From Agreia sp. Leaf283 (GTDB taxonomy: Bacteria; Actinomycetota; Actinomycetes; Actinomycetales; Microbacteriaceae): 64,000 nt of DNA. Shown here piece by piece: positions 1 through 64,000 of this stretch (the first letter of the stretch is position 1; every line of letters begins with the position of its first letter). Made by a program: the position numbers and the translations under genes. Where the stretch lies: positions 627,900-691,899 of the forward strand of contig NZ_LMNF01000001.1 in the NCBI RefSeq assembly GCF_001422485.1, read 5' to 3'. Under the pieces are notes generated by a model. It was not told the origin of the DNA. It made no database searches and worked only from the letters and a program-made list of their open reading frames with translations.

Positions 1-513
1 GACCGTCGCGGCGGCCAGGTTGGCCCCCGCGCTCGCACCGCCGATCGCGATGCGGCGGGCATCCACCCCCAGACCATCTGCGTGAGCCGCAAGCCAGAGC
101 CACGCGGCCTCGACATCGTCGACCGGAACCGGATACTGAACACCGTCATTCGCGAGCCGGTAGTCGACCGCGACGACGAGCGCGCGGGCGCGGTGGGCGA
201 GCTCGGCGCTCGTGACGTGGGACTCGTTCATGTCGAGGTCGCCGCCGACGAAGCCGCCGCCGTGGTTCCAGAGCAGGGCCGGCAACAGGCCTGTTGTGCC
301 GGATGGGCGATAGATGCGAACGGGGATGGGGCCGTGCGGGCCGGCGACGACATCATCGCCGATCTCGACGTTCACGGGTAGCTCGTAGGGCTCCGGGTCG
401 ATGGCGAATTCGGTGAAGGCGGCAGCGTGCTCGGGGTTGGTGCGGCCCGAGTCCCAGCCGGGGATGCCCTCGAGCAGGTGGATGCGCGCGGCGATGTGCG
501 GATCGAGGGGCAT
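1..513 (-). CDS. Alpha/beta-hydrolase fold-3 esterase (HSL family), 3' end outside window
   Basis: The first 171 codons are visible; the C-terminus runs off the left edge. The start is ATG at 513, preceded by AGGAG at good spacing. The protein carries the oxyanion-hole motif NHGGGFVGG and, near the edge, the nucleophile elbow GGASAGANLA, which is the usual HSL-family order. Such enzymes hydrolyse short-chain acyl or acetyl esters, and in a plant-polysaccharide locus deacetylation of sugars or aglycones is plausible, but the substrate is not shown. The catalytic Asp and His lie beyond the window. A LacI-type operator sits about 30 bp upstream, so expression is probably sugar-controlled. Confidence 0.85.
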   Translation of the reverse strand, partial: MPLDPHIAARIHLLEGIPGWDSGRTNPEHAAAFTEFAIDPEPYELPVNVEIGDDVVAGPHGPIPVRIYRPSGTTGLLPALLWNHGGGFVGGDLDMNESHVTSAELAHRARALVVAVDYRLANDGVQYPVPVDDVEAAWLWLAAHADGLGVDARRIAIGGASAGANLAAATV

Positions 514-543
514 AGCGGGAACTCCTGTGTTCGTGCGGCCGGT

Positions 544-555
544 TGAAGCGTTTCA
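544..555. promoter_or_regulatory. LacI-type operator upstream of the esterase
   Basis: The sequence TGAAGCGTTTCA matches its own reverse complement at 10 of 12 positions with the central CG typical of LacI-family sites. It lies 31 bp before the esterase start. It resembles the TGAAACGTxTCA sites of the 56-59 kb block more than the CCGG-centred sites of block 1, so the cognate regulator is uncertain. Confidence 0.5.
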
Positions 556-660
556 GATCAGGGTAGCGGTGAGGTGGACACGGCGGAATGGGCGGAGATG
601 CGACGATCCAACGCCGTATTCGGCTCGGATGTACTGAGCTCCGCCCGTTCACTGCGTCGG

Positions 661-702
661 GTGGCCTCGATACGGCCGCGGGCGGCCTACTCGATCAGCG
701 CG
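661..702. repeat. REP-like palindromic intergenic element
   Basis: The stretch contains a short GC hairpin (GGCCGC at 674-679, GCGGCC at 682-687) flanked by a TCGATACG / CTACTCGATCAGCG context. From memory, this wording recurs between genes in many Microbacteriaceae genomes. It has no coding potential I can support. The rest of 514-800 holds only the operator and the hairpin at 723-779. Confidence 0.4.
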
Positions 703-722
703 AGGAAGGAGCGCGCGACCTA

Positions 723-779
723 TTCAGGAGGAGCGCGTCGCCGTGTGGATAGTGGCGCCGGCCGGCCGCTCCTCCTGAA
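723..779 (-). terminator. Long-stem inverted repeat after the M24 gene
   Basis: A perfect 13-bp inverted repeat (TTCAGGAGGAGCG at 723-735, CGCTCCTCCTGAA at 767-779) encloses a GC-rich 31-nt loop that can fold further. It lies 21 bp past the stop of the leftward M24 gene, so it is a likely terminator of that operon. No U-tract is obvious, as is common in high-GC actinobacteria. Confidence 0.55.
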
Positions 780-800
780 CTAGTTACGCGTAGAGCTGGG

Positions 801-1898
801 CTACAGGCGCAGTTCGGCCGGGCGGGCTCGGCCCGCGTGCTGCACCGTAGGCCAGCGCGGGTCGACGGTGAGCGACTCGATTCCGGATGGGCCGAGAAGC
901 ACCGTGTCCTCGACCTTCACCCCGGGAGCGCTGGGATTCCACGCGAAGGCCTGGTTGAGCTGGATCGCATCGCGGGTCTCCGATGTCGCGCGCGGGTCGC
1001 GTCCGTTGTAGCCGGCGGCGCCTCCCTGGTGGTGGTTTCGCCACTCGTCGGCCGCAAATCCCGCCTGGCCGTACGCCGCGCATCCGGCCTCGAACGCCGA
1101 CGCCAGGGTCGCGCCCGCGGTCGTCGCGTCGAGGTAGGCGGCCTCCACCTCGAGGATGCGCCGCTCGGCCTCGGCGCGATCGCCCGAGCCGGGCGAGGCG
1201 GCCGGTGCCCCGAAGCTCACCCAGCGCGTGATGTTCGCGATCATTCCGTGCCGCCTGGCGCAGGCCACGACCATGGCGCGCGAGCCGACCGGCTCGTCGC
1301 CGGGCAGCGGATGCCTGAAGCCGGCTCGAGCAGGCCCCGACACCATGAGCACGATCGGGTCGGCTCCGCGCTCCAGCAGCCCGGCGCCGACGGATGCCGC
1401 GAGCGCCCGCTCGGACTGGCCCGGCGAGGCGGCCGAGAGAGCATCGGTCATGGACTCGGCCGCGTCGACGCAGAGGGCGCGGTAGCGCGCGAGTTCTGCG
1501 GGAAGAAGAGATGCACGGGCCGCCCGCAGTTCGGCCGCGATGTCGGACTCGACAAGCGAGCGCTCCACTGTGGCACCGGCAGAACCGGCGAACCCGTCGC
1601 CCAGCGCTCCGAACCACGGCACGGTCGAGACCTCGATGCCCGACGGAAGCTCCTCGGCGAGCAGCCGCGCGGCCTCGTTGGAGAATGCCGAGACCGCATC
1701 GCCCTCGCGATCGACCCTCACCTGCAGAACGGGATCGCCCATGAGGCTCGTGTGGGTGCGAGCCCCGTCGAGGTACCAGGCCAGCGCGCCGTGGCTCGAC
1801 AGCACGAGGCTCTCGGCGTCGCGCTCGTCGAGGATCGCGAGCAGCCTGGCGCGCTTCACCGCGCGATCGTGGGCCGAGGGTGCACTCGAAGCGGTCAT
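801..1898 (-). CDS. M24 (pita-bread fold) peptidase-like protein with degenerate metal site
   Basis: A 365-residue protein with an N-terminal creatinase-like domain and a C-terminal M24 domain. Start ATG 1898 overlaps the LacI stop (ATGA). In canonical M24 peptidases five residues (Asp, Asp, His, Glu, Glu) bind two metals. Aligned by eye, the two Asp positions are Val211 and Asn222 (in RRHGMIANITRW) and the first Glu is Asn321 (AFAWNP). Only the HHQGG histidine and Glu330 in VEDTVLL remain. It is therefore probably not a metal-dependent Xaa-Pro aminopeptidase. Creatinase shows that the fold can act without metal on C-N bonds. Position at the end of a GH43/oxidoreductase/LacI operon points to a glycoside- or aglycone-related job, not established. 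Confidence 0.75.
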   Translation of the reverse strand: MTASSAPSAHDRAVKRARLLAILDERDAESLVLSSHGALAWYLDGARTHTSLMGDPVLQVRVDREGDAVSAFSNEAARLLAEELPSGIEVSTVPWFGALGDGFAGSAGATVERSLVESDIAAELRAARASLLPAELARYRALCVDAAESMTDALSAASPGQSERALAASVGAGLLERGADPIVLMVSGPARAGFRHPLPGDEPVGSRAMVVACARRHGMIANITRWVSFGAPAASPGSGDRAEAERRILEVEAAYLDATTAGATLASAFEAGCAAYGQAGFAADEWRNHHQGGAAGYNGRDPRATSETRDAIQLNQAFAWNPSAPGVKVEDTVLLGPSGIESLTVDPRWPTVQHAGRARPAELRL

Positions 1899-2950
1899 GC
1901 GCCGAGAACCGGGCCCACGGCATCCGGCACGGGCCCCGTGCTCGAACGCACCTCGAGCCTCGGCCGGAAGAACACCGCGTGCTCCGGCTGGCCGCCCTCG
2001 AGCAATTCGCGCAGCTGCGCCCAGGCCTGGCGGCCGAGCTCCATCTGCGGCACCGACATGGTCGTGAGCGAGGGTGTGGCGAAGCGGGCGAACTGGATGT
2101 CGTCGAATCCCGTCACCGAGACTCGTGCGGGAACGGGGACCTCGAGTTCGGCGAGCCGCCCCAGAAGCCCCACGGCGACGAGGTCGTTGAACGCCAGCAC
2201 GGCCGTGGCCCCGTTCGAGAGCACGGCCTCCGCCGCCGCGTACCCGTCTTCGATCGCGGCGCCGCACGTGACGGTGTCGATCGTGATTGCCGGATGCGAG
2301 GCAGCGATCTCGCTCAGCCCCTCGATCCGCTCCTGGTTCGACGCGCTCTGCTCGGGTCCGCCGAGGAACAGGAAACGCGTGTGCCCGAGCGACAGAAGGT
2401 GCGCCATGAGCCCCTTGATGCCGGACGCGTAGTCGATCGACAGGGCGGGGGCCGCGAGCGCCCCGAGGTCGCGGTTGATGACGACGGTCGGCGAGACCCG
2501 GGGCAGCAGCTCGGTGAGCTGCGCGATCGGCATACGGGGCGCACACAGCACGAGGGCGTCGCAGCGCATGCGCGCCTCGATCGCGAGCAGCCTCTCCTCG
2601 TCGACGTTCTCTGCGGAGTCGGCGACCAGCACGCGGTAGCCGTCGACGGCCGCGGCCTGGGTGACCCCGCGCAGAACCTGCTGGAACATCGGGTTGGCGA
2701 GGTCGGGAACGACGAGCGCGACGGTGTTCGTGCGGCCGAGCGAGAGGCTGCGGGCGACGGTCGAGGGCGTGTAGTCGAGATCGCGCACCGCCTGGCGCAC
2801 GCGCTCGGCGATGACCGGAGCGACCGTCGCGCGGCCGTTCATGACCCGCGACACGGTCGCCCGCGAGACCCCGGCGGCCGTCGCGACCTGCGCGATGGTG
2901 GCCGGGGTGGATGCGCCGGGTGTCGTGGGCGCGGAGGTGTCGCGTGTCAT
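1895..2950 (-). CDS. LacI-family transcriptional regulator of block 1
   Basis: A 351-residue regulator. The N-terminal helix-turn-helix (ATIAQVATAAGVSRATVSRV) and hinge (ARSLSLGRTNTVALVVPDL) precede a periplasmic-binding-protein-like ligand domain with the usual FNDLVAVGLL and VTGFDDI motifs. Start ATG 2950 is chosen because the HTH begins about 16 residues later; the upstream in-frame extension has no matching content. It lies 89 bp after the oxidoreductase gene and overlaps the M24 gene. The paired GAAACCGGTTTC-type palindromes between 5921 and 6177 are the natural operator candidates, making it an autoregulated repressor of the divergon. The ligand is presumably a mono- or disaccharide released by the GH43 or GH78 enzymes. 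Confidence 0.9.
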   Translation of the reverse strand: MTRDTSAPTTPGASTPATIAQVATAAGVSRATVSRVMNGRATVAPVIAERVRQAVRDLDYTPSTVARSLSLGRTNTVALVVPDLANPMFQQVLRGVTQAAAVDGYRVLVADSAENVDEERLLAIEARMRCDALVLCAPRMPIAQLTELLPRVSPTVVINRDLGALAAPALSIDYASGIKGLMAHLLSLGHTRFLFLGGPEQSASNQERIEGLSEIAASHPAITIDTVTCGAAIEDGYAAAEAVLSNGATAVLAFNDLVAVGLLGRLAELEVPVPARVSVTGFDDIQFARFATPSLTTMSVPQMELGRQAWAQLRELLEGGQPEHAVFFRPRLEVRSSTGPVPDAVGPVLGA

Positions 2951-3038
2951 TCGAGCTCCAGCCGGTCGCGGTGTCGGAATGCGGAGCGTGCGGCGTCGTC
3001 GCCGCTGCCCGTGATCGATGATCCCATGGAAGGCGCGC

Positions 3039-4331
3039 TCAGCGATGCGGATCGAAAGGGAGGCTGACCGGCAGGCCGGTGCGCAGCGATTCGTTCCCCG
3101 CGATGCCGACCGACACCGCGCGCACGCCGTCGTCGAAGCCGGCCACCCGGCCGAGCGGCGCATCCGATTCGACACGGGTGAAGAGGTGCTCGAGAAGGAA
3201 CGCGTCGCCGCCTCCGTGACCGCCGATGCCCTCGGCGATGGGCACCTCGCGCGCGGACTCCCAGTGCCGCTGCAGCACGAGGCGTTCCGTCATCGGGCGC
3301 ACCGTGTCGGCGGGGCCTGCCACGGGATTCGCGCTGGGGTCGAGCACGGCCCGGCCGTCGGCATCCAGAAGCACCGAGCTGCGTTCGACGACCTCGAGCT
3401 CGGCGCGGCCCTCGGTGCCGTTGACAGTGACCCGGTAACCCTCCCAGGGGCTGTGCGCGTTGAGCGAGTACGACATCGTGGCACCGGATGCGTAGTCGAC
3501 GAGCACGGCGAGGTTGTCCTCGATGGTGATTCCCGGGCCGAAGACGTTCTGGTCGCGGTGGTAGCCGTCGTGGGCGACGGTGTCGACATAGAGGGCCTTG
3601 AGTCGCGGGTCCGCGGCGATGTCGAGGGCGAAGGGGTCGGCCCCCGTGCGCTCGCGCGGGGCTGCGTTCCCTTCCCCGTAGAAGCGCAGGCCTCCGCTCG
3701 CGAAGACGCGCACGGGCGACGAGTCGATCCACCAATTGACGAGGTCGAAGTGGTGCGACGACTTGTGCACGAGCAGGCCTCCCGAGTTGGCCTTGTCGCG
3801 GTGCCAGCGGCGGAAGTAGTCGGCGCCGTGCATGGTGTCGAGCGCCCACTCGAAGTGCACCGAGGTGACCCGCCCGATCGATCCCTCGGCGATGAGCGTG
3901 CGCAGTGCGCTGTTGCGGGGGCTGTAGCGGTAGTTGAACGTGGTCACGACGCGGCGGCCCGACTGCTCGACGGCGGCGCGGATCGTGTCGAGCCCCGCGC
4001 GGTCGATGGTGAGCGGCTTCTCGACGACCACGTCGGCGCCGGCGAGGAGCGCGGCCGACACGAACCCGGCGTGCGTGAAGTCCGGGGTGGTGACGATGAT
4101 CCGGTCGAGCCGCTGCGCGCGCACGGTGTCGGCGAGGGCGGCGGGGTCGAAGCGCACCGGGTCGGCGAACCCGGCGGCGCGCACCTTGTCGGCGTAATAG
4201 TCGAGGCGGCCCGGGTTCGAGTCGCTCCAGGCCACGAGCTCGGCCACGTCGGAGTGCGGCCCGATGAGGGCGTCGATGTACATCTCGGCCCGGTGACCGG
4301 TGCCGACCATCCCGTAGCGTTCGCGGCTCAT
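3039..4331 (-). CDS. Gfo/Idh/MocA-family oxidoreductase
   Basis: A 430-residue NAD(P)-dependent enzyme. The N-terminal Rossmann motif GMVGTGHRAEMY is followed by the family signature VVEKPLT (the catalytic Lys of the EKP motif) and, further on, a FNYRYSP segment and the C-terminal beta-sheet substrate domain. It is longer than the usual 330-390 residues because of loops in the C-terminal half (for example the DPFALDIAADPRLKAL region). Start ATG 4331 overlaps the GH43 stop (ATGA), giving translational coupling. The family oxidises or reduces sugars, inositols and sugar acids; the substrate here is unknown. The operon context suggests a sugar delivered by the GH43 enzyme or block 1 importer. 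Confidence 0.88.
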   Translation of the reverse strand: MSRERYGMVGTGHRAEMYIDALIGPHSDVAELVAWSDSNPGRLDYYADKVRAAGFADPVRFDPAALADTVRAQRLDRIIVTTPDFTHAGFVSAALLAGADVVVEKPLTIDRAGLDTIRAAVEQSGRRVVTTFNYRYSPRNSALRTLIAEGSIGRVTSVHFEWALDTMHGADYFRRWHRDKANSGGLLVHKSSHHFDLVNWWIDSSPVRVFASGGLRFYGEGNAAPRERTGADPFALDIAADPRLKALYVDTVAHDGYHRDQNVFGPGITIEDNLAVLVDYASGATMSYSLNAHSPWEGYRVTVNGTEGRAELEVVERSSVLLDADGRAVLDPSANPVAGPADTVRPMTERLVLQRHWESAREVPIAEGIGGHGGGDAFLLEHLFTRVESDAPLGRVAGFDDGVRAVSVGIAGNESLRTGLPVSLPFDPHR

Positions 4332-5920
4332 GCGACGTTCCCTTCTCGATCGGTGCGGATATCGATGGCGCCGAACACGGCCTCACCGGTGTCGACGGCG
4401 CCGTACGGGGCTGCCGAGAACAGCCCGATCTCGGCGCCGATCCACGTTCCCTGCTTCGCCCGGAACGGCATGATCGCCTCGGTCCACTCCCCGTCTCCCT
4501 GCCGCCAGGCGACGTCGACGCGGGCGTCGCTCGTCGACCGCAGCCTCAGTTCGACGGGGGCACCGGATGCGACGGGCGCCGGTTCGACGAACGCCCGGTC
4601 GCCGCGATGGCCAGGCCCGACTCCGCCGGTGACGTGCACACTGCCGTCGGAGACGACGAGGCCGATCCACGCGTACTCGGTTCCGAGCACGGTGAGGCCC
4701 GCGCGGGCACCTTCCACTCGGCTGTCGAGATGCAGCGAGGTCGTCACCGCGGTCGGCGACTGCGGCAGCTGCTGCGAGAGAACCTGGGGCAGCGTTCGCA
4801 GATTGCCGGAATCGTTGCTCCGAAGCGGCAACACGAGCGCTCCATCCCCTCGAAGCGTCACCTGGCCGGGGCGTGGATTGGCCTGCCAGTGCCATTGCGG
4901 CGCCAGGGAGGTGGCGGCGAAATCGTCGCTGCGCGTGGGAACGCCGGCACCGGGTCGGGCGAAGCGGTGGTGGTCTCGAGACGCCGACTCCTTCGTCGCG
5001 CTGCCACTCGACCGACGCATCCCAGCCACGGGCTGACCCGGCAGGCCCTCGCGCGGCTCGCCCATGAGCGGCCACCCGTCGTTCCAGCTCACGGGCTGCA
5101 GGTGCACGACTCGACCGAAGGCCCCGGTGTCCTGAAAGTGCACGAACCAGTCACTGCCGTCGTCCGCCGTGACCCAGCCTCCCTGATGCGGTCCGTTGAC
5201 CGCGGTCTCGCCCTGTTCGAGCACGATTCGCGACTCGTATGGACCCCACGGAGATGTCGAGCGGAAAGCCAGTTGCCACCCCGTCGCCACGCCGCCGGCG
5301 GGCGCGAAGACGTAGTAGTGCTCGCCGCGGCGATAGAACTTCGGCCCCTCGAGAGTGCTGCAGCCCGGCACCTCGTCGCCGTCGATCACCGTGCGCGGCA
5401 TGCCGACAGGCCTGGTTCCCGACGCGTCGAGCTCGACCACGGTCAGCTCGTTCGAGCGACCGCTGCGCGATGCGGCCCAGCCGTGCACGAGGTAGACGTG
5501 CTCACCGTCGAACAGCGGGCAGGGGTCGATCAGGCCGAGGCCCTCGAGCACGGCGATGGGCTCGCTCCATGGCCCCTCAGGGCCGGGCGCCGTCACCACG
5601 AAGATGCCGCGATCGGGATCGGGGTAGTAGATGCGCAGCAGCCCATCGTGGAACCGGATCGAGGGCGCCCATACCCCTTGGCCGTGTCGAGGGAATTCGA
5701 AGTGCTCCACCGGGTGAATGCGGGCGAGGGCGTGCGAGGCGATGCTCCAGTGCACGAAGTCGTCGGAGACGAGAACCGGCAGCCCTGGCGAGCGATTGAA
5801 GCTGGATGCGACGAGCACGTACTGCTCGCCGACACGGGTGACGTCGGGGTCGGGCCAGTCGGCGTCGAGGATCGGATTGGTGTAGCCGAGGCCATGGGCG
5901 GGGCGGGGCGTGAGCGACAC
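4328..5920 (-). CDS. GH43 glycoside hydrolase (beta-xylosidase/arabinofuranosidase type) with C-terminal beta-sandwich
   Basis: A 530-residue intracellular enzyme without signal peptide. The five-bladed propeller shows the three GH43 acids: Asp in NPILDADWPDPDVTRVG, Asp in GLIDPCPLFD and Glu in STLEGPKFYRRG. From about residue 345 a concanavalin-like domain typical of GH43 xylosidases follows (SDDFAATSLAPQWHWQANP). I chose GTG 5920 because GGAG lies 6 nt upstream; the longer reading starting near 6013 would cross the operator and has no RBS. It is the first gene of the leftward operon. Exact specificity (xylose versus arabinose) cannot be told from sequence alone. Confidence 0.87.
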   Translation of the reverse strand: MSLTPRPAHGLGYTNPILDADWPDPDVTRVGEQYVLVASSFNRSPGLPVLVSDDFVHWSIASHALARIHPVEHFEFPRHGQGVWAPSIRFHDGLLRIYYPDPDRGIFVVTAPGPEGPWSEPIAVLEGLGLIDPCPLFDGEHVYLVHGWAASRSGRSNELTVVELDASGTRPVGMPRTVIDGDEVPGCSTLEGPKFYRRGEHYYVFAPAGGVATGWQLAFRSTSPWGPYESRIVLEQGETAVNGPHQGGWVTADDGSDWFVHFQDTGAFGRVVHLQPVSWNDGWPLMGEPREGLPGQPVAGMRRSSGSATKESASRDHHRFARPGAGVPTRSDDFAATSLAPQWHWQANPRPGQVTLRGDGALVLPLRSNDSGNLRTLPQVLSQQLPQSPTAVTTSLHLDSRVEGARAGLTVLGTEYAWIGLVVSDGSVHVTGGVGPGHRGDRAFVEPAPVASGAPVELRLRSTSDARVDVAWRQGDGEWTEAIMPFRAKQGTWIGAEIGLFSAAPYGAVDTGEAVFGAIDIRTDREGNVA

Positions 5921-5961
5921 TGCTCGCTCCTTCTGCGTGGGTCTGAGGACGGTCGGAGGTA

Positions 5962-5973
5962 GAAACCGGTTCC
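5962..5973. promoter_or_regulatory. LacI operator, GH43-proximal
   Basis: GAAACCGGTTCC is an 11/12 match to the perfect palindrome at 6092-6103 and has the CCGG centre. It lies immediately downstream of a candidate leftward -10 box (TATACA on the minus strand, 5978-5983), where bound repressor would block transcription of the GH43 operon. Confidence 0.65.
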
Positions 5974-6091
5974 TCACTGTATAGCGAATCCGATGGTCGA
6001 CGGAAGTCGCCATTTCGTAGGGCGACCACTGATCGGCTCTAATCCAGGCAACTTCTGATCTATCCCGGTCTGTGAAATTCGATTATTGCGG

Positions 6092-6103
6092 GAAACCGGT
6101 TTC
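6092..6103. promoter_or_regulatory. LacI operator, ABC-importer-proximal
   Basis: GAAACCGGTTTC is a perfect 12-bp palindrome, 74 bp upstream of the binding-lipoprotein start. Centre-to-centre spacing to the GH43-side copy is 130 bp. Together they mark the shared control region of the divergon. Confidence 0.7.
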
Positions 6104-6177
6104 TTGTGACAGAGTGTACCGACCACAACCCAGGCACCGGCGCCGCGTGTGACCGGAGACTCAAAGAGGAGAAACCC

Positions 6178-7479
6178 ATGCCACGACGCACACGACCGGG
6201 AGTCATCGCACTCGCCGGAATCGCGGCCCTGACGCTGGTGGGCGCAACCGCCTGCAGCTCGGGATCACCAGACGACACGGCCGAATCCGGCCCCGTGACC
6301 ATCAGCTTCACCTGGTGGGGCAACGACGAGCGTGCCGCGCTCACAGAGCAGGCGATCGACCTGTTCGAAGAGGCCAACCCCGACATCACCGTGAAGTCGT
6401 CGTTCTCCACGATCGACGCGTACATCCCCAAGCTCGCCACGCAGATCGCCGGTGGTGGAGCGCCCGACCTCTTCCTCATCCCCATGGAGAGCGTGCGCGA
6501 GTACTCGTCGAAGAACGCGCTCACCCCGCTCACCGACTACATCGACGACGGCACCATCCGCACCGAGGACATCACCGAAGAGGCCCTGAAGGTCGGCACC
6601 ATCGACGACACCGTCATGGGCCTCACGCTGGGCCTCGCCAACAACGCGATGGTCTACAACCCCACCGTCTGGGCGGCGGCCGGAGCCGAGGCTCCCGGAG
6701 CCGACTTCACCTGGGACGACCTCAAGGCGGCCGGAGAGAAGATCCGCGGGGCGTCGGACGGCAAGACCGCAGCCCTCAGCGACCCGGGTGGACAGATCGC
6801 CTACTTCGAGATGTACCTGCTGCAGAACGGCAAGCACCTCTTCACCGAAGACGGAGAGGTCGGCTTCACCGAGAAGGACCTCGCCGACTGGTGGACCCTC
6901 GCCGGCGAACTGCGCGAAGCCGGAACGACCACCGATGCCGAGACCACCTCGACCATCGACCAGAGCATGCAGAACTCGGGCCTCGCCCGCGGCATCAGCG
7001 CCGCCGAGTTCTCGGCCGCGTCGCTGACCGGCGCGTACTCCGACACGCTCGGCGCCGAGAACATCGCCATCGCGCCGTTCCCGACCGACACCGATGAGTC
7101 GGGCATGACACTCAACGGCACGAACGTCGCCGCGGTCTCGTCGAAGTCCAAGCACCCGGAGGCGGCTGCGAAGCTGCTCGACTTCATCATCAACGACTCA
7201 GAGGCCGGAAAGATCCTCGGCCTGTCGCGCGGAATCCCGACCAACTCGGCCACCTACGAGGCGATCTCGCCGACGCTCGAGGGCGGCAACAAGACCGTGA
7301 GCGACTTCGTCTCCGAGTACCAGGACACGTTCCAGGCTCCGGCGCCGCTCGCCCCGGCCGGTGCCAGCACCATCCCGGCCGACTTCACTCTCGCCTACGA
7401 GCAGATCATCTTCGGCCAGACGGAGTTGAAGGACGCGGCGAAGGCCACGGTCGCCTCGATCACCTCGGCCATCTCCTAG
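6178..7479 (+). CDS. ABC sugar transporter substrate-binding lipoprotein (family 1)
   Basis: A 433-residue extracytoplasmic binding protein. An Arg-rich N-terminus and hydrophobic stretch end in the lipobox LVGATAC, with lipidated Cys26. The mature part shows family-1 motifs (ISFTWWGNDERAALTEQ, GGGAPDLFLI, AAAKLLDFIINDSEAG). Start ATG 6178 has AGAGGAG upstream; the longer in-frame reading from 6106 would lack a signal peptide. It is first in the rightward run, with its two permeases following; no ATPase gene is present, as is usual when a shared MsiK-type ATPase serves several importers. The substrate is likely an oligosaccharide released from pectic or rhamnoside material. Confidence 0.92.
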   Translation: MPRRTRPGVIALAGIAALTLVGATACSSGSPDDTAESGPVTISFTWWGNDERAALTEQAIDLFEEANPDITVKSSFSTIDAYIPKLATQIAGGGAPDLFLIPMESVREYSSKNALTPLTDYIDDGTIRTEDITEEALKVGTIDDTVMGLTLGLANNAMVYNPTVWAAAGAEAPGADFTWDDLKAAGEKIRGASDGKTAALSDPGGQIAYFEMYLLQNGKHLFTEDGEVGFTEKDLADWWTLAGELREAGTTTDAETTSTIDQSMQNSGLARGISAAEFSAASLTGAYSDTLGAENIAIAPFPTDTDESGMTLNGTNVAAVSSKSKHPEAAAKLLDFIINDSEAGKILGLSRGIPTNSATYEAISPTLEGGNKTVSDFVSEYQDTFQAPAPLAPAGASTIPADFTLAYEQIIFGQTELKDAAKATVASITSAIS

Positions 7480-7522
7480 GCACCACCGAACCCGCGAACA
7501 CAGGAAGACGTAGGCCACATCC

Positions 7523-8497
7523 ATGACCGTTGCAGTCGATCGACCGACGGACAGTGCCCTCACTGCCCCCGCCCAACCCCCGGCGAAAGCATCCCGGCAG
7601 AGACCCCGCACCGGGCGCACCGGCAAGAACGGCGCGGCCTACGTCTTCCTGACCCCCTGGCTCATCGGCGCCGCCCTCCTCACGGTCGGCCCGATGATCG
7701 CCTCCCTCTATCTCTCGTTCACCGACTACGACCTGTTCTCGGCACCCGAGTTCATCGGCATCGCCAACTACCAGCGCATGGTCGACGACCCGCGGTTCTG
7801 GAGCGCGGTCGGCGTGACCCTGAACTACGTTCTGGTCGCGGCGCCGCTCAAGCTGCTGGCGGCTCTCGCCATCGCGCTGCTGCTCAACAAGGCGCGGCGC
7901 GGGCAGGGCTTCTACCGTTCGGCGTTCTATGCACCCTCGCTGCTCGGCGCGAGCGTGGCCGTGGCCCTCGTCTGGCGCACGCTCTTCGCCAACGACGGCG
8001 TGGTCGACAACGGCCTCTCCACCGTCGGCATCGACGGCGGCGGGTGGATCTCCAACCCCAAGCTCTCGCTCTATGTGCTCGTGATCCTCGCCATCTGGCA
8101 GTTCGGAGCTCCCATGGTGATCTTCCTCGCCGGACTCAAGCAGATTCCGCAGGACCTCTACGACGCCTCCGCCGTCGATGGCGCGGGCAGGCTGCGCACC
8201 TTCTGGTCGGTCACCGTTCCGATGCTCTCGCCGGTCATCTTCTTCAACCTGGTGCTCGAGGTCATCAACGCCTTCCAGGCGTTCACCGCCTCGTACATCA
8301 TCTCGGGCGGCCGCGGCGGCCCGATCGATTCGACCCTGTTCTTCACGCTCTATCTCTACGACCGGGCCTTCACCGCCTTCGACATGGGCTACGCCTCGGC
8401 CATGGCCTGGGTGCTGCTCGTCGCCATCGGCATCGTCACAGCGCTGATCTTCCGCAGCTCGAGGGCGTGGGTCTTCTACTCCGGGGAGGAGAAATAA
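7523..8497 (+). CDS. Sugar ABC transporter permease, MalF-type
   Basis: A 324-residue membrane protein with six predicted helices after an unusually long charged N-terminal tail of about 45 residues. The inner-membrane coupling loop reads DLYDASAVDGAGRLRTFWSVTVPML, the EAA-type motif that docks on the ATPase. It follows the binding protein by 43 bp and overlaps the next permease start by one base (TAATG). Its partner is the MalG-type permease immediately downstream. Confidence 0.92.
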   Translation: MTVAVDRPTDSALTAPAQPPAKASRQRPRTGRTGKNGAAYVFLTPWLIGAALLTVGPMIASLYLSFTDYDLFSAPEFIGIANYQRMVDDPRFWSAVGVTLNYVLVAAPLKLLAALAIALLLNKARRGQGFYRSAFYAPSLLGASVAVALVWRTLFANDGVVDNGLSTVGIDGGGWISNPKLSLYVLVILAIWQFGAPMVIFLAGLKQIPQDLYDASAVDGAGRLRTFWSVTVPMLSPVIFFNLVLEVINAFQAFTASYIISGGRGGPIDSTLFFTLYLYDRAFTAFDMGYASAMAWVLLVAIGIVTALIFRSSRAWVFYSGEEK

Positions 8498-9387
8498 TGG
8501 CCACGATCATCGAGAGGCGCCCGCCGCGCGCCGCCCAACGCGCCAAGACCGGGCGCTCGCGCGTCGCATCCATCGTCTGGCACGTGTTCTGCCTCGCCCT
8601 GCTCGCGCTGCTGCTCTACCCCGTCGCCTGGCTGCTCGGCTCGTCGTTCAAGCCGGGAACCGAGATCCTCACGAACATGAACGTGCTGCCCGATGCGTTC
8701 ACCTTCGACAACTACGCCACGGTCTTCGAGGGCGTGGGCGGTCTGAGCTTCTGGACCATGCTCGGCAACTCGCTGCTCATCTCGACGCTCGCCGTGGTCG
8801 GCAACGTGTTCTCGTGCACGCTCGCCGCCTACGCCTTCGCCCGCCTGCGCTTCAGGATGCGCGCACCTTTCTTCGCCTTCATGCTCGTGACGATCATGCT
8901 GCCCATGCACGTGGTGCTCATTCCGCAGTTCATCATCTTCCAGCAGCTCGGCATGATCGGGACCTTCCTTCCGCTGGTGCTGCCGAAGTTCCTCGCCACC
9001 GAGGCGTTCTTCGTGTTCCTCATCGTGCAGTTCATCAAGGGAATCCCCCGCGAGCTCGACGAGGCGGCCACCATCGATGGAGCCGGCCCGTACCGCACCT
9101 TCGGCTACGTGATCTTCCCGCTGCTCACCCCGGCGCTGATCACGACCACGATCTTCTCGTTCATCTGGAGCTGGGACGACTTCTTCAGCCAGCTCATCTA
9201 CCTCAACAACCCCGACACCTACACGCTGCAGCTCGGCCTGCGCCTGTTCGTCGACCAGACGTCCGCGTCGAGCTTCGGCCCCATGTTCGCCATGAGTGTG
9301 CTCGCCATCCTGCCCGTGGTGATCTTCTTCGCGGTGTTCCAGCGATACCTCGTCGACGGCGTCGCGACCTCGGGCCTCAAGGGTTAG
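8497..9387 (+). CDS. Sugar ABC transporter permease, MalG-type
   Basis: A 296-residue permease with six helices and the coupling loop ELDEAATIDGAGPYRTFGYVIFPLL. The C-terminus ends in RYLVDGVATSGLKG, typical of the CUT1 MalG class. Start ATG 8497 lies behind GGGGAGGAGAAATA, so the longer in-frame reading from 8044 is an artefact of overlapping frames. It forms the transmembrane pore with the upstream permease. Confidence 0.92.
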   Translation: MATIIERRPPRAAQRAKTGRSRVASIVWHVFCLALLALLLYPVAWLLGSSFKPGTEILTNMNVLPDAFTFDNYATVFEGVGGLSFWTMLGNSLLISTLAVVGNVFSCTLAAYAFARLRFRMRAPFFAFMLVTIMLPMHVVLIPQFIIFQQLGMIGTFLPLVLPKFLATEAFFVFLIVQFIKGIPRELDEAATIDGAGPYRTFGYVIFPLLTPALITTTIFSFIWSWDDFFSQLIYLNNPDTYTLQLGLRLFVDQTSASSFGPMFAMSVLAILPVVIFFAVFQRYLVDGVATSGLKG

Positions 9388-9400
9388 GGCGGGTCAGACC

Positions 9401-10030
9401 ATGAGTACCGCAGAGAAGAACCGCACCCGCCCGCACCGACAGGCCTTCCTCCAGCGCTACGAGGGCCCGATCTCGTCGCTGGCCGACTGCCTCGTCGTGG
9501 GCATCATGGTGCTGCTGTCGTTCATCCCGCTCGTCACCGGGTTCGCCGGGTTCGTGGCCGGATGCGCGATCCTCCGCGCCCGCACCCGCGGCGAGGGAAA
9601 GATCACCCCCGCCGCGTTCTGGCGTGAGTTCCGCACGGCCGTGCGCTCGTCGGTCGGCGTCATCGTGATCCCCGCCGCCCTGGGCCTCGTGCTCGTCGTC
9701 GACCTGTTCGCTCTCTACGCCGGCCTCGGCGAGAATCCCGTCATGTGGATCGCGCTCGGCGTCGTCTCAGCCGTGGTCGCCGTGCTCGGCATCCGAACCG
9801 CCGCCGCCTGGCGCCCCGGCCTGCGCTGGATCCCGACCGTGCAGCGCTCCTTCGCGGCCCTCGGCGAAGACCTCGGTGGCAGCCTGCTGCTCGCCGGCGC
9901 TCTCGGCACCTCGATCGCCCTGGCGCTCTTCACCCCCATGCTCACCATCGTCTGCCTCGGCCCGCTCGTGCTCGGCGCCGTGGCGATCGACACGAGGCTC
10001 GGCCGCACGGCCGCCGCGCGACAGGATTAG
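9401..10030 (+). CDS. YesL-like (DUF624) integral membrane protein
   Basis: A 209-residue protein with about five or six hydrophobic segments (for example LADCLVVGIMVLLSFIPLV and VGVIVIPAALGLVLVVDLF). YesL/DUF624 proteins of this size commonly sit next to CUT1 sugar permeases in rhamnogalacturonan and other plant-glycan loci, but their function is unknown. It lies 13 bp after the MalG-type permease and 4 bp before the rhamnosidase, so it belongs to the same transcript. The family assignment rests on size, topology and neighbourhood. Confidence 0.6.
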   Translation: MSTAEKNRTRPHRQAFLQRYEGPISSLADCLVVGIMVLLSFIPLVTGFAGFVAGCAILRARTRGEGKITPAAFWREFRTAVRSSVGVIVIPAALGLVLVVDLFALYAGLGENPVMWIALGVVSAVVAVLGIRTAAAWRPGLRWIPTVQRSFAALGEDLGGSLLLAGALGTSIALALFTPMLTIVCLGPLVLGAVAIDTRLGRTAAARQD

Positions 10031-10034
10031 TTCC

Positions 10035-12782
10035 ATGCCCCTCGACCCCTACGATCTGCAGACCGAGTACCTCGACTCGCCGCTCGGCATCGAACAGGAT
10101 GCGCCCCGCTTCTCGTGGCGTCTCGCGTCGACCCGGCGCGGCGCCGCACAGACGGCGTACCGCATCGAGGTCGACGCGGTGGCGCCCGACGGCGCCCGGC
10201 GGCGGGTCTGGTCGACGGGCACCGTCGCATCCACCGCCCAGCTGGGCGTCGAGTACGCCGGCGACGCTCTCGAGCGCACCACGCGCTACGAATGGATGCT
10301 CACGGTCACCGACGAGGACGGGCGCGAGTCGGCCCCGAAGCACGCCTTCTTCGAGACCGGCCTCGTCGAACCCTCGAGCTGGCGCGGCGTGTGGATCGGA
10401 CGCGACACGCGGGACCGCCCCGCGCTGCTTCCTCCGGCGAACGACGACTTCACCCTGAACTCGCGCATGCTGCAGCCGCCCTCGCTGCTGCGCCGTGAGG
10501 TGCCCATCGAGAAGACGCTGCTGAGGGCGCGCCTGCACGTGACCGCGCAGGGCCTGTACCGCGCCTGGATCAACGGCGAGCAGGTCTCGGACGAGCAGCT
10601 CGCGCCGGGCTGGACCGACTACACCAGCCGCATCCTCTACCAGAGCCACGACGTGACCGAGCTGCTGCGCCGGGGCGGCAACGCTCTGGCCTTCACGCTC
10701 GCCGACGGTTGGTGGAGCGGCTTCGTGGGCTACGACCCGCGGCGCGCCGGCAAGCTCTACGGCAACGCCCCCGCGCTGCTCGCCGAGCTGCACCTCAGCT
10801 ACGACGACGGCTCGACCGAGATCGTCGCCACCGACGAGACGTGGCGCGAGTCGCGGGGTCGCTGGCTCTACGCAGACCTGCTCATGGGCGAGGGCCAGGA
10901 TGCGCGCAACAAGGTCGCGGGCTGGACAGAGCCGGCGTTCGACGACTCGGTATGGATCGCCGCGCGCGTTCTCGGGCGCGACACCTCTCTCGTGACAGCC
11001 GCCGTCTCGCCGCCGATGCGGATCGTTCGGACCGTTCCCCCGCGGTCGGTCACCTCCATGCCCGACGGGGCATACATCGTCGACTTCGGCCAGAATCTCG
11101 TGGGCCACGTGCGGCTGAGGGTGCGCGGTGCCTCTGCCGGCGACCTCGTCGAACTGCTGCACGCTGAGGCCCTCGACGACGCCGGCGAGCTCTACCTGGA
11201 GAACCTGCGCAGGGCCGAGGCACGCGACATCTTCTACCCGGCCGGCATCGATGACGACATCTTCGAGCCCGACTTCACCTTCCACGGTTTCCGCTACGTG
11301 CGCGTGGCCGGATTGCGCACGGAACTCACCGTCGATGACCTGACCGCCCGGGTCGTGTCGAGCGACCTCGAGGAGTCGGGCAGCTTCGACTGCGGCGACC
11401 CCGCCGTGATGCAGCTCGAATCGAACATCCGCTGGAGCCAGCGCAGCAACTTCCTGTCGGTTCCCACCGACTGCCCGCAGCGCGACGAGCGGCTCGGCTG
11501 GCTCGCCGACGCGCAGGTCTTCCTGCCGACCGCGGCCCGCAACGCCACCGTCGGAACCTTCTTCGCCAGCTGGATGGACGACGTGATCGTGGGCCAGAAC
11601 GCCGACGGCGCCTTCCCCGACATCGCCCCCGTCGCCAGCTGGTCAGGTGATGGCGCTCCCGCCTGGGGAGACGGCGGAGTGATCATTCCCCTGGCGCTGT
11701 ACGACATCTACGGCGACCTGCGCGCGGTCGAGACGGCCTACGCGCCGATGGTGCGCTGGATCGAGCATGTGCTGCGTGAGAACCCGTCGCTGCTGTGGCG
11801 CTCCCGAGTGGGGCGCAATTACGGCGACTGGTTGCAGGCCGGCCCCGAGACCCCGAAGGACCTCGTCGCCACCGCGTACTTCGCCAACTCGGCGCGACTC
11901 GTCTCGCGCGCGGCCGCACTGCTCGGCCATGACGCCGACGCGACGCGATTCGCCGCGCTGGCCGACGACATCCGGGATGCGTTTCAGCGCGAATACGTGA
12001 CGGCCGACGGCCGCGTCGCGGGCGACACCCAGACCGGCTACCTGCTCGCGCTCGACTACGCGCTGCTGCCGGCCGAGCTCGAGGCGGGCGCCGCAGCTCG
12101 GCTCGCCGACCTCGTGCGCGACAACGGGATGCGTCTCTCGACGGGGTTCATCGGGGTCTCGAAGCTGTGCCCGGTGCTGAGCCGCTGGGGCTACGACGAC
12201 ATCGCGCACTCGCTGCTGATGCAGACCGAGTATCCGAGCTGGCTGTTCTCGGTCGAGGCCGGTGCGACCACGATCTGGGAGCGCTGGGACGGCTGGACCC
12301 CCGAAGGCGGATTCCAGAGCGCGAACATGAACTCGTTCAACCACTACAGCCTCGGCGCCGTGGGCGAATGGCTCTACGGAACAGTCGGCGGCATCGACCA
12401 GGCGCCCGGGTCGGTGGCCTACGAGCGGCTCGCCATCCGCCCCCGCCCGAGCCGCGCCATGCACTGGGCCGCCGCGTCGCAGCAGACGGCGCGAGGCGTC
12501 ACGCGCAGCGCCTGGATGCTCGATAAGGCCGGGGTCTTCCGGCTCGAGGTGACCGTTCCGCCCGGCTCCACGGCCCAGGTCTCACTGCCGACACGACTCG
12601 CGTCGAGCGTCACCGAGGGGGGCGTGTCGGCGGCGGATGCACCCGGCGTCGAGCTGCTCGGCGAGACCGGCGACGGCGTGCTGCTGCGCGTCGGCTCGGG
12701 CAGCTACGACTTCGTGTGCCACTACGACATCGCCTCTCCGTCTTCTCACCGTGCCCACCTCGTCAGCGAAGGAATCGTATGA
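10035..12782 (+). CDS. GH78 alpha-L-rhamnosidase
   Basis: A 915-residue enzyme without signal peptide, so it probably cleaves imported rhamnosides in the cytoplasm. It has an N-terminal Ig-like domain (to about residue 110), beta-sandwich domains with FDFGQNLVGHV-type wording, then the (alpha/alpha)6 barrel. The barrel has the family motif DCPQRDERLGW (Asp479, Glu485) and TTIWERWDG (Glu749), the two acid-bearing loops of GH78. A C-terminal beta-sandwich closes the protein. Start ATG 10035 is 4 bp after the YesL-like gene; the longer in-frame reading covers that gene in another frame. Its stop overlaps the next start (ATGA). It releases terminal L-rhamnose from pectic or flavonoid glycosides. 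Confidence 0.93.
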   Translation: MPLDPYDLQTEYLDSPLGIEQDAPRFSWRLASTRRGAAQTAYRIEVDAVAPDGARRRVWSTGTVASTAQLGVEYAGDALERTTRYEWMLTVTDEDGRESAPKHAFFETGLVEPSSWRGVWIGRDTRDRPALLPPANDDFTLNSRMLQPPSLLRREVPIEKTLLRARLHVTAQGLYRAWINGEQVSDEQLAPGWTDYTSRILYQSHDVTELLRRGGNALAFTLADGWWSGFVGYDPRRAGKLYGNAPALLAELHLSYDDGSTEIVATDETWRESRGRWLYADLLMGEGQDARNKVAGWTEPAFDDSVWIAARVLGRDTSLVTAAVSPPMRIVRTVPPRSVTSMPDGAYIVDFGQNLVGHVRLRVRGASAGDLVELLHAEALDDAGELYLENLRRAEARDIFYPAGIDDDIFEPDFTFHGFRYVRVAGLRTELTVDDLTARVVSSDLEESGSFDCGDPAVMQLESNIRWSQRSNFLSVPTDCPQRDERLGWLADAQVFLPTAARNATVGTFFASWMDDVIVGQNADGAFPDIAPVASWSGDGAPAWGDGGVIIPLALYDIYGDLRAVETAYAPMVRWIEHVLRENPSLLWRSRVGRNYGDWLQAGPETPKDLVATAYFANSARLVSRAAALLGHDADATRFAALADDIRDAFQREYVTADGRVAGDTQTGYLLALDYALLPAELEAGAAARLADLVRDNGMRLSTGFIGVSKLCPVLSRWGYDDIAHSLLMQTEYPSWLFSVEAGATTIWERWDGWTPEGGFQSANMNSFNHYSLGAVGEWLYGTVGGIDQAPGSVAYERLAIRPRPSRAMHWAAASQQTARGVTRSAWMLDKAGVFRLEVTVPPGSTAQVSLPTRLASSVTEGGVSAADAPGVELLGETGDGVLLRVGSGSYDFVCHYDIASPSSHRAHLVSEGIV

Positions 12783-13732
12783 CTCCCCCCGAACGCACCG
12801 CCTCCGCACTCTCCCGGCGACGTCGGGTGATCGTCGACACCGACGCCCGCAACGAGGCCGACGACCAGTTCGCGATCGTTCACGCGCTGCTGTCGCCGAC
12901 GCTGGATGTGCGCGGCCTGGTCGCGGCACATTTCGGCACGCAGCGCACGCAGACGAGCATGCTCGAATCCCGCGTCGAGATCGACCTGCTGGTGGAAATG
13001 CTCGGTCGGGAGGGCACGGTGGCGGTCGCGAACGGCGGCGCCCATGCACTGCCCGACGAGCAGACTCCCGTCGACTCCGACGGATCGCGGCTCATCATCT
13101 CGGAAGCCCTGGCCGACGGCGACGGCCCTCTCTTCATCGGATTCCTCGGCCCGCTCACCGACATGGCCTCGGCCATTCTGCTGGAGCCCTCGATCATCGA
13201 TCGCGACGTCGTGGTGATCTGGATCGGTGGCGGCGCCTACGACCCCGACGTGGTGCCGCTCGGGTCGTCGCCCGAGTTCAACCTCAAGAACGACCTCGCC
13301 GCGGCCAACGTGGTCTTCGACTCGGGCATCACCGTCTGGCAGGTTCCCTCGACGATCTACCGGCTTCTGAGCGTGGGCTACGCGGAGCTGCGCCGCAAGG
13401 TCGAGCCGCACGGCGAGCTCGGCCGCTACCTCGTGCGGCAGATCGTGGAGTTCAACGACGCGCACCACAAGGTGCCGATCGAGAGTCGCTCGCTGGGCGA
13501 CTCCCCCGCGATCGGCCTGATGCTCGAACCGTGGAGCGGGGTCTTCCGCCGACAGAAGCCCGTGCGTTTCGCGCCCGACGGCAGCTACGTCGAGGGCCGG
13601 GGCGGCGACATCCTCGTGCTCGAGACCGTCGACACGCGCTTTCTTCTCGAGGACATGTTCGCCAAACTGGCGGAATTCGCAGAAGACACCGCCGCAACAG
13701 ATTCTGCCGTCGATGGCGAGGTCTCGAAATGA
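12779..13732 (+). CDS. Nucleoside-hydrolase-fold protein (IunH-like)
   Basis: A 317-residue protein starting, after a short tail, with RRVIVDTDARNEADDQFAIVHALL. This is a variant of the DTDxxxDDxxA calcium-binding motif of inosine-uridine nucleoside hydrolases, in the form shared with related hydrolases outside nucleotide metabolism. The following IGFLGPLTDMA and FNLKNDLAAANVVF segments also fit the fold. N-ribohydrolases cleave C-N glycosidic bonds through a ribocation. In this operon, wedged between a rhamnosidase and uronate genes, a non-nucleoside glycoside is more likely, but this is inference. It is coupled to both neighbours by ATGA overlaps. Confidence 0.8.
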   Translation: MTPPERTASALSRRRRVIVDTDARNEADDQFAIVHALLSPTLDVRGLVAAHFGTQRTQTSMLESRVEIDLLVEMLGREGTVAVANGGAHALPDEQTPVDSDGSRLIISEALADGDGPLFIGFLGPLTDMASAILLEPSIIDRDVVVIWIGGGAYDPDVVPLGSSPEFNLKNDLAAANVVFDSGITVWQVPSTIYRLLSVGYAELRRKVEPHGELGRYLVRQIVEFNDAHHKVPIESRSLGDSPAIGLMLEPWSGVFRRQKPVRFAPDGSYVEGRGGDILVLETVDTRFLLEDMFAKLAEFAEDTAATDSAVDGEVSK

Positions 13733-14673
13733 GAGTCGTCGTCACAGGCGGCTCCGGCCGGCTCGGCCAGAGCGTGGTTCGCGGGCTCTGCGAGGCCGGC
13801 CACGACGTGACCTCGATCGACCGCGAGGGCGTAGCCGGCCTGCCGGGAACGCAGCTGCAGGCCGACCTCACCGACGCCGACGCGACCCGCACCCTTTTCA
13901 TCGCGATCGCCCCCGAGGCGGTCGTGCACCTGGCCGCGATCTCGGTTCCGTTCAGCGCCCCCGAGGCCACCATCCTGAACGTCAATACGGCGTTGGCGTT
14001 CTCCGTGGTCGACGCGGCCGTCGCATCCGGTGCCCGTCTGGTGCTCGCCGCGTCGAGCCCGACCGTGCTCGGCTACGGCAATCCGAAGGGCTGGGCGCCT
14101 CGGTTCCTGCCGCTCGACGAGACGCACCCGGTCGAGCCCTGGAACGCCTACGCCCTCTCGAAGCAGGTGATCGAGAACGTGATCGAGCGCTTCGTGCGCA
14201 ACAGCGACAACGTGACCTTCGGGGTCTTCCGGCCGTGCTTCGTCATTCCGCCCGAGGAGTGGGCGGGCGCACCGACGCAGCAGGGACATACGGTGGCAGA
14301 CCGGCTCGACGATCCGTCGCTCGCCGCCGTGTCGCTGTTCAACTACCTCGACGCCCGGGATGCCGCCGAGTTCGTGCGCGTCTGGCTCGAGCGCGCGGAG
14401 CTCGCCCCGAACGGCTCGGTCTTCTTCGTCGGCGCGGCCGACGCGCTGGCCCGGGAGCCGCTCGCCGAGCTGGTCCCGCGGTACCTGCCCGAGGCATCCG
14501 GTCTCGCGGCCGGGCTCACCGGCACGAGCCCCGCCTTCTCGTCGGCCAAGGCGCGCGAGCTGCTCGGCTGGGAGCCGCGCTACAGCTGGCGCACCGAGCT
14601 CGTGCAGGAGGCGACCGAAGCGCGAACTGAACCCGATCCCTCATCCCTCCCGACCGAAGTGAGAGTGTCATGA
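13729..14673 (+). CDS. NAD-dependent epimerase/dehydratase-type SDR, possible uronate dehydrogenase
   Basis: A 314-residue extended-type SDR with the Rossmann motif VTGGSGRLGQSV, a VHLAAIS segment and the catalytic YALSK (Tyr-x3-Lys). Uronate dehydrogenases belong to this superfamily and act just upstream of aldarate dehydration. With the hexarate genes that follow, oxidation of a uronic acid to its aldarolactone is the most economical guess. It is longer than characterised uronate dehydrogenases (about 265 residues), so a sugar epimerase remains possible. Translationally coupled on both sides by four-base overlaps. Confidence 0.75.
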   Translation: MRVVVTGGSGRLGQSVVRGLCEAGHDVTSIDREGVAGLPGTQLQADLTDADATRTLFIAIAPEAVVHLAAISVPFSAPEATILNVNTALAFSVVDAAVASGARLVLAASSPTVLGYGNPKGWAPRFLPLDETHPVEPWNAYALSKQVIENVIERFVRNSDNVTFGVFRPCFVIPPEEWAGAPTQQGHTVADRLDDPSLAAVSLFNYLDARDAAEFVRVWLERAELAPNGSVFFVGAADALAREPLAELVPRYLPEASGLAAGLTGTSPAFSSAKARELLGWEPRYSWRTELVQEATEARTEPDPSSLPTEVRVS

Positions 14674-15611
14674 CCACCGCCCCCATCGCCTTCGACGGCG
14701 TGCTGTTCTTTCCCGTCACCCCGTTCGATGATCAGGGCGCGGTCGAGCTCGGACTGCTGCGCGAGCATGTCTCGTCGCGGCTGGAGCACTCCCCCGGCGG
14801 TGTGTTCCCGGCGTGCGGCACGGGCGAGTTCCACGCCCTGACCGGCGACGAGATCTCGGCCGTCGTCTCGGCCACCGTCGAGGTCGTCGGCGGCCGCGTT
14901 CCCGTGATCTCGGGCACCGGCGGACCGCTCGGCCAGGCGGTCGAGCTGGCCCGCCGCGCCGAGGCGGCCGGAGCCGACGCCCTGCTCGTGCTTCCTCCCT
15001 ACCTCGTGGGCGGACCCGTAGAAGGCCTCATCTCGTATGTCGAGCAGGTCGCCGCCGCGAGCAGCCTGCCCGTGATCGTGTACCACCGAGGCACCGCTCG
15101 CTTCACTCCCGCCGCCATGCGCCGCCTGGCCGCGAACCCGAAAGTGATCGGCTTCAAAGACGGCATCGGCGACGTGGGCCTCGCGCAGGAGATCGTGCTC
15201 GCGGTCGGGGAGTCCGGCCGAAGCGACTTCCAGTTCTTCAACGGGCTGCTGACCGCCGAGCTCACGCAGGGCGCCTACCGCGGCCTCGGAATTCCCCTCT
15301 ACTCGTCGGCGGCGTTCGCCATGATCCCCGAGCTCGCCACCGCGCACTACCGCGCCTACGTCTCGGGAGACGAGCTGACCCGACTGCGACTGCTGCGGGA
15401 GTTCTACGTTCCCCTCGTGCGACTGCGCGACCAGGTTCCGGGCTTCGGCGTCTCGCTGATCAAGGCCGGAATCCGCCAGCGCGGCCTGCCCGTCGGTTCG
15501 GTGCGCGCGCCGCTCGTCGACCCGAATCCGGCGCAGCTCGCCGAGCTCGAGCGCATCCTCGCCGTGGGCGACTCGCTCGCCGCCGAGTACGCGCCGTCGC
15601 TGGTCGCGTGA
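14670..15611 (+). CDS. kdgD: 5-dehydro-4-deoxyglucarate dehydratase (DapA superfamily)
   Basis: A 313-residue TIM-barrel lyase. The wording FFPVTPFDDQGAVE, GVFPACGTGEFHALT, LLVLPPYLVGG and VIGFKDGIGDVGL is that of KdgD rather than DHDPS; the Lys of GFKDG is the Schiff-base residue, with Tyr of IVYHR in the usual place. KdgD dehydrates and decarboxylates 5-dehydro-4-deoxy-glucarate to 2,5-dioxopentanoate (2-oxoglutarate semialdehyde). The dehydrogenase for that product is two genes downstream, supporting the assignment. It shares four-base overlaps with both neighbours (ATG 14670, next GTG 15608). Confidence 0.85.
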   Translation: MTTAPIAFDGVLFFPVTPFDDQGAVELGLLREHVSSRLEHSPGGVFPACGTGEFHALTGDEISAVVSATVEVVGGRVPVISGTGGPLGQAVELARRAEAAGADALLVLPPYLVGGPVEGLISYVEQVAAASSLPVIVYHRGTARFTPAAMRRLAANPKVIGFKDGIGDVGLAQEIVLAVGESGRSDFQFFNGLLTAELTQGAYRGLGIPLYSSAAFAMIPELATAHYRAYVSGDELTRLRLLREFYVPLVRLRDQVPGFGVSLIKAGIRQRGLPVGSVRAPLVDPNPAQLAELERILAVGDSLAAEYAPSLVA

Positions 15612-16732
15612 CCGCCACGATCGCGGCCGTTCGCACGCGTCGGCTCAGTGCCCGGATGCCGCGGCCCTGGGTTCCCGACGAACCGCACCTGCACCTCGTG
15701 ATCGTCGAGGTGGAGGACTCGGACGGCCTCGTCGGAACAGGCTTCTCGTGGACTCCCACGATCGGCGCCGCCGCCGTTCAGGCCATGATCGACACCGAGA
15801 TCGCGCCCTACGCGATCGGACGCACGACCGATCCGCAGGCGCTCTGGCCTGCCCTCTGGCTTCGGCTGCACGAGGCGGGCGGTGCCGGAATCACGACGAT
15901 CGCTCTCGCCGGACTCGACACCGCGCTCTGGGATCTGTCGGGAAAGCGGGCCGCCCTGCCCCTGGCGTCCCTGCTCGGCGAGCGGCGCGCATCCGTGCCC
16001 GTCTACGGCAGCGGCGTGAACCTGCATTACCCGCTCGACGAGCTCGTGGCGCAGGCTTCGCGCTGGGTCGCGTCGGGCTACGACACGGTGAAGATCAAGG
16101 TCGGCGGGCCCTCGCTCGCCGTCGACATCGAGCGGGTCGGCGCGGTGCGCGAGGCGATCGGCCCCGACCGTACGCTGCTCATCGACGCCAACCAGCGCTG
16201 GACCCTCGAGCAGGCCACCACCGCCCTCGACGCGCTGAGCCGCTTCGACCTCGGCTGGATCGAGGAGCCGCTGCGCGCCGAGGACACCCGCGGCTACCGC
16301 GCCCTCCGCGAGCGCACGGGCGTGCCGATCGCGCTGGGCGAGAACATCCACACGCTGCAGCGGTTCCAGGACATCGTCGATGCCGGATTCGCCGACGTGC
16401 TTCAGCCCAACATCATCCGGGTGGGCGGCATCACTCCGTTCCTCGAGATCGCGTCCTTCATCTCTACCGAGAGTTCTGCGTCGCTCGCGCCGCACCTGCT
16501 CATCGACTTGTCGGGCCAGCTCGCCCTCGCCGTGGGCGCCGAGACCGCCGTCGAAGACGTCGATGAGGCGTCCTTCGAGTCTCTCGGCCTCATCACCTCG
16601 CCGTCGCCCGTCGAGATCGTGGATGCCCGGGCCAGGTTGCGCGAGGACGCGCGGCCCGGTCTCGGCCTCGACTTCGCGTGCACCGGCATCAGCCCGACCA
16701 CTTCTGCTTCTCTTATCCCGGAGGAATCATGA
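15608..16732 (+). CDS. Enolase-superfamily (mandelate racemase type) sugar-acid dehydratase or cycloisomerase
   Basis: A 374-residue protein starting at GTG 15608 inside the kdgD stop (GTGA). The capping domain is followed by a barrel with VKIKVGG (KxK acid/base lysines), metal ligands in LLIDANQRW (Asp), GWIEEPL (Glu) and IALGENI (Glu), and a C-terminal APHLLIDL histidine. In this operon it should supply 5-dehydro-4-deoxyglucarate, either from galactarate/glucarate (dehydratase) or from galactaro-lactone (cycloisomerase, as in Agrobacterium Gci). Sequence alone does not separate these. The next start overlaps its stop. Confidence 0.85.
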   Translation: MTATIAAVRTRRLSARMPRPWVPDEPHLHLVIVEVEDSDGLVGTGFSWTPTIGAAAVQAMIDTEIAPYAIGRTTDPQALWPALWLRLHEAGGAGITTIALAGLDTALWDLSGKRAALPLASLLGERRASVPVYGSGVNLHYPLDELVAQASRWVASGYDTVKIKVGGPSLAVDIERVGAVREAIGPDRTLLIDANQRWTLEQATTALDALSRFDLGWIEEPLRAEDTRGYRALRERTGVPIALGENIHTLQRFQDIVDAGFADVLQPNIIRVGGITPFLEIASFISTESSASLAPHLLIDLSGQLALAVGAETAVEDVDEASFESLGLITSPSPVEIVDARARLREDARPGLGLDFACTGISPTTSASLIPEES

Positions 16733-18222
16733 CCAGCACTGCTCCCGCCTCGATCACCTCGACCTCGTCGAGCACTCTCGACGAGCTCGCCACCGCGGCC
16801 GTCTCTGCCGCACCCGTGCTCTCCACGGCATCGGGCGAGCAGCGCGCCACCTGGCTCGAGGCCGTCGCCGACCGCCTCGACGCGAACGCCGCCGAACTGA
16901 TCGAGCTCGCCGACGAGGAGAGTCATCTGGGCACCCCGCGCCTCACCGGTGAGCTGGCCCGCACGACCGCCCAGCTGCGGCTGTTCTCCACGGTCGTGCG
17001 CGAGGGCGCCTATCTCGAGGCGACCATCGACCATGCCGACGCATCCGCGACCCCGCCGCACGCCGACATCCGGCGCCTGCTGCGCCCGCTCGGGCCGGTG
17101 GCCGTGTTCGCGGCATCGAACTTTCCGTTCGCGTTCTCGGTGGCCGGCGGCGACACCGCCTCGGCCCTCGCGGTGGGCTGCCCGGTGATCGTGAAGGCGC
17201 ACCCGGGGCATCCGAAGCTGTCGCGCCTCACGGCATCGCTCGTGGCGTCTGCCCTGGCCGACGCGGGAGCGCCCGCCGGTACGTTCGCGCTCATCGAGGG
17301 ATTCGAGGAGGGCCTCGCCCTCGTGGTGCATCCGGCGATCACCGCCGTCGGCTTCACCGGCTCGGTGCGCGGCGGGCGAGCCCTCTACGACCTGGCCGTC
17401 AACCGGCCGTCGCCCATCCCGTTCTATGGAGAGCTCGGCAGTATCAACCCCGTGGTGATCACGGCTTCTGCCGTGTCAGAGCGAGGCGAGTCGCTCGCGG
17501 CCGGTCTCGCCTCGTCGTTCACGATGGGCGTCGGGCAGTTCTGCACGAAGCCCGGTGTGGTGTTCGTGCCCGCGGATGGCGCGTTCGACTCGGCGCTCGT
17601 CGCCGCCGTCGGAACTCCCGGCTCGGGCGCGATGCTCACGCAGGGCATGGCGGATGCGTTCGCCTCGGGAATCTCGTCGCTGGCGGCTCGCGACGACGTC
17701 GAGGTCCTGGCTGCCGCCCCCGCGTCGTCTTCTTCGGGGTCGGGCTCGACGACCGTGCTGCGCACGACCGCTGCCGCCGTGCTCGCCGACCCGTCGGCGC
17801 TGCTCGAGGAGCACTTCGGTCCGACGACGCTGCTCGTGTCGTACTCGTCACCCGAGGAGGCGCTGGCCGCGGTCGGCGCCGTCGAGGGAACGCTGACGGC
17901 GACGCTTCATGCCGGTTCATCAGAGGAAGTCGGGCCTCTGGTCTCGGCACTCGAGTCGATCGCCGGGCGCGTGCTGTTCTCCGGATGGCCCACCGGCGTC
18001 GGAGTCACCTGGTCGCAGCAGCACGGAGGCCCCTGGCCGTCGACGACCTCGTCGCTGTTCACCTCGGTCGGCGCCACGGCGGTGCGCCGCTGGCTGCGCC
18101 CGGTCGCCTACCAGGACGCCCCGGAGCGCGCGCTGCCCGACGCCCTCAAGGAGTCGAACCCGTTAGGGCTCCCCCGCCGCGTCGACGGGGTCTACGAGGT
18201 GCCGGCGGTGGCGCTGGTCTGA
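16729..18222 (+). CDS. Aldehyde dehydrogenase, probable 2,5-dioxovalerate (KGSA) dehydrogenase
   Basis: A 497-residue NAD(P)+-dependent dehydrogenase. It shows the cofactor region VFAASNFPFAFSVAGGDTASAL, the catalytic Glu in PFYGELGSINP and the nucleophile Cys in GQFCTKPG. The FPFAFSVAGGDTASALAVGCPVIVK-type wording is characteristic of 2-oxoglutarate semialdehyde dehydrogenases. It would finish the oxidative uronate pathway by making 2-oxoglutarate. Start ATG 16729 has CCGGAGGAATC upstream and overlaps the previous stop. It is last in the rightward block 1 run. Confidence 0.87.
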   Translation: MTSTAPASITSTSSSTLDELATAAVSAAPVLSTASGEQRATWLEAVADRLDANAAELIELADEESHLGTPRLTGELARTTAQLRLFSTVVREGAYLEATIDHADASATPPHADIRRLLRPLGPVAVFAASNFPFAFSVAGGDTASALAVGCPVIVKAHPGHPKLSRLTASLVASALADAGAPAGTFALIEGFEEGLALVVHPAITAVGFTGSVRGGRALYDLAVNRPSPIPFYGELGSINPVVITASAVSERGESLAAGLASSFTMGVGQFCTKPGVVFVPADGAFDSALVAAVGTPGSGAMLTQGMADAFASGISSLAARDDVEVLAAAPASSSSGSGSTTVLRTTAAAVLADPSALLEEHFGPTTLLVSYSSPEEALAAVGAVEGTLTATLHAGSSEEVGPLVSALESIAGRVLFSGWPTGVGVTWSQQHGGPWPSTTSSLFTSVGATAVRRWLRPVAYQDAPERALPDALKESNPLGLPRRVDGVYEVPAVALV

Positions 18223-18265
18223 GTCCCCCTCCCAAGATGCGTCGGGTTCGGCTCGGGAGCCAGGG

Positions 18266-18610
18266 TCACTTCTCGCGGTCGTCCGCAAAGAACTTCTTGG
18301 CGAGCGTCATCGCGCTCATGGCCTTCGGCCAGCCCGTGTAGAAGGCGAGGTGGGTGATCGTCTCCACCAGTTCCTGCTCCGTGACTCCGTTGTCCCGGGC
18401 GAACGGCAGGTGGAAGTTCAGCTGGTCGATGCTGCCCATGGCGACCAGCGCCGTGACCGTGGCCAGGCTGCGGTCGCGTTTGGACAGGCCGGGCCGTTCC
18501 CACACCTCGTCGAAGAGGATCTGGTCGGTGTAGTGGGCGAGCGCGGGGGCGAAGTCCCCGAACGCGTTCTGTCCGCCTGTCCAACCGGTGCGGGGAGTGT
18601 TGTCGGTCAT
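18266..18610 (-). CDS. Carboxymuconolactone decarboxylase-family protein
   Basis: A 114-residue, all-helical CMD/AhpD-family protein (WERPGLSKRDRSLATVTALVAMGSIDQLNFH; TEQELVETITHLAFYTGWPKAMSA). No CxxC is present, so it is not an AhpD-type peroxidase; it looks like the gamma-CMD-like branch, often genuinely uncharacterised. Start ATG 18610 has AGGAG at good distance. It is divergent from the XRE regulator across 153 bp, suggesting it is that regulator's target. A second CMD-family gene is found at 57969-58379. Confidence 0.85.
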   Translation of the reverse strand: MTDNTPRTGWTGGQNAFGDFAPALAHYTDQILFDEVWERPGLSKRDRSLATVTALVAMGSIDQLNFHLPFARDNGVTEQELVETITHLAFYTGWPKAMSAMTLAKKFFADDREK

Positions 18611-18763
18611 GAAGTCGGCTCCTTGTCTGTCAGCGGCGTCACCCGCGTGGGTGTGTGGCCGCGGTTCCCATGGTTCGCCGATTCGCCCGGCAGAGGGAGT
18701 CTCCACGGGAACGTGTACTGACAGAGCACCCCTCGACGTGCCGCATAGCCGTACGGTCGTTGT

Positions 18764-20685
<1,922 letters not shown>

Positions 20686-20753
20686 CACCACCCGATCCAC
20701 ATCCGAAGTCTCGAGACGTCTGAGCCATCATGAGTGCGGGCACTGTTTTGGGA

Positions 20754-20768
20754 ATTGACGCAGTCAAT
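20754..20768. other. Short inverted repeat at the 3' end of the LacI gene
   Basis: ATTGAC-GCA-GTCAAT is a perfect 6-bp inverted repeat that overlaps the stop codon of the leftward LacI gene. It lies between two convergent genes (aldo/keto reductase and LacI). It could contribute to termination or be a stray protein site; the stem is too short to call either. Confidence 0.25.
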
Positions 20769-21837
20769 CGGGAGCGCTGCGAGTGATCAGCTTCGAGGGA
20801 GAGCTCGTCGAATCCCGCACCACCAGCGTGGTCGTGAGTAGCGGATTGGGAGGCCTTTGGGTGGCCGAGTCGGTGGTGGCCAATTCAGCTAGAAGACTTT
20901 CCACGGCGCGCTCCCCCGCAGTTACAAGTTGAGCACGCACAGTGGTGAGCGCCGGCGTTATGAGTTCGCCGCCGAAAATGTCGTCGAATCCGGCGACGCT
21001 GAGATTGTGGGGCACGGTGATTCCCTCGGCTGCGGCGGCCTGCATGAGTCCGATCGCGATGAGGTCGTTGAACGCGATAACTGCTGTTGTGCGCGACGCC
21101 ATGACTCGTCGGAGAGCGGCACGGCCCCCCTCGATGGTGGGGGCGTTCGGTCCAATTTCGACGAGCGCGATACCTAAGCGCTCCGTGGCATCAAGCATGC
21201 ATTCGAATCGCTGATCGCTGATCCACGACGTTTCGGGCCCTGCGAGGTATGCAATCGATCGGTGTCCGAGTTCTTCCAGATGGGTCAGGAGTTCTCTGAC
21301 GCCGCTGCCGATGTCAGGAAGGATCCCTACGATTCCCTCAACAGCCCGATTGATAAGGACGACCGGCTTCTGCTCTGCGATCTCATGAATGCGCGCGCTG
21401 GGTAGCCGCGTCGTTGCCAGGACGATTCCATCGACGCTGGGCATTAGACGTTCGATGGCCTCCGACTCGGCATCTCCGGATTCTTGAGACTCCGCTATCA
21501 CGAGCGTGTATCCGTCGGCCTTTGCAGCGCTCTCCGCGCCGCGGACGATACCGAATACAACGGGATTCGTGATGTCTGCCACGACGAGGGCGATGGTGTG
21601 TGTGCGCCCCGTGGGCAGGGCGCGGGCCATCGGGTTGAAACGAAAATGAAGATGTTCGGCTGCGACACGGATCTTCGCCTCGGTGGTTGCGCTGATACGA
21701 CCCGGCTTGGACAGCGCTCGCGACACAGTGGACGGACTCACACCGGCAAGCTCCGCAACGTCGTAAATCGTCGGGGCCCCACTTCGCCGCCGTGGCCGTA
21801 CTATGTCGACACCGGAGATGTCATCGGAAACGCTCAT
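20764..21837 (-). CDS. LacI-family regulator, left flank of the glucuronide block
   Basis: A 357-residue regulator with HTH TIYDVAELAGVSPSTVSRAL, hinge NPMARALPTGRTHTIALVV and the ligand domain (FNDLIAIGLM, VAGFDDIFGGELITPALTTV). It is a close paralogue of the regulator at 43288-44361: same length and long identical stretches such as GYTLVIAESQESGDAE and PSVDGIVLATTRL. It is the last gene of the leftward ABC/GH operon, overlapping the oxidoreductase stop. The 18-bp TTGRCAAYCGRTTGYCAA-type sites at 31-42 kb are its likely targets, shared or partitioned with the paralogue. Confidence 0.92.
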   Translation of the reverse strand: MSVSDDISGVDIVRPRRRSGAPTIYDVAELAGVSPSTVSRALSKPGRISATTEAKIRVAAEHLHFRFNPMARALPTGRTHTIALVVADITNPVVFGIVRGAESAAKADGYTLVIAESQESGDAESEAIERLMPSVDGIVLATTRLPSARIHEIAEQKPVVLINRAVEGIVGILPDIGSGVRELLTHLEELGHRSIAYLAGPETSWISDQRFECMLDATERLGIALVEIGPNAPTIEGGRAALRRVMASRTTAVIAFNDLIAIGLMQAAAAEGITVPHNLSVAGFDDIFGGELITPALTTVRAQLVTAGERAVESLLAELATTDSATQRPPNPLLTTTLVVRDSTSSPSKLITRSAPD

Positions 21838-22847
21838 GTCGGACGTCGACCCTCCTGAACATCCTGCGCGTGGACCTGCTCCCGGATACGGTCGAGAGTC
21901 TGCGCCACGCGCACGGTTGCGGCAGCATCGTGCTGAGGGTGTTGCCGAAGCCCGTTGGTGATCGCCGTCACGACCGATCGAATCATCGGCACGTAGCCGT
22001 TGCCCTCGCGAGGACGCGAGAGCTGATCGGGGGTTCCGAAGAGCGCTCCGGTTGATCCGGCGTGAAGCCTGGCGCTGTCCGTGGCCCAGAACATGGCCGG
22101 GATCTCGATCCAGCCAGCCGTGCCGCTGAGGGAGGCCGACGGATCCGTGAACTCCATCAGGGAGCAGACGGAGTGCGAAAAGCGCCCACTGTCGTGCTCC
22201 AGCGTGATGTGTGCCGAAACATCTACTCCGTCGAGAATTCGGCCGGTCGCCGTCACCCCACGCGCTGGGCCCAGAACCCAGTCCGCCAGCGTCACGGGGT
22301 AGATGCCCTGATCCAGAACGGTACTTCCTCCCAGCTCGGCGTTCCAACGGCTTCCGCCGGCGGGAAATGGCATTCCGAACGCAGCCCTCACAAAGCGAGG
22401 CTCGCCTATGAGTCCGTCGGCGATGAGGCGGACGACCTCGACGTGGAGTGGATTGAACTTCATCCACATCGCTTCCATGACGAAACGGTCGTGTGACTCC
22501 GCCTGGGCGAAGATCGCCTGGGCCTCAGCTGCAGTGAATGCGATCGGTTTCTCGACCAGAACGTGCTTCCCCGCTTCGAGCGCACGAATGGCGAGTTCAG
22601 CGTGGGTCGCAGTCGGGGTGGCGACGTATACGGCATCGACATCGTCTCGAGACAAGACGTCGTCCAGGTCGGACGATGCGTGAGAGATTGCGTGTCGCGC
22701 CGCGAAGTCGTTGACGACCTCGGCGCGCCGACCCCAGACCGAGACCACCGAGTCCGGCTCGACAAGCTGGATGTCCGGAACGAACGTCTCGCAGATCCGC
22801 CCGGTTCCGAGCACCGCCCAGCGCACGGACCGCTTATTCTCCGTCAC
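21834..22847 (-). CDS. Gfo/Idh/MocA-family oxidoreductase
   Basis: A 337-residue NAD(P)-dependent oxidoreductase with VLGTGRICETF (Rossmann), HVLVEKPIAF (EKP) and FVMEAMWMKFNP, the wording of the dihydrodiol dehydrogenase-like subgroup. Its start overlaps the beta-glucuronidase stop by 14 bp and its stop overlaps the LacI start, so it is firmly within the operon. It presumably oxidises or reduces a sugar or uronic acid produced by the neighbouring hydrolases; the substrate is unknown. Confidence 0.88.
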   Translation of the reverse strand: MTENKRSVRWAVLGTGRICETFVPDIQLVEPDSVVSVWGRRAEVVNDFAARHAISHASSDLDDVLSRDDVDAVYVATPTATHAELAIRALEAGKHVLVEKPIAFTAAEAQAIFAQAESHDRFVMEAMWMKFNPLHVEVVRLIADGLIGEPRFVRAAFGMPFPAGGSRWNAELGGSTVLDQGIYPVTLADWVLGPARGVTATGRILDGVDVSAHITLEHDSGRFSHSVCSLMEFTDPSASLSGTAGWIEIPAMFWATDSARLHAGSTGALFGTPDQLSRPREGNGYVPMIRSVVTAITNGLRQHPQHDAAATVRVAQTLDRIREQVHAQDVQEGRRPT

Positions 22848-24630
22848 TACCCGGCTTCCGACCCTCGAGTCCCCGCCACCGCTTGCGCAGCGCCCACGCC
22901 GCCGCCTTCGGCTTGCGGTCCCGCGTGAACACGCCCTTCTTGTTGCCTTCGACCCGGTGGATGCCGTTCGAGGTGGCGAAGTCGGCGAAGTTCCACACCT
23001 GCTCGCCGACGAACTGCGGGAACCGGTCGAACACCCGGTGATACATCTCGAGGAACGAAGCCTGGTATTCCTCGGTCCATGGCTGGTCCCAGACGGAGTG
23101 AACGCCGGGCTGTGTATCGGCGCCGTATTCGGACATGATGATTGGCTTGCCCGTTCGATCCACCCACCCCTGGATATCGCCCTGCAGGTACTGCTCGGCC
23201 GTGGTGAGGTCGCCAGGAGTGATGTACCACCCGTAGTAGCGGTTCATGCTCACGACGTCGAACAGGTCGACGATCTTGTCGTTCTGGAACGTTGCGAACA
23301 TGACCAGCGCGTAGGTGAGGGGCCTGGTGGGATCCAGCTCTCGGGCCAGTTCGACCAAGGGGGTGAAATACTCGAGCGCGCCTTCCTCATTCGAGGCGGG
23401 CTCGTTGGCGATGCACCACATCACGACGGAGGGGTGGTTCTTGTCTCGCGTGATCAGTTCACGAATGTGCTGGGCATGAGCCGCCTGCGTAGCGGCGCCG
23501 GCGTATTGCTCCGAGAACGTGGGGAACGGGGGCGTGCCGGACATTCCACCGACCACGCCCATGTTGAGTCCGACGGCAGCGGTCTCGTCGATGACGACGA
23601 TGCCGTGGCGGTCGGCGAAGTCGAGCACCTCCTCGGCATAGGGGTAATGCGAGGTTCGGAACGAGTTCGCACCTGCCCACTCCAGAAGCTGGAAGTCATG
23701 GACGAGGAAGGCGTTGTCATGGCCCTTGCCACGCACAGCCGTGTCCTCGTGCTTGCCGAAGCCCGTGAAATAGAAAGGCTGACCGTTGATCAGGAACTCG
23801 TGCCCGCGCACCTCGACCGTGCGCACTCCGACCGCGACCGGGTAGCTGTCGACGACGGAGCCCGCGTCGTGCAGTTCGACGGTCAATTCGTAGAGATAGG
23901 CGGCACCCGGCTTCCACAGCGTGACGTCTGCGACCTCGAGTGTTCCACGTGGTCCGCTTCCCTGGGCCACGACAACACCTGCGGCATCCGAAAGCCGCAC
24001 GGCGACCTCGCCTGTGCCGTCGGTCTCGACTCGGTAGTCGACCGAACCGGTCGCACCCTCGAAGCCGGTGACCACGGTGACGTCTGTTACGCGAGACAGC
24101 GGCTCGCTGTGCAGCCAGACCGAGCGCGCGAGGCCGGCATAGTTGTAGAAGTCGTGGAAGTAGACCTGCTTCTTACGTCCGTCCATCCCCACCTCGATCT
24201 TGCCTGGCGGGATGGTCTCGTTAGTCAGGTCGCCGCTGACCGCGACGGTGAGCCGGAACTCCTCACCGGCAGAGATCGTGTCGGTGAGGTCGATGTCGAA
24301 CGGTGTGTAGCCACCGATGTGCTCCCCGACCAGATCGTCGTTCACGTACACCTTCGCGGCGTGGGTGGCAGCGTCGAACCGCAGCAGGATTCGCTCATTG
24401 GCCCAACCCCGTGGAACACGCACGGAGCGCTGGTAGTAGACCCACCCCACGTGGTCGCGGATCTCGGCGTCGACGAAGAGGTCGTTGTAGCTCGCCGGAA
24501 CGGCCGCTTCCAAGGGGGTGTCGAGCAGGGCGGTCCATGGTCGGTCGCCGACACGCGAGTCGATCGCGAATCGCCAGACGCCGTCGAGGTTGACGAGTTC
24601 ACGGGTGGGGGTGGAACGAGGTTTCAGCAT
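22834..24630 (-). CDS. uidA: Beta-glucuronidase, GH2
   Basis: A 598-residue enzyme that aligns end to end with E. coli UidA: jelly-roll (to about 180), Ig-like domain, TIM barrel. The acid/base is Glu410 in ANEPAS, the nucleophile Glu501 in SEYGADT. The NxK pair that recognises the glucuronate carboxylate is Asn563/Lys565 in GNKKGVFTRDRKPK. An extended active-site loop 1 (about residues 358-380) is present, which in gut enzymes favours small aglycones. There is no signal peptide, so glucuronides are cleaved after import. ATG 24630 follows AAGGACTTGAA. It feeds glucuronate to UxaC, UxuB and mannonate dehydratase in the same block. Confidence 0.96.
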   Translation of the reverse strand: MLKPRSTPTRELVNLDGVWRFAIDSRVGDRPWTALLDTPLEAAVPASYNDLFVDAEIRDHVGWVYYQRSVRVPRGWANERILLRFDAATHAAKVYVNDDLVGEHIGGYTPFDIDLTDTISAGEEFRLTVAVSGDLTNETIPPGKIEVGMDGRKKQVYFHDFYNYAGLARSVWLHSEPLSRVTDVTVVTGFEGATGSVDYRVETDGTGEVAVRLSDAAGVVVAQGSGPRGTLEVADVTLWKPGAAYLYELTVELHDAGSVVDSYPVAVGVRTVEVRGHEFLINGQPFYFTGFGKHEDTAVRGKGHDNAFLVHDFQLLEWAGANSFRTSHYPYAEEVLDFADRHGIVVIDETAAVGLNMGVVGGMSGTPPFPTFSEQYAGAATQAAHAQHIRELITRDKNHPSVVMWCIANEPASNEEGALEYFTPLVELARELDPTRPLTYALVMFATFQNDKIVDLFDVVSMNRYYGWYITPGDLTTAEQYLQGDIQGWVDRTGKPIIMSEYGADTQPGVHSVWDQPWTEEYQASFLEMYHRVFDRFPQFVGEQVWNFADFATSNGIHRVEGNKKGVFTRDRKPKAAAWALRKRWRGLEGRKPGSDGE

Positions 24631-24661
24631 TTCAAGTCCTTCGGGCAGATCGAGGTGGGTG

Positions 24662-25888
24662 TCAGACGAGTGCGTTGCGGCGAGCGACTTCGCCGAGCCA
24701 GTTGAGGCTGGGCTTCGGCGTGCGAACGAAGGTCTCGCGGTCGATGGCGATCAGGCCGAAGGTCGGCTCCCAGTGACCCCACTCGAAGTTGTCGAGAAGG
24801 CTCCAGTGCAGGTAGCCGCGCACGTCGACACCCTCTTCGATGGTGTCGTGAAGGCCATGCAGGGCCTCGGCCGTGTATCGGATGCGCTGCTCGTCGTCGC
24901 TCGTGGCGATGCCGTTCTCGGTGATCAGCACGGGTACACCTTCGGTCACCTCCCATGCGTGGCGCACAGCCATCGCCAGCGAGTCCGGACGGTACGACGT
25001 GCCGACGAGGGTGTTGTCGGGAGAGACGGGGTGCGGCACGAGACCGAGGGCGTCGACCTCCTGACTGGAGTATGCCTGGACCCCCACGAAGTCGTCGCCG
25101 CGACTGCCCTCCCAGAACACGTCCTCCTTGCCGTAGCGGATCTCGGCCAGCTTGTCTTCGCCGCCGGGGGCGGCGGTCAATGCTCCGGCGGCGATCGTCC
25201 AGCCGACCTGAGCGGATGTCTTCTCTCGCACGACCGCACGGGCGGCGTGGTGGATGCGCACGAACATCCGACCGATCTCGGGATCGGCGTTCGCGAGGAA
25301 ATTACGGGAGGCGCGCTGACGCTCTTCGTCAGTGGCGTGCTCGACGGTGGGGCTCGTCCAACTGCCGTCCGCCGATTGCTGCATCCGCTTCATGGCGGTC
25401 ATGATGGCGGCCTGCATGTTGGGCTCGTTCATCGTGACGACCCACTCGACCCCGTCGAGTACTGTGCAGGCCTCGGCGACGTAGCGAGCGAACTTCTCCG
25501 ATGCCTCTGGCGCCGACCAGCCCCCGGCTTCGGCGAACCATTGCGGGGTGGTGAAGTGCTGGAGGGTGATGACCGGCGTGACGCCGGCCTCGAGGCAGGC
25601 ATCGATCATTCGCCGGTAGTGCGCGAGCTCGGCCCGAGAGAAGTGACCCTCGATCGGTTCGATGCGCGACCACTCGAAGCTGAACCGGTAGGAGTCGAGG
25701 CCGGCCTCGGCCAGGAGGGCGATATCTTCGCCGTAGCGGTGGTAGCTGTCGCAGGCATCGCCGGAGAGCTCCATTCCTGGGGTCACCTGCTCGCGCGCCC
25801 ACCAATCGCTGTTGACGTTGTTGCCCTCGATCTGGTGTCCGGCGGTCGACGCGCCCCAGAGAAAGTCGTTCGGGAAAGTGATGCTCAT
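24662..25888 (-). CDS. GH1 family beta-glycosidase
   Basis: A 408-residue (alpha/beta)8 enzyme with FLWGASTAGHQIEG near the N-terminus, acid/base Glu155 in TMNEPN and nucleophile Glu323 in ITENG, and the C-terminal WSLLDNFEWGHWEPTFGL signature. GH1 covers beta-glucosidases, beta-galactosidases and related enzymes. It is somewhat short (usual 440-470). Being in the glucuronide operon it probably removes a beta-linked hexose from the same class of imported glycosides. Start ATG 25888 overlaps the GH43 stop (ATGA); 31 bp separate it from uidA. Confidence 0.93.
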   Translation of the reverse strand: MSITFPNDFLWGASTAGHQIEGNNVNSDWWAREQVTPGMELSGDACDSYHRYGEDIALLAEAGLDSYRFSFEWSRIEPIEGHFSRAELAHYRRMIDACLEAGVTPVITLQHFTTPQWFAEAGGWSAPEASEKFARYVAEACTVLDGVEWVVTMNEPNMQAAIMTAMKRMQQSADGSWTSPTVEHATDEERQRASRNFLANADPEIGRMFVRIHHAARAVVREKTSAQVGWTIAAGALTAAPGGEDKLAEIRYGKEDVFWEGSRGDDFVGVQAYSSQEVDALGLVPHPVSPDNTLVGTSYRPDSLAMAVRHAWEVTEGVPVLITENGIATSDDEQRIRYTAEALHGLHDTIEEGVDVRGYLHWSLLDNFEWGHWEPTFGLIAIDRETFVRTPKPSLNWLGEVARRNALV

Positions 25889-27369
25889 CGTTGATCCTTC
25901 GGTGTCGCGCTTGTTTCGGTTGAGGTTGTGTATTCGAAGCGGGTGATGGTGGCGTCGTTTCCGAGCGCCTCGACGCCGGCCATCCGGCCGGTGAAGCCGC
26001 CTGCCACCTCGGTAGAGAGGTAACGGCCGTCGAGAGCGAAGAGGTGGTGTTCCTGGTCGTCGGTGTATGCAAGCACGATCCTGTCCGGTCCCTTCCGTTC
26101 GCCCAGCGGTCCATCGAATGGAACGGATCTGATGACGAGCCGCGCCGAGGGCGGTACCCCCTCGAAACTCGCGACCACCTGCGTGAGCGGGCCGATGACG
26201 ACCTTGGCTCGTGCTTCGCCGCCGACACGCTCGACGATCGCCTGGTGTTCGTCATCGATGCGCACCGACAGCGCGAAGTCTCCGGAGCCCTCGGCCGAGA
26301 CGGTCCATTCGAGGTGCTCGATCCGGGTGGCGAGCATCCGCTCAGCGGCGCTGGCGTCGCCGGACCGGCCTGCGGCGAGTGCCAAGCCCTCTGGTCCCGG
26401 AATGGCGAATTCCACGGGGTTCGCTCCGGGGGACACCCATCGGGGATGCAGTGCTTCCGTGGTGAACGTGTCGACGAAACCCAGCGAATCGTCTGCAGGG
26501 GTGAAGCGGTCCTCCACAACCACGGGCCAGTCGTCCATCCAGTCGATGCCGGCTAGGAAGGTTTCTCGGCCATTCGTGTGCCAGCGCGGAAACGATCCTC
26601 GAGGCTGGGTCCCCAGATGGACGAGTGCCCAGTCGCCGTTCGATAGCTCGACGAGATCGGCGTGACCGGTGGACTGTACGGGTGACGAGCTACTGCGGTG
26701 GGTCAGGATCGGATTCGCCGGGTGTGATTCGTATGGTCCGTCGACGGCTCGTGATCGGGCCACCGTGACCATGTGTCCCGCTCCGGTTCCGCCCTCAGCG
26801 GCGAGGAGGTAGAACCAGCCGTTCCGAGAGTGTATGTGGGGGCCTTCGGCATGTGCGCCGCCGGTGCCGTTCCAAATACCGTACGACTCGGAGAGCACGG
26901 TGCCCTGGAGCGGGTCGATGACGGCCTGCGAGATGCCGCCGCGAATGACGTCGGACCAGGTCAGGCGGCACACGCCGTCGTCGTCCCAGTGCAGGTCGGG
27001 ATCGATGCCGATGAGGCCCGGCACGTGCACCGGCTCGGACCATGGCCCCTCTGGACTTTCGGCGTGCACGATCACGTGCCCTCGGGCGACGTCGTGGATA
27101 TTCGTTGTGACGAGCCAGAACAGACCGCCGTGGTGGCGCAGGGTAGGGGCGTAGATTCCTCCGCTTGCGCCATCGATCCCTGAACGAGTCTGAAGCTGCG
27201 ACGGGCGGTTCAGAACGTTGCCCACGAGCTTCCACTCGACCAGATCGATGCTTGTGTAGAGCGGTACTCCGGGGAAGTACTCGAAACTCGATGTCGCGAG
27301 GTAGTACCGCTCGCCGACACGACAGATGGTGGGGTCGGGGTGGAATCCCGGGATGATCAGGACGCTCAT
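25885..27369 (-). CDS. GH43 beta-xylosidase/alpha-L-arabinofuranosidase
   Basis: A 494-residue intracellular GH43 enzyme. The propeller residues are Asp in PGFHPDPTI, Asp in IGIDPDLHW and Glu in HAEGPHIHS. A C-terminal beta-sandwich (from about 315, FVDTFTTEALHPRWVS) is the xylosidase-type accessory domain. Sequence wording (SSFEYFPGVPLYTS; STGHADLVE) is that of GH43 subfamilies active on xylo- and arabino-oligosaccharides. Next to beta-glucuronidase it would suit breakdown of glucuronoxylan fragments. Both ends overlap neighbours by four bases. Confidence 0.9.
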   Translation of the reverse strand: MSVLIIPGFHPDPTICRVGERYYLATSSFEYFPGVPLYTSIDLVEWKLVGNVLNRPSQLQTRSGIDGASGGIYAPTLRHHGGLFWLVTTNIHDVARGHVIVHAESPEGPWSEPVHVPGLIGIDPDLHWDDDGVCRLTWSDVIRGGISQAVIDPLQGTVLSESYGIWNGTGGAHAEGPHIHSRNGWFYLLAAEGGTGAGHMVTVARSRAVDGPYESHPANPILTHRSSSSPVQSTGHADLVELSNGDWALVHLGTQPRGSFPRWHTNGRETFLAGIDWMDDWPVVVEDRFTPADDSLGFVDTFTTEALHPRWVSPGANPVEFAIPGPEGLALAAGRSGDASAAERMLATRIEHLEWTVSAEGSGDFALSVRIDDEHQAIVERVGGEARAKVVIGPLTQVVASFEGVPPSARLVIRSVPFDGPLGERKGPDRIVLAYTDDQEHHLFALDGRYLSTEVAGGFTGRMAGVEALGNDATITRFEYTTSTETSATPKDQR

Positions 27370-28199
27370 CGGTCTACCCCCGCCGAAGCGGTTGCCCTCC
27401 GCTCGTCTCGGCGGCGGCGCTGCTCAGCGGGGTCGGCGACGGGGGCCGCCAGAAGCAGGGTGCGAGTGTAGGGATGCTCCGGCTTCGACGTGACGTCGAC
27501 GGCGGCACCGGTCTCTACCAGGTCGCCGCGGTAGAGCACTGCCACTCGATGACTGATGTGCCTGATGACGGTGAGGTCATGCGAGACGAAGAGGTATGCC
27601 ACACCCGTCTGCCTCTGGATGTCGACGAGCAGATCCATCACCAGAGCCTGCGTCGTGAGGTCGAGGGCTGAGACCGGCTCGTCGCACACGATGAGTTTGG
27701 GCCGCGGACCGAGTGCGCGGGCGATTGCGACGCGCTGCCGCTGCCCGCCGGAGAATTCGCGCGGCAGCCGTTCGACCGCGTCGGACGGCAGCCCCACCTG
27801 ATCGAGAAGGGTTCGTACCCGTGCGCGAGCGTCACGCCGGGTGGCACCCTGGATTATCAGGGGTTCCGAAAGCGTGTCGCCGATCGTGAGAGAAGGGTTG
27901 AGCGAGGAGTAGGGGTCTTGGAAGACCACTTGAATGTCATCGGACAGACCACGCCGTGCGCGGCCCTGCAGCCCGCCGATCTCCCGCCCCTCGAATCGGA
28001 TCGCGCCGCCTGACGGCTTGACCAGGCCGAGGACGGCTCGTCCGATGGTCGTCTTGCCCGACCCGGACTCACCGACCAGTCCCAGCGTCTCCCCGGGCGC
28101 TACGGACAGCGACACCCCGTGAAGCACCTCGTTGGGAGCGGCCCGGAAGCCGCGTCCTGGGAAGGCGACCCGCAGGCCGTCTATCTCGAGCAGGGTCAT
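27366..28199 (-). CDS. Opp/Dpp-type ABC transporter ATPase (second ATPase)
   Basis: A 277-residue ATPase with Walker A GESGSGKTT, signature FSGGQRQR, Walker B LIVCDEPVSALD and a C-terminal SKPEHPYTRTLL segment typical of the OppF/DppF group. It pairs with the ATPase half of the upstream fusion protein. Opp-type systems in actinobacteria carry oligosaccharides as well as peptides, and the hydrolases translationally coupled downstream point to a sugar cargo here. Confidence 0.93.
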   Translation of the reverse strand: MTLLEIDGLRVAFPGRGFRAAPNEVLHGVSLSVAPGETLGLVGESGSGKTTIGRAVLGLVKPSGGAIRFEGREIGGLQGRARRGLSDDIQVVFQDPYSSLNPSLTIGDTLSEPLIIQGATRRDARARVRTLLDQVGLPSDAVERLPREFSGGQRQRVAIARALGPRPKLIVCDEPVSALDLTTQALVMDLLVDIQRQTGVAYLFVSHDLTVIRHISHRVAVLYRGDLVETGAAVDVTSKPEHPYTRTLLLAAPVADPAEQRRRRDERRATASAGVDR

Positions 28200-30049
28200 G
28201 CCTGTCCTCCTTGGGTCGGCGCCGTGACCGGCGGGTCGGTGCGGTACGACGACTCGTCCAGGATCGCTCCGAGCAGTGTCCTGGTGTACTCGTGCTGCGG
28301 GTCGCCGAAGATCTGCGCGGCCAGGCCTGTCTCGACGATCCGGCCCTGCCTCATCACCGCGATACGGTCACAGAGGTCGGCGACCACACCGAAGTTGTGG
28401 GTGACGATCAGCACGGCCATGTCGAGCTCCGACTGCAGATCGCGCAGCAGATCGAGGATCTCGGCTTGCACTGTCACGTCGAGCGCCGTGGTCGGCTCAT
28501 CCGCAATCAGGAGTTTCGGTCGACTGGCAACGGCGCCGGCGATGAGCACGCGCTGGGCCATACCGCCCGAGATCTGGTGCGGGTAGGAGTCGAACGTGCG
28601 CGCCGGATCGGCGATGCCGCAGCGCTCGAGCAGCGCAAGCACCCGGGACTTCGCCTCCTTTTTAGAGATGCCCAGGGCCGAGCGCACTCCTTCGACGAGC
28701 TGCGAGCCGACACGGTAGGACGGGTCGAGGTTCGACATCGGCTCCTGAGGAATGTAGGCGATCGCCTTGCCACGAAGCGGGCGCATCTGGGCGTCGGAGA
28801 GCCCGATCAGCTCACGGCCCTCGAACAGGATCGAGCCGCCGGTGATCACGGCCTCATTCGGCAGTACTCCCAAGGTCGCGAACGCGGTCTGCGATTTGCC
28901 GGACCCCGATTCACCCACAAGGCCGAGCACTTCGCCCCGAGCGATGTCGAGGTCGACGCCTTTCACGACCTCGATCAAGTCGCCGCTGGGTGTCGGGTAC
29001 GCGATGGCCAGGCCCCTCACTCCGAGAAGGACGGCGGGCGGAACCGCGAGGGTTTCTGCGTCGATCTCGGCGACGCGCTGACCGGCTCCGACTTTCGACG
29101 GCTTTGGCTTCGAGCCCTCGAATGCGTCGCGAAGAGAGTTGCCGAGCAGCACCAGCGAGGCGGTGATCAGCCCGAGCAGGAGGCTGGGCCAGAGAAACTG
29201 GGTCGGGGCGATATAGAGGTTGCGGAAGCCGGACGAGATCATCGCACCGAAACTCGGTATCTCGAGCGACCCTACTCCGAGAAAGGCAAGGCCAGACTGC
29301 ACGGCGATCGTCGAGCCCACCATGAACGCAGCGGCGATGATGATCGGCCCGCGTACCACCGTGAGTACGTGACGGCCCAGGATGCGAAGAGTCCCGACGC
29401 CCGAGACACGGGCGGCGTCGACGTAGAGCTCGTTCTTGACACCCAGCACGAGGTTACGAACGATGCGGTAGATGCCGGGCGCGAGCAGGACACCGAAGAT
29501 CAACATCGTTGCTCGGTAATCCCCTCCGGTGACGGGCATGAGGATGATCAGCAGCAGCAGTCCCGGGAAGGTCATGATGAGGCTGAAGATCCACTCGGTG
29601 GTGGCTCGAGTTGCGCGGCCGAAGTATCCGCCGATCAGACCGGCCGTGATGCCGACGATCAGGGCGACTCCGGTGCCGAGGATGGCGGAGATCGCGGCCG
29701 TGTTGATCGAGTGAAGCAGGCGACTGAAGATGTCCCGGCCCGATTCATCGGCTCCAAGCGGGTAGCCCGGAGTGCCGGGTGGAGCGTTCACCATACTGAG
29801 CACGGATTCGTTGGGTCCATGCGGGGCGATCAGCGGAGTGAGCAGACCGAGGGCGAAGATCACGACCAGGATGCCCGTGGTCACGACAGCCTGAGGGTCC
29901 CTGAGGAGCTTCTTCCACAGCGGCGTTCGGGGCGTCGCGCCGCCGTTCGCCCTGGCGACCGCGATGGACGACGTGCTGGGGGCGGTGACCGACTTCGTCA
30001 CCGGCTCGATTCGCCGGGTCAATGGTCTCTCGCTTTCGGGTTGAGCCAT
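28196..30049 (-). CDS. Opp/Dpp-type permease fused to ABC ATPase
   Basis: A 617-residue fusion. Residues about 45-320 form a DppC-type permease (LGADESGRDIFSRLL; LYVDAARVSGVGTLRILGRHVL coupling loop). Residues about 340-617 form a DppD-type ATPase with Walker A GESGSGKSQT, signature ISGGMAQR and Walker B LLIADEPTTALD. The reading frame is open throughout the junction, so this is a true fusion rather than two frames joined by error; such fusions are known in actinobacterial Opp systems. The start overlaps the DppB-type permease by 31 bp and the stop overlaps the second ATPase. Confidence 0.92.
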   Translation of the reverse strand: MAQPESERPLTRRIEPVTKSVTAPSTSSIAVARANGGATPRTPLWKKLLRDPQAVVTTGILVVIFALGLLTPLIAPHGPNESVLSMVNAPPGTPGYPLGADESGRDIFSRLLHSINTAAISAILGTGVALIVGITAGLIGGYFGRATRATTEWIFSLIMTFPGLLLLIILMPVTGGDYRATMLIFGVLLAPGIYRIVRNLVLGVKNELYVDAARVSGVGTLRILGRHVLTVVRGPIIIAAAFMVGSTIAVQSGLAFLGVGSLEIPSFGAMISSGFRNLYIAPTQFLWPSLLLGLITASLVLLGNSLRDAFEGSKPKPSKVGAGQRVAEIDAETLAVPPAVLLGVRGLAIAYPTPSGDLIEVVKGVDLDIARGEVLGLVGESGSGKSQTAFATLGVLPNEAVITGGSILFEGRELIGLSDAQMRPLRGKAIAYIPQEPMSNLDPSYRVGSQLVEGVRSALGISKKEAKSRVLALLERCGIADPARTFDSYPHQISGGMAQRVLIAGAVASRPKLLIADEPTTALDVTVQAEILDLLRDLQSELDMAVLIVTHNFGVVADLCDRIAVMRQGRIVETGLAAQIFGDPQHEYTRTLLGAILDESSYRTDPPVTAPTQGGQA

Positions 30050-30960
30050 CCGTTGAGGAGGTCTGTGGTGAGGTTGACGATCGTGACGAGCGCCACGCCG
30101 AATGCGGTGATACCGAGGATCACCGGGATGTCGCCCTGGAGAGACGCGTTGAAGGCGAAGCTGCCGTAGCCGGGCAAGGCGAAGACGTTCTCGATGATGA
30201 GGGCCGCGCCGAACATCTGGATGAACTCCAGCGACATGACAGTCAGTGCCGGGCTGCCCGCATTGCGAAGGGCGTGCTTCACGACGATCGAGGTGGATGA
30301 GACTCCACGGGTACGGAGGGTGCGAACGTAGTCTCTGCGCAGCTCATCGATCATGCGACCGCGCACCTGGGCCGACATGTTGGCGACGCCGCCGATGGTG
30401 AGCACGATGACCGGAATCGTGATACTGCGAATCCACGCGGCCGGGTCGTCGGCGAGCGGGGTGTATCCGGTGGCTGGAAGCAACTTCAGTTGAACCGCGA
30501 AGATGACGACCAGCCCGATGGCCAGCAGCAGGCCGGGCACGATGTAGCCGATCAGCGAGATGCCCTGCGCGATCCGGTCGACGACACCGCCGCGGGTCGC
30601 GGCCCAGACGCCCAGCATCGTGGAGATCACAGCCGTGATCAGGAGAGCCGGCACGATGATCGACAGGGTGACCAGAAGGCGCTGAACCACCGAGGGCCCT
30701 ACCGGAAGCGACGTGTAGACAGACGTACCGAAGTCGCCGCGGAGGGCGCTGAGCAGCCAGTCGCCGTACTGCACGATCACCGGCCTATCCCACCCCTTGG
30801 CCGTCATGAGAGCCGCGGTGTTCTCCGGAGTGGCTGACTGTCCCAGAATCGTTCGGGCCACATCACCGAACGATGTCGACAAGAGCAAGAACGTGATGAA
30901 GGTCACCAGGAGGGCGAGGATCACGCCCGTCCCGAGACGCTTGGCGATATAGGTGATCAT
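30019..30960 (-). CDS. Opp/Dpp-type ABC transporter permease (DppB-like)
   Basis: A 313-residue permease: IAKRLGTGVILALLVTFITFLLL is the typical first helix, followed by a periplasmic loop with WDRPVIVQYGDWLLSALRGDFGTS and the coupling loop DYVRTLRTRGVSSTSIVVKHALRN. It is first in the leftward transporter/hydrolase operon. The operon's binding protein is not here; the only family-5 binding protein in the block is at 41663-43213 behind a near-identical promoter. Confidence 0.93.
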   Translation of the reverse strand: MITYIAKRLGTGVILALLVTFITFLLLSTSFGDVARTILGQSATPENTAALMTAKGWDRPVIVQYGDWLLSALRGDFGTSVYTSLPVGPSVVQRLLVTLSIIVPALLITAVISTMLGVWAATRGGVVDRIAQGISLIGYIVPGLLLAIGLVVIFAVQLKLLPATGYTPLADDPAAWIRSITIPVIVLTIGGVANMSAQVRGRMIDELRRDYVRTLRTRGVSSTSIVVKHALRNAGSPALTVMSLEFIQMFGAALIIENVFALPGYGSFAFNASLQGDIPVILGITAFGVALVTIVNLTTDLLNGWLNPKARDH

Positions 30961-31036
30961 CGATCGCCGACCTCATCGCCGAGGCTCCACTGAATGTGCG
31001 TCGACATGCTTCTCGAACTCCTTTGTCAGAAACACC

Positions 31037-31054
31037 CCTGCAACCGCTTGACAA
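31037..31054. promoter_or_regulatory. Glucuronide-block operator, downstream copy of the ABC operon
   Basis: CCTGCAACCGCTTGACAA keeps the CAAyCG.TTG.CAA core of the 18-bp motif. It lies 27 bp downstream of the -10 box of the leftward ABC operon promoter, and its centre is 68 bp from that of the site at 31105-31122. Confidence 0.6.
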
Positions 31055-31081
31055 TCAGGTGGCGGGAGAGGCCTTGGGGCT

Positions 31082-31111
31082 AGTAAATCAGATGAAACAG
31101 GTGCTTGACAA
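31082..31111 (-). promoter_or_regulatory. Promoter of the ABC/GH operon
   Basis: On the minus strand TTGTCA (31106-31111), an 18-bp spacer and TTTACT (31082-31087) form a sigma70-type promoter. The same two hexamers and spacer recur before the binding-protein gene (41557-41586). The -35 box lies inside the operator and within the last codons of uxuB; the -10 box touches the uxuB stop codon. Confidence 0.65.
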
Positions 31112-32467
31112 CCGATTGCCAAAATCTTCGACGGAATTGACATAGCCGAAGTTTGTGGCCAGGGGCGCGCTGAGTCGGCCCACGATCGAAAGAGTCGTCT
31201 CCCCGTCGGCGGGCTTCGGCCCGGCCCCGGGCGGGAGGACACCGCGATCGCACGCGGCGATCCACGCGGCGATCGCGACGGCCGTGGCAGGCGACTGCTC
31301 ACCGCGGGCGAGAAGGGTCTCCGCCACCGGGGCGATGCGTAGCCGCAACTTCGCGAAACTGTCGCTGGCGATCTGTTCGAGACGATGCTCGATACGATCA
31401 TTCGCGAAGCGCGTCAACAGCGCTGCCCTGTAAGACGAGAGGTCGAGGCCGGACGGCAGACAGGCGGCGTCTTCGTCCCACAGCTCGTCGACGGCCTGGC
31501 GACAAACGGGGTCGGCGATGGCTTCAGCGACGGTGGACAGGCCGCGCAGAAGCCCGAGGCAGGCGAGAAGCGTATGGGACCCGTTCAACATCCAGAGCTT
31601 TCGGGCTTCCCAGGGATGCAGGTCGTCGACGAAGCGGGCGCCGGCCGTTTCCCAGCGCGGTCTCCCGCCCGGGAACGTGCCCGAAATGACCCAGTCACTG
31701 AACGGCTCTGCGACGACGGGCGCGAGATCGTCGGTGATGTCGGACAGCAGATCGAGCTCTGCCTCCATGATCCGGGGCGTGATCCGATCGACTGAGCTCG
31801 AGGGGAAGCTCACCTCACGGGCGATCCACTCCACGAGCTCGGGAGACAGTGCGCGTGCGAGACCCATCACTGTCCGCTCCAAGCGGCCCCCGTTATCGGG
31901 AAGATTGTCGCAGGAGAGCAGTGCGATAGCGCCGCCGCCGTGACGGCGTCGCTCCTCGAGACCGAGAACGAGTTTTGCCAGCACCGTGCGAGGTGCGCGT
32001 TCGGACAGAGGCTGCGAGCTGGCGGCAGCGAGCAGAGCGAGGTCCTCGACGACCGCCGGATCCCCGACATCGGGCGATCCGTCCGCAGTCGATCGATAGC
32101 CCCTCTCGGTGATCGTGAGGGTGACTATCACGGTTGACGGCGAGGCGACATCGGCGAGGAGGGACTCGATGTCGTCGCCGGATCGCGCACGGACGATGCT
32201 TCGGATGAGTTCAGTGCGGTCGCCGTCGGGATCTCGAGCGATGAGCGTGTAGACGCCGTCCTGGCTGGTGAGCGACTCCGCGAGCGTCCGGCTGCTGCCG
32301 GTATAGGCCGAAATGCCCCACTCATCGCCGTCACTGGCGTTCTGGGTGTACCAGGCAAGGTGAGAACGAGAAAAAGCGCCGAGCCCGAGATGCACGATGC
32401 GCACCGGAGGGGCCGGGCGGTCACGCTCGAGCGCAGTATGAGTCGGGTGCGCGCTGGTCCCGGTCAT
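31088..32467 (-). CDS. uxuB: Fructuronate reductase (mannitol dehydrogenase family)
   Basis: A 459-residue polyol-specific long-chain dehydrogenase: VRIVHLGLGAFSRSHLAWYTQ is the nucleotide-binding start, and the catalytic Lys-Asn-His set is in RKLWMLNGSHT. UxuB reduces D-fructuronate to D-mannonate with NADH. Its stop is followed directly by the -10 box of the next operon. Start ATG 32467 overlaps the uxaC stop (ATGA). With UxaC upstream and mannonate dehydratase divergent from it, the assignment to fructuronate rather than mannitol or tagaturonate is well supported. Confidence 0.92.
   Translation of the reverse strand: MTGTSAHPTHTALERDRPAPPVRIVHLGLGAFSRSHLAWYTQNASDGDEWGISAYTGSSRTLAESLTSQDGVYTLIARDPDGDRTELIRSIVRARSGDDIESLLADVASPSTVIVTLTITERGYRSTADGSPDVGDPAVVEDLALLAAASSQPLSERAPRTVLAKLVLGLEERRRHGGGAIALLSCDNLPDNGGRLERTVMGLARALSPELVEWIAREVSFPSSSVDRITPRIMEAELDLLSDITDDLAPVVAEPFSDWVISGTFPGGRPRWETAGARFVDDLHPWEARKLWMLNGSHTLLACLGLLRGLSTVAEAIADPVCRQAVDELWDEDAACLPSGLDLSSYRAALLTRFANDRIEHRLEQIASDSFAKLRLRIAPVAETLLARGEQSPATAVAIAAWIAACDRGVLPPGAGPKPADGETTLSIVGRLSAPLATNFGYVNSVEDFGNRLSSTCFI
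31105..31122. promoter_or_regulatory. Glucuronide-block operator over the ABC operon -35 box
   Basis: TTGACAACCGATTGCCAA is an imperfect 18-bp palindrome (consensus TTGRCAAYCGRTTGYCAA). It is on the opposite strand an 18/18 match to the site at 41546-41563. It lies within the 3' end of uxuB and covers the -35 hexamer of the next operon. Confidence 0.75.
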
Positions 32468-33855
32468 AGCTTGAACACCCGCCGAGGCAGCGGCCCCACG
32501 AGATCGTCAGCGATTCGTTCCGCCTGCTGTGCTCGGATGCGCCCCTCCACGACGAGGCGGGCAAGAAACGCAGAGTCTGCGCGGCGCGCCATGTCGTGTC
32601 GAGCGGGAATGGACAGGAACGCACGGGTATCGTCGATGAATCCCGAGCCACGAGAGAAACCCGCCGTCTCGGTCGTGGCGGAGCGAAAGCGTCCAATCGA
32701 GTCGGGGGCGTCGAGGAACCACCAGGGCGCCCCGATGTACACGCTCGGGTAGAAGCCGGCGAGCGGGGCGAGCTCCCGGGAGTAGACGGATTCGTCGATG
32801 CCGAAGAGCACGAGATGGAACCCGGGAGCGAGGCCGAAGGCCTCGAGCAGCGGACGCAATCCACGCGTGAAATCCACCGGCACCGGGATGTCATGGCCGG
32901 TGTCGGGCCCGTAGGTACGGAGGGTGGAAGTGCTGTGGTTGCGGAGAACTCCGGCGTGCACGGTCATGACCAGACCGTCCTCGACGCTCATCCGGGCCAT
33001 CTGGAAGAGCATGTGCCCGCGGAACAACCGCTTCTCTTCGGAGCTGGCGCGTCCGCGCAGCACGGACTGGAAGAGTTGTTCGGCCCGTGCGGATTCGAGA
33101 TCGATCGTGAGTGGCTCCTCCACGCCGTGGTCGGCCGACACCGCGCCGTGGCGAATGAAGTGCCGGCGCCGATCTGCAAGCGCGGCTAGATATCCGACGA
33201 ACGTCGAGGGAAAGGCCGCCTCCCCGAGGAGGCGTTCGACGTTCTCTGCGAAGGCGGGAGCATCGGGATCGAGGTAGCGGTCCGGGCGGAACGTGGCCAG
33301 GACTCGGCCGGCGAGCGCGTCGGCCACCGCGACGTGCTGCGCGAGGTCGTCGAGCGGATCGTCTGTCGTCGCGAGCACGTCGATGCCGAAACGCTCGAAG
33401 AGCGACCTCGGCCGCCACTCAGGAAGGGCGAGCTTCATTGCGATGGCGTCGTAGGTCTCATCGGCCGTGTCGGCGCAAAGTTCCGCAGCCACCCCGAGGT
33501 CGTCGAGTTCCTCTTCGAGCCAGTAGCCCGAGGACGTGCCTGCGAACAAGTGCCAGTTCGACGCCAACAGTCGCCAGACCTCGCGCGGGTCGGATGCGCC
33601 CTGACCGAGACCGAGATCGTCGAACGAGACGCCGGAGGCGTGCAGCAATCGAGTGACGTAGTGATCATGGGTGACGAACAGCGCAGCGGGATCGGCGAAC
33701 GGCGTATCGTTCGCCAGCCAGTCGATCGGTACGTGCCCATGGGGGGAGATGATCGGGGCCTCAGCGACTCGCTGGTAGAGGTCGCGAGCGATACCGCGGG
33801 TCACCGGGTCTACGGGGAACAAGCGGTCAGGATCACGCCGTCGTGGTTCGTGCAT
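32464..33855 (-). CDS. uxaC: Glucuronate isomerase
   Basis: A 463-residue amidohydrolase-superfamily isomerase, the normal UxaC length. Visible hallmarks are [16 protein letters not shown] (metal-binding HxH), the TDDPLDDL segment, [12 protein letters not shown] and [14 protein letters not shown]. It converts D-glucuronate to D-fructuronate (and galacturonate to tagaturonate). The ATG at 33855 lies only 7 bp past a strong -10 box and has no Shine-Dalgarno, so the message is probably leaderless. It is first in a two-gene uxaC-uxuB operon and divergent from mannonate dehydratase. Confidence 0.95.
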
Positions 33856-33862
33856 GCTCAGT

Positions 33863-33891
33863 ATTCTGTCCAGCGACAGGCGTTATGTCAA
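33863..33891 (-). promoter_or_regulatory. uxaC promoter (leaderless)
   Basis: Minus-strand TTGACA (33886-33891), exact 17-bp spacer and CAGAAT (33863-33868) make a near-consensus sigma70 promoter. The expected transcription start falls at about 33855-33857, on or next to the uxaC ATG. An operator overlaps the -35 box. Confidence 0.75.
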
Positions 33892-33902
33892 CCGATTGCC
33901 GC
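33885..33902. promoter_or_regulatory. Glucuronide-block operator over the uxaC -35 box
   Basis: ATGTCAACCGATTGCCGC keeps the central CAACCGATTGCC of the 18-bp motif. Five of its first six bases belong to the uxaC -35 hexamer region, so binding would block uxaC-uxuB transcription. Confidence 0.65.
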
Positions 33903-33929
33903 ACTACATGCCAAGAAGGTACGTTCCTA

Positions 33930-33958
33930 TATAATTCCTGTGGGCAATCGCTTGCCAA
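33930..33958 (+). promoter_or_regulatory. Mannonate dehydratase -10 box and operator
   Basis: TATAAT at 33930-33935 is a consensus -10 box without a clear -35. The 18-bp operator TGGGCAATCGCTTGCCAA at 33941-33958 lies over the expected start site. An alternative promoter uses TTGCCA inside the operator with TGTACT at 33975-33980. In either case the operator would gate the rightward genes. Confidence 0.55.
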
Positions 33959-34041
33959 AGTGCTTCTCATCTGCTGTACTGTCCTCGATCGCCGCAACGC
34001 CGCGCAGGGCTGTCTGCTCGCGCCCACACCGAAAGACGCTC

Positions 34042-35280
34042 ATGAAGATCCAACAGGCCGAAGTCATCGTCACCAGCCCGGACCGCAACTTCGTCACGCT
34101 CAAATTGACGACCGACGACGGCCTGACGGGCCTCGGCGATGCCACGCTGAACGGCCGCGAACTCGCCGTCGTCAGTTACCTTCGCGACCACGTCGTACCG
34201 CTTCTGATCGGCCGAGACGCCTCGAACATAGAAGACACGTGGCAGTTCCTCTACCGATCGGCTTACTGGCGGCGCGGCCCGGTCACCATGGCCGCCATTG
34301 CTGCAGTCGATGTCGCTCTCTGGGACATCAAAGCCAAAGCCGCGGGCATGCCGCTGTATCAGCTTCTCGGCGGCGCCTCCCGTACCGGTCTCCTCGCCTA
34401 CGGGCACGCCTCGGGCAAGACGAACCAAGAGATCTTCGACAGCATCCGCCTGCACCAGGAGCAGGGCTACAAGGCCATTCGAGTACAAGCAGCCGTTCCG
34501 GGCCTCAAGTCGATCTACGGCATCGCATCCAACGCGACGTTCGAGGCGAACAAGGGCGTGCGATACGACCACGAGCCGGCCCAACGCGGCGCCCTACCTA
34601 ATGAAGAGGACTGGGACACCCGCTCCTACCTCCGACACATTCCCACCGTGTTCGAGGCCGTACGCAACGAATTCGGTCCCGACCTGCCGTTGCTGCACGA
34701 TGCCCATCACCGCATGACGCCTATCCAGGCTGCGAAGCTCGCGAAGTCACTCGAGCCCTACGACCTGTTCTGGCTTGAGGACTGCACGCCCGCAGAAAAT
34801 CAAGAGGCTCTGCGCCTGGTGCGTCAGCACTCCACCACCCCGCTTGCGATCGGCGAGATCTTCAACACCATCTGGGATTACCAGTTGATTGTTCGAGAGC
34901 AGCTCATCGACTACGTGCGTAGCGCAGTCACCCACACCGGCGGCATCACTCACCTCAAGAAGGTGCTCGAATACGCCTCGCAATATCAGATCAAGTCCGG
35001 TATGCACGGTCCTACCGATATCTCCCCCGTCGGTATGGCGGCGGCAATGCACCTCGGCCTCGCCATCCACAATTTCGGCATCCAGGAGTACATGAAGCAC
35101 GGCACCAAGACCGATCAGGTCTTCCAGCAGTCCTTCACTTGGAACGACGGGATGCTTCACCCCGGCGACAAGCCTGGAATCGGTGTCGAACTCGACATGG
35201 ATGAAGCAGGCAAATACCCCTACGTGCAGGCCTACCTGCCCTACAACAGACTGGCTGACGGCACCGTCCACGACTGGTGA
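34042..35280 (+). CDS. manD: D-mannonate dehydratase (ManD/RspA-type, enolase superfamily)
   Basis: A 412-residue enolase-superfamily protein whose wording matches the ManD/RspA group: [25 protein letters not shown], the [16 protein letters not shown] segment, [11 protein letters not shown] (Asp metal ligand), WLEDCTP (Glu), [11 protein letters not shown] (Glu) and [17 protein letters not shown] (His). ManD removes water from D-mannonate giving 2-keto-3-deoxygluconate. Some ManD-like proteins are slow or prefer gluconate, but UxaC and UxuB next door favour mannonate. Start ATG 34042; the longer in-frame reading enters the divergent uxaC gene. Confidence 0.9.
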
Positions 35281-35320
35281 TCAGGCCTTCCCGACGAATA
35301 CACCCAGACAAAGGAGTCTC

Positions 35321-36688
35321 ATGCCCAGGGACGAGCAGCACACAACGAAACACGACGCCGTCATAGATGGCGCAACAGCTCAGCCCGTGAGCGCCGGGCC
35401 CACAGCGGGCCCACAGCTTGACGACATTTCGGCGGGCGCCGACGCAGCCGCGCCGATGGCCCGCGTCAAGGGAAGCTGGCTCGCACTCTCCGCCATCGCC
35501 AACTTCGGCGTCTCGATGGCATTCATCGTGCCCCTGTCGTTCTCCCTCGCCGTGCGAATCTCGGAACTCGCCCCGGGTCATGAAGAGGTGCTCGGCTATG
35601 TGACTGGTATCGCCCAGATCATCTACCTCGTCGCCAGTCCTCTGATCGGCGTATGGAGCGACCGTCTCCAATCGCGCTTCGGCCGCCGGAGTCCCTTCAT
35701 GATCGGCGGTGGGCTGCTGGGTATCGTGGGTCTGCTGGTCATTGCCGCAGCACCCAGCGTCCTGATCGTGGGGCTCGGCTGGGTGATCGGCCTGATGGGC
35801 TGGGCGACGGCGGGTCAGGCGATTCAGAATCGCCAGGCCGAGACCGTCCCGGAGGAACAGCGCGGCCGAATCTCAGCCGTCACGGGCTTGCTGGCGCAGG
35901 TCGCGCCGGTGCTGGGCATCGGCATCGCCTACGCGGTGGCCGCGAGCACCCTCCTCGTTTTCGTGATCCCGGGCCTCGTCGGCTTGGTCTGCATCGTGCT
36001 GTTCACTGTGCTCAAGAAAGAACGCAGCTCGGTCGATATCGTTCGAACGCAGGCGGTTTCGATCAAGACGATCCTCGCTAGCTACGTCTTCAACCCACGC
36101 AAACACCCGGACTTCGGCTGGAACTGGCTCGGACGTTTCCTGTTCTTCATGGGCCTCTACTTCAATACCTCTTTCGGAACCTTCTTCTACGCCCAGCGCC
36201 TCGGACTGCCCGTCAGGGAGGTCGCCGGAACCGTGGCGATCATCGGCCTCATCGGCATCGCCGCGGCGACCGTCGGAGCGCTGGGCGCCGGCTTCCTCTC
36301 CGACAAACTGCGCCGACGTAAACTCTTCGCCCTGATCGGTGCCGTGCTGTTCGTCTTCGGCGCCGTCACCGAGGCCTTCGCCCACACTTTCGTGACTCTT
36401 CTGATCGGTTCGCTGATCATGCAGCTGGCCATCGCCGCCTTCAGCGCTGTCGACCAGGCCATCGTGTTCGCCGTCATCCCCGACCGCACCCAGACCGGTC
36501 GCTACCTCGCGGTGGTCGCGTTCGCCCAGAAGATCCCCAGCGGCATCGCCCCCTTGATCGCACCGCTCGTCATCACCATCGGAGCCGTGGGCGCCGACAA
36601 GAACTACACCGCGCTCTACCTGGCCGGCGCAGTGCTGGCGCTCATCGGCGGAATCATCGTCGCGACCAAGGTCAAGTCGGTCCGATGA
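35321..36688 (+). CDS. MFS sugar/glycoside transporter
   Basis: A 455-residue major facilitator with 12 predicted helices after a hydrophilic tail of about 45 residues. The SPLIGVWSDRLQSRFGRRSPFM loop between helices 2 and 3 is the family signature motif, and a second copy (GFLSDKLRRRKLF) is found in the other half. The wording resembles proton- or sodium-coupled glycoside/hexuronide carriers. AAAGGAGTCTC precedes the ATG. It lies 40 bp after the mannonate dehydratase and overlaps the rhamnosidase start (ATGA), so free uronate or a rhamnosyl-glucuronide are natural candidates. Confidence 0.88.
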   Translation: MPRDEQHTTKHDAVIDGATAQPVSAGPTAGPQLDDISAGADAAAPMARVKGSWLALSAIANFGVSMAFIVPLSFSLAVRISELAPGHEEVLGYVTGIAQIIYLVASPLIGVWSDRLQSRFGRRSPFMIGGGLLGIVGLLVIAAAPSVLIVGLGWVIGLMGWATAGQAIQNRQAETVPEEQRGRISAVTGLLAQVAPVLGIGIAYAVAASTLLVFVIPGLVGLVCIVLFTVLKKERSSVDIVRTQAVSIKTILASYVFNPRKHPDFGWNWLGRFLFFMGLYFNTSFGTFFYAQRLGLPVREVAGTVAIIGLIGIAAATVGALGAGFLSDKLRRRKLFALIGAVLFVFGAVTEAFAHTFVTLLIGSLIMQLAIAAFSAVDQAIVFAVIPDRTQTGRYLAVVAFAQKIPSGIAPLIAPLVITIGAVGADKNYTALYLAGAVLALIGGIIVATKVKSVR

Positions 36689-39063
36689 CCCGGCGTCCTT
36701 TCGATCTGACAGCACCGGATGCTCCGCAGTGGATCTCCCCCGCAGAGACCCCCGAACATGCCGACGCGCCCGACCGCGGCGCCCACCTTCTACGACGCGT
36801 CTTCGAGCTGGACTCGCCCGCGGCCGACGGTCTCCTTACGGCCACAGCGCTAGGGCTCTACGAGACGTTCCTGAACGGACTGCGCGTGGGCGATGTCGAA
36901 CTCGCTCCCGGATCAACCAGCTACGACGAGACGCTGCACGCCCAGCAGTACGCGGTCTCCGATCTCCTCAGGCCCGGCCGGAACGTCCTCGACGTCGTGC
37001 TCTCGGACGGCTGGTACCGCGGGCGAAACAGCGGTGTGCAGCGACGCGACGTCTGGGGGCGGACCACAGCAGCCCTCGTACAGCTCGAGATCACAGCCGA
37101 GGATGGATCGAGCTCGGTCATCGCCTCCGACGACACCTGGACGAGCTTGCCGAGCCAGATCGTGCGCGCCGACCTGATGGGCGGCCAGACCACCGATCTG
37201 CGCATCGAGCCCGACCTCACCGATGGTCTCCCCGTGCGTGTCGGGATCGTGTCGCCGCCCGAGCCCAGCTGGTCTCCCGGCCCCCCTGTGCGGCGGATCG
37301 AGGAGCGCAGGCCGGCGTCCCTCACCCTGCTGAGCGATGGCGTCTCTCTCCTCGATACCGGCCAGAACCTCTCGGGCTGGCTCCGGCTCGACGACGTGGG
37401 GCCGACGGGAAGCGAGACCGTGCTCCACTTCGGCGAGCACCTCGACGCGGTCGGCGACCTGACCACCGCGCATCTCGATCTCACGACGCCGCAGGGAGAT
37501 CGGCTGGCGTTCCACCAGACCGACACGGTCATCTCCAACGGAGAACACGTCGTGTTCGAACCGCGCCACACCGTGCACGGCTTCCAATTCGCCCGCATCG
37601 AGCATCCCGGTCGCACCCTGTCGATCGACGACCTCACGGTGATCGTGGTGCACTCCGACGTGAGGCGACGCGGCTGGTTCCGATCGTCGTCCGACGAGCT
37701 CACACGGCTGCATGAAGCGGCGCTCTGGAGCTTTCGCGGCAACATCGTCGACGTGCCGACAGATTGCCCGACCCGGGAACGCTCCGGCTGGACCGGCGAC
37801 TACCAGGTCTTCTCTCCAGTAGCGACCATGCTCTACGACGTCGAGGCGTTCTCGCGCAAATGGCTGCAATCGGTGCGTGACGACCAGACTCCCGAAGGAC
37901 TGCCCGCCGCATTCTCGCCCGACTCACTGCGGATCAAGCACCATCCCGAACTGCCCACACGGGTTCTCGGCGGCGCCGCAGGATGGGGCGATGCCCTCGT
38001 GCTCGTGCCTTGGACCATCCACGAGGCCTACGGCGATACCGCCGTGCTCCAAGAGTCCTGGGAGTCGATGCGCGGCTGGGTCGAGTACGCACTCGGCCTC
38101 GCTGAGAGTCTGCGCCACCCCGACCGCTTCGCCCGCTCCGCAGAGCCGCAACCCCATGAGCGCTTCATCTGGGACGGACCCTTCCACTATGGCGAATGGC
38201 TCGAGCCCAAGAAGCGCCGTGCCGACGGCAGCCTCATCGACCCGATGGCCGAGAATCCCTACGCCTATATGTCGGCCGACCGGGGCGAGGTCGGCACCGC
38301 CTATCTCCACCTGTCAGCACGAACGCTCGCCCGGGCTGCCGAGGTGCTCGGCGACGAGACCGCCTCCGCCCACTACGTCGACATCGCCGAGCAGGTGAAG
38401 GTCGCCTGGCAGACGGAGTTCCTTACTGCAGACGGCCGCACCCGCGACGATACGCAGGCAGCCTATGTGCGCGCCCTCGTCTTCGACCTCCTCCCCGACG
38501 ACCTTGTCGCCCCCGCCGCCGACCGTCTCGCGCAACTCGTGCACGAGGCCGACGACCGGCTCAGCACCGGGTTCCTCTCGAGCGGCCTGCTGCTCGGAGC
38601 CCTCGCCGATCACGGCCATTCCGACCTCGCCTACCGGCTGCTCGAACGCCACGGCACTCCGTCGTGGCTCGGCATGCTGGACCGCGGAGCGACGACGGTC
38701 TGGGAAGACTGGGACGGTATCGACGAGCACGGTCACGCCCACGAGTCGCTCAACCACTACAGCAAGGGCGCCGTCATACGCTTCCTCCACGAGCACGTCG
38801 TCGGGCTGCGTCAGAGCCCCGGTTCAGCCGGTTGGAAGAGCTTCGTCGTGCGACCCGTGCTTGGCGGGGACCTCGAGTCGGCGGGCTACACATTCCAGTC
38901 ACCGCAAGGCGACATCGTCGTCGACTGGCACCGAACGACGGCGTTGTTCACGCTCGAGGTGACCGTGCCGGCCGACTCGGTCGCCGTCATCGCACTGCCT
39001 GACGGCTCCCGAAGCGAACACGGGCCAGGACATTTCCGCCTTACCTGCCCGTCACCCCACTGA
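36685..39063 (+). CDS. GH78 alpha-L-rhamnosidase (second copy)
   Basis: A 792-residue enzyme, shorter than the GH78 at 10035 because it lacks the N-terminal Ig-like domain. It has beta-sandwich domains with LLDTGQNLSGWLRL, the barrel motif DCPTRERSGWTGDYQ (Asp360, Glu365) and TTVWEDWDG (Glu674). There is no signal peptide. It is translationally coupled to the MFS transporter, suggesting that the carrier brings in an intact rhamnoside. L-rhamnose catabolic genes are not in this block, so rhamnose must be handled elsewhere, perhaps by the 56-59 kb genes. Confidence 0.92.
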   Translation: MTRRPFDLTAPDAPQWISPAETPEHADAPDRGAHLLRRVFELDSPAADGLLTATALGLYETFLNGLRVGDVELAPGSTSYDETLHAQQYAVSDLLRPGRNVLDVVLSDGWYRGRNSGVQRRDVWGRTTAALVQLEITAEDGSSSVIASDDTWTSLPSQIVRADLMGGQTTDLRIEPDLTDGLPVRVGIVSPPEPSWSPGPPVRRIEERRPASLTLLSDGVSLLDTGQNLSGWLRLDDVGPTGSETVLHFGEHLDAVGDLTTAHLDLTTPQGDRLAFHQTDTVISNGEHVVFEPRHTVHGFQFARIEHPGRTLSIDDLTVIVVHSDVRRRGWFRSSSDELTRLHEAALWSFRGNIVDVPTDCPTRERSGWTGDYQVFSPVATMLYDVEAFSRKWLQSVRDDQTPEGLPAAFSPDSLRIKHHPELPTRVLGGAAGWGDALVLVPWTIHEAYGDTAVLQESWESMRGWVEYALGLAESLRHPDRFARSAEPQPHERFIWDGPFHYGEWLEPKKRRADGSLIDPMAENPYAYMSADRGEVGTAYLHLSARTLARAAEVLGDETASAHYVDIAEQVKVAWQTEFLTADGRTRDDTQAAYVRALVFDLLPDDLVAPAADRLAQLVHEADDRLSTGFLSSGLLLGALADHGHSDLAYRLLERHGTPSWLGMLDRGATTVWEDWDGIDEHGHAHESLNHYSKGAVIRFLHEHVVGLRQSPGSAGWKSFVVRPVLGGDLESAGYTFQSPQGDIVVDWHRTTALFTLEVTVPADSVAVIALPDGSRSEHGPGHFRLTCPSPH

Positions 39064-39107
39064 CTGTCTCGTCTCCTGCCCCTCTATCACCGACCCGAAG
39101 GATCACC

Positions 39108-39929
<822 letters not shown>

Positions 39930-39972
39930 CCCTCATCGCACCCCTCACATCGCCTCGACAGGAAAGAGCATC

Positions 39973-40992
39973 ATGACCAGTAACCCCATCACCGCCGCGA
40001 GCTCGATCAGTTCATGGCTTGCCCACCCTGAGGGCGGCCCGCTCGTTCGCGGGCTTCTCGCCCAGGCCGGAATCGACGAGACGACTCTCGCTCCGGTCGC
40101 CGCACTGCCGCTGCAGCAGCTCGTCGAATTGAGCCAAGGACAACTGCCCCAGCAGCTCGTGGACGACCTCGTACGGCAGGCGAACGGCGGTGAAATCCCA
40201 GCCGAGTCCGCCGTCGCCGACGACGGCCTGTGGCGCGAGACCATCACGCCGGGCCGCTTTGCCGGCCGCACCGTCGTTGTGACCGGCGCCGCCTCCGGAA
40301 TCGGCCGGGCCACAGCGTCGCGGGTGGCCCGCGAAGGCGGCCGCGTGATCGCTGTTGACATCTCTGATGCTCGGTTGGCCGAACTCGTGGACTCCCTCCC
40401 CGACGCCGAAGTGATCGCGGTGCCCGCCGACATCACCTCGCAGTCGGGTATCGACGCCATCATGGCCGCCGCAGGCGATCGGATCGACGCCCTCGCGAAC
40501 GTCGCCGGCATCAACGACGACTTCTCCCCCGCCGGAGAAACGAGCGACGAGGTGTGGGACCGTGTGATCGCGGTCAATCTCACCGGCGGCTTCAAACTGA
40601 CCCGGGCCGTGCTGCCCGCGATGCAGACCGCCGGCCGGGGCGCAATCGTCAACGTCGCATCGGAAGCCGCTCTGCGCGGCAACTCCTCGGGCACCGCGTA
40701 CACCGTCTCCAAGCACGGCGTGATCGGACTCACGAAGAGCACCGCGTTCATGTATGGACCGCAGGGCATCCGGGTGAACGCGGTGGCGCCCGGCGGCGTC
40801 GCCACCGGCATCCCGATGCCCGCGAACATCTCGGCCTCGGGACTCGGCCGGCTCAAGCCGTTCCAGGACATGATTCCCACGATCGCCACAGCCGATCAGC
40901 TCGCCGCCTCCATCACCTTCCTGCTGAGCGACGATGCCGTGAACATCAACGGCGCAGTCCTCGCCTCTGACGGCGGATGGTCGGTACAGTGA
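39973..40992 (+). CDS. SDR-family oxidoreductase with extra N-terminal helical domain
   Basis: A 339-residue protein. Residues about 98-339 are a classical SDR (VTGAASGIGRATA; ANVAGIND; catalytic TAYTVSKHGVIG; LASDGGW). The first 90 or so residues are not SDR: they read SSWLAHPEGGPLVRGLLAQ and then LPLQQLVELSQGQLPQQLVD, a small helical unit that reminds me of the tail found at the end of some actinobacterial GH3 glucosidases. Start ATG 39973 has GGAAAGAGCATC upstream, and the whole frame is continuous. It overlaps gluconokinase by GTGA. A role with the preceding SDR in sugar-acid reduction is inference. Confidence 0.85.
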   Translation: MTSNPITAASSISSWLAHPEGGPLVRGLLAQAGIDETTLAPVAALPLQQLVELSQGQLPQQLVDDLVRQANGGEIPAESAVADDGLWRETITPGRFAGRTVVVTGAASGIGRATASRVAREGGRVIAVDISDARLAELVDSLPDAEVIAVPADITSQSGIDAIMAAAGDRIDALANVAGINDDFSPAGETSDEVWDRVIAVNLTGGFKLTRAVLPAMQTAGRGAIVNVASEAALRGNSSGTAYTVSKHGVIGLTKSTAFMYGPQGIRVNAVAPGGVATGIPMPANISASGLGRLKPFQDMIPTIATADQLAASITFLLSDDAVNINGAVLASDGGWSVQ

Positions 40993-41519
40993 CCGACGCC
41001 GCTGGGTCGCCGCGCGGCCCAGCGGCCATCGCCGTGTCCGGTGTGTCCGGGTCGGGCAAGTCGACCGTCGGCGCGCTTCTCGCACGGCGCCTCGATCGTC
41101 CGTTCCTCGATGCCGACGATCTCCACCCGCCAGCCAATATCGCCAAGATGGCGTCGGGCATAGCGCTCACCGACGACGACCGCGGTCCCTGGCTCGACGC
41201 CGTCGGCCGTGCCATCCTCCAACACAAGGGCCGTCGGGTCGTCGTGGCCTGTTCAGCGTTGCGCGTCGTACATCGCGACCGCCTCCGCCTCTGGGCGCCC
41301 GAGCTCTTCGTCGTGCAGCTCACCGCACCCGTCGATCTCATACGCGATCGCCTCACCGCCCGCGCGAATCACTTCATGCCGGCTACTCTCCTCGCCAGCC
41401 AGTTCGCCGCACTCGAGCCGCTCGAGCCGACCGAGGCAGGCCTCGTTGTGAACGTCGGACCCGGCCCCGAGGCGCTCGCCGGCGACATCTCCCGCCACCT
41501 GACGAACGACCGTCACTAA
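40989..41519 (+). CDS. gntK: Gluconokinase
   Basis: A 176-residue P-loop kinase of normal GntK length. It shows Walker A GVSGSGKSTVG, the family signature FLDADDLHPPANIAKMASG followed by DRGPWL, and ACSALRVVHRDRLR. It phosphorylates D-gluconate to 6-phosphogluconate for the pentose phosphate or Entner-Doudoroff pathway. I prefer GTG 40989, which overlaps the SDR stop, over an ATG four codons upstream. It is the only sugar kinase found in the window; no 2-keto-3-deoxygluconate kinase or aldolase gene is present, so KDG made by ManD must be used by enzymes encoded elsewhere. Confidence 0.9.
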   Translation: MTDAAGSPRGPAAIAVSGVSGSGKSTVGALLARRLDRPFLDADDLHPPANIAKMASGIALTDDDRGPWLDAVGRAILQHKGRRVVVACSALRVVHRDRLRLWAPELFVVQLTAPVDLIRDRLTARANHFMPATLLASQFAALEPLEPTEAGLVVNVGPGPEALAGDISRHLTNDRH

Positions 41520-41545
41520 TCGGTCGGTCACAATTGATTACAGTT

Positions 41546-41563
41546 TTGGCAATCGGTTGTCAA
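41546..41563. promoter_or_regulatory. Glucuronide-block operator over the binding-protein -35 box
   Basis: TTGGCAATCGGTTGTCAA is the exact reverse complement of the site at 31105-31122. Two further symmetric bases on each side (TT...AA) extend the palindrome to 22 bp, the best copy in the block. It contains the -35 box of the downstream gene. Confidence 0.78.
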
Positions 41564-41586
41564 AACGGCTCGGCTACTGGTTTACT
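41557..41586 (+). promoter_or_regulatory. Promoter of the family-5 binding-protein gene
   Basis: TTGTCA (41557-41562), 18-bp spacer, TTTACT (41581-41586). The hexamers and spacer length are identical to those of the leftward ABC operon promoter at 31082-31111, so transporter and binding protein would be expressed together although 10 kb apart. Confidence 0.68.
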
Positions 41587-41612
41587 GAGTGAACGCGACA
41601 GGTCCGTTCGAT

Positions 41613-41630
41613 TCGTCAAACGATTGCCAC
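41613..41630. promoter_or_regulatory. Glucuronide-block operator, downstream copy of the binding-protein gene
   Basis: TCGTCAAACGATTGCCAC retains most of the 18-bp motif core. Its centre is 67 bp from that of the upstream operator, nearly the same spacing as the two sites at the ABC operon. Confidence 0.6.
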
Positions 41631-41662
41631 CGTCCTCGCTTTCATTCAAAGGAGTCTGAAAA

Positions 41663-43213
41663 ATGCACCGACAGCACCGTCTCGGCACCCGGAGCGCGGC
41701 AATCGCCGCTCTCGTCAGCGGCGCCCTTCTCCTCAGCGCATGCAGCGCGCCCGGCGACGCGACGTCGACCGACGCCGCCTCCGCAGCGCCCCCGCTCGCC
41801 CTGGCCGCAGTGTCCGGGCCGAACTCGCTCGACACAGCGCAGCTGGCCGACGGTCAACAGGCCTTCGTCTGGGCGTCGGTGTACGACACCCTTCTCGCAC
41901 GCGATCAGAAGACCGGTGCCGTGGCACCCAATGCGGCCGAGAGCTGGGAATACAACGCGGACGGCACCGTCCTCACCCTTAAGCTGCACGCCGACATGAC
42001 CTTCACCAACGGTGACCCGGTCGACGCCGCGGCCGTCGCCGCCACCATGCTCCGCACCAAGAACACGCCGGGCATCGTCCAGCCCAAGTTCGCCCTCGTC
42101 ACCGACGTGAAGGCGGTCGATGACCTGACGGTAGAGGTGACGTTCGCATCCTTCGACCCGCAGTTCATCTACAACCTCTCCCTGGGTGCCGGGGCGATCG
42201 GCGACCCCGACTCGCTCGATCTCCCCGAAGCTGCGACGAATCCGGTCGGCTCCGGGCCCTACACCCTGGACGTCGCGAACACCGTACCCGGCACGTCCTA
42301 CGTACTCACCAAGCGCGACGACTACTGGAATGCGGACGCCTACCCCTTCCCCTCCGTCACGGTGCGCGTACTGCAGGACCCCACCGCCTCCTTCAATGCT
42401 CTCCAGGCCGGTGAGATCAACGCTGCGACCGTGTCGGCACAGCTCGTCGGACAGCTCGACACGACGAAGTTCAGCATCAGCACCGTGCCCGGGCAAGCCC
42501 TCGCCTACCTCGACATCCTCGATCGGGGCGGCGAGAAATGGCCGGCGCTGGGTGACCAGAAGGTACGCCAAGCAATCAACCATGCGATCGATCGCGAGGG
42601 CATCCTGAAGGGCATCTACTCGGGCGACGGCACCCTGACCGAGCAGATCTTCAGCCCGAACGGCCAGGTGTTCGACGAGTCCCTGAACGACACCTACTCA
42701 TACGATCCCGAACTCGGCAAGAAGCTGGTCGCCGACGCCGGGTATGCAGGCGAGACGTTCCAGATTCCCAGCACCTTCCTCACGACATCCGTCGAGGCGA
42801 CTCTCTCTCAGGCATTCACCGACATCGGGCTCGGGCTCGAATGGGTCACCGTGCCGCCGCAGCAGGCCCAGTCGGCCTTGACCTCCGGCGACTATGGTCT
42901 GTCCTTCCAGATCACCGGCGTGAACTCCGATCCGGCCGACGCGTTCTTCCACTATTCGCCCAACGGCTTCGGCAACCCTCGGCACTACACCGACGCCACG
43001 ATCGACAAACTCTTCGCGACGATCAATTCGAGCGTCGACGAGTCCGCCTCGCTGCCGGCATACAAGGAGCTGAACGAATACGGCGTGGATCAGGCCTTCG
43101 AGGCCCCGATCACGTTCATCAACTCCACGTGGGCCACCGCCGACGGCATCTCCTTGATCCAGATCGGCGGCGTGCCGGCGACGGTGAGCAACTTCGCCTT
43201 CGACGGGAAGTAG
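41663..43213 (+). CDS. ABC transporter substrate-binding lipoprotein, family 5 (Opp/Dpp-type)
   Basis: A 516-residue binding protein. The signal peptide ends in the lipobox LLLSAC with Cys27. Family-5 features are AESWEYNADGTVLTLKLHADMTFTNGDPV, NPVGSGPYTLD and the KVRQAINHAIDREGIL helix. AAAGGAGTCTGAAAA precedes the ATG. No permeases follow; the Opp-type permease/ATPase set at 27366-30960 lacks a binding protein and has a twin promoter, so the two sets most likely form one importer. A strong hairpin at 43232-43263 terminates the transcript. Confidence 0.92.
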   Translation: MHRQHRLGTRSAAIAALVSGALLLSACSAPGDATSTDAASAAPPLALAAVSGPNSLDTAQLADGQQAFVWASVYDTLLARDQKTGAVAPNAAESWEYNADGTVLTLKLHADMTFTNGDPVDAAAVAATMLRTKNTPGIVQPKFALVTDVKAVDDLTVEVTFASFDPQFIYNLSLGAGAIGDPDSLDLPEAATNPVGSGPYTLDVANTVPGTSYVLTKRDDYWNADAYPFPSVTVRVLQDPTASFNALQAGEINAATVSAQLVGQLDTTKFSISTVPGQALAYLDILDRGGEKWPALGDQKVRQAINHAIDREGILKGIYSGDGTLTEQIFSPNGQVFDESLNDTYSYDPELGKKLVADAGYAGETFQIPSTFLTTSVEATLSQAFTDIGLGLEWVTVPPQQAQSALTSGDYGLSFQITGVNSDPADAFFHYSPNGFGNPRHYTDATIDKLFATINSSVDESASLPAYKELNEYGVDQAFEAPITFINSTWATADGISLIQIGGVPATVSNFAFDGK

Positions 43214-43231
43214 CCATAAGGTCTGCTGTCT

Positions 43232-43263
43232 CGACGGGGATGGGCTTCGGCCCATCCCCGTCG
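43232..43263 (+). terminator. UUCG-tetraloop terminator after the binding-protein gene
   Basis: A perfect 14-bp stem (CGACGGGGATGGGC / GCCCATCCCCGTCG) closed by a TTCG tetraloop lies 18 bp past the stop codon. There is no U-tract, but the stem is very stable. It separates the binding-protein gene from the LacI gene behind it. Confidence 0.8.
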
Positions 43264-43287
43264 TGCATCACCCTCTAGATTGGTCGT

Positions 43288-44361
43288 GTGAGCAACGCCA
43301 ACGGAACCGACCCCTCGACGGTCGGCGACATCCCGCCCGAGCTCGCGGCCAAGATTGCCAAGCGTGGAGGCTCCGCGACGATCTACGACATCGCCGAGCT
43401 CGCCGGCGTCAACCCATCGACCGTGTCACGGGCCCTGAGCAAACCGGGCCGTATCAGCCAGAAGACCGAGTCCAAGATCAAGGCGGCCGCCGACCGCCTC
43501 GATTTCCACTTCAACCCCATGGCGCGCGGACTTCATACCGGCCGCAGCCACACCCTGGGGCTTCTCGTCGCCGACATCACGAACCCCGTCATCTTCGGCA
43601 TCGTGCGCGGTGCCGAGCACGCGGCCTCCGCAGCGGGCTACACCCTCGTCATTGCCGAGTCGCAGGAGTCCGGTGATGCTGAAGCGGAAGCGATCTCCCG
43701 ACTTCTGCCGAGCGTCGACGGCATCGTCCTCGCCACCACCCGGCTCTCGGATGAGCGGATCTCCAGCGTCGCCTCACGCAAGCCGGTCGTGCTCATCAAC
43801 CGCCCGGTGGAGGGCGTCTTGAGCGTGCTGCCGGATGTCGAGACCGGTGTCGACGCCTTGGTCGATCACCTCGCAGGACTCGGCCACCGCTCCCTGCTGT
43901 ATCTCTCCGGGCCGGAGACTTCGTGGATCAGCCGCCGTCGTTGGGATCACCTGCTGCAGACGGCTGCCGATCGCGACCTTGCCATCGTCGAGGTGGGACC
44001 GCACAGTCCCACCATCGAGGCCGGCAAGCTTGCTCTGCGCCGTGTGCTCGCCGCTCGCTCGACTGCGGTCATCGCCTTCAACGACCTCATGGCCATAGGG
44101 CTGATTCAGGCTGCGACCAGCGCGGGCATCCGCGTGCCGGAAGACCTCAGCGTCACCGGATTCGACGACATCTTCGGTAGCGAGCTGATCGTGCCAGCCC
44201 TGACCACCGTCAGAGCCCGGCTGCAGACTGCCGGCGAGAGCGCCGTTGCACACCTCGTCGAGCTGATCGACGGCGGTACGCCCGCATCCAACGACCTGCT
44301 CGAGACGACGCTCATCGTTCGTGACAGCACAGGACCGCATCAGCAACGTGGCCCCCACTGA
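43288..44361 (+). CDS. LacI-family regulator, right flank of the glucuronide block
   Basis: A 357-residue regulator, paralogue of the one at 20764-21837. It has HTH TIYDIAELAGVNPSTVSRAL, hinge NPMARGLHTGRSHTLGLLV, and ligand-domain motifs FNDLMAIGLIQA and VTGFDDIFGSELIVPALTTV. The start is GTG 43288 with no Shine-Dalgarno; TAGATT (43276-43281) lies 7 nt upstream, where a -10 box would make a leaderless message. The two regulators bracket all the genes bearing the 18-bp operator. Whether one senses glucuronate/fructuronate and the other an intact glycoside cannot be told here. Confidence 0.92.
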   Translation: MSNANGTDPSTVGDIPPELAAKIAKRGGSATIYDIAELAGVNPSTVSRALSKPGRISQKTESKIKAAADRLDFHFNPMARGLHTGRSHTLGLLVADITNPVIFGIVRGAEHAASAAGYTLVIAESQESGDAEAEAISRLLPSVDGIVLATTRLSDERISSVASRKPVVLINRPVEGVLSVLPDVETGVDALVDHLAGLGHRSLLYLSGPETSWISRRRWDHLLQTAADRDLAIVEVGPHSPTIEAGKLALRRVLAARSTAVIAFNDLMAIGLIQAATSAGIRVPEDLSVTGFDDIFGSELIVPALTTVRARLQTAGESAVAHLVELIDGGTPASNDLLETTLIVRDSTGPHQQRGPH

Positions 44362-44502
44362 ACCGCGCGGTCTGATCTCGATCCGCTCGTTCCTCACCAC
44401 TCGATCAACGCCTGCTGCGAGCCGACCGACGAAAATGTATGCGCATCCCACCGCGCCAACTAGGCTTGTCGCACACCCCGCACGCACTCATTGAGGAGAC
44501 GC

Positions 44503-45297
44503 ATGACCGCGACCATTTCGCTCCAGCTCTACACGGTCAAGGATTCGCTGGCCGCCGATCCGGATGCGATGCTCGGGCGCATCGCCGGCCTCGGCTTCAC
44601 GGCCGTCGAGCTCTACGGCCTGCAGCAGTTCGGCGACGCCTACGCCGCGGGGCTCGCGAAGCACGGACTCACCGCTCCGAGCGCCCACGTGCCGCTCGCG
44701 ACCGGCGAGCTCGAGGAGTCCTTCGACCTGGCCGAGCGCCTGGGAGTGAAGACGGTCATAGAGTCGTTCACCCCGCCGACCCTGTGGGAGAGCGCCGAGA
44801 ACATCGCCCGCCTGGCCGACCGCCTCAACTCCGCGGTCGAGCCCGCGGCTGCGCGGGGCATGCGCGTGGGCTACCACAACCACGACGGCGAGATCCGCAA
44901 TCGCGTCGAGGGCGTCACCGGCCTCGACCACTTCGCGAGCCTGCTCGACCCCGCAGTCGTTCTCGAGGTCGACGCCTACTGGGTCGCCGCGGGAGGCGAA
45001 GATCTGGTCGAGTTCCTCACCCGCAACGCCGACCGGGTCAAGTTCATCCACGTGAAAGACGGCTCGCTCACCGGCGACCTGCCCAACCAGGTTCCCGCCG
45101 GGCATGCCTCTCTCGAGCAGCCCGAGCACCTGTCGAGCCAGCTTCCCGCAGGGCAGGGCGTCGTCCCCCTCGCCGCCGGCCTCGACGCAGTTCCCGACCT
45201 CGAGTTCGCCGTCGTCGAGTTCGACGTCTACTCGGGCGACCTGTTCGCCGGCATCGCCGAAGCCAGACAGTTCCTCGTCGAGAGGGGTCTCCGCTGA
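44503..45297 (+). CDS. TIM-barrel sugar isomerase/epimerase-like protein (AP endonuclease 2 superfamily)
   Basis: A 264-residue xylose-isomerase-like TIM barrel: SLQLYTVKDSLAADPDAMLGRI start, RVGYHNHDGEI (His), VVLEVDAYWVAAGG (metal-ligand region) and VKFIHVKDGSLTG. Proteins of this kind in Gfo/Idh clusters act as epimerases or as lyases on 3-keto-glycosides (for example the C-deglycosidase catalytic subunits CarC/DgpC). ATG 44503 has GAGGAG upstream; an in-frame TTG at 44491 is less likely. It overlaps the Gfo/Idh/MocA gene by one base, so the two form an operon. Confidence 0.82.
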   Translation: MTATISLQLYTVKDSLAADPDAMLGRIAGLGFTAVELYGLQQFGDAYAAGLAKHGLTAPSAHVPLATGELEESFDLAERLGVKTVIESFTPPTLWESAENIARLADRLNSAVEPAAARGMRVGYHNHDGEIRNRVEGVTGLDHFASLLDPAVVLEVDAYWVAAGGEDLVEFLTRNADRVKFIHVKDGSLTGDLPNQVPAGHASLEQPEHLSSQLPAGQGVVPLAAGLDAVPDLEFAVVEFDVYSGDLFAGIAEARQFLVERGLR

Positions 45298-46433
45298 TGA
45301 GCACCGCCGCCTACAGCCCCGCCACCTACAGCCCGGTCGGATCCGGCCCCGTCGGCATCGGCATCATCGGCGCCGGTGCGATCAGCGACCAGTACCTCAC
45401 CCACCTCACGACCTTCCCCGACGTTCGCGTCGTGATGATCGGCGATCTGGATGTCGCGCGGGCCGCGCAGCAGGCCGAGAAATACGGCGTGCCGCGTTCC
45501 GGACGCGCCGACGAGGTTCTGAAAGACGACGACGTCGAGATCGTGATCAACCTCACGATTCCGGCCGTGCACGCCGAACTCTCGTCGGCCGCGCTCAGCG
45601 CCGGCAAGCACGTGTGGAGCGAGAAGCCGATCAGTCTCGACCGCGAGAGCGGACAGGCGCTGCTCGACCAGGCATCCGCCGCCGGCCTGCGCATCGGTGT
45701 CGCGCCTGACACGATCCTCGGCCCGGGCGTGCAGAGCGCGCTCCGCGCGATTGCCCGCGGCGACATCGGCCGGCCGCTCACGGCGATGACCGCGTTCCAG
45801 GGCCCCGGCCCCGAGTCGTGGCACCCCAACCCCGACTTCTTCTTCGTTCCCGGCGCGGGGCCGTTGTTCGACATGGGGCCGTACTACCTCACGACGCTCG
45901 CCTGCATCTTTGGGTCATTCACCGAGGTGGCCGCGATCGGCTCACGGGCCCGCGACATCCGGGTGATCGGATCGGGCCCGCGCGCCGGAACCGAGCTGCC
46001 CGTGACCGTGAACACACAGATGAGCGCGCTCGCCCGCTTCGAGGGCGGCGAATCGTCGCAGAGCATCTTCAGCTTCGACTCACCGCTGCAGCGTTCGGGT
46101 TTCGTCGAGATCACCGGCGAGACCGGAACCCTCGTGCTGCCCGACCCGAACATGTTCGAGGGCGCGAGCACGCTGGTGCGCGGCGGGGAGAGCATCGAGC
46201 TGGCCGAGACCGGGTACGCCGGCGGCCGCGGATCCGCCGTGCTGGAGATGGCCCGGGCCATCCGGTCGGGCGGCGGCGACCTGCTGCCGGCCGAGCTGGG
46301 CTACCACGTGCTCGACGTGATGACCGCGATGGAGGAGTCGTCGACGGCCGGCCAATTCGTGCGAGTCACGAGCAAGGCCCCCGCGAGCCCGGTCCTCCCG
46401 GAGACCTGGGACCCGACGACCCGCACGCTCTAG
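45297..46433 (+). CDS. Gfo/Idh/MocA-family oxidoreductase (with the TIM-barrel partner)
   Basis: A 378-residue enzyme with IGIIGAGAISDQYL (Rossmann), HVWSEKPISLDRESG (EKP) and the C-terminal DMGPYYLTTLACIFG segment. DgpA-type enzymes that oxidise the sugar C3 hydroxyl of glycosides belong to this family and are encoded with TIM-barrel lyases, as here. A reductive role on a released 3-keto sugar is equally possible. A 13-residue Ser/Tyr-rich N-terminal tail is present. The start overlaps the preceding stop (TGATG). Confidence 0.85.
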   Translation: MSTAAYSPATYSPVGSGPVGIGIIGAGAISDQYLTHLTTFPDVRVVMIGDLDVARAAQQAEKYGVPRSGRADEVLKDDDVEIVINLTIPAVHAELSSAALSAGKHVWSEKPISLDRESGQALLDQASAAGLRIGVAPDTILGPGVQSALRAIARGDIGRPLTAMTAFQGPGPESWHPNPDFFFVPGAGPLFDMGPYYLTTLACIFGSFTEVAAIGSRARDIRVIGSGPRAGTELPVTVNTQMSALARFEGGESSQSIFSFDSPLQRSGFVEITGETGTLVLPDPNMFEGASTLVRGGESIELAETGYAGGRGSAVLEMARAIRSGGGDLLPAELGYHVLDVMTAMEESSTAGQFVRVTSKAPASPVLPETWDPTTRTL

Positions 46434-46436
46434 CGA

Positions 46437-46506
46437 GCATCCGCGCCGTGTGGGCGCATCCGCTGCCAGACGACCGGCGGCGCATGCGCCTATGGGGCGC
46501 GGATGC
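46437..46506. repeat. 70-bp dispersed intergenic repeat, copy 1
   Basis: The element lies between two convergent genes. Its ends form a 12-bp inverted repeat (AGCATCCGCGCC at 46436-46447, GGCGCGGATGCT at 46496-46507), and its interior shares CGCATCCGCTGCC and GCGCATGCGCC with copies at 56875-56944 and 57885-57950. It may serve as a two-way terminator here. Confidence 0.6.
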
Positions 46507-46513
46507 TGGACGG

Positions 46514-47470
46514 TCACGCCGGGATCGTCGACTCCAGCCAGGCGCGACTCACCTTCGCGCTCTCGAACGGCTCCATGCTCGCGCGGTCGACCTCGATGAT
46601 GATCCAGCCGCCGAAGCCGTCGGGCAGGGCTCCGAGGATGCCGTCGAGGTCCATCCCGCCGAGCCCCGGCTCGAGGAACAGCCCCTGGTCGGTCGCGGTG
46701 CGGTAGGGGGTGGGCGTCGCCCGGCTCGCGGCCGCCACGTCGAGGTCGAGGTCCTTGATGTGCAGGTCGACGAGGCGATCCGAGTAGCGCTCCAGCATCG
46801 AGACCGGGTCCATACCCGCCCACGCGAGGTGCCCCACGTCGAACGAGGCGCCCAGCAGATCCGGCGAGATGGCGGCGAGCACGCGGTCGATCTCGTACTC
46901 GGTCTCGACCCAGGTGCCCACGTGATTATGCAGGCCGGCCCTAATGCCTTCCGAGGCGAGCACGCTCGCGGCCTCGCCGAGCACGTCGATCACCCGGTCG
47001 AGACGACCCTCGTCGAAGACGGCACCCACGGCCACGGCGTCGAGCGTGCGCACCGTGCCGGGAGCCCACGACACCTCGGGGGCGAGAAAGACCGACGTCA
47101 GCCCGAAGAAGTTCGACTCCTCGGCCTTGCGCCGCACGCCGTCGAACCAGCGCACGAACGAAGCGCTGCCCGGCGCAAGCGACACCCCGTGGTCCTCGGG
47201 CAACGAGACCGAGCAGTACCCCGAGGCCACACGAAGGCCCGTTTCGCGCAGCATGCGGGCATAGTCCTGCAGGGTCTGCGTGTCGAGCACCTCCATCATC
47301 GTCGCGTCGAAACCCGAGCGACGCACCTGCGCGAGCACATCCGGGTACTGCGCCCGAAAGCTCGGCTCGGCGAAGAGCCAGAGGTCGTCGCTGGCCGGGT
47401 CCGCCGGGTCGGCCTTGATGTTGATCCACTGAATGGGGTTGAGCGCGAACTGCGAGCGGCTGAGCGTCAT
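46514..47470 (-). CDS. TIM-barrel sugar isomerase/epimerase-like protein
   Basis: A 318-residue xylose-isomerase-like barrel. Visible motifs are FALNPIQWINIKADPADP near the N-terminus, GIRAGLHNHVGTWVETE (His), SFDVGHLAWAG (Asp/His metal region), LVDLHIKDLDLD and WIIIEVDR (Glu). Such proteins bind a divalent metal and act on keto sugars; 2-keto-myo-inositol dehydratase (IolE) and CarC-like lyases are relatives. ATG 47470 follows CAGGAAGAAGACC; an upstream in-frame extension lacks support. It is last in a three-gene leftward run behind the flavoprotein and the deaminase-fold protein. Confidence 0.82.
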   Translation of the reverse strand: MTLSRSQFALNPIQWINIKADPADPASDDLWLFAEPSFRAQYPDVLAQVRRSGFDATMMEVLDTQTLQDYARMLRETGLRVASGYCSVSLPEDHGVSLAPGSASFVRWFDGVRRKAEESNFFGLTSVFLAPEVSWAPGTVRTLDAVAVGAVFDEGRLDRVIDVLGEAASVLASEGIRAGLHNHVGTWVETEYEIDRVLAAISPDLLGASFDVGHLAWAGMDPVSMLERYSDRLVDLHIKDLDLDVAAASRATPTPYRTATDQGLFLEPGLGGMDLDGILGALPDGFGGWIIIEVDRASMEPFESAKVSRAWLESTIPA

Positions 47471-47516
47471 GGTCTTCTTCCTGGTCGAACAATCAAAGAA
47501 CGGGGGCCGGATGCCG

Positions 47517-48128
47517 TCACTCGGCCGCGCGGGCGTTGTACACGACCGCGCCACCCGCATCCACGTGCTCGCGGTAGTCGCGGAACACCGTGAGGGCCTC
47601 GTCGCGGGTCACGTCCTGCACCACGGCAATGCCCCGAGCCTCGAACTGCGGTGCCCAGTCCTCGCGCATGGGGCCCTCGTCGAACGTCGTGATCTCCTCG
47701 AGCTCTGGCCCGTCGCCGGCGACGACGAGCGTGCGCACTCCCGACCACAGCGTCGCGCCGTAGCACTGCACGCAGGGGCGCCAGTTCACGACGAGCTCGT
47801 GCGCGGGCTGGCCCTCGCCGCCGAGGTCCCACGATCCGACGCGCGTCTGCGCGAGCCCGAGGGCGGTGACCTCGGCGTGCGCCGACGAGACGCCGCTCTT
47901 CAGCACCACGTTCACGCCCACCGATACGATCTTGCCGGTGTCCGACTCCACCACGATTGCCGCGAACGGTCCCCCGCTTCCCTCCCTGAAGTTGCGGGCA
48001 GCGAGCCGGTGCACGAGCCGCATGCGCTCCTCGTAGCTGCCGAGCGCATCCGGCACGTCGGCGAGCTCGTCGGCGATCCAGTCGGGCAGCTCGATCGAAT
48101 ACGAGGTGGCCAGGGTGTCGATGTTCAT
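47517..48128 (-). CDS. Cytidine-deaminase-fold (nucleoside/guanine deaminase-like) zinc enzyme
   Basis: A 203-residue protein with the zinc-deaminase signature: His84-Ala-Glu86 (SSAHAEV) and Pro-Cys119-x-x-Cys122 (WRPCVQCYG). The N-terminal 45 residues form a helical lead (YEERMRLVHRLAARNFREGSGGPFAAIVVE) as in guanine deaminases of this fold. It should hydrolytically remove an amino group from a purine, pyrimidine or similar heterocycle. Its position between a sugar-oxidising flavoprotein and a TIM-barrel protein is unexpected and suggests an aromatic-amine aglycone or a nucleoside-like glycoside as substrate. ATG 48128; GAAGGGACACTC upstream. Confidence 0.85.
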   Translation of the reverse strand: MNIDTLATSYSIELPDWIADELADVPDALGSYEERMRLVHRLAARNFREGSGGPFAAIVVESDTGKIVSVGVNVVLKSGVSSAHAEVTALGLAQTRVGSWDLGGEGQPAHELVVNWRPCVQCYGATLWSGVRTLVVAGDGPELEEITTFDEGPMREDWAPQFEARGIAVVQDVTRDEALTVFRDYREHVDAGGAVVYNARAAE

Positions 48129-48185
48129 GAGTGTCCCTTCAAGACGGTGCAGATGGGTGAAGACGAATGGATGCGCGACCGCCGG

Positions 48186-49709
48186 TCAGGCGGCCGACAC
48201 CCGCAGGCGGGCGACGGCTCGCGCCGCGCGCACGGCGGTGATCACGCCGGTGAGGGTGGCGTTGCCGACGACCGGCGTGGGGATGACCCCGTTGCCGGCC
48301 AGATAGAGGCCGTCGAATCCCCAGACCCGCCCATCCGGATCGCAGACGCTCGTGCCGTCGTCGACGGCGCCCATGCGCACGGTGCCGGTCTGGTGCAGCG
48401 ACGAGCCGGGGGCGAGCACGGCCGACTCGGTCTCGGGATCGAACGCTCCGAATCGTCGAGCGACGAGTTCGATCGTGTCGGCCGCCTGCTCGATGAGCGC
48501 GAGGTCGGTGTCGGTGTACTCGAATTCGACGGTGATGCGCGGCATGCCGGTGACGTCGGTCTCGGTCGGCGAAAACGCCAGCCTGTTCGAGGCTCGCGAC
48601 TCGACGGGCGTGTAGAGCGAGACGCCGACGGAGTACGCAAGAGCCTCATCGTCGTCGTCGACGTAGACGGAGTTCATGATCTGCCCGTGGAACGGCTGGG
48701 CCGCCCCGTTCTGGGGCAGCCAGAGGGAGTCGGTGGCGAACTCGCCCTCGAGGGCGCGGGGCAGTTCATCGAGAGTGAGGCCGAAGCGGTCGAGGTCCAT
48801 GAGCACGCGGCTCGTCACGAAGGCGTGCTCGTTGAGGTAGCGGCCGAGCGCCTCGGGCCTGATGCCCGACGCGAACAGCAGCTGAGGCGTGCGCATCACG
48901 TCGGCGCACACGATCGTGACAGAAGCCTCGATGTCGTACTCCTCGCCCGAGGCGATGTCGCGCACGCGCGCCCCGCGGGCGCGGCCTCCGTCGTGCAGCA
49001 CCGCGATCGCGAGCGTGCCGGCGCGCAGTTCGAAGGCGGCGTCGCCTCCCTCGGCGATCGGCGGGAAGATGCGGCTGGGGCCGGTGCGCGGCAGGGGCCC
49101 GGATGCGCCGGGCTGCACGGCCATCGGCATGGCCTGCGGGTGCCGGTCGGCGGGGCTCGCGGCGCCGAACAGCTCGTCGAGCACGTCGAGCACCTGCTGG
49201 CCGGGCACGGTCGGACCGAGCACGGCCGGGTGCACGCCGAGCACCTCGCGCGCCTTCCCGAGGTCGGCCTGCCACTGCTCGGAGTCTCCGAAGTCGAAGG
49301 TCTCGTCGCCCGCGGGCCACGGCGTCGCCCCGGTCCAATGCACGCCCATTCCGCCCACGTTCCACGACAGGGCACTCGCGGGCATGGCGGCCGCGTCCTC
49401 TCCGAGCGCCGAGAGGTTGTACATGCCGGGCTCCACCGAGCGCAGCTCGTCGGTGATGTCGGGGGTCACATCGGCGCCCGTGTACATGCCCTGGATCCCT
49501 GAGGAGACGCGCTGGTTGTAGCGCTCCCAGATGGCGGGTTCGGTGCTGTCGTGCAGATGCAGCCCGGGCACGTTTCCCACCACGGGCGCGCCGTCGATCA
49601 TGAGGATGCGCGCGGTCGGGTCGGCCTCGCGCAGCAGCCTGGCCGTCGCGGCACCCATGATTCCGCTGCCGACGATGAGGATGTCGGGGGTGTTCTGCGA
49701 GTCAGACAT
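48186..49709 (-). CDS. GMC oxidoreductase of the pyranose-oxidase type (possible glycoside 3-oxidase)
   Basis: A 507-residue flavoprotein. The FAD-binding start is ILIVGSGIMGAATARLL. His124 in NVGGMGVHWTGATP corresponds to the position that carries covalent FAD in fungal pyranose 2-oxidase. The catalytic pair is His in SSLHQTGTVRMG and Asn in PVVGNATLTG near the C-terminus. It is shorter than fungal enzymes (about 620) and close in length to bacterial relatives such as the Microbacterium C-glycoside 3-oxidase CarA. ATG 49709 follows AGGAGCTTCGA. No signal peptide is present, so oxidation is cytoplasmic. A ROK-type operator half lies upstream. Confidence 0.87.
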   Translation of the reverse strand: MSDSQNTPDILIVGSGIMGAATARLLREADPTARILMIDGAPVVGNVPGLHLHDSTEPAIWERYNQRVSSGIQGMYTGADVTPDITDELRSVEPGMYNLSALGEDAAAMPASALSWNVGGMGVHWTGATPWPAGDETFDFGDSEQWQADLGKAREVLGVHPAVLGPTVPGQQVLDVLDELFGAASPADRHPQAMPMAVQPGASGPLPRTGPSRIFPPIAEGGDAAFELRAGTLAIAVLHDGGRARGARVRDIASGEEYDIEASVTIVCADVMRTPQLLFASGIRPEALGRYLNEHAFVTSRVLMDLDRFGLTLDELPRALEGEFATDSLWLPQNGAAQPFHGQIMNSVYVDDDDEALAYSVGVSLYTPVESRASNRLAFSPTETDVTGMPRITVEFEYTDTDLALIEQAADTIELVARRFGAFDPETESAVLAPGSSLHQTGTVRMGAVDDGTSVCDPDGRVWGFDGLYLAGNGVIPTPVVGNATLTGVITAVRAARAVARLRVSAA

Positions 49710-49737
49710 TCGAAGCTCCTGGTTCCTGTACTGCGGG

Positions 49738-49762
49738 TGATTTCGTACTGTGTTGCAAAATT
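49738..49762. promoter_or_regulatory. Probable ROK operator upstream of the flavoprotein gene
   Basis: The segment TACTGTGTTGCAAAATT (49746-49762) matches the corresponding half of the palindrome at 55426-55450 at 15 of 17 positions; the other half is degenerate. It lies 29 bp upstream of the flavoprotein start, in the promoter region. Confidence 0.55.
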
Positions 49763-49797
49763 CCTCATGACAATGCGAGCGGGATGCTCGCCGCGGG

Positions 49798-50928
49798 TCA
49801 CGCCGCGATGGTCGGTCCGAAGAACTCCACGTCCATGCGGTCGAGCACAAGTTTGACCGCGCCGAGCAGGGGCGCATCCGCCCCGATGGTGGTGGCGCGC
49901 ACGTCGATGCGCAGGGTGCCGAGCTGCTTCATGGCCTCGACGACGCGGGGAAGAAGCAGGTCCTCCGCCACCTCGAGGCCTCCCCCGAGCACGATCACCT
50001 CGGGCGCGATCGTCCACGCCAGCGACGAGAGCAGGCGGGCGACGTCGTCGGCGAACTCGCCGAGAAGTTGCAGAGCCTCGGCGTCGCCGGCGCGCGCCCT
50101 GACGAGCCACGCGGCGGCCTGGCGGCGTTCCTCGAGCAGCGGCGAGCTCAGCAGACCGAACGGCTGCGTCTCCATGCGCATGACGTCGAGCACGCCCGCC
50201 TCGACGATCTCACCGGCGGCTCCCCTGAATCCCCGGTGCACGGCTCCCTTGATCACGATGCCGACACCGGCGCGGTTTCCGAGGATGCACCACGCGAACG
50301 TGTCGGTCTCCTGCGCCGCACCGCGCCAGTGCTCGGCGAGGGCGGCGAGGTTCGCGTCGTTGTCGGCGAAGAGGGGAATGCCGAGCCGCGCGCCGAGCAC
50401 GTCTGCGAGAGCGAACTCGTTCCAGGCGGGCGCGTGGATCAGACGGTGCACAACACCGTCCTCGTCGATGGCTCCACCGGATGCGACGGCCCCGGCGCGC
50501 ACCCGGCCGCGGGGCTGGCCCGACTCCCGGATCGCCGCATCCACGGCCTCTTCGGCGTCGATCATCGTCTGGCCGGTGTCGGAGTAGTTGCGCAGGGTCA
50601 CGAGGCCGCGCCCGAGCACCCGACCGCGGATGTCGGAGACCGCCGCGCTGGCCGCGTGCGTGTCGATGCGCACGGCCACGACGAGGGCGCGGTCGGCCTC
50701 GAACGAGAAGTACCGCGGCGGCCGACCGACATCCACGTGCACGGGCGTGACCTCGACGGCCCAGCCGCTCTCGCAGAGCTGGGTGAGGATGAGCTCGACC
50801 GTGCGCCGCGACAGTTTGACCTGCCCCACGAGGGTCGCCATCGTCACGGGCTCGTCGTGCTCGGCGAGGGCGCGCAGCACCACGGAGGTATTCAGTCGGC
50901 GCATCGCGCTCGGGTCGAGTCCAGGCAT
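49798..50928 (-). CDS. ROK-family transcriptional regulator
   Basis: A 376-residue NagC/XylR-type regulator. An N-terminal winged HTH (NTSVVLRALAEHDEPVTMATL; LSRRTVELILTQL) is followed by the ROK sugar-kinase-like domain with PLFADNDANLAALAEHW and PEVIVLGGGLE. The usual zinc-binding CxCGxxGC cluster is absent. ATG 50928 is 4 bp past the esterase stop with GGGAGAG upstream, so the longer in-frame reading is rejected. It is last in the ABC-importer operon and probably controls that operon and the flavoprotein run through the shared TTGCAAAATT-type sites. Confidence 0.9.
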   Translation of the reverse strand: MPGLDPSAMRRLNTSVVLRALAEHDEPVTMATLVGQVKLSRRTVELILTQLCESGWAVEVTPVHVDVGRPPRYFSFEADRALVVAVRIDTHAASAAVSDIRGRVLGRGLVTLRNYSDTGQTMIDAEEAVDAAIRESGQPRGRVRAGAVASGGAIDEDGVVHRLIHAPAWNEFALADVLGARLGIPLFADNDANLAALAEHWRGAAQETDTFAWCILGNRAGVGIVIKGAVHRGFRGAAGEIVEAGVLDVMRMETQPFGLLSSPLLEERRQAAAWLVRARAGDAEALQLLGEFADDVARLLSSLAWTIAPEVIVLGGGLEVAEDLLLPRVVEAMKQLGTLRIDVRATTIGADAPLLGAVKLVLDRMDVEFFGPTIAA

Positions 50929-50932
50929 CTGC

Positions 50933-52321
50933 TCACTCTCCCAGATCGGCGTCGACGAGCGGCAGAACCGCGTCGTACGCGCCGGCAACGAGAGCGGTCG
51001 AGTCGCTCGACACCACACCGAAGACGAGCACCGGGTCTGACTCGACACCGTGGGCGGCGGGCCAGGAGGGCTCGGCCCCCGCGATGAAGGCGACGAACTC
51101 GCGGTGCATGCGGGCGGCGAGGGTGGCGGGTGGCTCGTCGCCGAGAACCGCCTCGACCCCCTCGGCACCGAGGATGTCGAAGAAGAAGGGCAGGTCGATG
51201 CAGTGGGCAGCCCCGCGCAGCACCGGCGACGCCCAGTCGAACGAGTAGAGCCACGTGCCTGCGGCGGCGGATGCCCGTGCCCGGGCCGTGCGCAGAACGC
51301 TCGCCCTGAAGAGAACATCGGTCTGGCGCGGAGCAGCGACGTCCGTCGTCTCATGCGCCTCGACCTCCGGCTCCGTACTCGAGCCCGCGAAGCCGGGGCT
51401 GTCGAACTCGTCGGCGGTCGCGCCGATGAGAAGAGGCTTGTCGAGCCCGGTCACCGCGAGGCCCGCTCGGATCGACAGGGGCAGCAGCTCGTCGCCGCTC
51501 ACCGGCTCGAACAGCAGCGGCGCAGCGCCCGGGTGCCGCTCGCCCCACGTGATGACCGCCTGTTGCAGCGCATCCGGGTCGACCGAGGCGAGGCCCTCGG
51601 CCGTCGGCGCGACGCCGAGCGAGTCCGCGAGCGCGGCGGTGGCCAGGGCGGCCTCGTCGAGGGAAGTCGAGAGGTCGACGGGTGAGATCGCGACGGCCCT
51701 GTCGAAGAGCGGCTGCGCGGCGGGGCTGGCGAGAAGCGCGAGAACGGCGCCGCCACCCGCGGACTGCCCGGCGACGGTGACGCGGCCCGGGTCTCCCCCG
51801 AACGCCGCGATGTTGTCGCGCACCCACGCGAGGGCCAGCAGCCAGTCGGCCATACCGCGGTTGGCGCGGCCATCCACCGCGGCGAAGCCGTCGACACCCA
51901 GCCTGTACGACAGCGTGACCATGACGATGCCGTCGCGGGTCAGAGCGGCGCCGTCGTACCAGGGGCCGACCGCGGAGCCGGTGACGTATCCCCCGCCGTG
52001 GATCCAGACCAGCACGGGCGCGGCGCCGGAGCCGACACCGTCGGTCGGCGCGAACACGTTGAGGGTGAGGGTGTCGTCTCCCGGGATCGACGGCTCGGGG
52101 ATGGTCGTGACGGGGTACGGGCGGCCGCGCTGCGGCGTGGCTCCGAAAGCGGATGCCGCGAACGGCTCGTCGAAGACGGCCCGCGGTTCGGGCGCGGCGA
52201 AGCGTCGCGCACCGACGGGCGCCTCGGCGAAGGGGATGCCGAGGAATCGCGCATCCACCCCGTCGGTGAAGCCGACGATCGTGCCCGCAGCGCAGTCGAC
52301 CTCGATCATGGCCTCCATCAT
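50933..52321 (-). CDS. Carboxylesterase family (type B)
   Basis: A 462-residue alpha/beta hydrolase. It shows FLGIPFAEAPVGARRF near the N-terminus, the oxyanion hole WIHGGGYVTGS, the nucleophile elbow VAGQSAGGGAV and a C-terminal His in GAAHCIDLPFFF. The order fits type B carboxylesterases, though it is shorter than most (about 500). It may remove acyl groups (acetyl, feruloyl, gallate) from imported glycosides. Start ATG 52321 overlaps the permease stop; in-frame ATGs at 52318 and 52309 are alternatives. It is between the importer genes and ROK, in one operon. Confidence 0.87.
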   Translation of the reverse strand: MMEAMIEVDCAAGTIVGFTDGVDARFLGIPFAEAPVGARRFAAPEPRAVFDEPFAASAFGATPQRGRPYPVTTIPEPSIPGDDTLTLNVFAPTDGVGSGAAPVLVWIHGGGYVTGSAVGPWYDGAALTRDGIVMVTLSYRLGVDGFAAVDGRANRGMADWLLALAWVRDNIAAFGGDPGRVTVAGQSAGGGAVLALLASPAAQPLFDRAVAISPVDLSTSLDEAALATAALADSLGVAPTAEGLASVDPDALQQAVITWGERHPGAAPLLFEPVSGDELLPLSIRAGLAVTGLDKPLLIGATADEFDSPGFAGSSTEPEVEAHETTDVAAPRQTDVLFRASVLRTARARASAAAGTWLYSFDWASPVLRGAAHCIDLPFFFDILGAEGVEAVLGDEPPATLAARMHREFVAFIAGAEPSWPAAHGVESDPVLVFGVVSSDSTALVAGAYDAVLPLVDADLGE

Positions 52322-53142
52322 TTCAGTCCGGTCGACACGATGCCCTGCACGAAGTAGCGCTGCAGGAACAGGAACAGCACGAGAACAGGCAGCATCACGA
52401 TGACGGCGCCGGCGAGCACGAGGCCGTAGTCGGTCACGTTCTGGGCCGCCTGGCTCATCGCCGCGAGGCCGACGGGCAGGGTGTAGCTGTCGGCGCTCTG
52501 GGCCACGATCAGGGGCCAGATGAAGTTGTTCCACGAGGCCAGGAACGACATGATCGTGACCGTCGCCACCGCGGGGCCGGCCAGGGGCAGGAAGATCTGG
52601 AAGAAGATGCGCACCTCGTTCGCGCCGTCGATGCGGGCGGCCTCGAGCAGTTCGTCGGGGATGCTCGCGGCGAACTGCCTCATGATGAAGATCGAGATCG
52701 GCAGCACGAGGCTGGGCAGGGCGATTCCGGCGAGGGTGTCGACGAGACCGAGCTGAACGGTCACCACGAACTGCGGAACGAAGGTGGCCGAGAACGGCAC
52801 CATCAGGGCGATCAGCACGGCGGCGAAGGCGATCCTCTTGCCGCGGAACTCGAGCTTCGCCAGGGCGAAGCCGGCCATCGAGGCGGCGATGATGTTGCCG
52901 ATGACGATGACGACCGCCACGATCACGCTGTTGCCGAGGAACGTGCTGAAGCCGTTGCGGCTGAACAGGCGGGCGAAGTTGTCGAGGGTCACCTCGGAGG
53001 GCAGCCAGGCCCCGGGGTTCGCCTGGATGTCGCTCGTCGTGCGGAGCGACCCGGAGATCACCCAGATGAACGGCAGGATCGTGACGAGAGCGAGCACGAT
53101 GAGGGCCGTATAGAGCACGGCGGGGCGCAGGCGCGAGGTCAT
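52318..53142 (-). CDS. Sugar ABC transporter permease, MalG-type
   Basis: A 274-residue permease with six helices and the coupling loop ELLEAARIDGANEVRIFFQIFLPLA; the C-terminus RYFVQGIVSTGLK is typical of MalG-like CUT1 proteins. Start ATG 53142 overlaps the MalF-type stop (ATGA); the longer in-frame reading covers that gene in another frame. It works with the upstream permease and binding protein; no ATPase is encoded in the operon. Confidence 0.92.
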   Translation of the reverse strand: MTSRLRPAVLYTALIVLALVTILPFIWVISGSLRTTSDIQANPGAWLPSEVTLDNFARLFSRNGFSTFLGNSVIVAVVIVIGNIIAASMAGFALAKLEFRGKRIAFAAVLIALMVPFSATFVPQFVVTVQLGLVDTLAGIALPSLVLPISIFIMRQFAASIPDELLEAARIDGANEVRIFFQIFLPLAGPAVATVTIMSFLASWNNFIWPLIVAQSADSYTLPVGLAAMSQAAQNVTDYGLVLAGAVIVMLPVLVLFLFLQRYFVQGIVSTGLK

Positions 53143-54059
53143 GAGCGACTCCTCAGCAGACGGAACTGCAGCGCGCTGACGGCCGCGACGATGAGCAGCA
53201 GGATGAACGATGCCGCGCTCGAGACGCCGAAGTTGCCGAACCCGAACTGGTGGTAGGTGAAGAGCGCCATCGACTCGGTCGACCCGAGCGGGCCGCCGTT
53301 GGTCAGCAGGTAGGGCTCGTCGAAGACCTGCAGGAAGAAGACCGAGAGCAGCACGGAGACCAGGAGCGTCGTGGGCATGATCAGCGGAATGGTCATCGAC
53401 CAGAGGCGCCGCCACGGGCCGGCGCCGTCGAGGGCGGCCGCCTCCTGCACGTCCTCCGGAACGGACTGGAGGCCGGCGAGGAACAGCAGCATGGCCGTTC
53501 CGAAGTTGCGCCAGATGCCGAGCAGGATGACGACCGGCATCGCGAGATTCTCGTCGCCCAGCCAGTTCGGGCCGGCGAAGCCGAGGTTCGCGAGCACCTC
53601 GTTGACCGTGCCGTTCTGGTTGAACGCGTACTGCCAGATCAGCGCCACGGAGACGATGTTCGTGACCACGGGTGCGTAGAAGAGGCCGCGGAAGACGGAG
53701 CGGAACCGACGGATGCCGCTGTTGAGCACGAGCGCGAGGGCGAAGCCCACCGCCATGGTCACGGGAACGCCGACGACCACGAAGAGGAGGGTGTTGAGGA
53801 TCGCCCGCACGAAGTTGCCGTCGGAGAGCAGGGCCACGTAGTTCTCGAGGCCTGCGAAGTTCACCCCGAACGGCGTCTGCAGGTCTGCGCTGCGCATGTC
53901 GGTCACGCTGATGGCGAGCGACGAGATGATCGGGATGGCGCTGAAGACCACGAAGATCACGGCGAAGGGGGCGAGGAACAGCCACGCGATCCCCGTATGC
54001 GCGGGGCGCCGCCGTGTGCGCGGCGCCCCCGTCTTGTTCGACTGCACGGCGAATGCCAT
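53139..54059 (-). CDS. Sugar ABC transporter permease, MalF-type
   Basis: A 306-residue CUT1 permease with six helices after a basic N-terminal tail, and coupling loop DVQEAAALDGAGPWRRLWSMTIPLI. It lies 4 bp behind the binding protein gene and is coupled to the MalG-type permease. With those genes it forms the importer of the ROK-regulated block. Confidence 0.92.
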   Translation of the reverse strand: MAFAVQSNKTGAPRTRRRPAHTGIAWLFLAPFAVIFVVFSAIPIISSLAISVTDMRSADLQTPFGVNFAGLENYVALLSDGNFVRAILNTLLFVVVGVPVTMAVGFALALVLNSGIRRFRSVFRGLFYAPVVTNIVSVALIWQYAFNQNGTVNEVLANLGFAGPNWLGDENLAMPVVILLGIWRNFGTAMLLFLAGLQSVPEDVQEAAALDGAGPWRRLWSMTIPLIMPTTLLVSVLLSVFFLQVFDEPYLLTNGGPLGSTESMALFTYHQFGFGNFGVSSAASFILLLIVAAVSALQFRLLRSRS

Positions 54060-54063
54060 CGGA

Positions 54064-55371
54064 TCAGTCCGTGCCCGTACCGATGCTGTCGGCCTTCTTC
54101 TGCGCGTTCGCCATCGCCTCTGCGGCGGTCTCCTTGCCGCGGGCGACCTGCTCCAGCTCCTTGCCGAGCATGGTCGAGACCTCGTTCCAGGTGCTCACCG
54201 ATGGCATGGGCTTCACGTTCTTCAGCTGCTCGAAGAACGGCTTGAGCAGGGGCTGGTCGGCGATCGACGGGTCGCTCCACGCCGCGACGACGGCGGGCAT
54301 GCTGCCTGCCGCCTCGTACTGGGCGACCTGCGTGTCCTCCTGGGCCATGAAGCTCACGGCCTTCCAGGCGGAATCGGCGTTGTCCGACTTCTTCGTGACG
54401 GCCCAGCTTCCGCCGGCCAACTGCCCGACGTTGCCATCCGGACCCGCGGGGAGAACCGCCGTCTGGATGTGCGCCGCGGTCCAGCCTTCTTCGCCGGCAG
54501 TGGTGTCGAGGCCGGAGATCACCCACGGGCCGCTGATCATCGAGCCGGTCTTGCCCGCCACGAGGTAGGGCTGCGTGTCGAGGAACTGGGGCGTGTCGGG
54601 CGACGAGACTCCCGACGAGAAGAACGATGCGTTGAACTCGGCCGCCTCGATCATGCCGGGGGTGTCGAGCTCCCACTTCGAACCGTCTTCGCTGAGCAGG
54701 GTCTCGCCGGCCTGATAGCCGAAGATCGCGAGGTTCTGTCCGTTGTAGGTGTCCCAGCCGACGTCGGCGCCGTAGCCGCTCTCGGCTCCGCCCTCTTCGA
54801 GCTTCTGGAAGAACGGGATCGTCTCATCCCAGGTCGCGGGCGGGGTGGCTCCGGCCTTCTGCGCGAAGTCGTCGCGGTAGATGAGCAGTCGCGTGTAGGC
54901 GTACCACGGCACCGAGTAGGCGGTTCCGTCGACCTCGCCCGCATCCCACGAGCCCTCGAAGAACGACGAGGAGTCGGCCACGCCGTCGGGAACGGGTGCG
55001 AAGGCATCCGATGCCAGGAACTGGGTCTGCGCCTCGGTGTAGAGGAACGCGATGTCGGGAGCGGTTCCGGCCGCGATCGCCGTCTGCAGCTTGGTGTTGT
55101 ACTCGTCGCTCGGCACGAGGGTGACCTCGACGTCGGCATCGGGGTTGTCGCTCTCGAACGGCTTGAGCACCTCGTCGAGGGCGGTGGCGTCGCCGTCCGG
55201 CGCCCACAGGGTGACCTTTCCGGTGGCCGGACCGTCTGCGAGGCTGCCCGCGGCCTCGGGTGCCGCGCCGTCGCTGGAGCGGCCGCATCCGGTGGCGGCC
55301 AGGGCTGTGACCGCGAGAATCGCGGCGAGGGGAATGAGGCGCGAGCGCCTCAGCGGAGGACGGGAATTCAT
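54064..55371 (-). CDS. ABC sugar transporter substrate-binding lipoprotein (family 1)
   Basis: A 435-residue lipoprotein. The signal peptide (RRSRLIPLAAILAVTALAATGC) ends in a lipobox with Cys29. Family-1 motifs include KVTLWAPDGDATALDEVLKPF, AAGTAPDIAFLY and VPWYAYTRLLIYRDDFAQKAG. Start ATG 55371 has GGAG 6 nt upstream. It heads the leftward operon binding protein, MalF, MalG, esterase, ROK. A 25-bp palindrome lies 55-79 bp upstream of the start. The cargo is presumably the glycoside attacked by the flavoprotein/TIM-barrel enzymes. Confidence 0.92.
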   Translation of the reverse strand: MNSRPPLRRSRLIPLAAILAVTALAATGCGRSSDGAAPEAAGSLADGPATGKVTLWAPDGDATALDEVLKPFESDNPDADVEVTLVPSDEYNTKLQTAIAAGTAPDIAFLYTEAQTQFLASDAFAPVPDGVADSSSFFEGSWDAGEVDGTAYSVPWYAYTRLLIYRDDFAQKAGATPPATWDETIPFFQKLEEGGAESGYGADVGWDTYNGQNLAIFGYQAGETLLSEDGSKWELDTPGMIEAAEFNASFFSSGVSSPDTPQFLDTQPYLVAGKTGSMISGPWVISGLDTTAGEEGWTAAHIQTAVLPAGPDGNVGQLAGGSWAVTKKSDNADSAWKAVSFMAQEDTQVAQYEAAGSMPAVVAAWSDPSIADQPLLKPFFEQLKNVKPMPSVSTWNEVSTMLGKELEQVARGKETAAEAMANAQKKADSIGTGTD

Positions 55372-55425
55372 GGGTGGCTCCTCGAGATCTCGGTGGGACT
55401 GCGGAGGGAACAGGTGCTGGTTTCG

Positions 55426-55450
55426 AATTATGCTACTTAGTTGCAAAATT
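55426..55450. promoter_or_regulatory. Probable ROK operator of the importer operon
   Basis: A 25-bp near-palindrome of form AATTnTGCnACTnAGTnGCAnAATT, mismatched only at every fourth position. On the minus strand it contains TAGCATAAT, a likely -10 region of the binding-protein operon. Its right half recurs before the flavoprotein gene (49746-49762). Confidence 0.7.
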
Positions 55451-55562
55451 GGCCAGAAGAATATTCGGGCTGTGATGAAACGGGGTGTGCAAGTCGCCAG
55501 AGTATGAGAACCGTGTTTCACGACGGTTAAGCGGGCGGGTCGGCCGTGTAACAGATTCTCTG

Positions 55563-55621
55563 CTCTGAGCCTGGCGCCCATTCCCTGAGCCTGCAGCCCG
55601 TTCCCTGAGCCTGTCGAAGGG
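55563..55621. repeat. 20-bp imperfect tandem repeat (about three units)
   Basis: Units at 55563, 55583 and 55603 all carry CTGAGCCTG; the last is CCCTGAGCCTGTCGAAGGG, an element I recall as very common between actinobacterial genes. It lies just past the stop of the leftward LacI gene, so it may help termination. The rest of 55372-55625 holds the ROK operator and nothing else I can support. Confidence 0.6.
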
Positions 55622-55625
55622 TGAC

Positions 55626-56660
55626 CTACTCGGCCATCGAAGACGCAGCGGGAGTCACCGTCGACGCCCTGATCACGAGCTCGGGATCGAAGACGACGTG
55701 CTTCGATTCCTCGCTCCCCTCCCCCGCGATCTCCGCCGTCAGAAGGTCGACCGCGGTCGGCCCGAACGAGTCGTGCGGGCCGCGAACCGTGGTGAGGGGA
55801 ATGATCGACGAGGCCCCGAACACCGTGTCGTCATAGCCCACGATCGCAATGTCCTGGGGTACCCGGATGCCGTGCTCGACCACGAGAGTCTGAAGCAGCC
55901 CCAGCGCCATCAGATCATTGACCGCGAAGATCGCGTCGGGCCGCTCCTCGACCGGTCTCGCAGCGATCTGGTCGGCCACGTCGCGACCCTCGGCGATCGT
56001 GCGGTCCACCGCGTCGATCTGTTCGATCGTGACTCCGGGGCTCTCCCGCACCGCCGCGAGCGCGCCCTCGTAACGTTCCCCGACCTGAGGAACCGAGAGC
56101 GGCCCTCCCACATAGGCGACGCGGGTGCGGCCGATGTCGATGAGGTGCCTGACCGCCAGGAATCCACCCTTCATCTCGTCGAGCGAGACCGAGGGCTGCG
56201 CCGGCGAGGCCGCCCGCTGCCCCATCAGAACCGACGGCGTTCCCCGCAGGCGGATCTGCGTGAGGCGATCCTCGACCGGTTCGTGCGACGCGACGAGCAT
56301 TCCCTGCACACCCTGAGCCTCGAACATCTCGAGGTAGCTGTCCTCGCGTTCGCGCGAGCTGTTGGAGTTGGCGATGAAGACCTTCAGTCCTCCCGCTGCC
56401 GCCCTGCGCTCGACACCCTCGGCGATCGTTGCGAAGAAGGGGTTGCTCACATCGGGCGCTATGTACGCGATGGTGGCGCTGCGGCCCAGGCGCAGCTGCC
56501 AGGCGGCGTTGTTGCGCACGAAGCCCAGGTCGTCGATCGCCTTCTGAATGCGCTGGCGCTTCTCCGGCGACACCCTGTCGGGGTGGTTGATGTAGTGAGA
56601 CACCGTGCCCAACGACACCTCGGCGAGGCTTGCGACCTCGCGAATTCCTACTCGAGCCAC
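55626..56660 (-). CDS. LacI-family regulator of the rhamnoside block
   Basis: A 344-residue regulator with HTH IREVASLAEVSLGTVSHYIN, a ligand domain with SNPFFATIAEGVERRAAAGG, FAVNDLMALGLLQTL and IVGYDDTVFG. The start is GTG 56660 (HTH begins six residues later). It is alone on its transcript. TGAAACGTTTCA-like sites at 56811-56822 and 59227-59428 are its expected targets, which would put the lactonase, the SDR/CMD pair and the ABC/rhamnosidase operon under one regulator. Confidence 0.9.
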   Translation of the reverse strand: MARVGIREVASLAEVSLGTVSHYINHPDRVSPEKRQRIQKAIDDLGFVRNNAAWQLRLGRSATIAYIAPDVSNPFFATIAEGVERRAAAGGLKVFIANSNSSREREDSYLEMFEAQGVQGMLVASHEPVEDRLTQIRLRGTPSVLMGQRAASPAQPSVSLDEMKGGFLAVRHLIDIGRTRVAYVGGPLSVPQVGERYEGALAAVRESPGVTIEQIDAVDRTIAEGRDVADQIAARPVEERPDAIFAVNDLMALGLLQTLVVEHGIRVPQDIAIVGYDDTVFGASSIIPLTTVRGPHDSFGPTAVDLLTAEIAGEGSEESKHVVFDPELVIRASTVTPAASSMAE

Positions 56661-56804
56661 GTCTCAGGTCACCTTCTCCACGTCACATCGACCGAGCCGG
56701 GTCGAAAGAGTGGTCGAGTCATCCGTATCAATCCTCCGTACCCGCGCCATTGTCGGGCAAAATCCAGCCGTCAGCCGACCCTACTGAACGAATCTCGCCG
56801 CCGG

Positions 56805-56828
56805 CTTCTTTGAAACGTATCAAAGAAG
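56805..56828. promoter_or_regulatory. LacI operator within a 24-bp palindrome
   Basis: CTTCTTTGA and TCAAAGAAG are perfect inverted arms around AACGTA; the central 12 bases TGAAACGTATCA match the LacI-type consensus. It is placed between the LacI gene and the lactonase gene. Confidence 0.72.
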
Positions 56829-56874
56829 CGCACGATTTCCAACGTGGACGCCCGTGGCGCGGGGTCCGCGGGCC

Positions 56875-56944
56875 GCGTCCGCGCCCGTTCGGTGCATCCG
56901 CGACCGGCCGCCCGGCAGCTGATGCGCCTCAGGGGCGCGGATGC
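56875..56944. repeat. 70-bp dispersed intergenic repeat, copy 2
   Basis: It aligns along its length with copies 1 and 3: opening TCCGCGCCCGT, then GGCAGCTGATGCGCCTCA and closing GGGGCGCGGATGC. Here it lies between divergent genes, so it is not simply a terminator. Confidence 0.6.
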
Positions 56945-56985
56945 GACATTCCTGAGCGAGCGGCCCCGTCTGGCAGTATGGCGGC

Positions 56986-57882
56986 GTGACCTCCCTCATC
57001 GCCGACGATGCCGCGCTCGAGACCCTCTACACCGGAACCGAGTGGGGCGAGGGGCCCGTGTGGATCGAGCCGCTGAACAGCCTGCGCTGGAGCGACATCC
57101 CGAACGACCGCATCCTGCAGTACGACGAGGCGAGCGGCGAGACACGCGTGTTCCGCGATGGTGTCGAGTTCACGAACGGTCGCACGCTCGATCTCGAGGG
57201 CCGAGTGGTGCAGTGCAGCCACGGAAGACGCTCCGTCGAACGCGAGACGAGCATCGACGGCTCCACGCCTCCGCAGACCCTCGTCGACCGCTGGAACGGG
57301 GTTCGCTTCAACTCGCCGAACGACGTCGTCGTCGCATCCGACGGCACCGTCTGGTTCACCGACCCGCCATACGGAATCGACCCCTCCGAGCGCGAGGGAC
57401 ACGCGGCCGAACCCGAATACGAGGGGTGCTTCGTGTTCCGCCTCGATCCCGCCACGGGCGCGGTCGACCCGGTGATCACCGACATGATCCACCCCAACGG
57501 TCTCGCGTTCTCGCTCGACGAGAAGACGCTCTTCGTCTCCGACACCGGGTTCTACGCGGGCTCGGCGGCCGCGCGGCACATCAGGGCGTACGACGTGGAT
57601 GTTCGCGGCGCGACCTGCTCGAACGGTCGCGAATTCGCCGTGGTGCGGCCCGGGGCATCCGACGGTTTCAGGGTCGACGTCGAGGGGCGCATCTGGACCT
57701 CGAGCGAGGACTCCGTGCAGATTCTCTCGTCGACGGGTGAGGTGCTGGAGCGCATCCCGGTCCCCGAGAAGGTGTCGAACGTGTGCTTCGGCGGGGCGTC
57801 CGGCCGGGATCTCTACGTGACCGCCTCGACGAGCCTGTACCGCATCCGCACCACGACAACCCAGGCGCCCCGCCCGCGCTGA
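56986..57882 (+). CDS. SMP-30/gluconolactonase-family lactonase
   Basis: A 298-residue six-bladed propeller: metal ligand Glu in EGPVWIEPL, Asn in FNSPNDVVVASDGT, plus FTDPPYGI, HPNGLAFSLDEKTLFVSDT (Asp). The family hydrolyses sugar lactones to aldonates. In this block L-rhamnono-lactone is the natural candidate, made by the SDR at 58392-59174. Start GTG 56986 has no Shine-Dalgarno and a possible -10 box 7 nt upstream. It converges on the CMD/SDR operon. Confidence 0.87.
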   Translation: MTSLIADDAALETLYTGTEWGEGPVWIEPLNSLRWSDIPNDRILQYDEASGETRVFRDGVEFTNGRTLDLEGRVVQCSHGRRSVERETSIDGSTPPQTLVDRWNGVRFNSPNDVVVASDGTVWFTDPPYGIDPSEREGHAAEPEYEGCFVFRLDPATGAVDPVITDMIHPNGLAFSLDEKTLFVSDTGFYAGSAAARHIRAYDVDVRGATCSNGREFAVVRPGASDGFRVDVEGRIWTSSEDSVQILSSTGEVLERIPVPEKVSNVCFGGASGRDLYVTASTSLYRIRTTTTQAPRPR

Positions 57883-57884
57883 TG

Positions 57885-57950
57885 GAATCCGCGCCCGTGT
57901 GGCACGTTCGCCCCCGCTCGTCGGGCAGCGGATGCGCCTGACGGGCGCGG
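57885..57950. repeat. 70-bp dispersed intergenic repeat, copy 3
   Basis: It contains ATCCGCGCCCGTGTGG, GGGCAGCGGATGCGCCTGA and CGGGCGCGG in the same order and spacing as copies 1 and 2. It sits between convergent genes, starting 3 bp after the lactonase stop. Confidence 0.6.
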
Positions 57951-57968
57951 TGAGGTCGGCGAGCGCCG

Positions 57969-58379
57969 TCAGTCCTCGTCGGGGCCGAGAGCCTCGGGAA
58001 TCTCGACTCCGAGTGCGATGAGCTGATCCGTGACGACGCGTATCGCGTTGAGGGCCTTCGGGAACCCGGAGTACTGCACCGTGTGGATGACCGTCTCGAG
58101 GATCTCCGTCGGAGTGCACCCCACTCGGATCGCTCCGCGGGTGTGCCCCTGCAACTGGGGTTCGAGCCCGCCGATCGTCACGAGCGAGGCGATCGTGAGC
58201 AGTTCTCGCTGGGCGAGGGTGAGCCCCGGGCGCGAGTAGATGTCGCCGAAGTTGAACTCGATGCCGAAGCGGGCCAGGTCTTGCGCCAGACCGGTCTGCA
58301 TCTCGATCAGCCCATCGGCCTTGCCCTCGCCGTAGACCTCGTTGAACCAGTGCTTGCCCTTGTCGAGTCGTTTCGTCAT
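57969..58379 (-). CDS. Carboxymuconolactone decarboxylase-family protein
   Basis: A 136-residue helical protein close to gamma-carboxymuconolactone decarboxylase in wording (SRPGLTLAQRELLTIASLVTIGGLEPQLQGHTRGAIRVGCTPTEILE). A CxxC pair is absent. It lies 12 bp after the SDR and shares its transcript. CMD-family proteins of this type are common in sugar-oxidation clusters, and a lactone-related role is possible but not shown. Confidence 0.87.
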   Translation of the reverse strand: MTKRLDKGKHWFNEVYGEGKADGLIEMQTGLAQDLARFGIEFNFGDIYSRPGLTLAQRELLTIASLVTIGGLEPQLQGHTRGAIRVGCTPTEILETVIHTVQYSGFPKALNAIRVVTDQLIALGVEIPEALGPDED

Positions 58380-58391
58380 GGTCGAATGCTC

Positions 58392-59174
58392 CTAGATCGA
58401 GTGTCCGCCGTCGAGCGGCAGGATGAGTCCGGTGATGTTGACGGCGGCCGGGCCCGCGAGGAACACCACCGTGTCGGCCAGGTGCTGCGGCTCCCCGAGC
58501 AGCCGGGTGGGGATCTGGTCGAGCAGGGCCTCGCGGCGCTCGGGGGTGTCGTTGTCGCGGCCGGGCGTGGCCTGCGCTCCGGGCGCGAGGGCGTTCACCG
58601 TGATGCCGTCCTCGGCGACCTCGATGGCGAGCGCCTTGGTGAGCCCGACGACCCCTGCCTTGGCCGCGGCGTACGCGGTGGCACCGCGCACCAGACGACC
58701 GCCTGAGACCGCGGCAATGGAGGCGATGTTGATGATGCGGCCCGACTTCTGCTCGATCATCGAGGGGAGGAAGGCGCGCGTCACGTTGAAGACGGTCGTG
58801 AGGTTGCGCTCGATCTGGGTGTTCCAGGTCTGGGCCGTCATCTCGTGGAAGAACGAGACCGCTCCGCCTCCGGCGCCGTTGAGCAGGATGTCGACGCCGC
58901 CCCATTCCGAGACGACCGTCGCACCCGCGGCCTGCACGGCCTCGAAGTCGGTGAGGTCGACCCCGACACCGAGTGCGCGACGCCCCGTGGCGCGCACCTG
59001 CTCGGCCAGGGCCTCAGCCCCGGATGCGTCGAGGTCGAGGATCGCGACGTCAGCGCCGGCGGCCGCGAGAGTCGTGACGATCACCCGACCGAGGGCGCCC
59101 GCGCCGCCGGTCACGACCGCCCGCTTGCCCGCGAGTGTTCCGTTCGGTGCTTCGTCTGAATGTGCGTTGACCAC
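58392..59174 (-). CDS. SDR-family dehydrogenase, possible L-rhamnose 1-dehydrogenase
   Basis: A 260-residue classical SDR: VTGGAGALGRVI (cofactor), LNGAGGGAVSFF in place of the usual NNAG, Ser in NIASIAAVSGG, catalytic TAYAAAKAGVVG and C-terminal LPLDGGHSI. GTG 59174 with AAGGATGAAG upstream gives the normal family length; the longer open frame runs through operators and is rejected. Neighbouring lactonase and rhamnosidase genes make rhamnose or a related sugar a good substrate guess. The loss of the NNAG first Asn is worth noting. Confidence 0.85.
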   Translation of the reverse strand: MVNAHSDEAPNGTLAGKRAVVTGGAGALGRVIVTTLAAAGADVAILDLDASGAEALAEQVRATGRRALGVGVDLTDFEAVQAAGATVVSEWGGVDILLNGAGGGAVSFFHEMTAQTWNTQIERNLTTVFNVTRAFLPSMIEQKSGRIINIASIAAVSGGRLVRGATAYAAAKAGVVGLTKALAIEVAEDGITVNALAPGAQATPGRDNDTPERREALLDQIPTRLLGEPQHLADTVVFLAGPAAVNITGLILPLDGGHSI

Positions 59175-59226
59175 TGTGTCTTCATCCTTCGTGTCGTCGT
59201 CGACCTCGAAACCGGCGTTCCGGCTT

Positions 59227-59238
59227 TGTAACGTTTCA
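59227..59238. promoter_or_regulatory. LacI operator, SDR-proximal
   Basis: TGTAACGTTTCA is a near-palindrome of the TGAAACGTTTCA type, 53 bp upstream of the leftward SDR start. It lies in the 283-bp divergent region with the three sites that face the binding-protein gene. Confidence 0.62.
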
Positions 59239-59348
59239 ATGAATGATGGTAGCAAACACCAGGCCAGAGGGCCACGATCGGATGCGCGCGGCCGTCGAGA
59301 TGCCCGGCAAGGCGGGCGGCCCCGGATTGAAGCGCTCCACGGTCGCTT

Positions 59349-59360
59349 TGACACGATTCA
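59349..59360. promoter_or_regulatory. LacI-like operator, upstream copy
   Basis: TGACACGATTCA, identical to the 12 bases at 59382-59393 and a weaker match to the TGAAACGTTTCA consensus. It is 33 bp centre-to-centre from that copy, about three helical turns, so the two sites face the same side. Confidence 0.5.
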
Positions 59361-59380
59361 ATCTCGGAGTGGCCATTCGC

Positions 59381-59409
59381 TTGACACGATTCAGAAGCCG
59401 AACTAGCAT
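59381..59409 (+). promoter_or_regulatory. Promoter of the rhamnoside importer operon, with embedded operator
   Basis: TTGACA (59381-59386), 17-bp spacer, TAGCAT (59404-59409): a good sigma70 promoter. The operator-like TGACACGATTCA at 59382-59393 overlaps the -35 box. Confidence 0.72.
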
Positions 59410-59416
59410 CCCCAAT

Positions 59417-59428
59417 TGAAACGTCTCA
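59417..59428. promoter_or_regulatory. LacI operator over the transcription start
   Basis: TGAAACGTCTCA is the best match in this region to the LacI-type consensus. It begins 7 bp after the -10 box, where bound repressor would cover the start site of the importer operon. Confidence 0.72.
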
Positions 59429-59457
59429 AAGGAGGCGTCGCACTTCAAGGAGGAATT

Positions 59458-60771
59458 GTGACCACAGCACCACGCAGCCGACGCCTCAGGCGTCCCGTCG
59501 TTGCCGCACTCGCTGCCGTCGGCATCGGCACCATGATCCTGAGCGGCTGCGCCGCAGGCGGATCCTCTTCAGAGCCCACGAAGCTCACGTACCTCAAGAA
59601 CACCGAGAACACGAACACAGAGCCCGTGTTCAACGAACTCGCCGAGAACCAGTGCAAGACCGAGAACACGGCCCTGCCGCTCGAGGTCTCGTCTATTCCG
59701 CAGGCCGACCTCGACAGCCAGATCCAGCTGCTCGCCAGCCAGAACGCGCTCCCCGTCATGTTCGCCGCCGCCGGAACCCCGGCAGAGGGCGCCAAGCTCG
59801 ACAAGGCCGGCAAGCTCCTTAACTTCGAGACCGAGCTCGAGAAGCTCGGCGTTCTCGACGACATCGAGCCCGCGGCCATCTCGACCATCAAGAACCTCTA
59901 CGGCGGAAACTTCAACTTCCTTCCGTTCCAGTTCAACATCGAGGGCATCTTCTACAACAAGACGATGTTCGCCGAGCGCGGCATCGAGGAGCCCCAGACC
60001 TACGACGAGCTCGTCGAGGTCGCGTCGCAGTTCGAGGCCGACGGCATCACCCCCTTCACGGCATCCGGCGAGCAGGGCTGGCCCATCACGCGCCTCATCT
60101 CCAGCTACCTCTTCCGCGACCTCGGCCCCGACGCCCTGCAGAAGGTCGCCGATGGCGACGCCAAGCTGACCGATCCCGAGTATGTGGCGGCCGCCCAGGC
60201 CATCGCCGACCTCGGCGCAGCGGGCTACTTCGACGACAACATCGCCTCGCTCGACATCGACAGCTCCTACAACGAGCTGCTGACCGGCAAGGCCGCGATG
60301 ATGTACATGGGAACCTGGTTCCTCGAGAGCGCCAACGACCCGGAGAAGAACACGGTCGGCGTCGACAACATCGGCTTCATGCCGTTCCCCGCCGTCGAGG
60401 GCGGCAAGGGCAGCATCGACCAGTACCCCGCCAACGTCGGTCTGCCCCAGACCTTCGGTGCCGACACGTACACCCCCAAGGTCGCCGACTGGCTGAAGTG
60501 CATCACCGAGAACTACGGCCAGGTCTCACTCGAGCAGTCGGGCGCCATCTCCGGCTTCAAGTCGAAGGAGCCGGTCACCGACCTGCCCGCCCTGACCGTC
60601 GATGTGCAGGACCGCATCGCCGGCAGCACCGAGAGCGTGCTGTGGTTCGAGGCGCTGTTCAACGCGAAGGCCGGACAGGACTCCTCGAAGAATGCGTCGC
60701 TCCTGGTCACCGGTCAGCTCACCCCGGAGGACTTCATGAAGCTCCTCCAGACCGACCTCGACGCGGGCTAG
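59458..60771 (+). CDS. ABC sugar transporter substrate-binding lipoprotein (family 1)
   Basis: A 437-residue lipoprotein with signal peptide and lipobox ILSGC (Cys31). The mature chain has LLASQNALPVMFAAAGTP, FNIEGIFYNKTMFAERGIEEP and a GKAAMMYMGTWFLES ligand-site segment as in family-1 proteins. Start GTG 59458 has AAGGAGGAATT immediately upstream. It heads the operon binding protein, two permeases, rhamnosidase. A 150-bp gap to the first permease contains no gene. Confidence 0.92.
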   Translation: MTTAPRSRRLRRPVVAALAAVGIGTMILSGCAAGGSSSEPTKLTYLKNTENTNTEPVFNELAENQCKTENTALPLEVSSIPQADLDSQIQLLASQNALPVMFAAAGTPAEGAKLDKAGKLLNFETELEKLGVLDDIEPAAISTIKNLYGGNFNFLPFQFNIEGIFYNKTMFAERGIEEPQTYDELVEVASQFEADGITPFTASGEQGWPITRLISSYLFRDLGPDALQKVADGDAKLTDPEYVAAAQAIADLGAAGYFDDNIASLDIDSSYNELLTGKAAMMYMGTWFLESANDPEKNTVGVDNIGFMPFPAVEGGKGSIDQYPANVGLPQTFGADTYTPKVADWLKCITENYGQVSLEQSGAISGFKSKEPVTDLPALTVDVQDRIAGSTESVLWFEALFNAKAGQDSSKNASLLVTGQLTPEDFMKLLQTDLDAG

Positions 60772-60921
60772 CGCCACCATCACTCCCGCTCCTCGCGGGG
60801 TCCGTCTCCGTCCGATCTGCACCGGACTGCGGCGGGCCCCACGAAGAGCCCACCTCACGCTGCCCTCTCCGCCGCCGGGAACCCACCACCCGGGCGGCCT
60901 CCTACCACGGGAAAGGCTCCC

Positions 60922-61803
60922 ATGAAGTCAGTTCTGGGCGATCGTAAAACGATCGCCATCCTCCTCGGACCCGCCCTGCTGGTCTACACGCTCGTCATCC
61001 TCGTGCCCGTGGTCTGGTCGTTCGGCTACACCTTCTTCAAGGGCAACGCCCTCGAGGGTTTCGAGTTCAACGGCATCAACAACTTCACCCGGCTCTTCAC
61101 CGACCCGGATGTGCAGGCCGCCCTGGGCTTCACCGTGAAGTACGCGCTGCTCCTCACGATCCTGCAGGTCGTCTTCGGCTACGGCCTCGCCCTGCTCTAC
61201 ACGTTCGTGCTCAAGAAGTCGTCGGCGATCATCCGCACGCTCGTCTTCTTCCCGGTCGTCGTTCCCACCGTGGCCATCGCCCTGCTCTACCAGAAGCTCT
61301 TCCAGTCGGCCCCGAAAGACGGTCTGGTCAACGAGCTGCTCGTGAACGTCGGCCTCGGCAGCGTCGACTGGCTGGGTTCGGGAACGACCGCCTTCATCGT
61401 CATCGTGATCATGGATGTCTGGCGATCGATGGGCTTCTACGGCGTGCTTCTGTACACCGGCCTCCTCGACATCCCCGAGGACATCATCGAATCCGCTCGC
61501 ATCGACGGCGCCCGTGGATTCTCGCTCTTCAAGAACATCGTCCTCCCGATGTCGCTGCCGATCCTCTACTCGTCGATCATCTTCAGCATCAACGGAACCA
61601 TCAAGGTCTTCGACTCGGTCTTCGCCCTGACCGGCGGCGGTCCCGGCAACGAGACCACGCCGCTGACGCTCTACATGTACCGCACCGCATTCGCCTTCAG
61701 CGATTACGGATACGGCTCGACCATCGCCCTCGTCCTGTCGATCATGTGCCTCATCGTGACCGCCCTCATCTTCCGCGGCGCCCGTCGCGACAACACCATC
61801 TAA
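60922..61803 (+). CDS. Sugar ABC transporter permease, MalF-type
   Basis: A 293-residue CUT1 permease with six helices, almost no N-terminal tail, and coupling loop DIIESARIDGARGFSLFKNIVLPMS. It follows GGGAAAGGCTCCC and precedes the MalG-type partner by 12 bp. The cargo is presumably a rhamnoside, given the rhamnosidase at the end of the operon. Confidence 0.92.
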   Translation: MKSVLGDRKTIAILLGPALLVYTLVILVPVVWSFGYTFFKGNALEGFEFNGINNFTRLFTDPDVQAALGFTVKYALLLTILQVVFGYGLALLYTFVLKKSSAIIRTLVFFPVVVPTVAIALLYQKLFQSAPKDGLVNELLVNVGLGSVDWLGSGTTAFIVIVIMDVWRSMGFYGVLLYTGLLDIPEDIIESARIDGARGFSLFKNIVLPMSLPILYSSIIFSINGTIKVFDSVFALTGGGPGNETTPLTLYMYRTAFAFSDYGYGSTIALVLSIMCLIVTALIFRGARRDNTI

Positions 61804-61815
61804 GGAGGCGTGACC

Positions 61816-62724
61816 ATGACCGTGACGAACGTCGACAACCTCGACCGCACCTCCGCCCTCGTGAAGCACGACGTCGGGGGACGCACGCCCGCACCGATCC
61901 GCTTCCTCAAGCGCATTCCCGTGCTCATCGTGATCGGCGTGCTGCTGATCATCGAGATCTACCCGTTGTTCTGGATGTTCATCAACTCGCTGAAGTCGAA
62001 CACCGACTTCCTGAACAACCCGTCCTGGGCGCTGCCCGAGGTCTGGGAGTGGGGCAACTACGTCTCGGCCTGGGTCACCGGAAACCTGGCGACGACCATC
62101 ACGAACAGCATCATCGCGACCGTCCCGTCGCTCGCTCTCATCGTGATCCTCGGTGTCGCCGGCGGGTTCGCTCTCGAGGTCATGGTGTTCAAGGGCCGCG
62201 GCGGCATCCTGCTGCTGATTCTCGCGGGCATCATGATCCCCGTGCAGATGATCCTGCTGCCGCTGTTCACGATCTTCTTCAACCTGAACATCACCGGCTC
62301 GCTGCTGCCCCTGATCATCATCTACACCGGACACGGCCTGCCATTGACGATCTTCATGATGGCCACCTACTTCCGGGCGATCCCCCGCGAGGTGTTCGAG
62401 GCGGCCACGATCGACGGCTCCACGATGCTGCGTTCGTTCTGGTACATCGGCTTCCCGATGGTGCGCAACGCCGTGATCACCGTGGGCCTCGTGCAGTTCT
62501 TCCTCATCTGGAACGACCTGCTCATCGCCATCACCTTCGCGAGCAACCGCTCGCTCAACACCATCCAGGCCGGACTGCTCAACTTCTCGGGCGAGTACGG
62601 TGCCACCGACTACGGACCGCTCTTCGCCGCGATCTGCATCACGACCGGCGGAATCCTGATCCTCTACCTGTTCCTCAACCAGCAGATCATGAAGGGCCTC
62701 ACGGCCGGTTCGGTTAAGGGCTAG
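61816..62724 (+). CDS. Sugar ABC transporter permease, MalG-type
   Basis: A 302-residue permease with six helices and coupling loop EVFEAATIDGSTMLRSFWYIGFPMV; it ends in QQIMKGLTAGSVKG. I chose ATG 61816 (AGGAGG 7 nt upstream) over the GTG at 61810. The hairpin at 62733-62773 follows the stop, so the rhamnosidase gene may be partly uncoupled. Confidence 0.92.
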   Translation: MTVTNVDNLDRTSALVKHDVGGRTPAPIRFLKRIPVLIVIGVLLIIEIYPLFWMFINSLKSNTDFLNNPSWALPEVWEWGNYVSAWVTGNLATTITNSIIATVPSLALIVILGVAGGFALEVMVFKGRGGILLLILAGIMIPVQMILLPLFTIFFNLNITGSLLPLIIIYTGHGLPLTIFMMATYFRAIPREVFEAATIDGSTMLRSFWYIGFPMVRNAVITVGLVQFFLIWNDLLIAITFASNRSLNTIQAGLLNFSGEYGATDYGPLFAAICITTGGILILYLFLNQQIMKGLTAGSVKG

Positions 62725-62732
62725 AACCCCGG

Positions 62733-62773
62733 CGTCGGATGCGTTCGATGGTGGTAGTCGAACGCGTCCGACG
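62733..62773 (+). terminator. Hairpin after the importer operon
   Basis: A 16-bp stem with one mismatch (CGTCGGATGCGTTCGA / TCGAACGCGTCCGACG) and a 9-nt loop lies 9 bp past the permease stop. It could be a terminator or attenuator between the permease and rhamnosidase genes. The remaining bases to 62835 hold only the rhamnosidase leader. Confidence 0.68.
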
Positions 62774-62835
62774 ACGGGCTCCCGTCGCCATCAGTTCTCT
62801 TTCCTCAGCTTCACCGTCCCAGACAGAGGTATGCC

Positions 62836-64000
62836 ATGTCGGCCACCCCATCAGCCCCCTCCATCGAGCATCACCGCGTTCCCTTCGGCATCGGAGACCG
62901 CCGGCCCCGCCTGTCGTGGAAGACCACCGCCGCTCCCGGATGGGCGCAGGCCGGCTATGAGCTCGAGGTCACCCGCAACGGCATCCCCGCCACGCGCCGG
63001 GTCGACTCGACGGAGTCCGTGCTCGTTCCCTGGCCCGGTCCCGACCTCGTCTCCCGCGAGCGGGCCACGGTGCGGGTGCGCCTCACCGGCGAGGACGGCA
63101 TTCAGGGCGAGTGGAGCGAGCCATCCACTCTCGAGACGGGGCTGCTCGACGCGTCCGACTGGGTGGCCAAGCCGGTCGGTGGCGCCTGGCGCGAGGAATT
63201 CGAATCGGATGATCGTCGCCCGGCGCTCGTGCGCCGAGCGTTCGCGCTGACCGGGCCCGTCGCATCCGCCCGCCTGTACGCCTCGGCGCACGGCCTCTAC
63301 GAGGTCGAGATCAACGGCCGCCGAGTGGGCGACGACGCCATGTCTCCCGGCTGGACCAGCTACGCGCAGCGCCTGCGCTACTACAGCTACGACGTGACGG
63401 AACACCTGGTCGACGGCGAGAATGCGATCGGCTCCTGGCTCGGCGACGGCTGGTACCGCGGCCGCCTGGGGTGGCGCGGCGGATGGCGCAACCTCTTCGG
63501 CAGCGACCTGTCGCTGATCGCGCAGCTCGAAGTCACCTACACCGATGGCCGCGTCGAGACGATCGCCACCGACAAAACATGGAACGCCGCGTTCGGTCCG
63601 ATCGTGCGCACCGGCAACTACGACGGTGAGGACTACGACGCGCGCGACGAGCAGGCCGGCTGGTCGAGCCCCGGGTTCGACGAGAGCGCGTGGACCCCCG
63701 TCGCCGTGCGCTATCGCGACCCCGCCACGCTCACCGCCCCGGATGGGCCGCCCGTGCGCTGCACACAGGAGGTTCTGCCGGTCGAGGTCATCGACACCCC
63801 GTCGGGCGGAACCGTGCTCGACTTCGGCCAGAACCTGGTGGGGCGCGTGCGTATCCGGGTGTCGGGCGAGGCCGGCCAGACGGTGACACTGCGCACCGCC
63901 GAGGTGATGCAGCACGGCGAGATCTACACTCGCCCCCTGCGCGAGGCGCGCTCGACCGACAACTACACGCTCGCGGGCCGCAAGGTCGAGGAGTGGGAGC
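62836..64000 (+). CDS. GH78 alpha-L-rhamnosidase, 3' end outside window (third copy)
   Basis: The first 388 codons are visible. After a short lead the N-terminal Ig-like domain (WAQAGYELEVTRNG; GEWSEPSTLETGLL) and the beta-sandwich domain (LYASAHGLYEVEINGRRVGDD; GSWLGDGWYRGRLGW; VLDFGQNLVGRVRI) match GH78; the catalytic barrel lies beyond the edge. The overall plan is that of the block 1 enzyme. ATG 62836 is chosen; an ATG at 62831 is in another frame. No signal peptide, so intracellular cleavage of imported rhamnosides is expected. Confidence 0.9.
   Translation, partial: MSATPSAPSIEHHRVPFGIGDRRPRLSWKTTAAPGWAQAGYELEVTRNGIPATRRVDSTESVLVPWPGPDLVSRERATVRVRLTGEDGIQGEWSEPSTLETGLLDASDWVAKPVGGAWREEFESDDRRPALVRRAFALTGPVASARLYASAHGLYEVEINGRRVGDDAMSPGWTSYAQRLRYYSYDVTEHLVDGENAIGSWLGDGWYRGRLGWRGGWRNLFGSDLSLIAQLEVTYTDGRVETIATDKTWNAAFGPIVRTGNYDGEDYDARDEQAGWSSPGFDESAWTPVAVRYRDPATLTAPDGPPVRCTQEVLPVEVIDTPSGGTVLDFGQNLVGRVRIRVSGEAGQTVTLRTAEVMQHGEIYTRPLREARSTDNYTLAGRKVEEWE

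Follow-up and report, generated by a model that had tools for sequence, protein, structure and literature searches.

In an operon of Agreia sp. Leaf283, the genes of a glycoside oxidase and a deaminase of the guanine type occur together. This pairing suggests that the operon targets sugar-tagged nitrogen ring compounds and not the plant pigments on which such an oxidase was tested. The operon is widespread in soil bacteria, with many of the loci coming from soil actinobacteria. The link between the deaminase, in which guanine-type residues are kept, and the oxidase operon looks new. No deaminase joined to this oxidase operon was found in the open-access papers searched, the term "deaminase" does not occur in the main text of 7 related papers (PMC10807413, PMC11673046, PMC10646112, PMC10628242, PMC9659204, PMC8563793, and PMC12724307), and no operon was seen among the vicine papers listed, mostly on food and feed.

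Gene content and conservation of the locus

All genes named in a preceding sequence-only reading, including a pyranose-oxidase-like flavoprotein with His124, are present at positions 44503–55371 of the 64,000-nucleotide stretch of DNA analyzed here (the window). Matches above the Pfam gathering cut-offs were obtained for 2 xylose-isomerase-like TIM barrels (PF01261), the Gfo/Idh/MocA oxidoreductase, the carboxylesterase, the ROK regulator, 2 CUT1 permeases, the binding protein, and the deaminase (PF00383). The main operon runs on the minus strand from 55371 to 46514 and starts with the CUT1 ABC solute-binding protein (54064–55371; PF01547, 105.9 bits), for which the nearest solved structure is 5ysb (E = 2.1e-47) of the Lin1841 protein, presumably a binder of beta-glucan oligosaccharides. 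Further genes encode CUT1 ABC permeases 1 (53139–54059) and 2 (52318–53142), both matching PF00528, a carboxylesterase (50933–52309; PF00135, 239.6 bits), which is an optional member, a ROK-family regulator (49798–50928; PF00480, 103.7 bits), a GMC glycoside oxidase (48186–49709), a guanine-deaminase-like zinc deaminase (47517–48128; PF00383, 53.9 bits), and a TIM barrel (46514–47470). The second TIM barrel (44503–45297) and the Gfo/Idh/MocA oxidoreductase (45297–46433; PF01408 and PF22725), the start of which overlaps the stop of the preceding gene, form a plus-strand pair convergent to the operon.

The grouping of the genes exceeds chance: the order binding protein-permease-permease-(esterase)-ROK-oxidase is kept in 67 of the 80 named loci, and the full string, on through the deaminase and the TIM barrel, in 58. 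This order spans Microbacteriaceae, Promicromonosporaceae, Streptomyces, and Nonomuraea. The deaminase adjoins the oxidase in 62/80 loci, 17/80 have no adjacent deaminase, and the carboxylesterase is found between permease and ROK in 37/80. Thus, the claim that the genes are grouped holds for the operon but not for the convergent pair at 44503–46433, which stands beside it in just 2 of the 80 loci, both from Agreia. Upstream of the operon, no recurrent perfect palindrome that could serve as a shared operator was found (67 rows; the best one in 4 rows). Inspection by eye revealed AATGTATGCGCATCC in 3 Agreia, before the 44503 gene only, which weakly suggests separate regulation of that gene.

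The oxidase and its deaminase neighbor

The oxidase carries GGMGVHWTGATP with His124, as well as His439 and Asn483. Its flavin motif, GVHWT at residues 122–126 (with Thr126), conforms to the GVHW-Thr consensus of POx/CGOx clade III (PMC10807413), and its loop NSVYVDDDD is a variant of the clade III substrate loop R(P/T)(F/Y)VDEDG(E/R); several Streptomyces loci carry RTYVDEDG. In a tree of 55 rows representing 37 of the 80 loci, in which proteins of Streptomyces canus stand in for the sequence of ScPOx itself, the window oxidase groups with the S. canus proteins (branch support 100/99), apart from MtCarA, PsG3Ox, and 8qve, which share another branch (100/98); 9fl2 stands alone. Judged by sequence, the oxidase is a member of clade III, the group of ScPOx, and is not CarA-like; C3 oxidation of glycosides is its predicted activity. 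The CarABC (Microbacterium), PsG3Ox, and PurABC clusters likewise encode FAD-dependent glycoside 3-oxidases from the same GMC sequence space and occur in soil Actinomycetota, but the window oxidase shares 39.5% identity with MtCarA and 38.0% with PsG3Ox, sits on its own well-supported branch, and is not accompanied by PF19906, the small C-glycoside deglycosidase (CGD) subunit.

ScPOx (A0A117Q443) oxidizes flavonoid C-glycosides, puerarin best, and its authors argue that free sugars are not the natural substrate (PMC9659204). It was published as a lone enzyme, with "operon", "gene cluster", and "deaminase" all absent from the main text of that paper, whereas each of 3 S. canus genomes (3/3) encodes a single homologue, sited in a deaminase-bearing copy of the present operon. 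Substrates such as puerarin need no deaminase, a counterpoint to the heterocycle reading.

The suggestion that the added deaminase points to a different aglycone was borne out insofar as this odd protein is conserved and retains guanine-type residues. It matches 2g84 (E = 5.5e-40), which we take to be the same protein as the guanine deaminase NE0047 (7c3s), and shares with NE0047 the fold, the subfamily, the zinc site (HAE at 84–86 and P-C-x-x-C as PCVQC at 118–122), the glutamate of the FDEGP loop (149–153), presumably E143 in NE0047 numbering, and the C-terminal YNAR (197–200). Residues N73, H84, E86, C119, C122, E151, Y197, and N198 are kept in all operon-linked rows that reach them; guanine-type residues from 112 onward are kept in 64/64 rows and those at 73–86 in 63/64, with 1 row incomplete. 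Activity on a guanine-like base is predicted from these residues. Unlike NE0047, which has S-A-E and Met, the operon protein has N115-W116-R117 and Gln121 and forms a group of its own, although the N-W-R signature also occurs in 8/13 solo copies and thus is not special to the operon.

The gap between oxidase and deaminase, measured with start codons as set by the gene caller, is at most 75 bases in 59/61 loci, with a 4-base overlap in 10/61. Among the genomes of the family, the deaminase was found in 15/16 that encode an oxidase with ≥54% identity and in 33/382 others (Fisher, 2.8e-14); with the line drawn at 50% identity, it was present in 15/19 (5.2e-12), and counted by genus, in 6/7 versus 12/78 (2.6e-4). 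Seven of the 8 tested operon genomes without an adjacent deaminase carry one elsewhere; in genome G268, no deaminase was found genome-wide, and the operon genome of Amycolatopsis nivea yielded only a 40% partial match. In 3 Rathayibacter, the deaminase alone is left between 2 genes which flank the operon in a relative. This survival, together with its presence in genomes lacking such an oxidase (33/382), indicates that the deaminase has a use of its own. Of the 35 neighborhoods of solo deaminases, 31 showed the deaminase with neighbors, and neighbor clusters were common to at most 6 loci. In Streptomyces sp. SA15 (locus L059), oxidase and deaminase appear as a single 716-residue frame; the junction retains the ribosome-binding stretch and the GTG start codon seen in relatives and differs from that of L063 by a short length change, and the apparent fusion is thus probably a frameshift or sequencing error.

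TIM barrels, the Gfo enzyme, and the small lyase subunit

The TIM barrel at 44503–45297 is closest to the O-glycoside beta-eliminase AtOGE (8BVK), and its H125, H127, D157, and H183 align with the catalytic and metal residues H132, H134, D163, and H189 of that enzyme (PMC10628242); cleavage of 3-keto-O-glucosides is predicted on this basis. The operon barrel at 46514–47470 (type A; HNH 181–183, D211, H237, and E293) has IolE (3cny) as its best structural and profile match, with AtHYD the next named family (E = 2.5e-7; Foldseek rank 10). The TIM barrel beside the deaminase comes in 2 unlike types (approximately 26% identity) in different lineages, with HTE replacing HNH in the Streptomyces type. 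Entries of the CGD alpha subunit (7dnn, 7exb, and 7exz) were absent from the sequence-level matches of either TIM barrel and from the 50 fold-search matches listed. The Gfo enzyme scores 64.7 bits against DgpA and 71.2 bits against scyllo-inositol dehydrogenase, with IolG as the best NCBIfam match (73.5 of 355 bits), and by analogy may be a 3-keto-sugar reductase.

The sequence-only reading had noted that the small partner, which it called CarB/DgpB, is missing and had taken this, together with the coexistence of 2 oxidase classes and the added deaminase, as a sign of different chemistry or a different aglycone. The partner is indeed absent genome-wide, with no PF19906 match in a profile search of the whole genome, but it was misnamed: CarB is the 39.4-kDa alpha subunit and the small one is CarC, of 19.6 kDa (PMC8563793). 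On its own, this zero proved nothing, because 14 named control genomes also had none. The search does ring in 4/4 genomes picked as positive controls, the oxidases of which group with CarA/PsG3Ox, and PF19906 was absent in 7/13 genomes, namely this one, 2 other Agreia, 2 Rathayibacter, and 2 S. canus, which argues against a C-glycoside setting. Nor is the absence strange, since the GlycDH-AtOGE-AtHYD-Gfo operon of Agrobacterium tumefaciens works without a small subunit, with Gfo as a reductase (PMC10628242). Oxidative deglycosylation without a CarBC/DgpBC-type lyase is supported, whereas its novelty on account of the missing subunit is not, given a TIM barrel nearest to an eliminase that needs no second subunit. 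The coexistence of 2 oxidase classes is likewise weakened by the reductase role of Gfo in Agrobacterium; among the loci seen, the Gfo gene adjoins the operon just in Agreia, and its product resembles inositol dehydrogenases at least as much as DgpA. The DgpABC system of gut bacteria, which has the small subunit, also combines a Gfo/Idh/MocA enzyme with TIM barrels.

The Agrobacterium operon resembles the Agreia locus in its GMC flavoenzyme, 2 TIM barrels, and Gfo enzyme, with AtOGE and AtHYD as the first and second named families of the respective barrels. It differs in having GlycDH in place of a clade III oxidase and in lacking the importer, ROK regulator, esterase, and deaminase, and the OGE-like/Gfo pair lies outside the conserved operon except in Agreia. 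The hydratase role of AtHYD is based on evidence that its authors call preliminary (PMC10628242).

Proposed pathway and alternatives

In our estimate, there is an even chance that the operon is catabolic, for a glucoside, probably a beta-glucoside, with an aminated nitrogen-heterocycle aglycone; we infer the reactions, their order, and the substrate as follows. The CUT1 importer would take up the glucoside under ROK control, the carboxylesterase, where present, would strip acyl groups, and the clade III GMC enzyme would oxidize the sugar at C3. The 3-keto-glycoside would then be cleaved by metal-assisted beta-elimination in a xylose-isomerase-like TIM barrel, without a two-subunit lyase of the CarBC type, although an O-linked one may instead fall apart spontaneously. 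In Agreia, the AtOGE-like barrel could act as the eliminase, the IolE/AtHYD-like barrel as a 2-hydroxy-3-keto-glucal hydratase, and the Gfo enzyme as a 3-keto-glucose reductase; in operons with a single TIM barrel, that barrel would perform the cleavage. The deaminase would remove the amino group from a guanine-like C2, either on the aglycone or on the glycoside. That the pathway is dedicated to aminated N-heterocycle glucosides, such as the O-glucosides of vicine-type pyrimidines, glucosides of pterins, or N-glucosides of purines, is a somewhat more tentative proposal.

It is rather unlikely, if far from negligible, that the operon oxidizes flavonoid-type O- or C-glycosides and that its deaminase has hitch-hiked along as a guanine deaminase with a separate function. 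The activity of ScPOx on puerarin and other C-glycosides (PMC9659204) would fit, as would a deaminase which occurs solo and outlives operon loss. Genes of the molybdenum-hydroxylase kind that includes xanthine dehydrogenase (PF02738) are present in 7/7 genomes searched, which likewise fits, and an amidohydrolase guanine deaminase scores above the cut-off in 2 of the 7 (G140 and G116); these counts are only suggestive as to a generic need for guanine deaminase. Against a hitch-hiker, the latter 2 genomes already have such an enzyme. A hitch-hiker also sits poorly with a place between oxidase and TIM barrel kept in several actinobacterial families, with co-occurrence even when the genes are not adjacent, and with 7 operon genomes devoid of the CGD subunit.

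Degradation of, or resistance to, pyranosyl nucleoside antibiotics, the base of which would be the target of the deaminase, could be imagined from a deaminase beside a sugar oxidase in so many soil actinobacterial loci, but is improbable: the best known of these antibiotics carry cytosine, the deaminase is of the guanine type by nearest relative and residues, and the importer and ROK control better suit catabolism. Because the deaminase gene separates those of the oxidase and the TIM barrel in 58/80 loci, where a partner subunit could be encoded, the deaminase-fold protein might replace the small subunit as lyase partner in a CarABC/DgpABC-like C-glycoside system. This is more improbable still, because all zinc and catalytic residues are kept, as in an enzyme, solo copies exist, and the profile matches of the TIM barrel include none of the CGD alpha subunit. 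Least credible is inositol catabolism, a grouping which the sequence-only reading itself had named as evidence against its proposal. Although IolE and IolG head the respective matches, the 2 TIM barrels reach 121.4 (46514–47470) and 44 bits against the TIGR04379 (IolE) cut-off of 290 bits, the Gfo enzyme also scores far below the IolG cut-off, no IolE above the cut-off was found in any of the 7 genomes searched, including this one, and a glycoside oxidase and a deaminase would be out of place.

Glycoside oxidases of this group have so far been studied for the breakdown of plant C-glycosides. Clade III oxidases occur here in 7 genomes that gave no match in the search for the known C-glycoside lyase subunit. 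For the question of the natural substrate of clade III, the conserved deaminase offers a direct and cheap test of another substrate class. If the heterocycle reading is true, the substrates used to test and name the characterized ScPOx clade would be the wrong ones, and nitrogen-heterocycle glucosides would join the compounds subject to oxidative deglycosylation.

Gene content and conservation of the operon

Codon-model gene calls followed by Pfam and NCBIfam scans of the window confirmed the gene inventory claimed in the sequence-only reading. On the minus strand, in transcription order, lie genes for a binding protein (54064-55371), two permeases (53139-54059 and 52318-53142), a carboxylesterase (50933-52309), a ROK regulator (49798-50928), a GMC oxidase (48186-49709), a deaminase (47517-48128) and a TIM barrel protein (46514-47470). 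Convergent to this operon are plus-strand genes for another TIM barrel (44503-45297) and a Gfo/Idh/MocA enzyme (45297-46433).

Named bacterial genomes were scanned with an oxidase orthologue alignment, yielding the best 80 of 89 relatives as a locus set, which was picked by two oxidase peptide patterns and hence favours close relatives, with some loci cut by contig ends. The order binding protein-permease-permease-(esterase)-ROK-oxidase is kept in 67 of the 80 loci, with the esterase in its place in 37, and the entire string through deaminase and TIM barrel in 58. The deaminase adjoins the oxidase in 62/80 loci, and in one more (L059) the two share the same frame; of the 61 loci measured for this gap, 59 have no more than 75 bases between the two genes, and 10 show a 4-base overlap. 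In 11/80 loci the TIM barrel gene lies immediately 3' of the oxidase. The 44503-46433 pair occurs in only 2 loci, both from Agreia; Agreia sp. PsM10 is close to the host (oxidase identity, 96%).

Two alpha-L-rhamnosidases (PF17389; 10035-12782 and 36685-39063) are found amid many sugar-catabolic genes, and the window as a whole resembles a series of sugar-catabolic islands. Genes for a LacI regulator and for what by eye is a peptide-type ABC solute-binding protein (41663-44361) precede the 44503 TIM barrel gene; they are not found there in two other Agreia and thus look inserted beside the conserved pair. Another LacI regulator gene (55626-56660), directly upstream of the operon, has a 97% identical counterpart in Agreia PsM10 and a 46% identical one in A. 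bicolorata; at other loci, the region within 7 genes of the oxidase gave no more than weak matches (28-31%), which lie in L084 and L119 and on the opposite side.

The oxidase, its TIM barrels and the small lyase subunit

The best solved matches of the oxidase are 8qve (37.7% identity), MtCarA (7dve, 39.5%) and PsG3Ox (7qf8, 38.0%). In a 55-row tree, a phylogeny that the sequence-only reading had called for, it separates from these three references, on a 100/99 branch with Agreia, Rathayibacter, Promicromonosporaceae and Streptomyces canus proteins. It carries GVHW, the mark of clade III (the POx/CGOx group including S. canus ScPOx) according to the accessible text of PMC10807413, and in the substrate loop it has a variant of the clade III consensus. 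Each of three S. canus genomes holds a single homologue (E up to 1e-20), located in the operon, so ScPOx very probably belongs to this operon.

Related oxidases adjoin TIM barrels and a Gfo-type enzyme, without a deaminase, in Amycolatopsis nivea (L116, where the Gfo-type enzyme is levoglucosan-dehydrogenase-like) and Microbacterium esteraromaticum (L130, where it was identified by eye), an arrangement that is an alternative layout of similar chemistry. At L044, L045 and L046, oxidases 50-52% identical occur with another ABC importer, a regulator that by eye is of the TetR type (as read in L044) and a TIM barrel sharing 28-30% identity with 44503-45297; these genomes gave no match to the deaminase.

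The 44503-45297 barrel is closest to 8BVK (E 9.8e-16), described in the accessible text of PMC10628242 as AtOGE, an O-glycoside beta-eliminase, and AtOGE residues H132, H134, D163 and H189 all align in it; other solved relatives include 8tcd and 8tct, titled 3-keto-beta-glucopyranoside-1,2-lyases. The confident model of 46514-47470 (pLDDT 92.5), in which HNH, D, H and E are kept, is nearest by fold to IolE, with AtHYD at fold-search ranks 10 and 12 (profile E 2.5e-7). In Streptomyces and Nonomuraea the same slot holds a different barrel type, approximately 26% identical, with HTE in 49 of 54 low-identity proteins and IolE again nearest by fold; this exchange suggests that both types may catalyse a shared reaction. 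At L058, the Streptomyces operon barrel overlaps at its end with a third, hydroxypyruvate-isomerase-like TIM barrel (TIGR03234, 156 bits; 13064-13837).

PF19906, the small C-glycoside-deglycosidase subunit, was not found in 7 of 13 searched genomes, namely two other Agreia, two Rathayibacter, two S. canus and the window's own, so that the partner reported missing from sequence alone is indeed missing. It is present in all 4 genomes picked for oxidases grouping with CarA/PsG3Ox. PF19906 also occurs in genomes G045 and G793, which have oxidases beyond that of their clade III operon; it lies near these additional oxidases, on contigs other than the operon's. Given the absence from the 7 operon genomes and the separate contigs, a CarBC-type lyase seems not to be needed by the clade III operon. 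The accessible text of PMC10628242 describes a four-enzyme Agrobacterium pathway of oxidation, elimination, hydration and reduction. This pathway can account for the Gfo enzyme, the two TIM barrels and the lack of a small subunit with no new chemistry needed, which undercuts the earlier step from the missing subunit to a different chemistry.

The deaminase and the proposed substrate

The accessible portions of PMC10807413, PMC11673046, PMC10646112, PMC10628242, PMC9659204, PMC8563793 and PMC12724307 make no mention of a deaminase. The best match of the operon's deaminase is 2g84, followed by 7c3s, the guanine deaminase NE0047 (PMC9739398, in part). Conservation across 64 operon-linked rows covers the zinc site, the glutamate of FDEGP and the YNAR at the C-terminus, and all these rows also have N115-W116-R117 and Gln121; N-W-R recurs in 8 of 13 solo copies.

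Among 398 family genomes, 16 have an oxidase with 54% identity or more (2 of these 16 genes, in G347 and G246, being read in two pieces), and 15 of these genomes carry the deaminase, versus 33 of the 382 without such an oxidase. The 54% line was set once the list was known (15 of 19 at 50%), and the tests are inflated by kinship; at the genus level the counts are 6/7 and 12/78. Seven of 8 tested operon genomes without an adjacent deaminase have one elsewhere, and the eighth, Amycolatopsis nivea, gave only a weak match. That the deaminase is a hitch-hiker in the operon seems to us rather unlikely. This reading is favoured by the best published substrate of ScPOx, a flavonoid C-glycoside (PMC9659204, in part), and by three Rathayibacter (L173, L174 and L183) in which the deaminase stands alone where L033 has the full operon, between the same two flanking genes (92-96% identical). 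All three lack the operon at that site, and the deaminase can thus serve without it.

A ring with an amino-bearing C2 is common to vicine's aglycone and the pterins. Such a C2 is the point of attack by guanine-type deaminases, according to the accessible text of PMC9739398. On these grounds, we propose N-heterocycle glucosides as candidate substrates of the operon.
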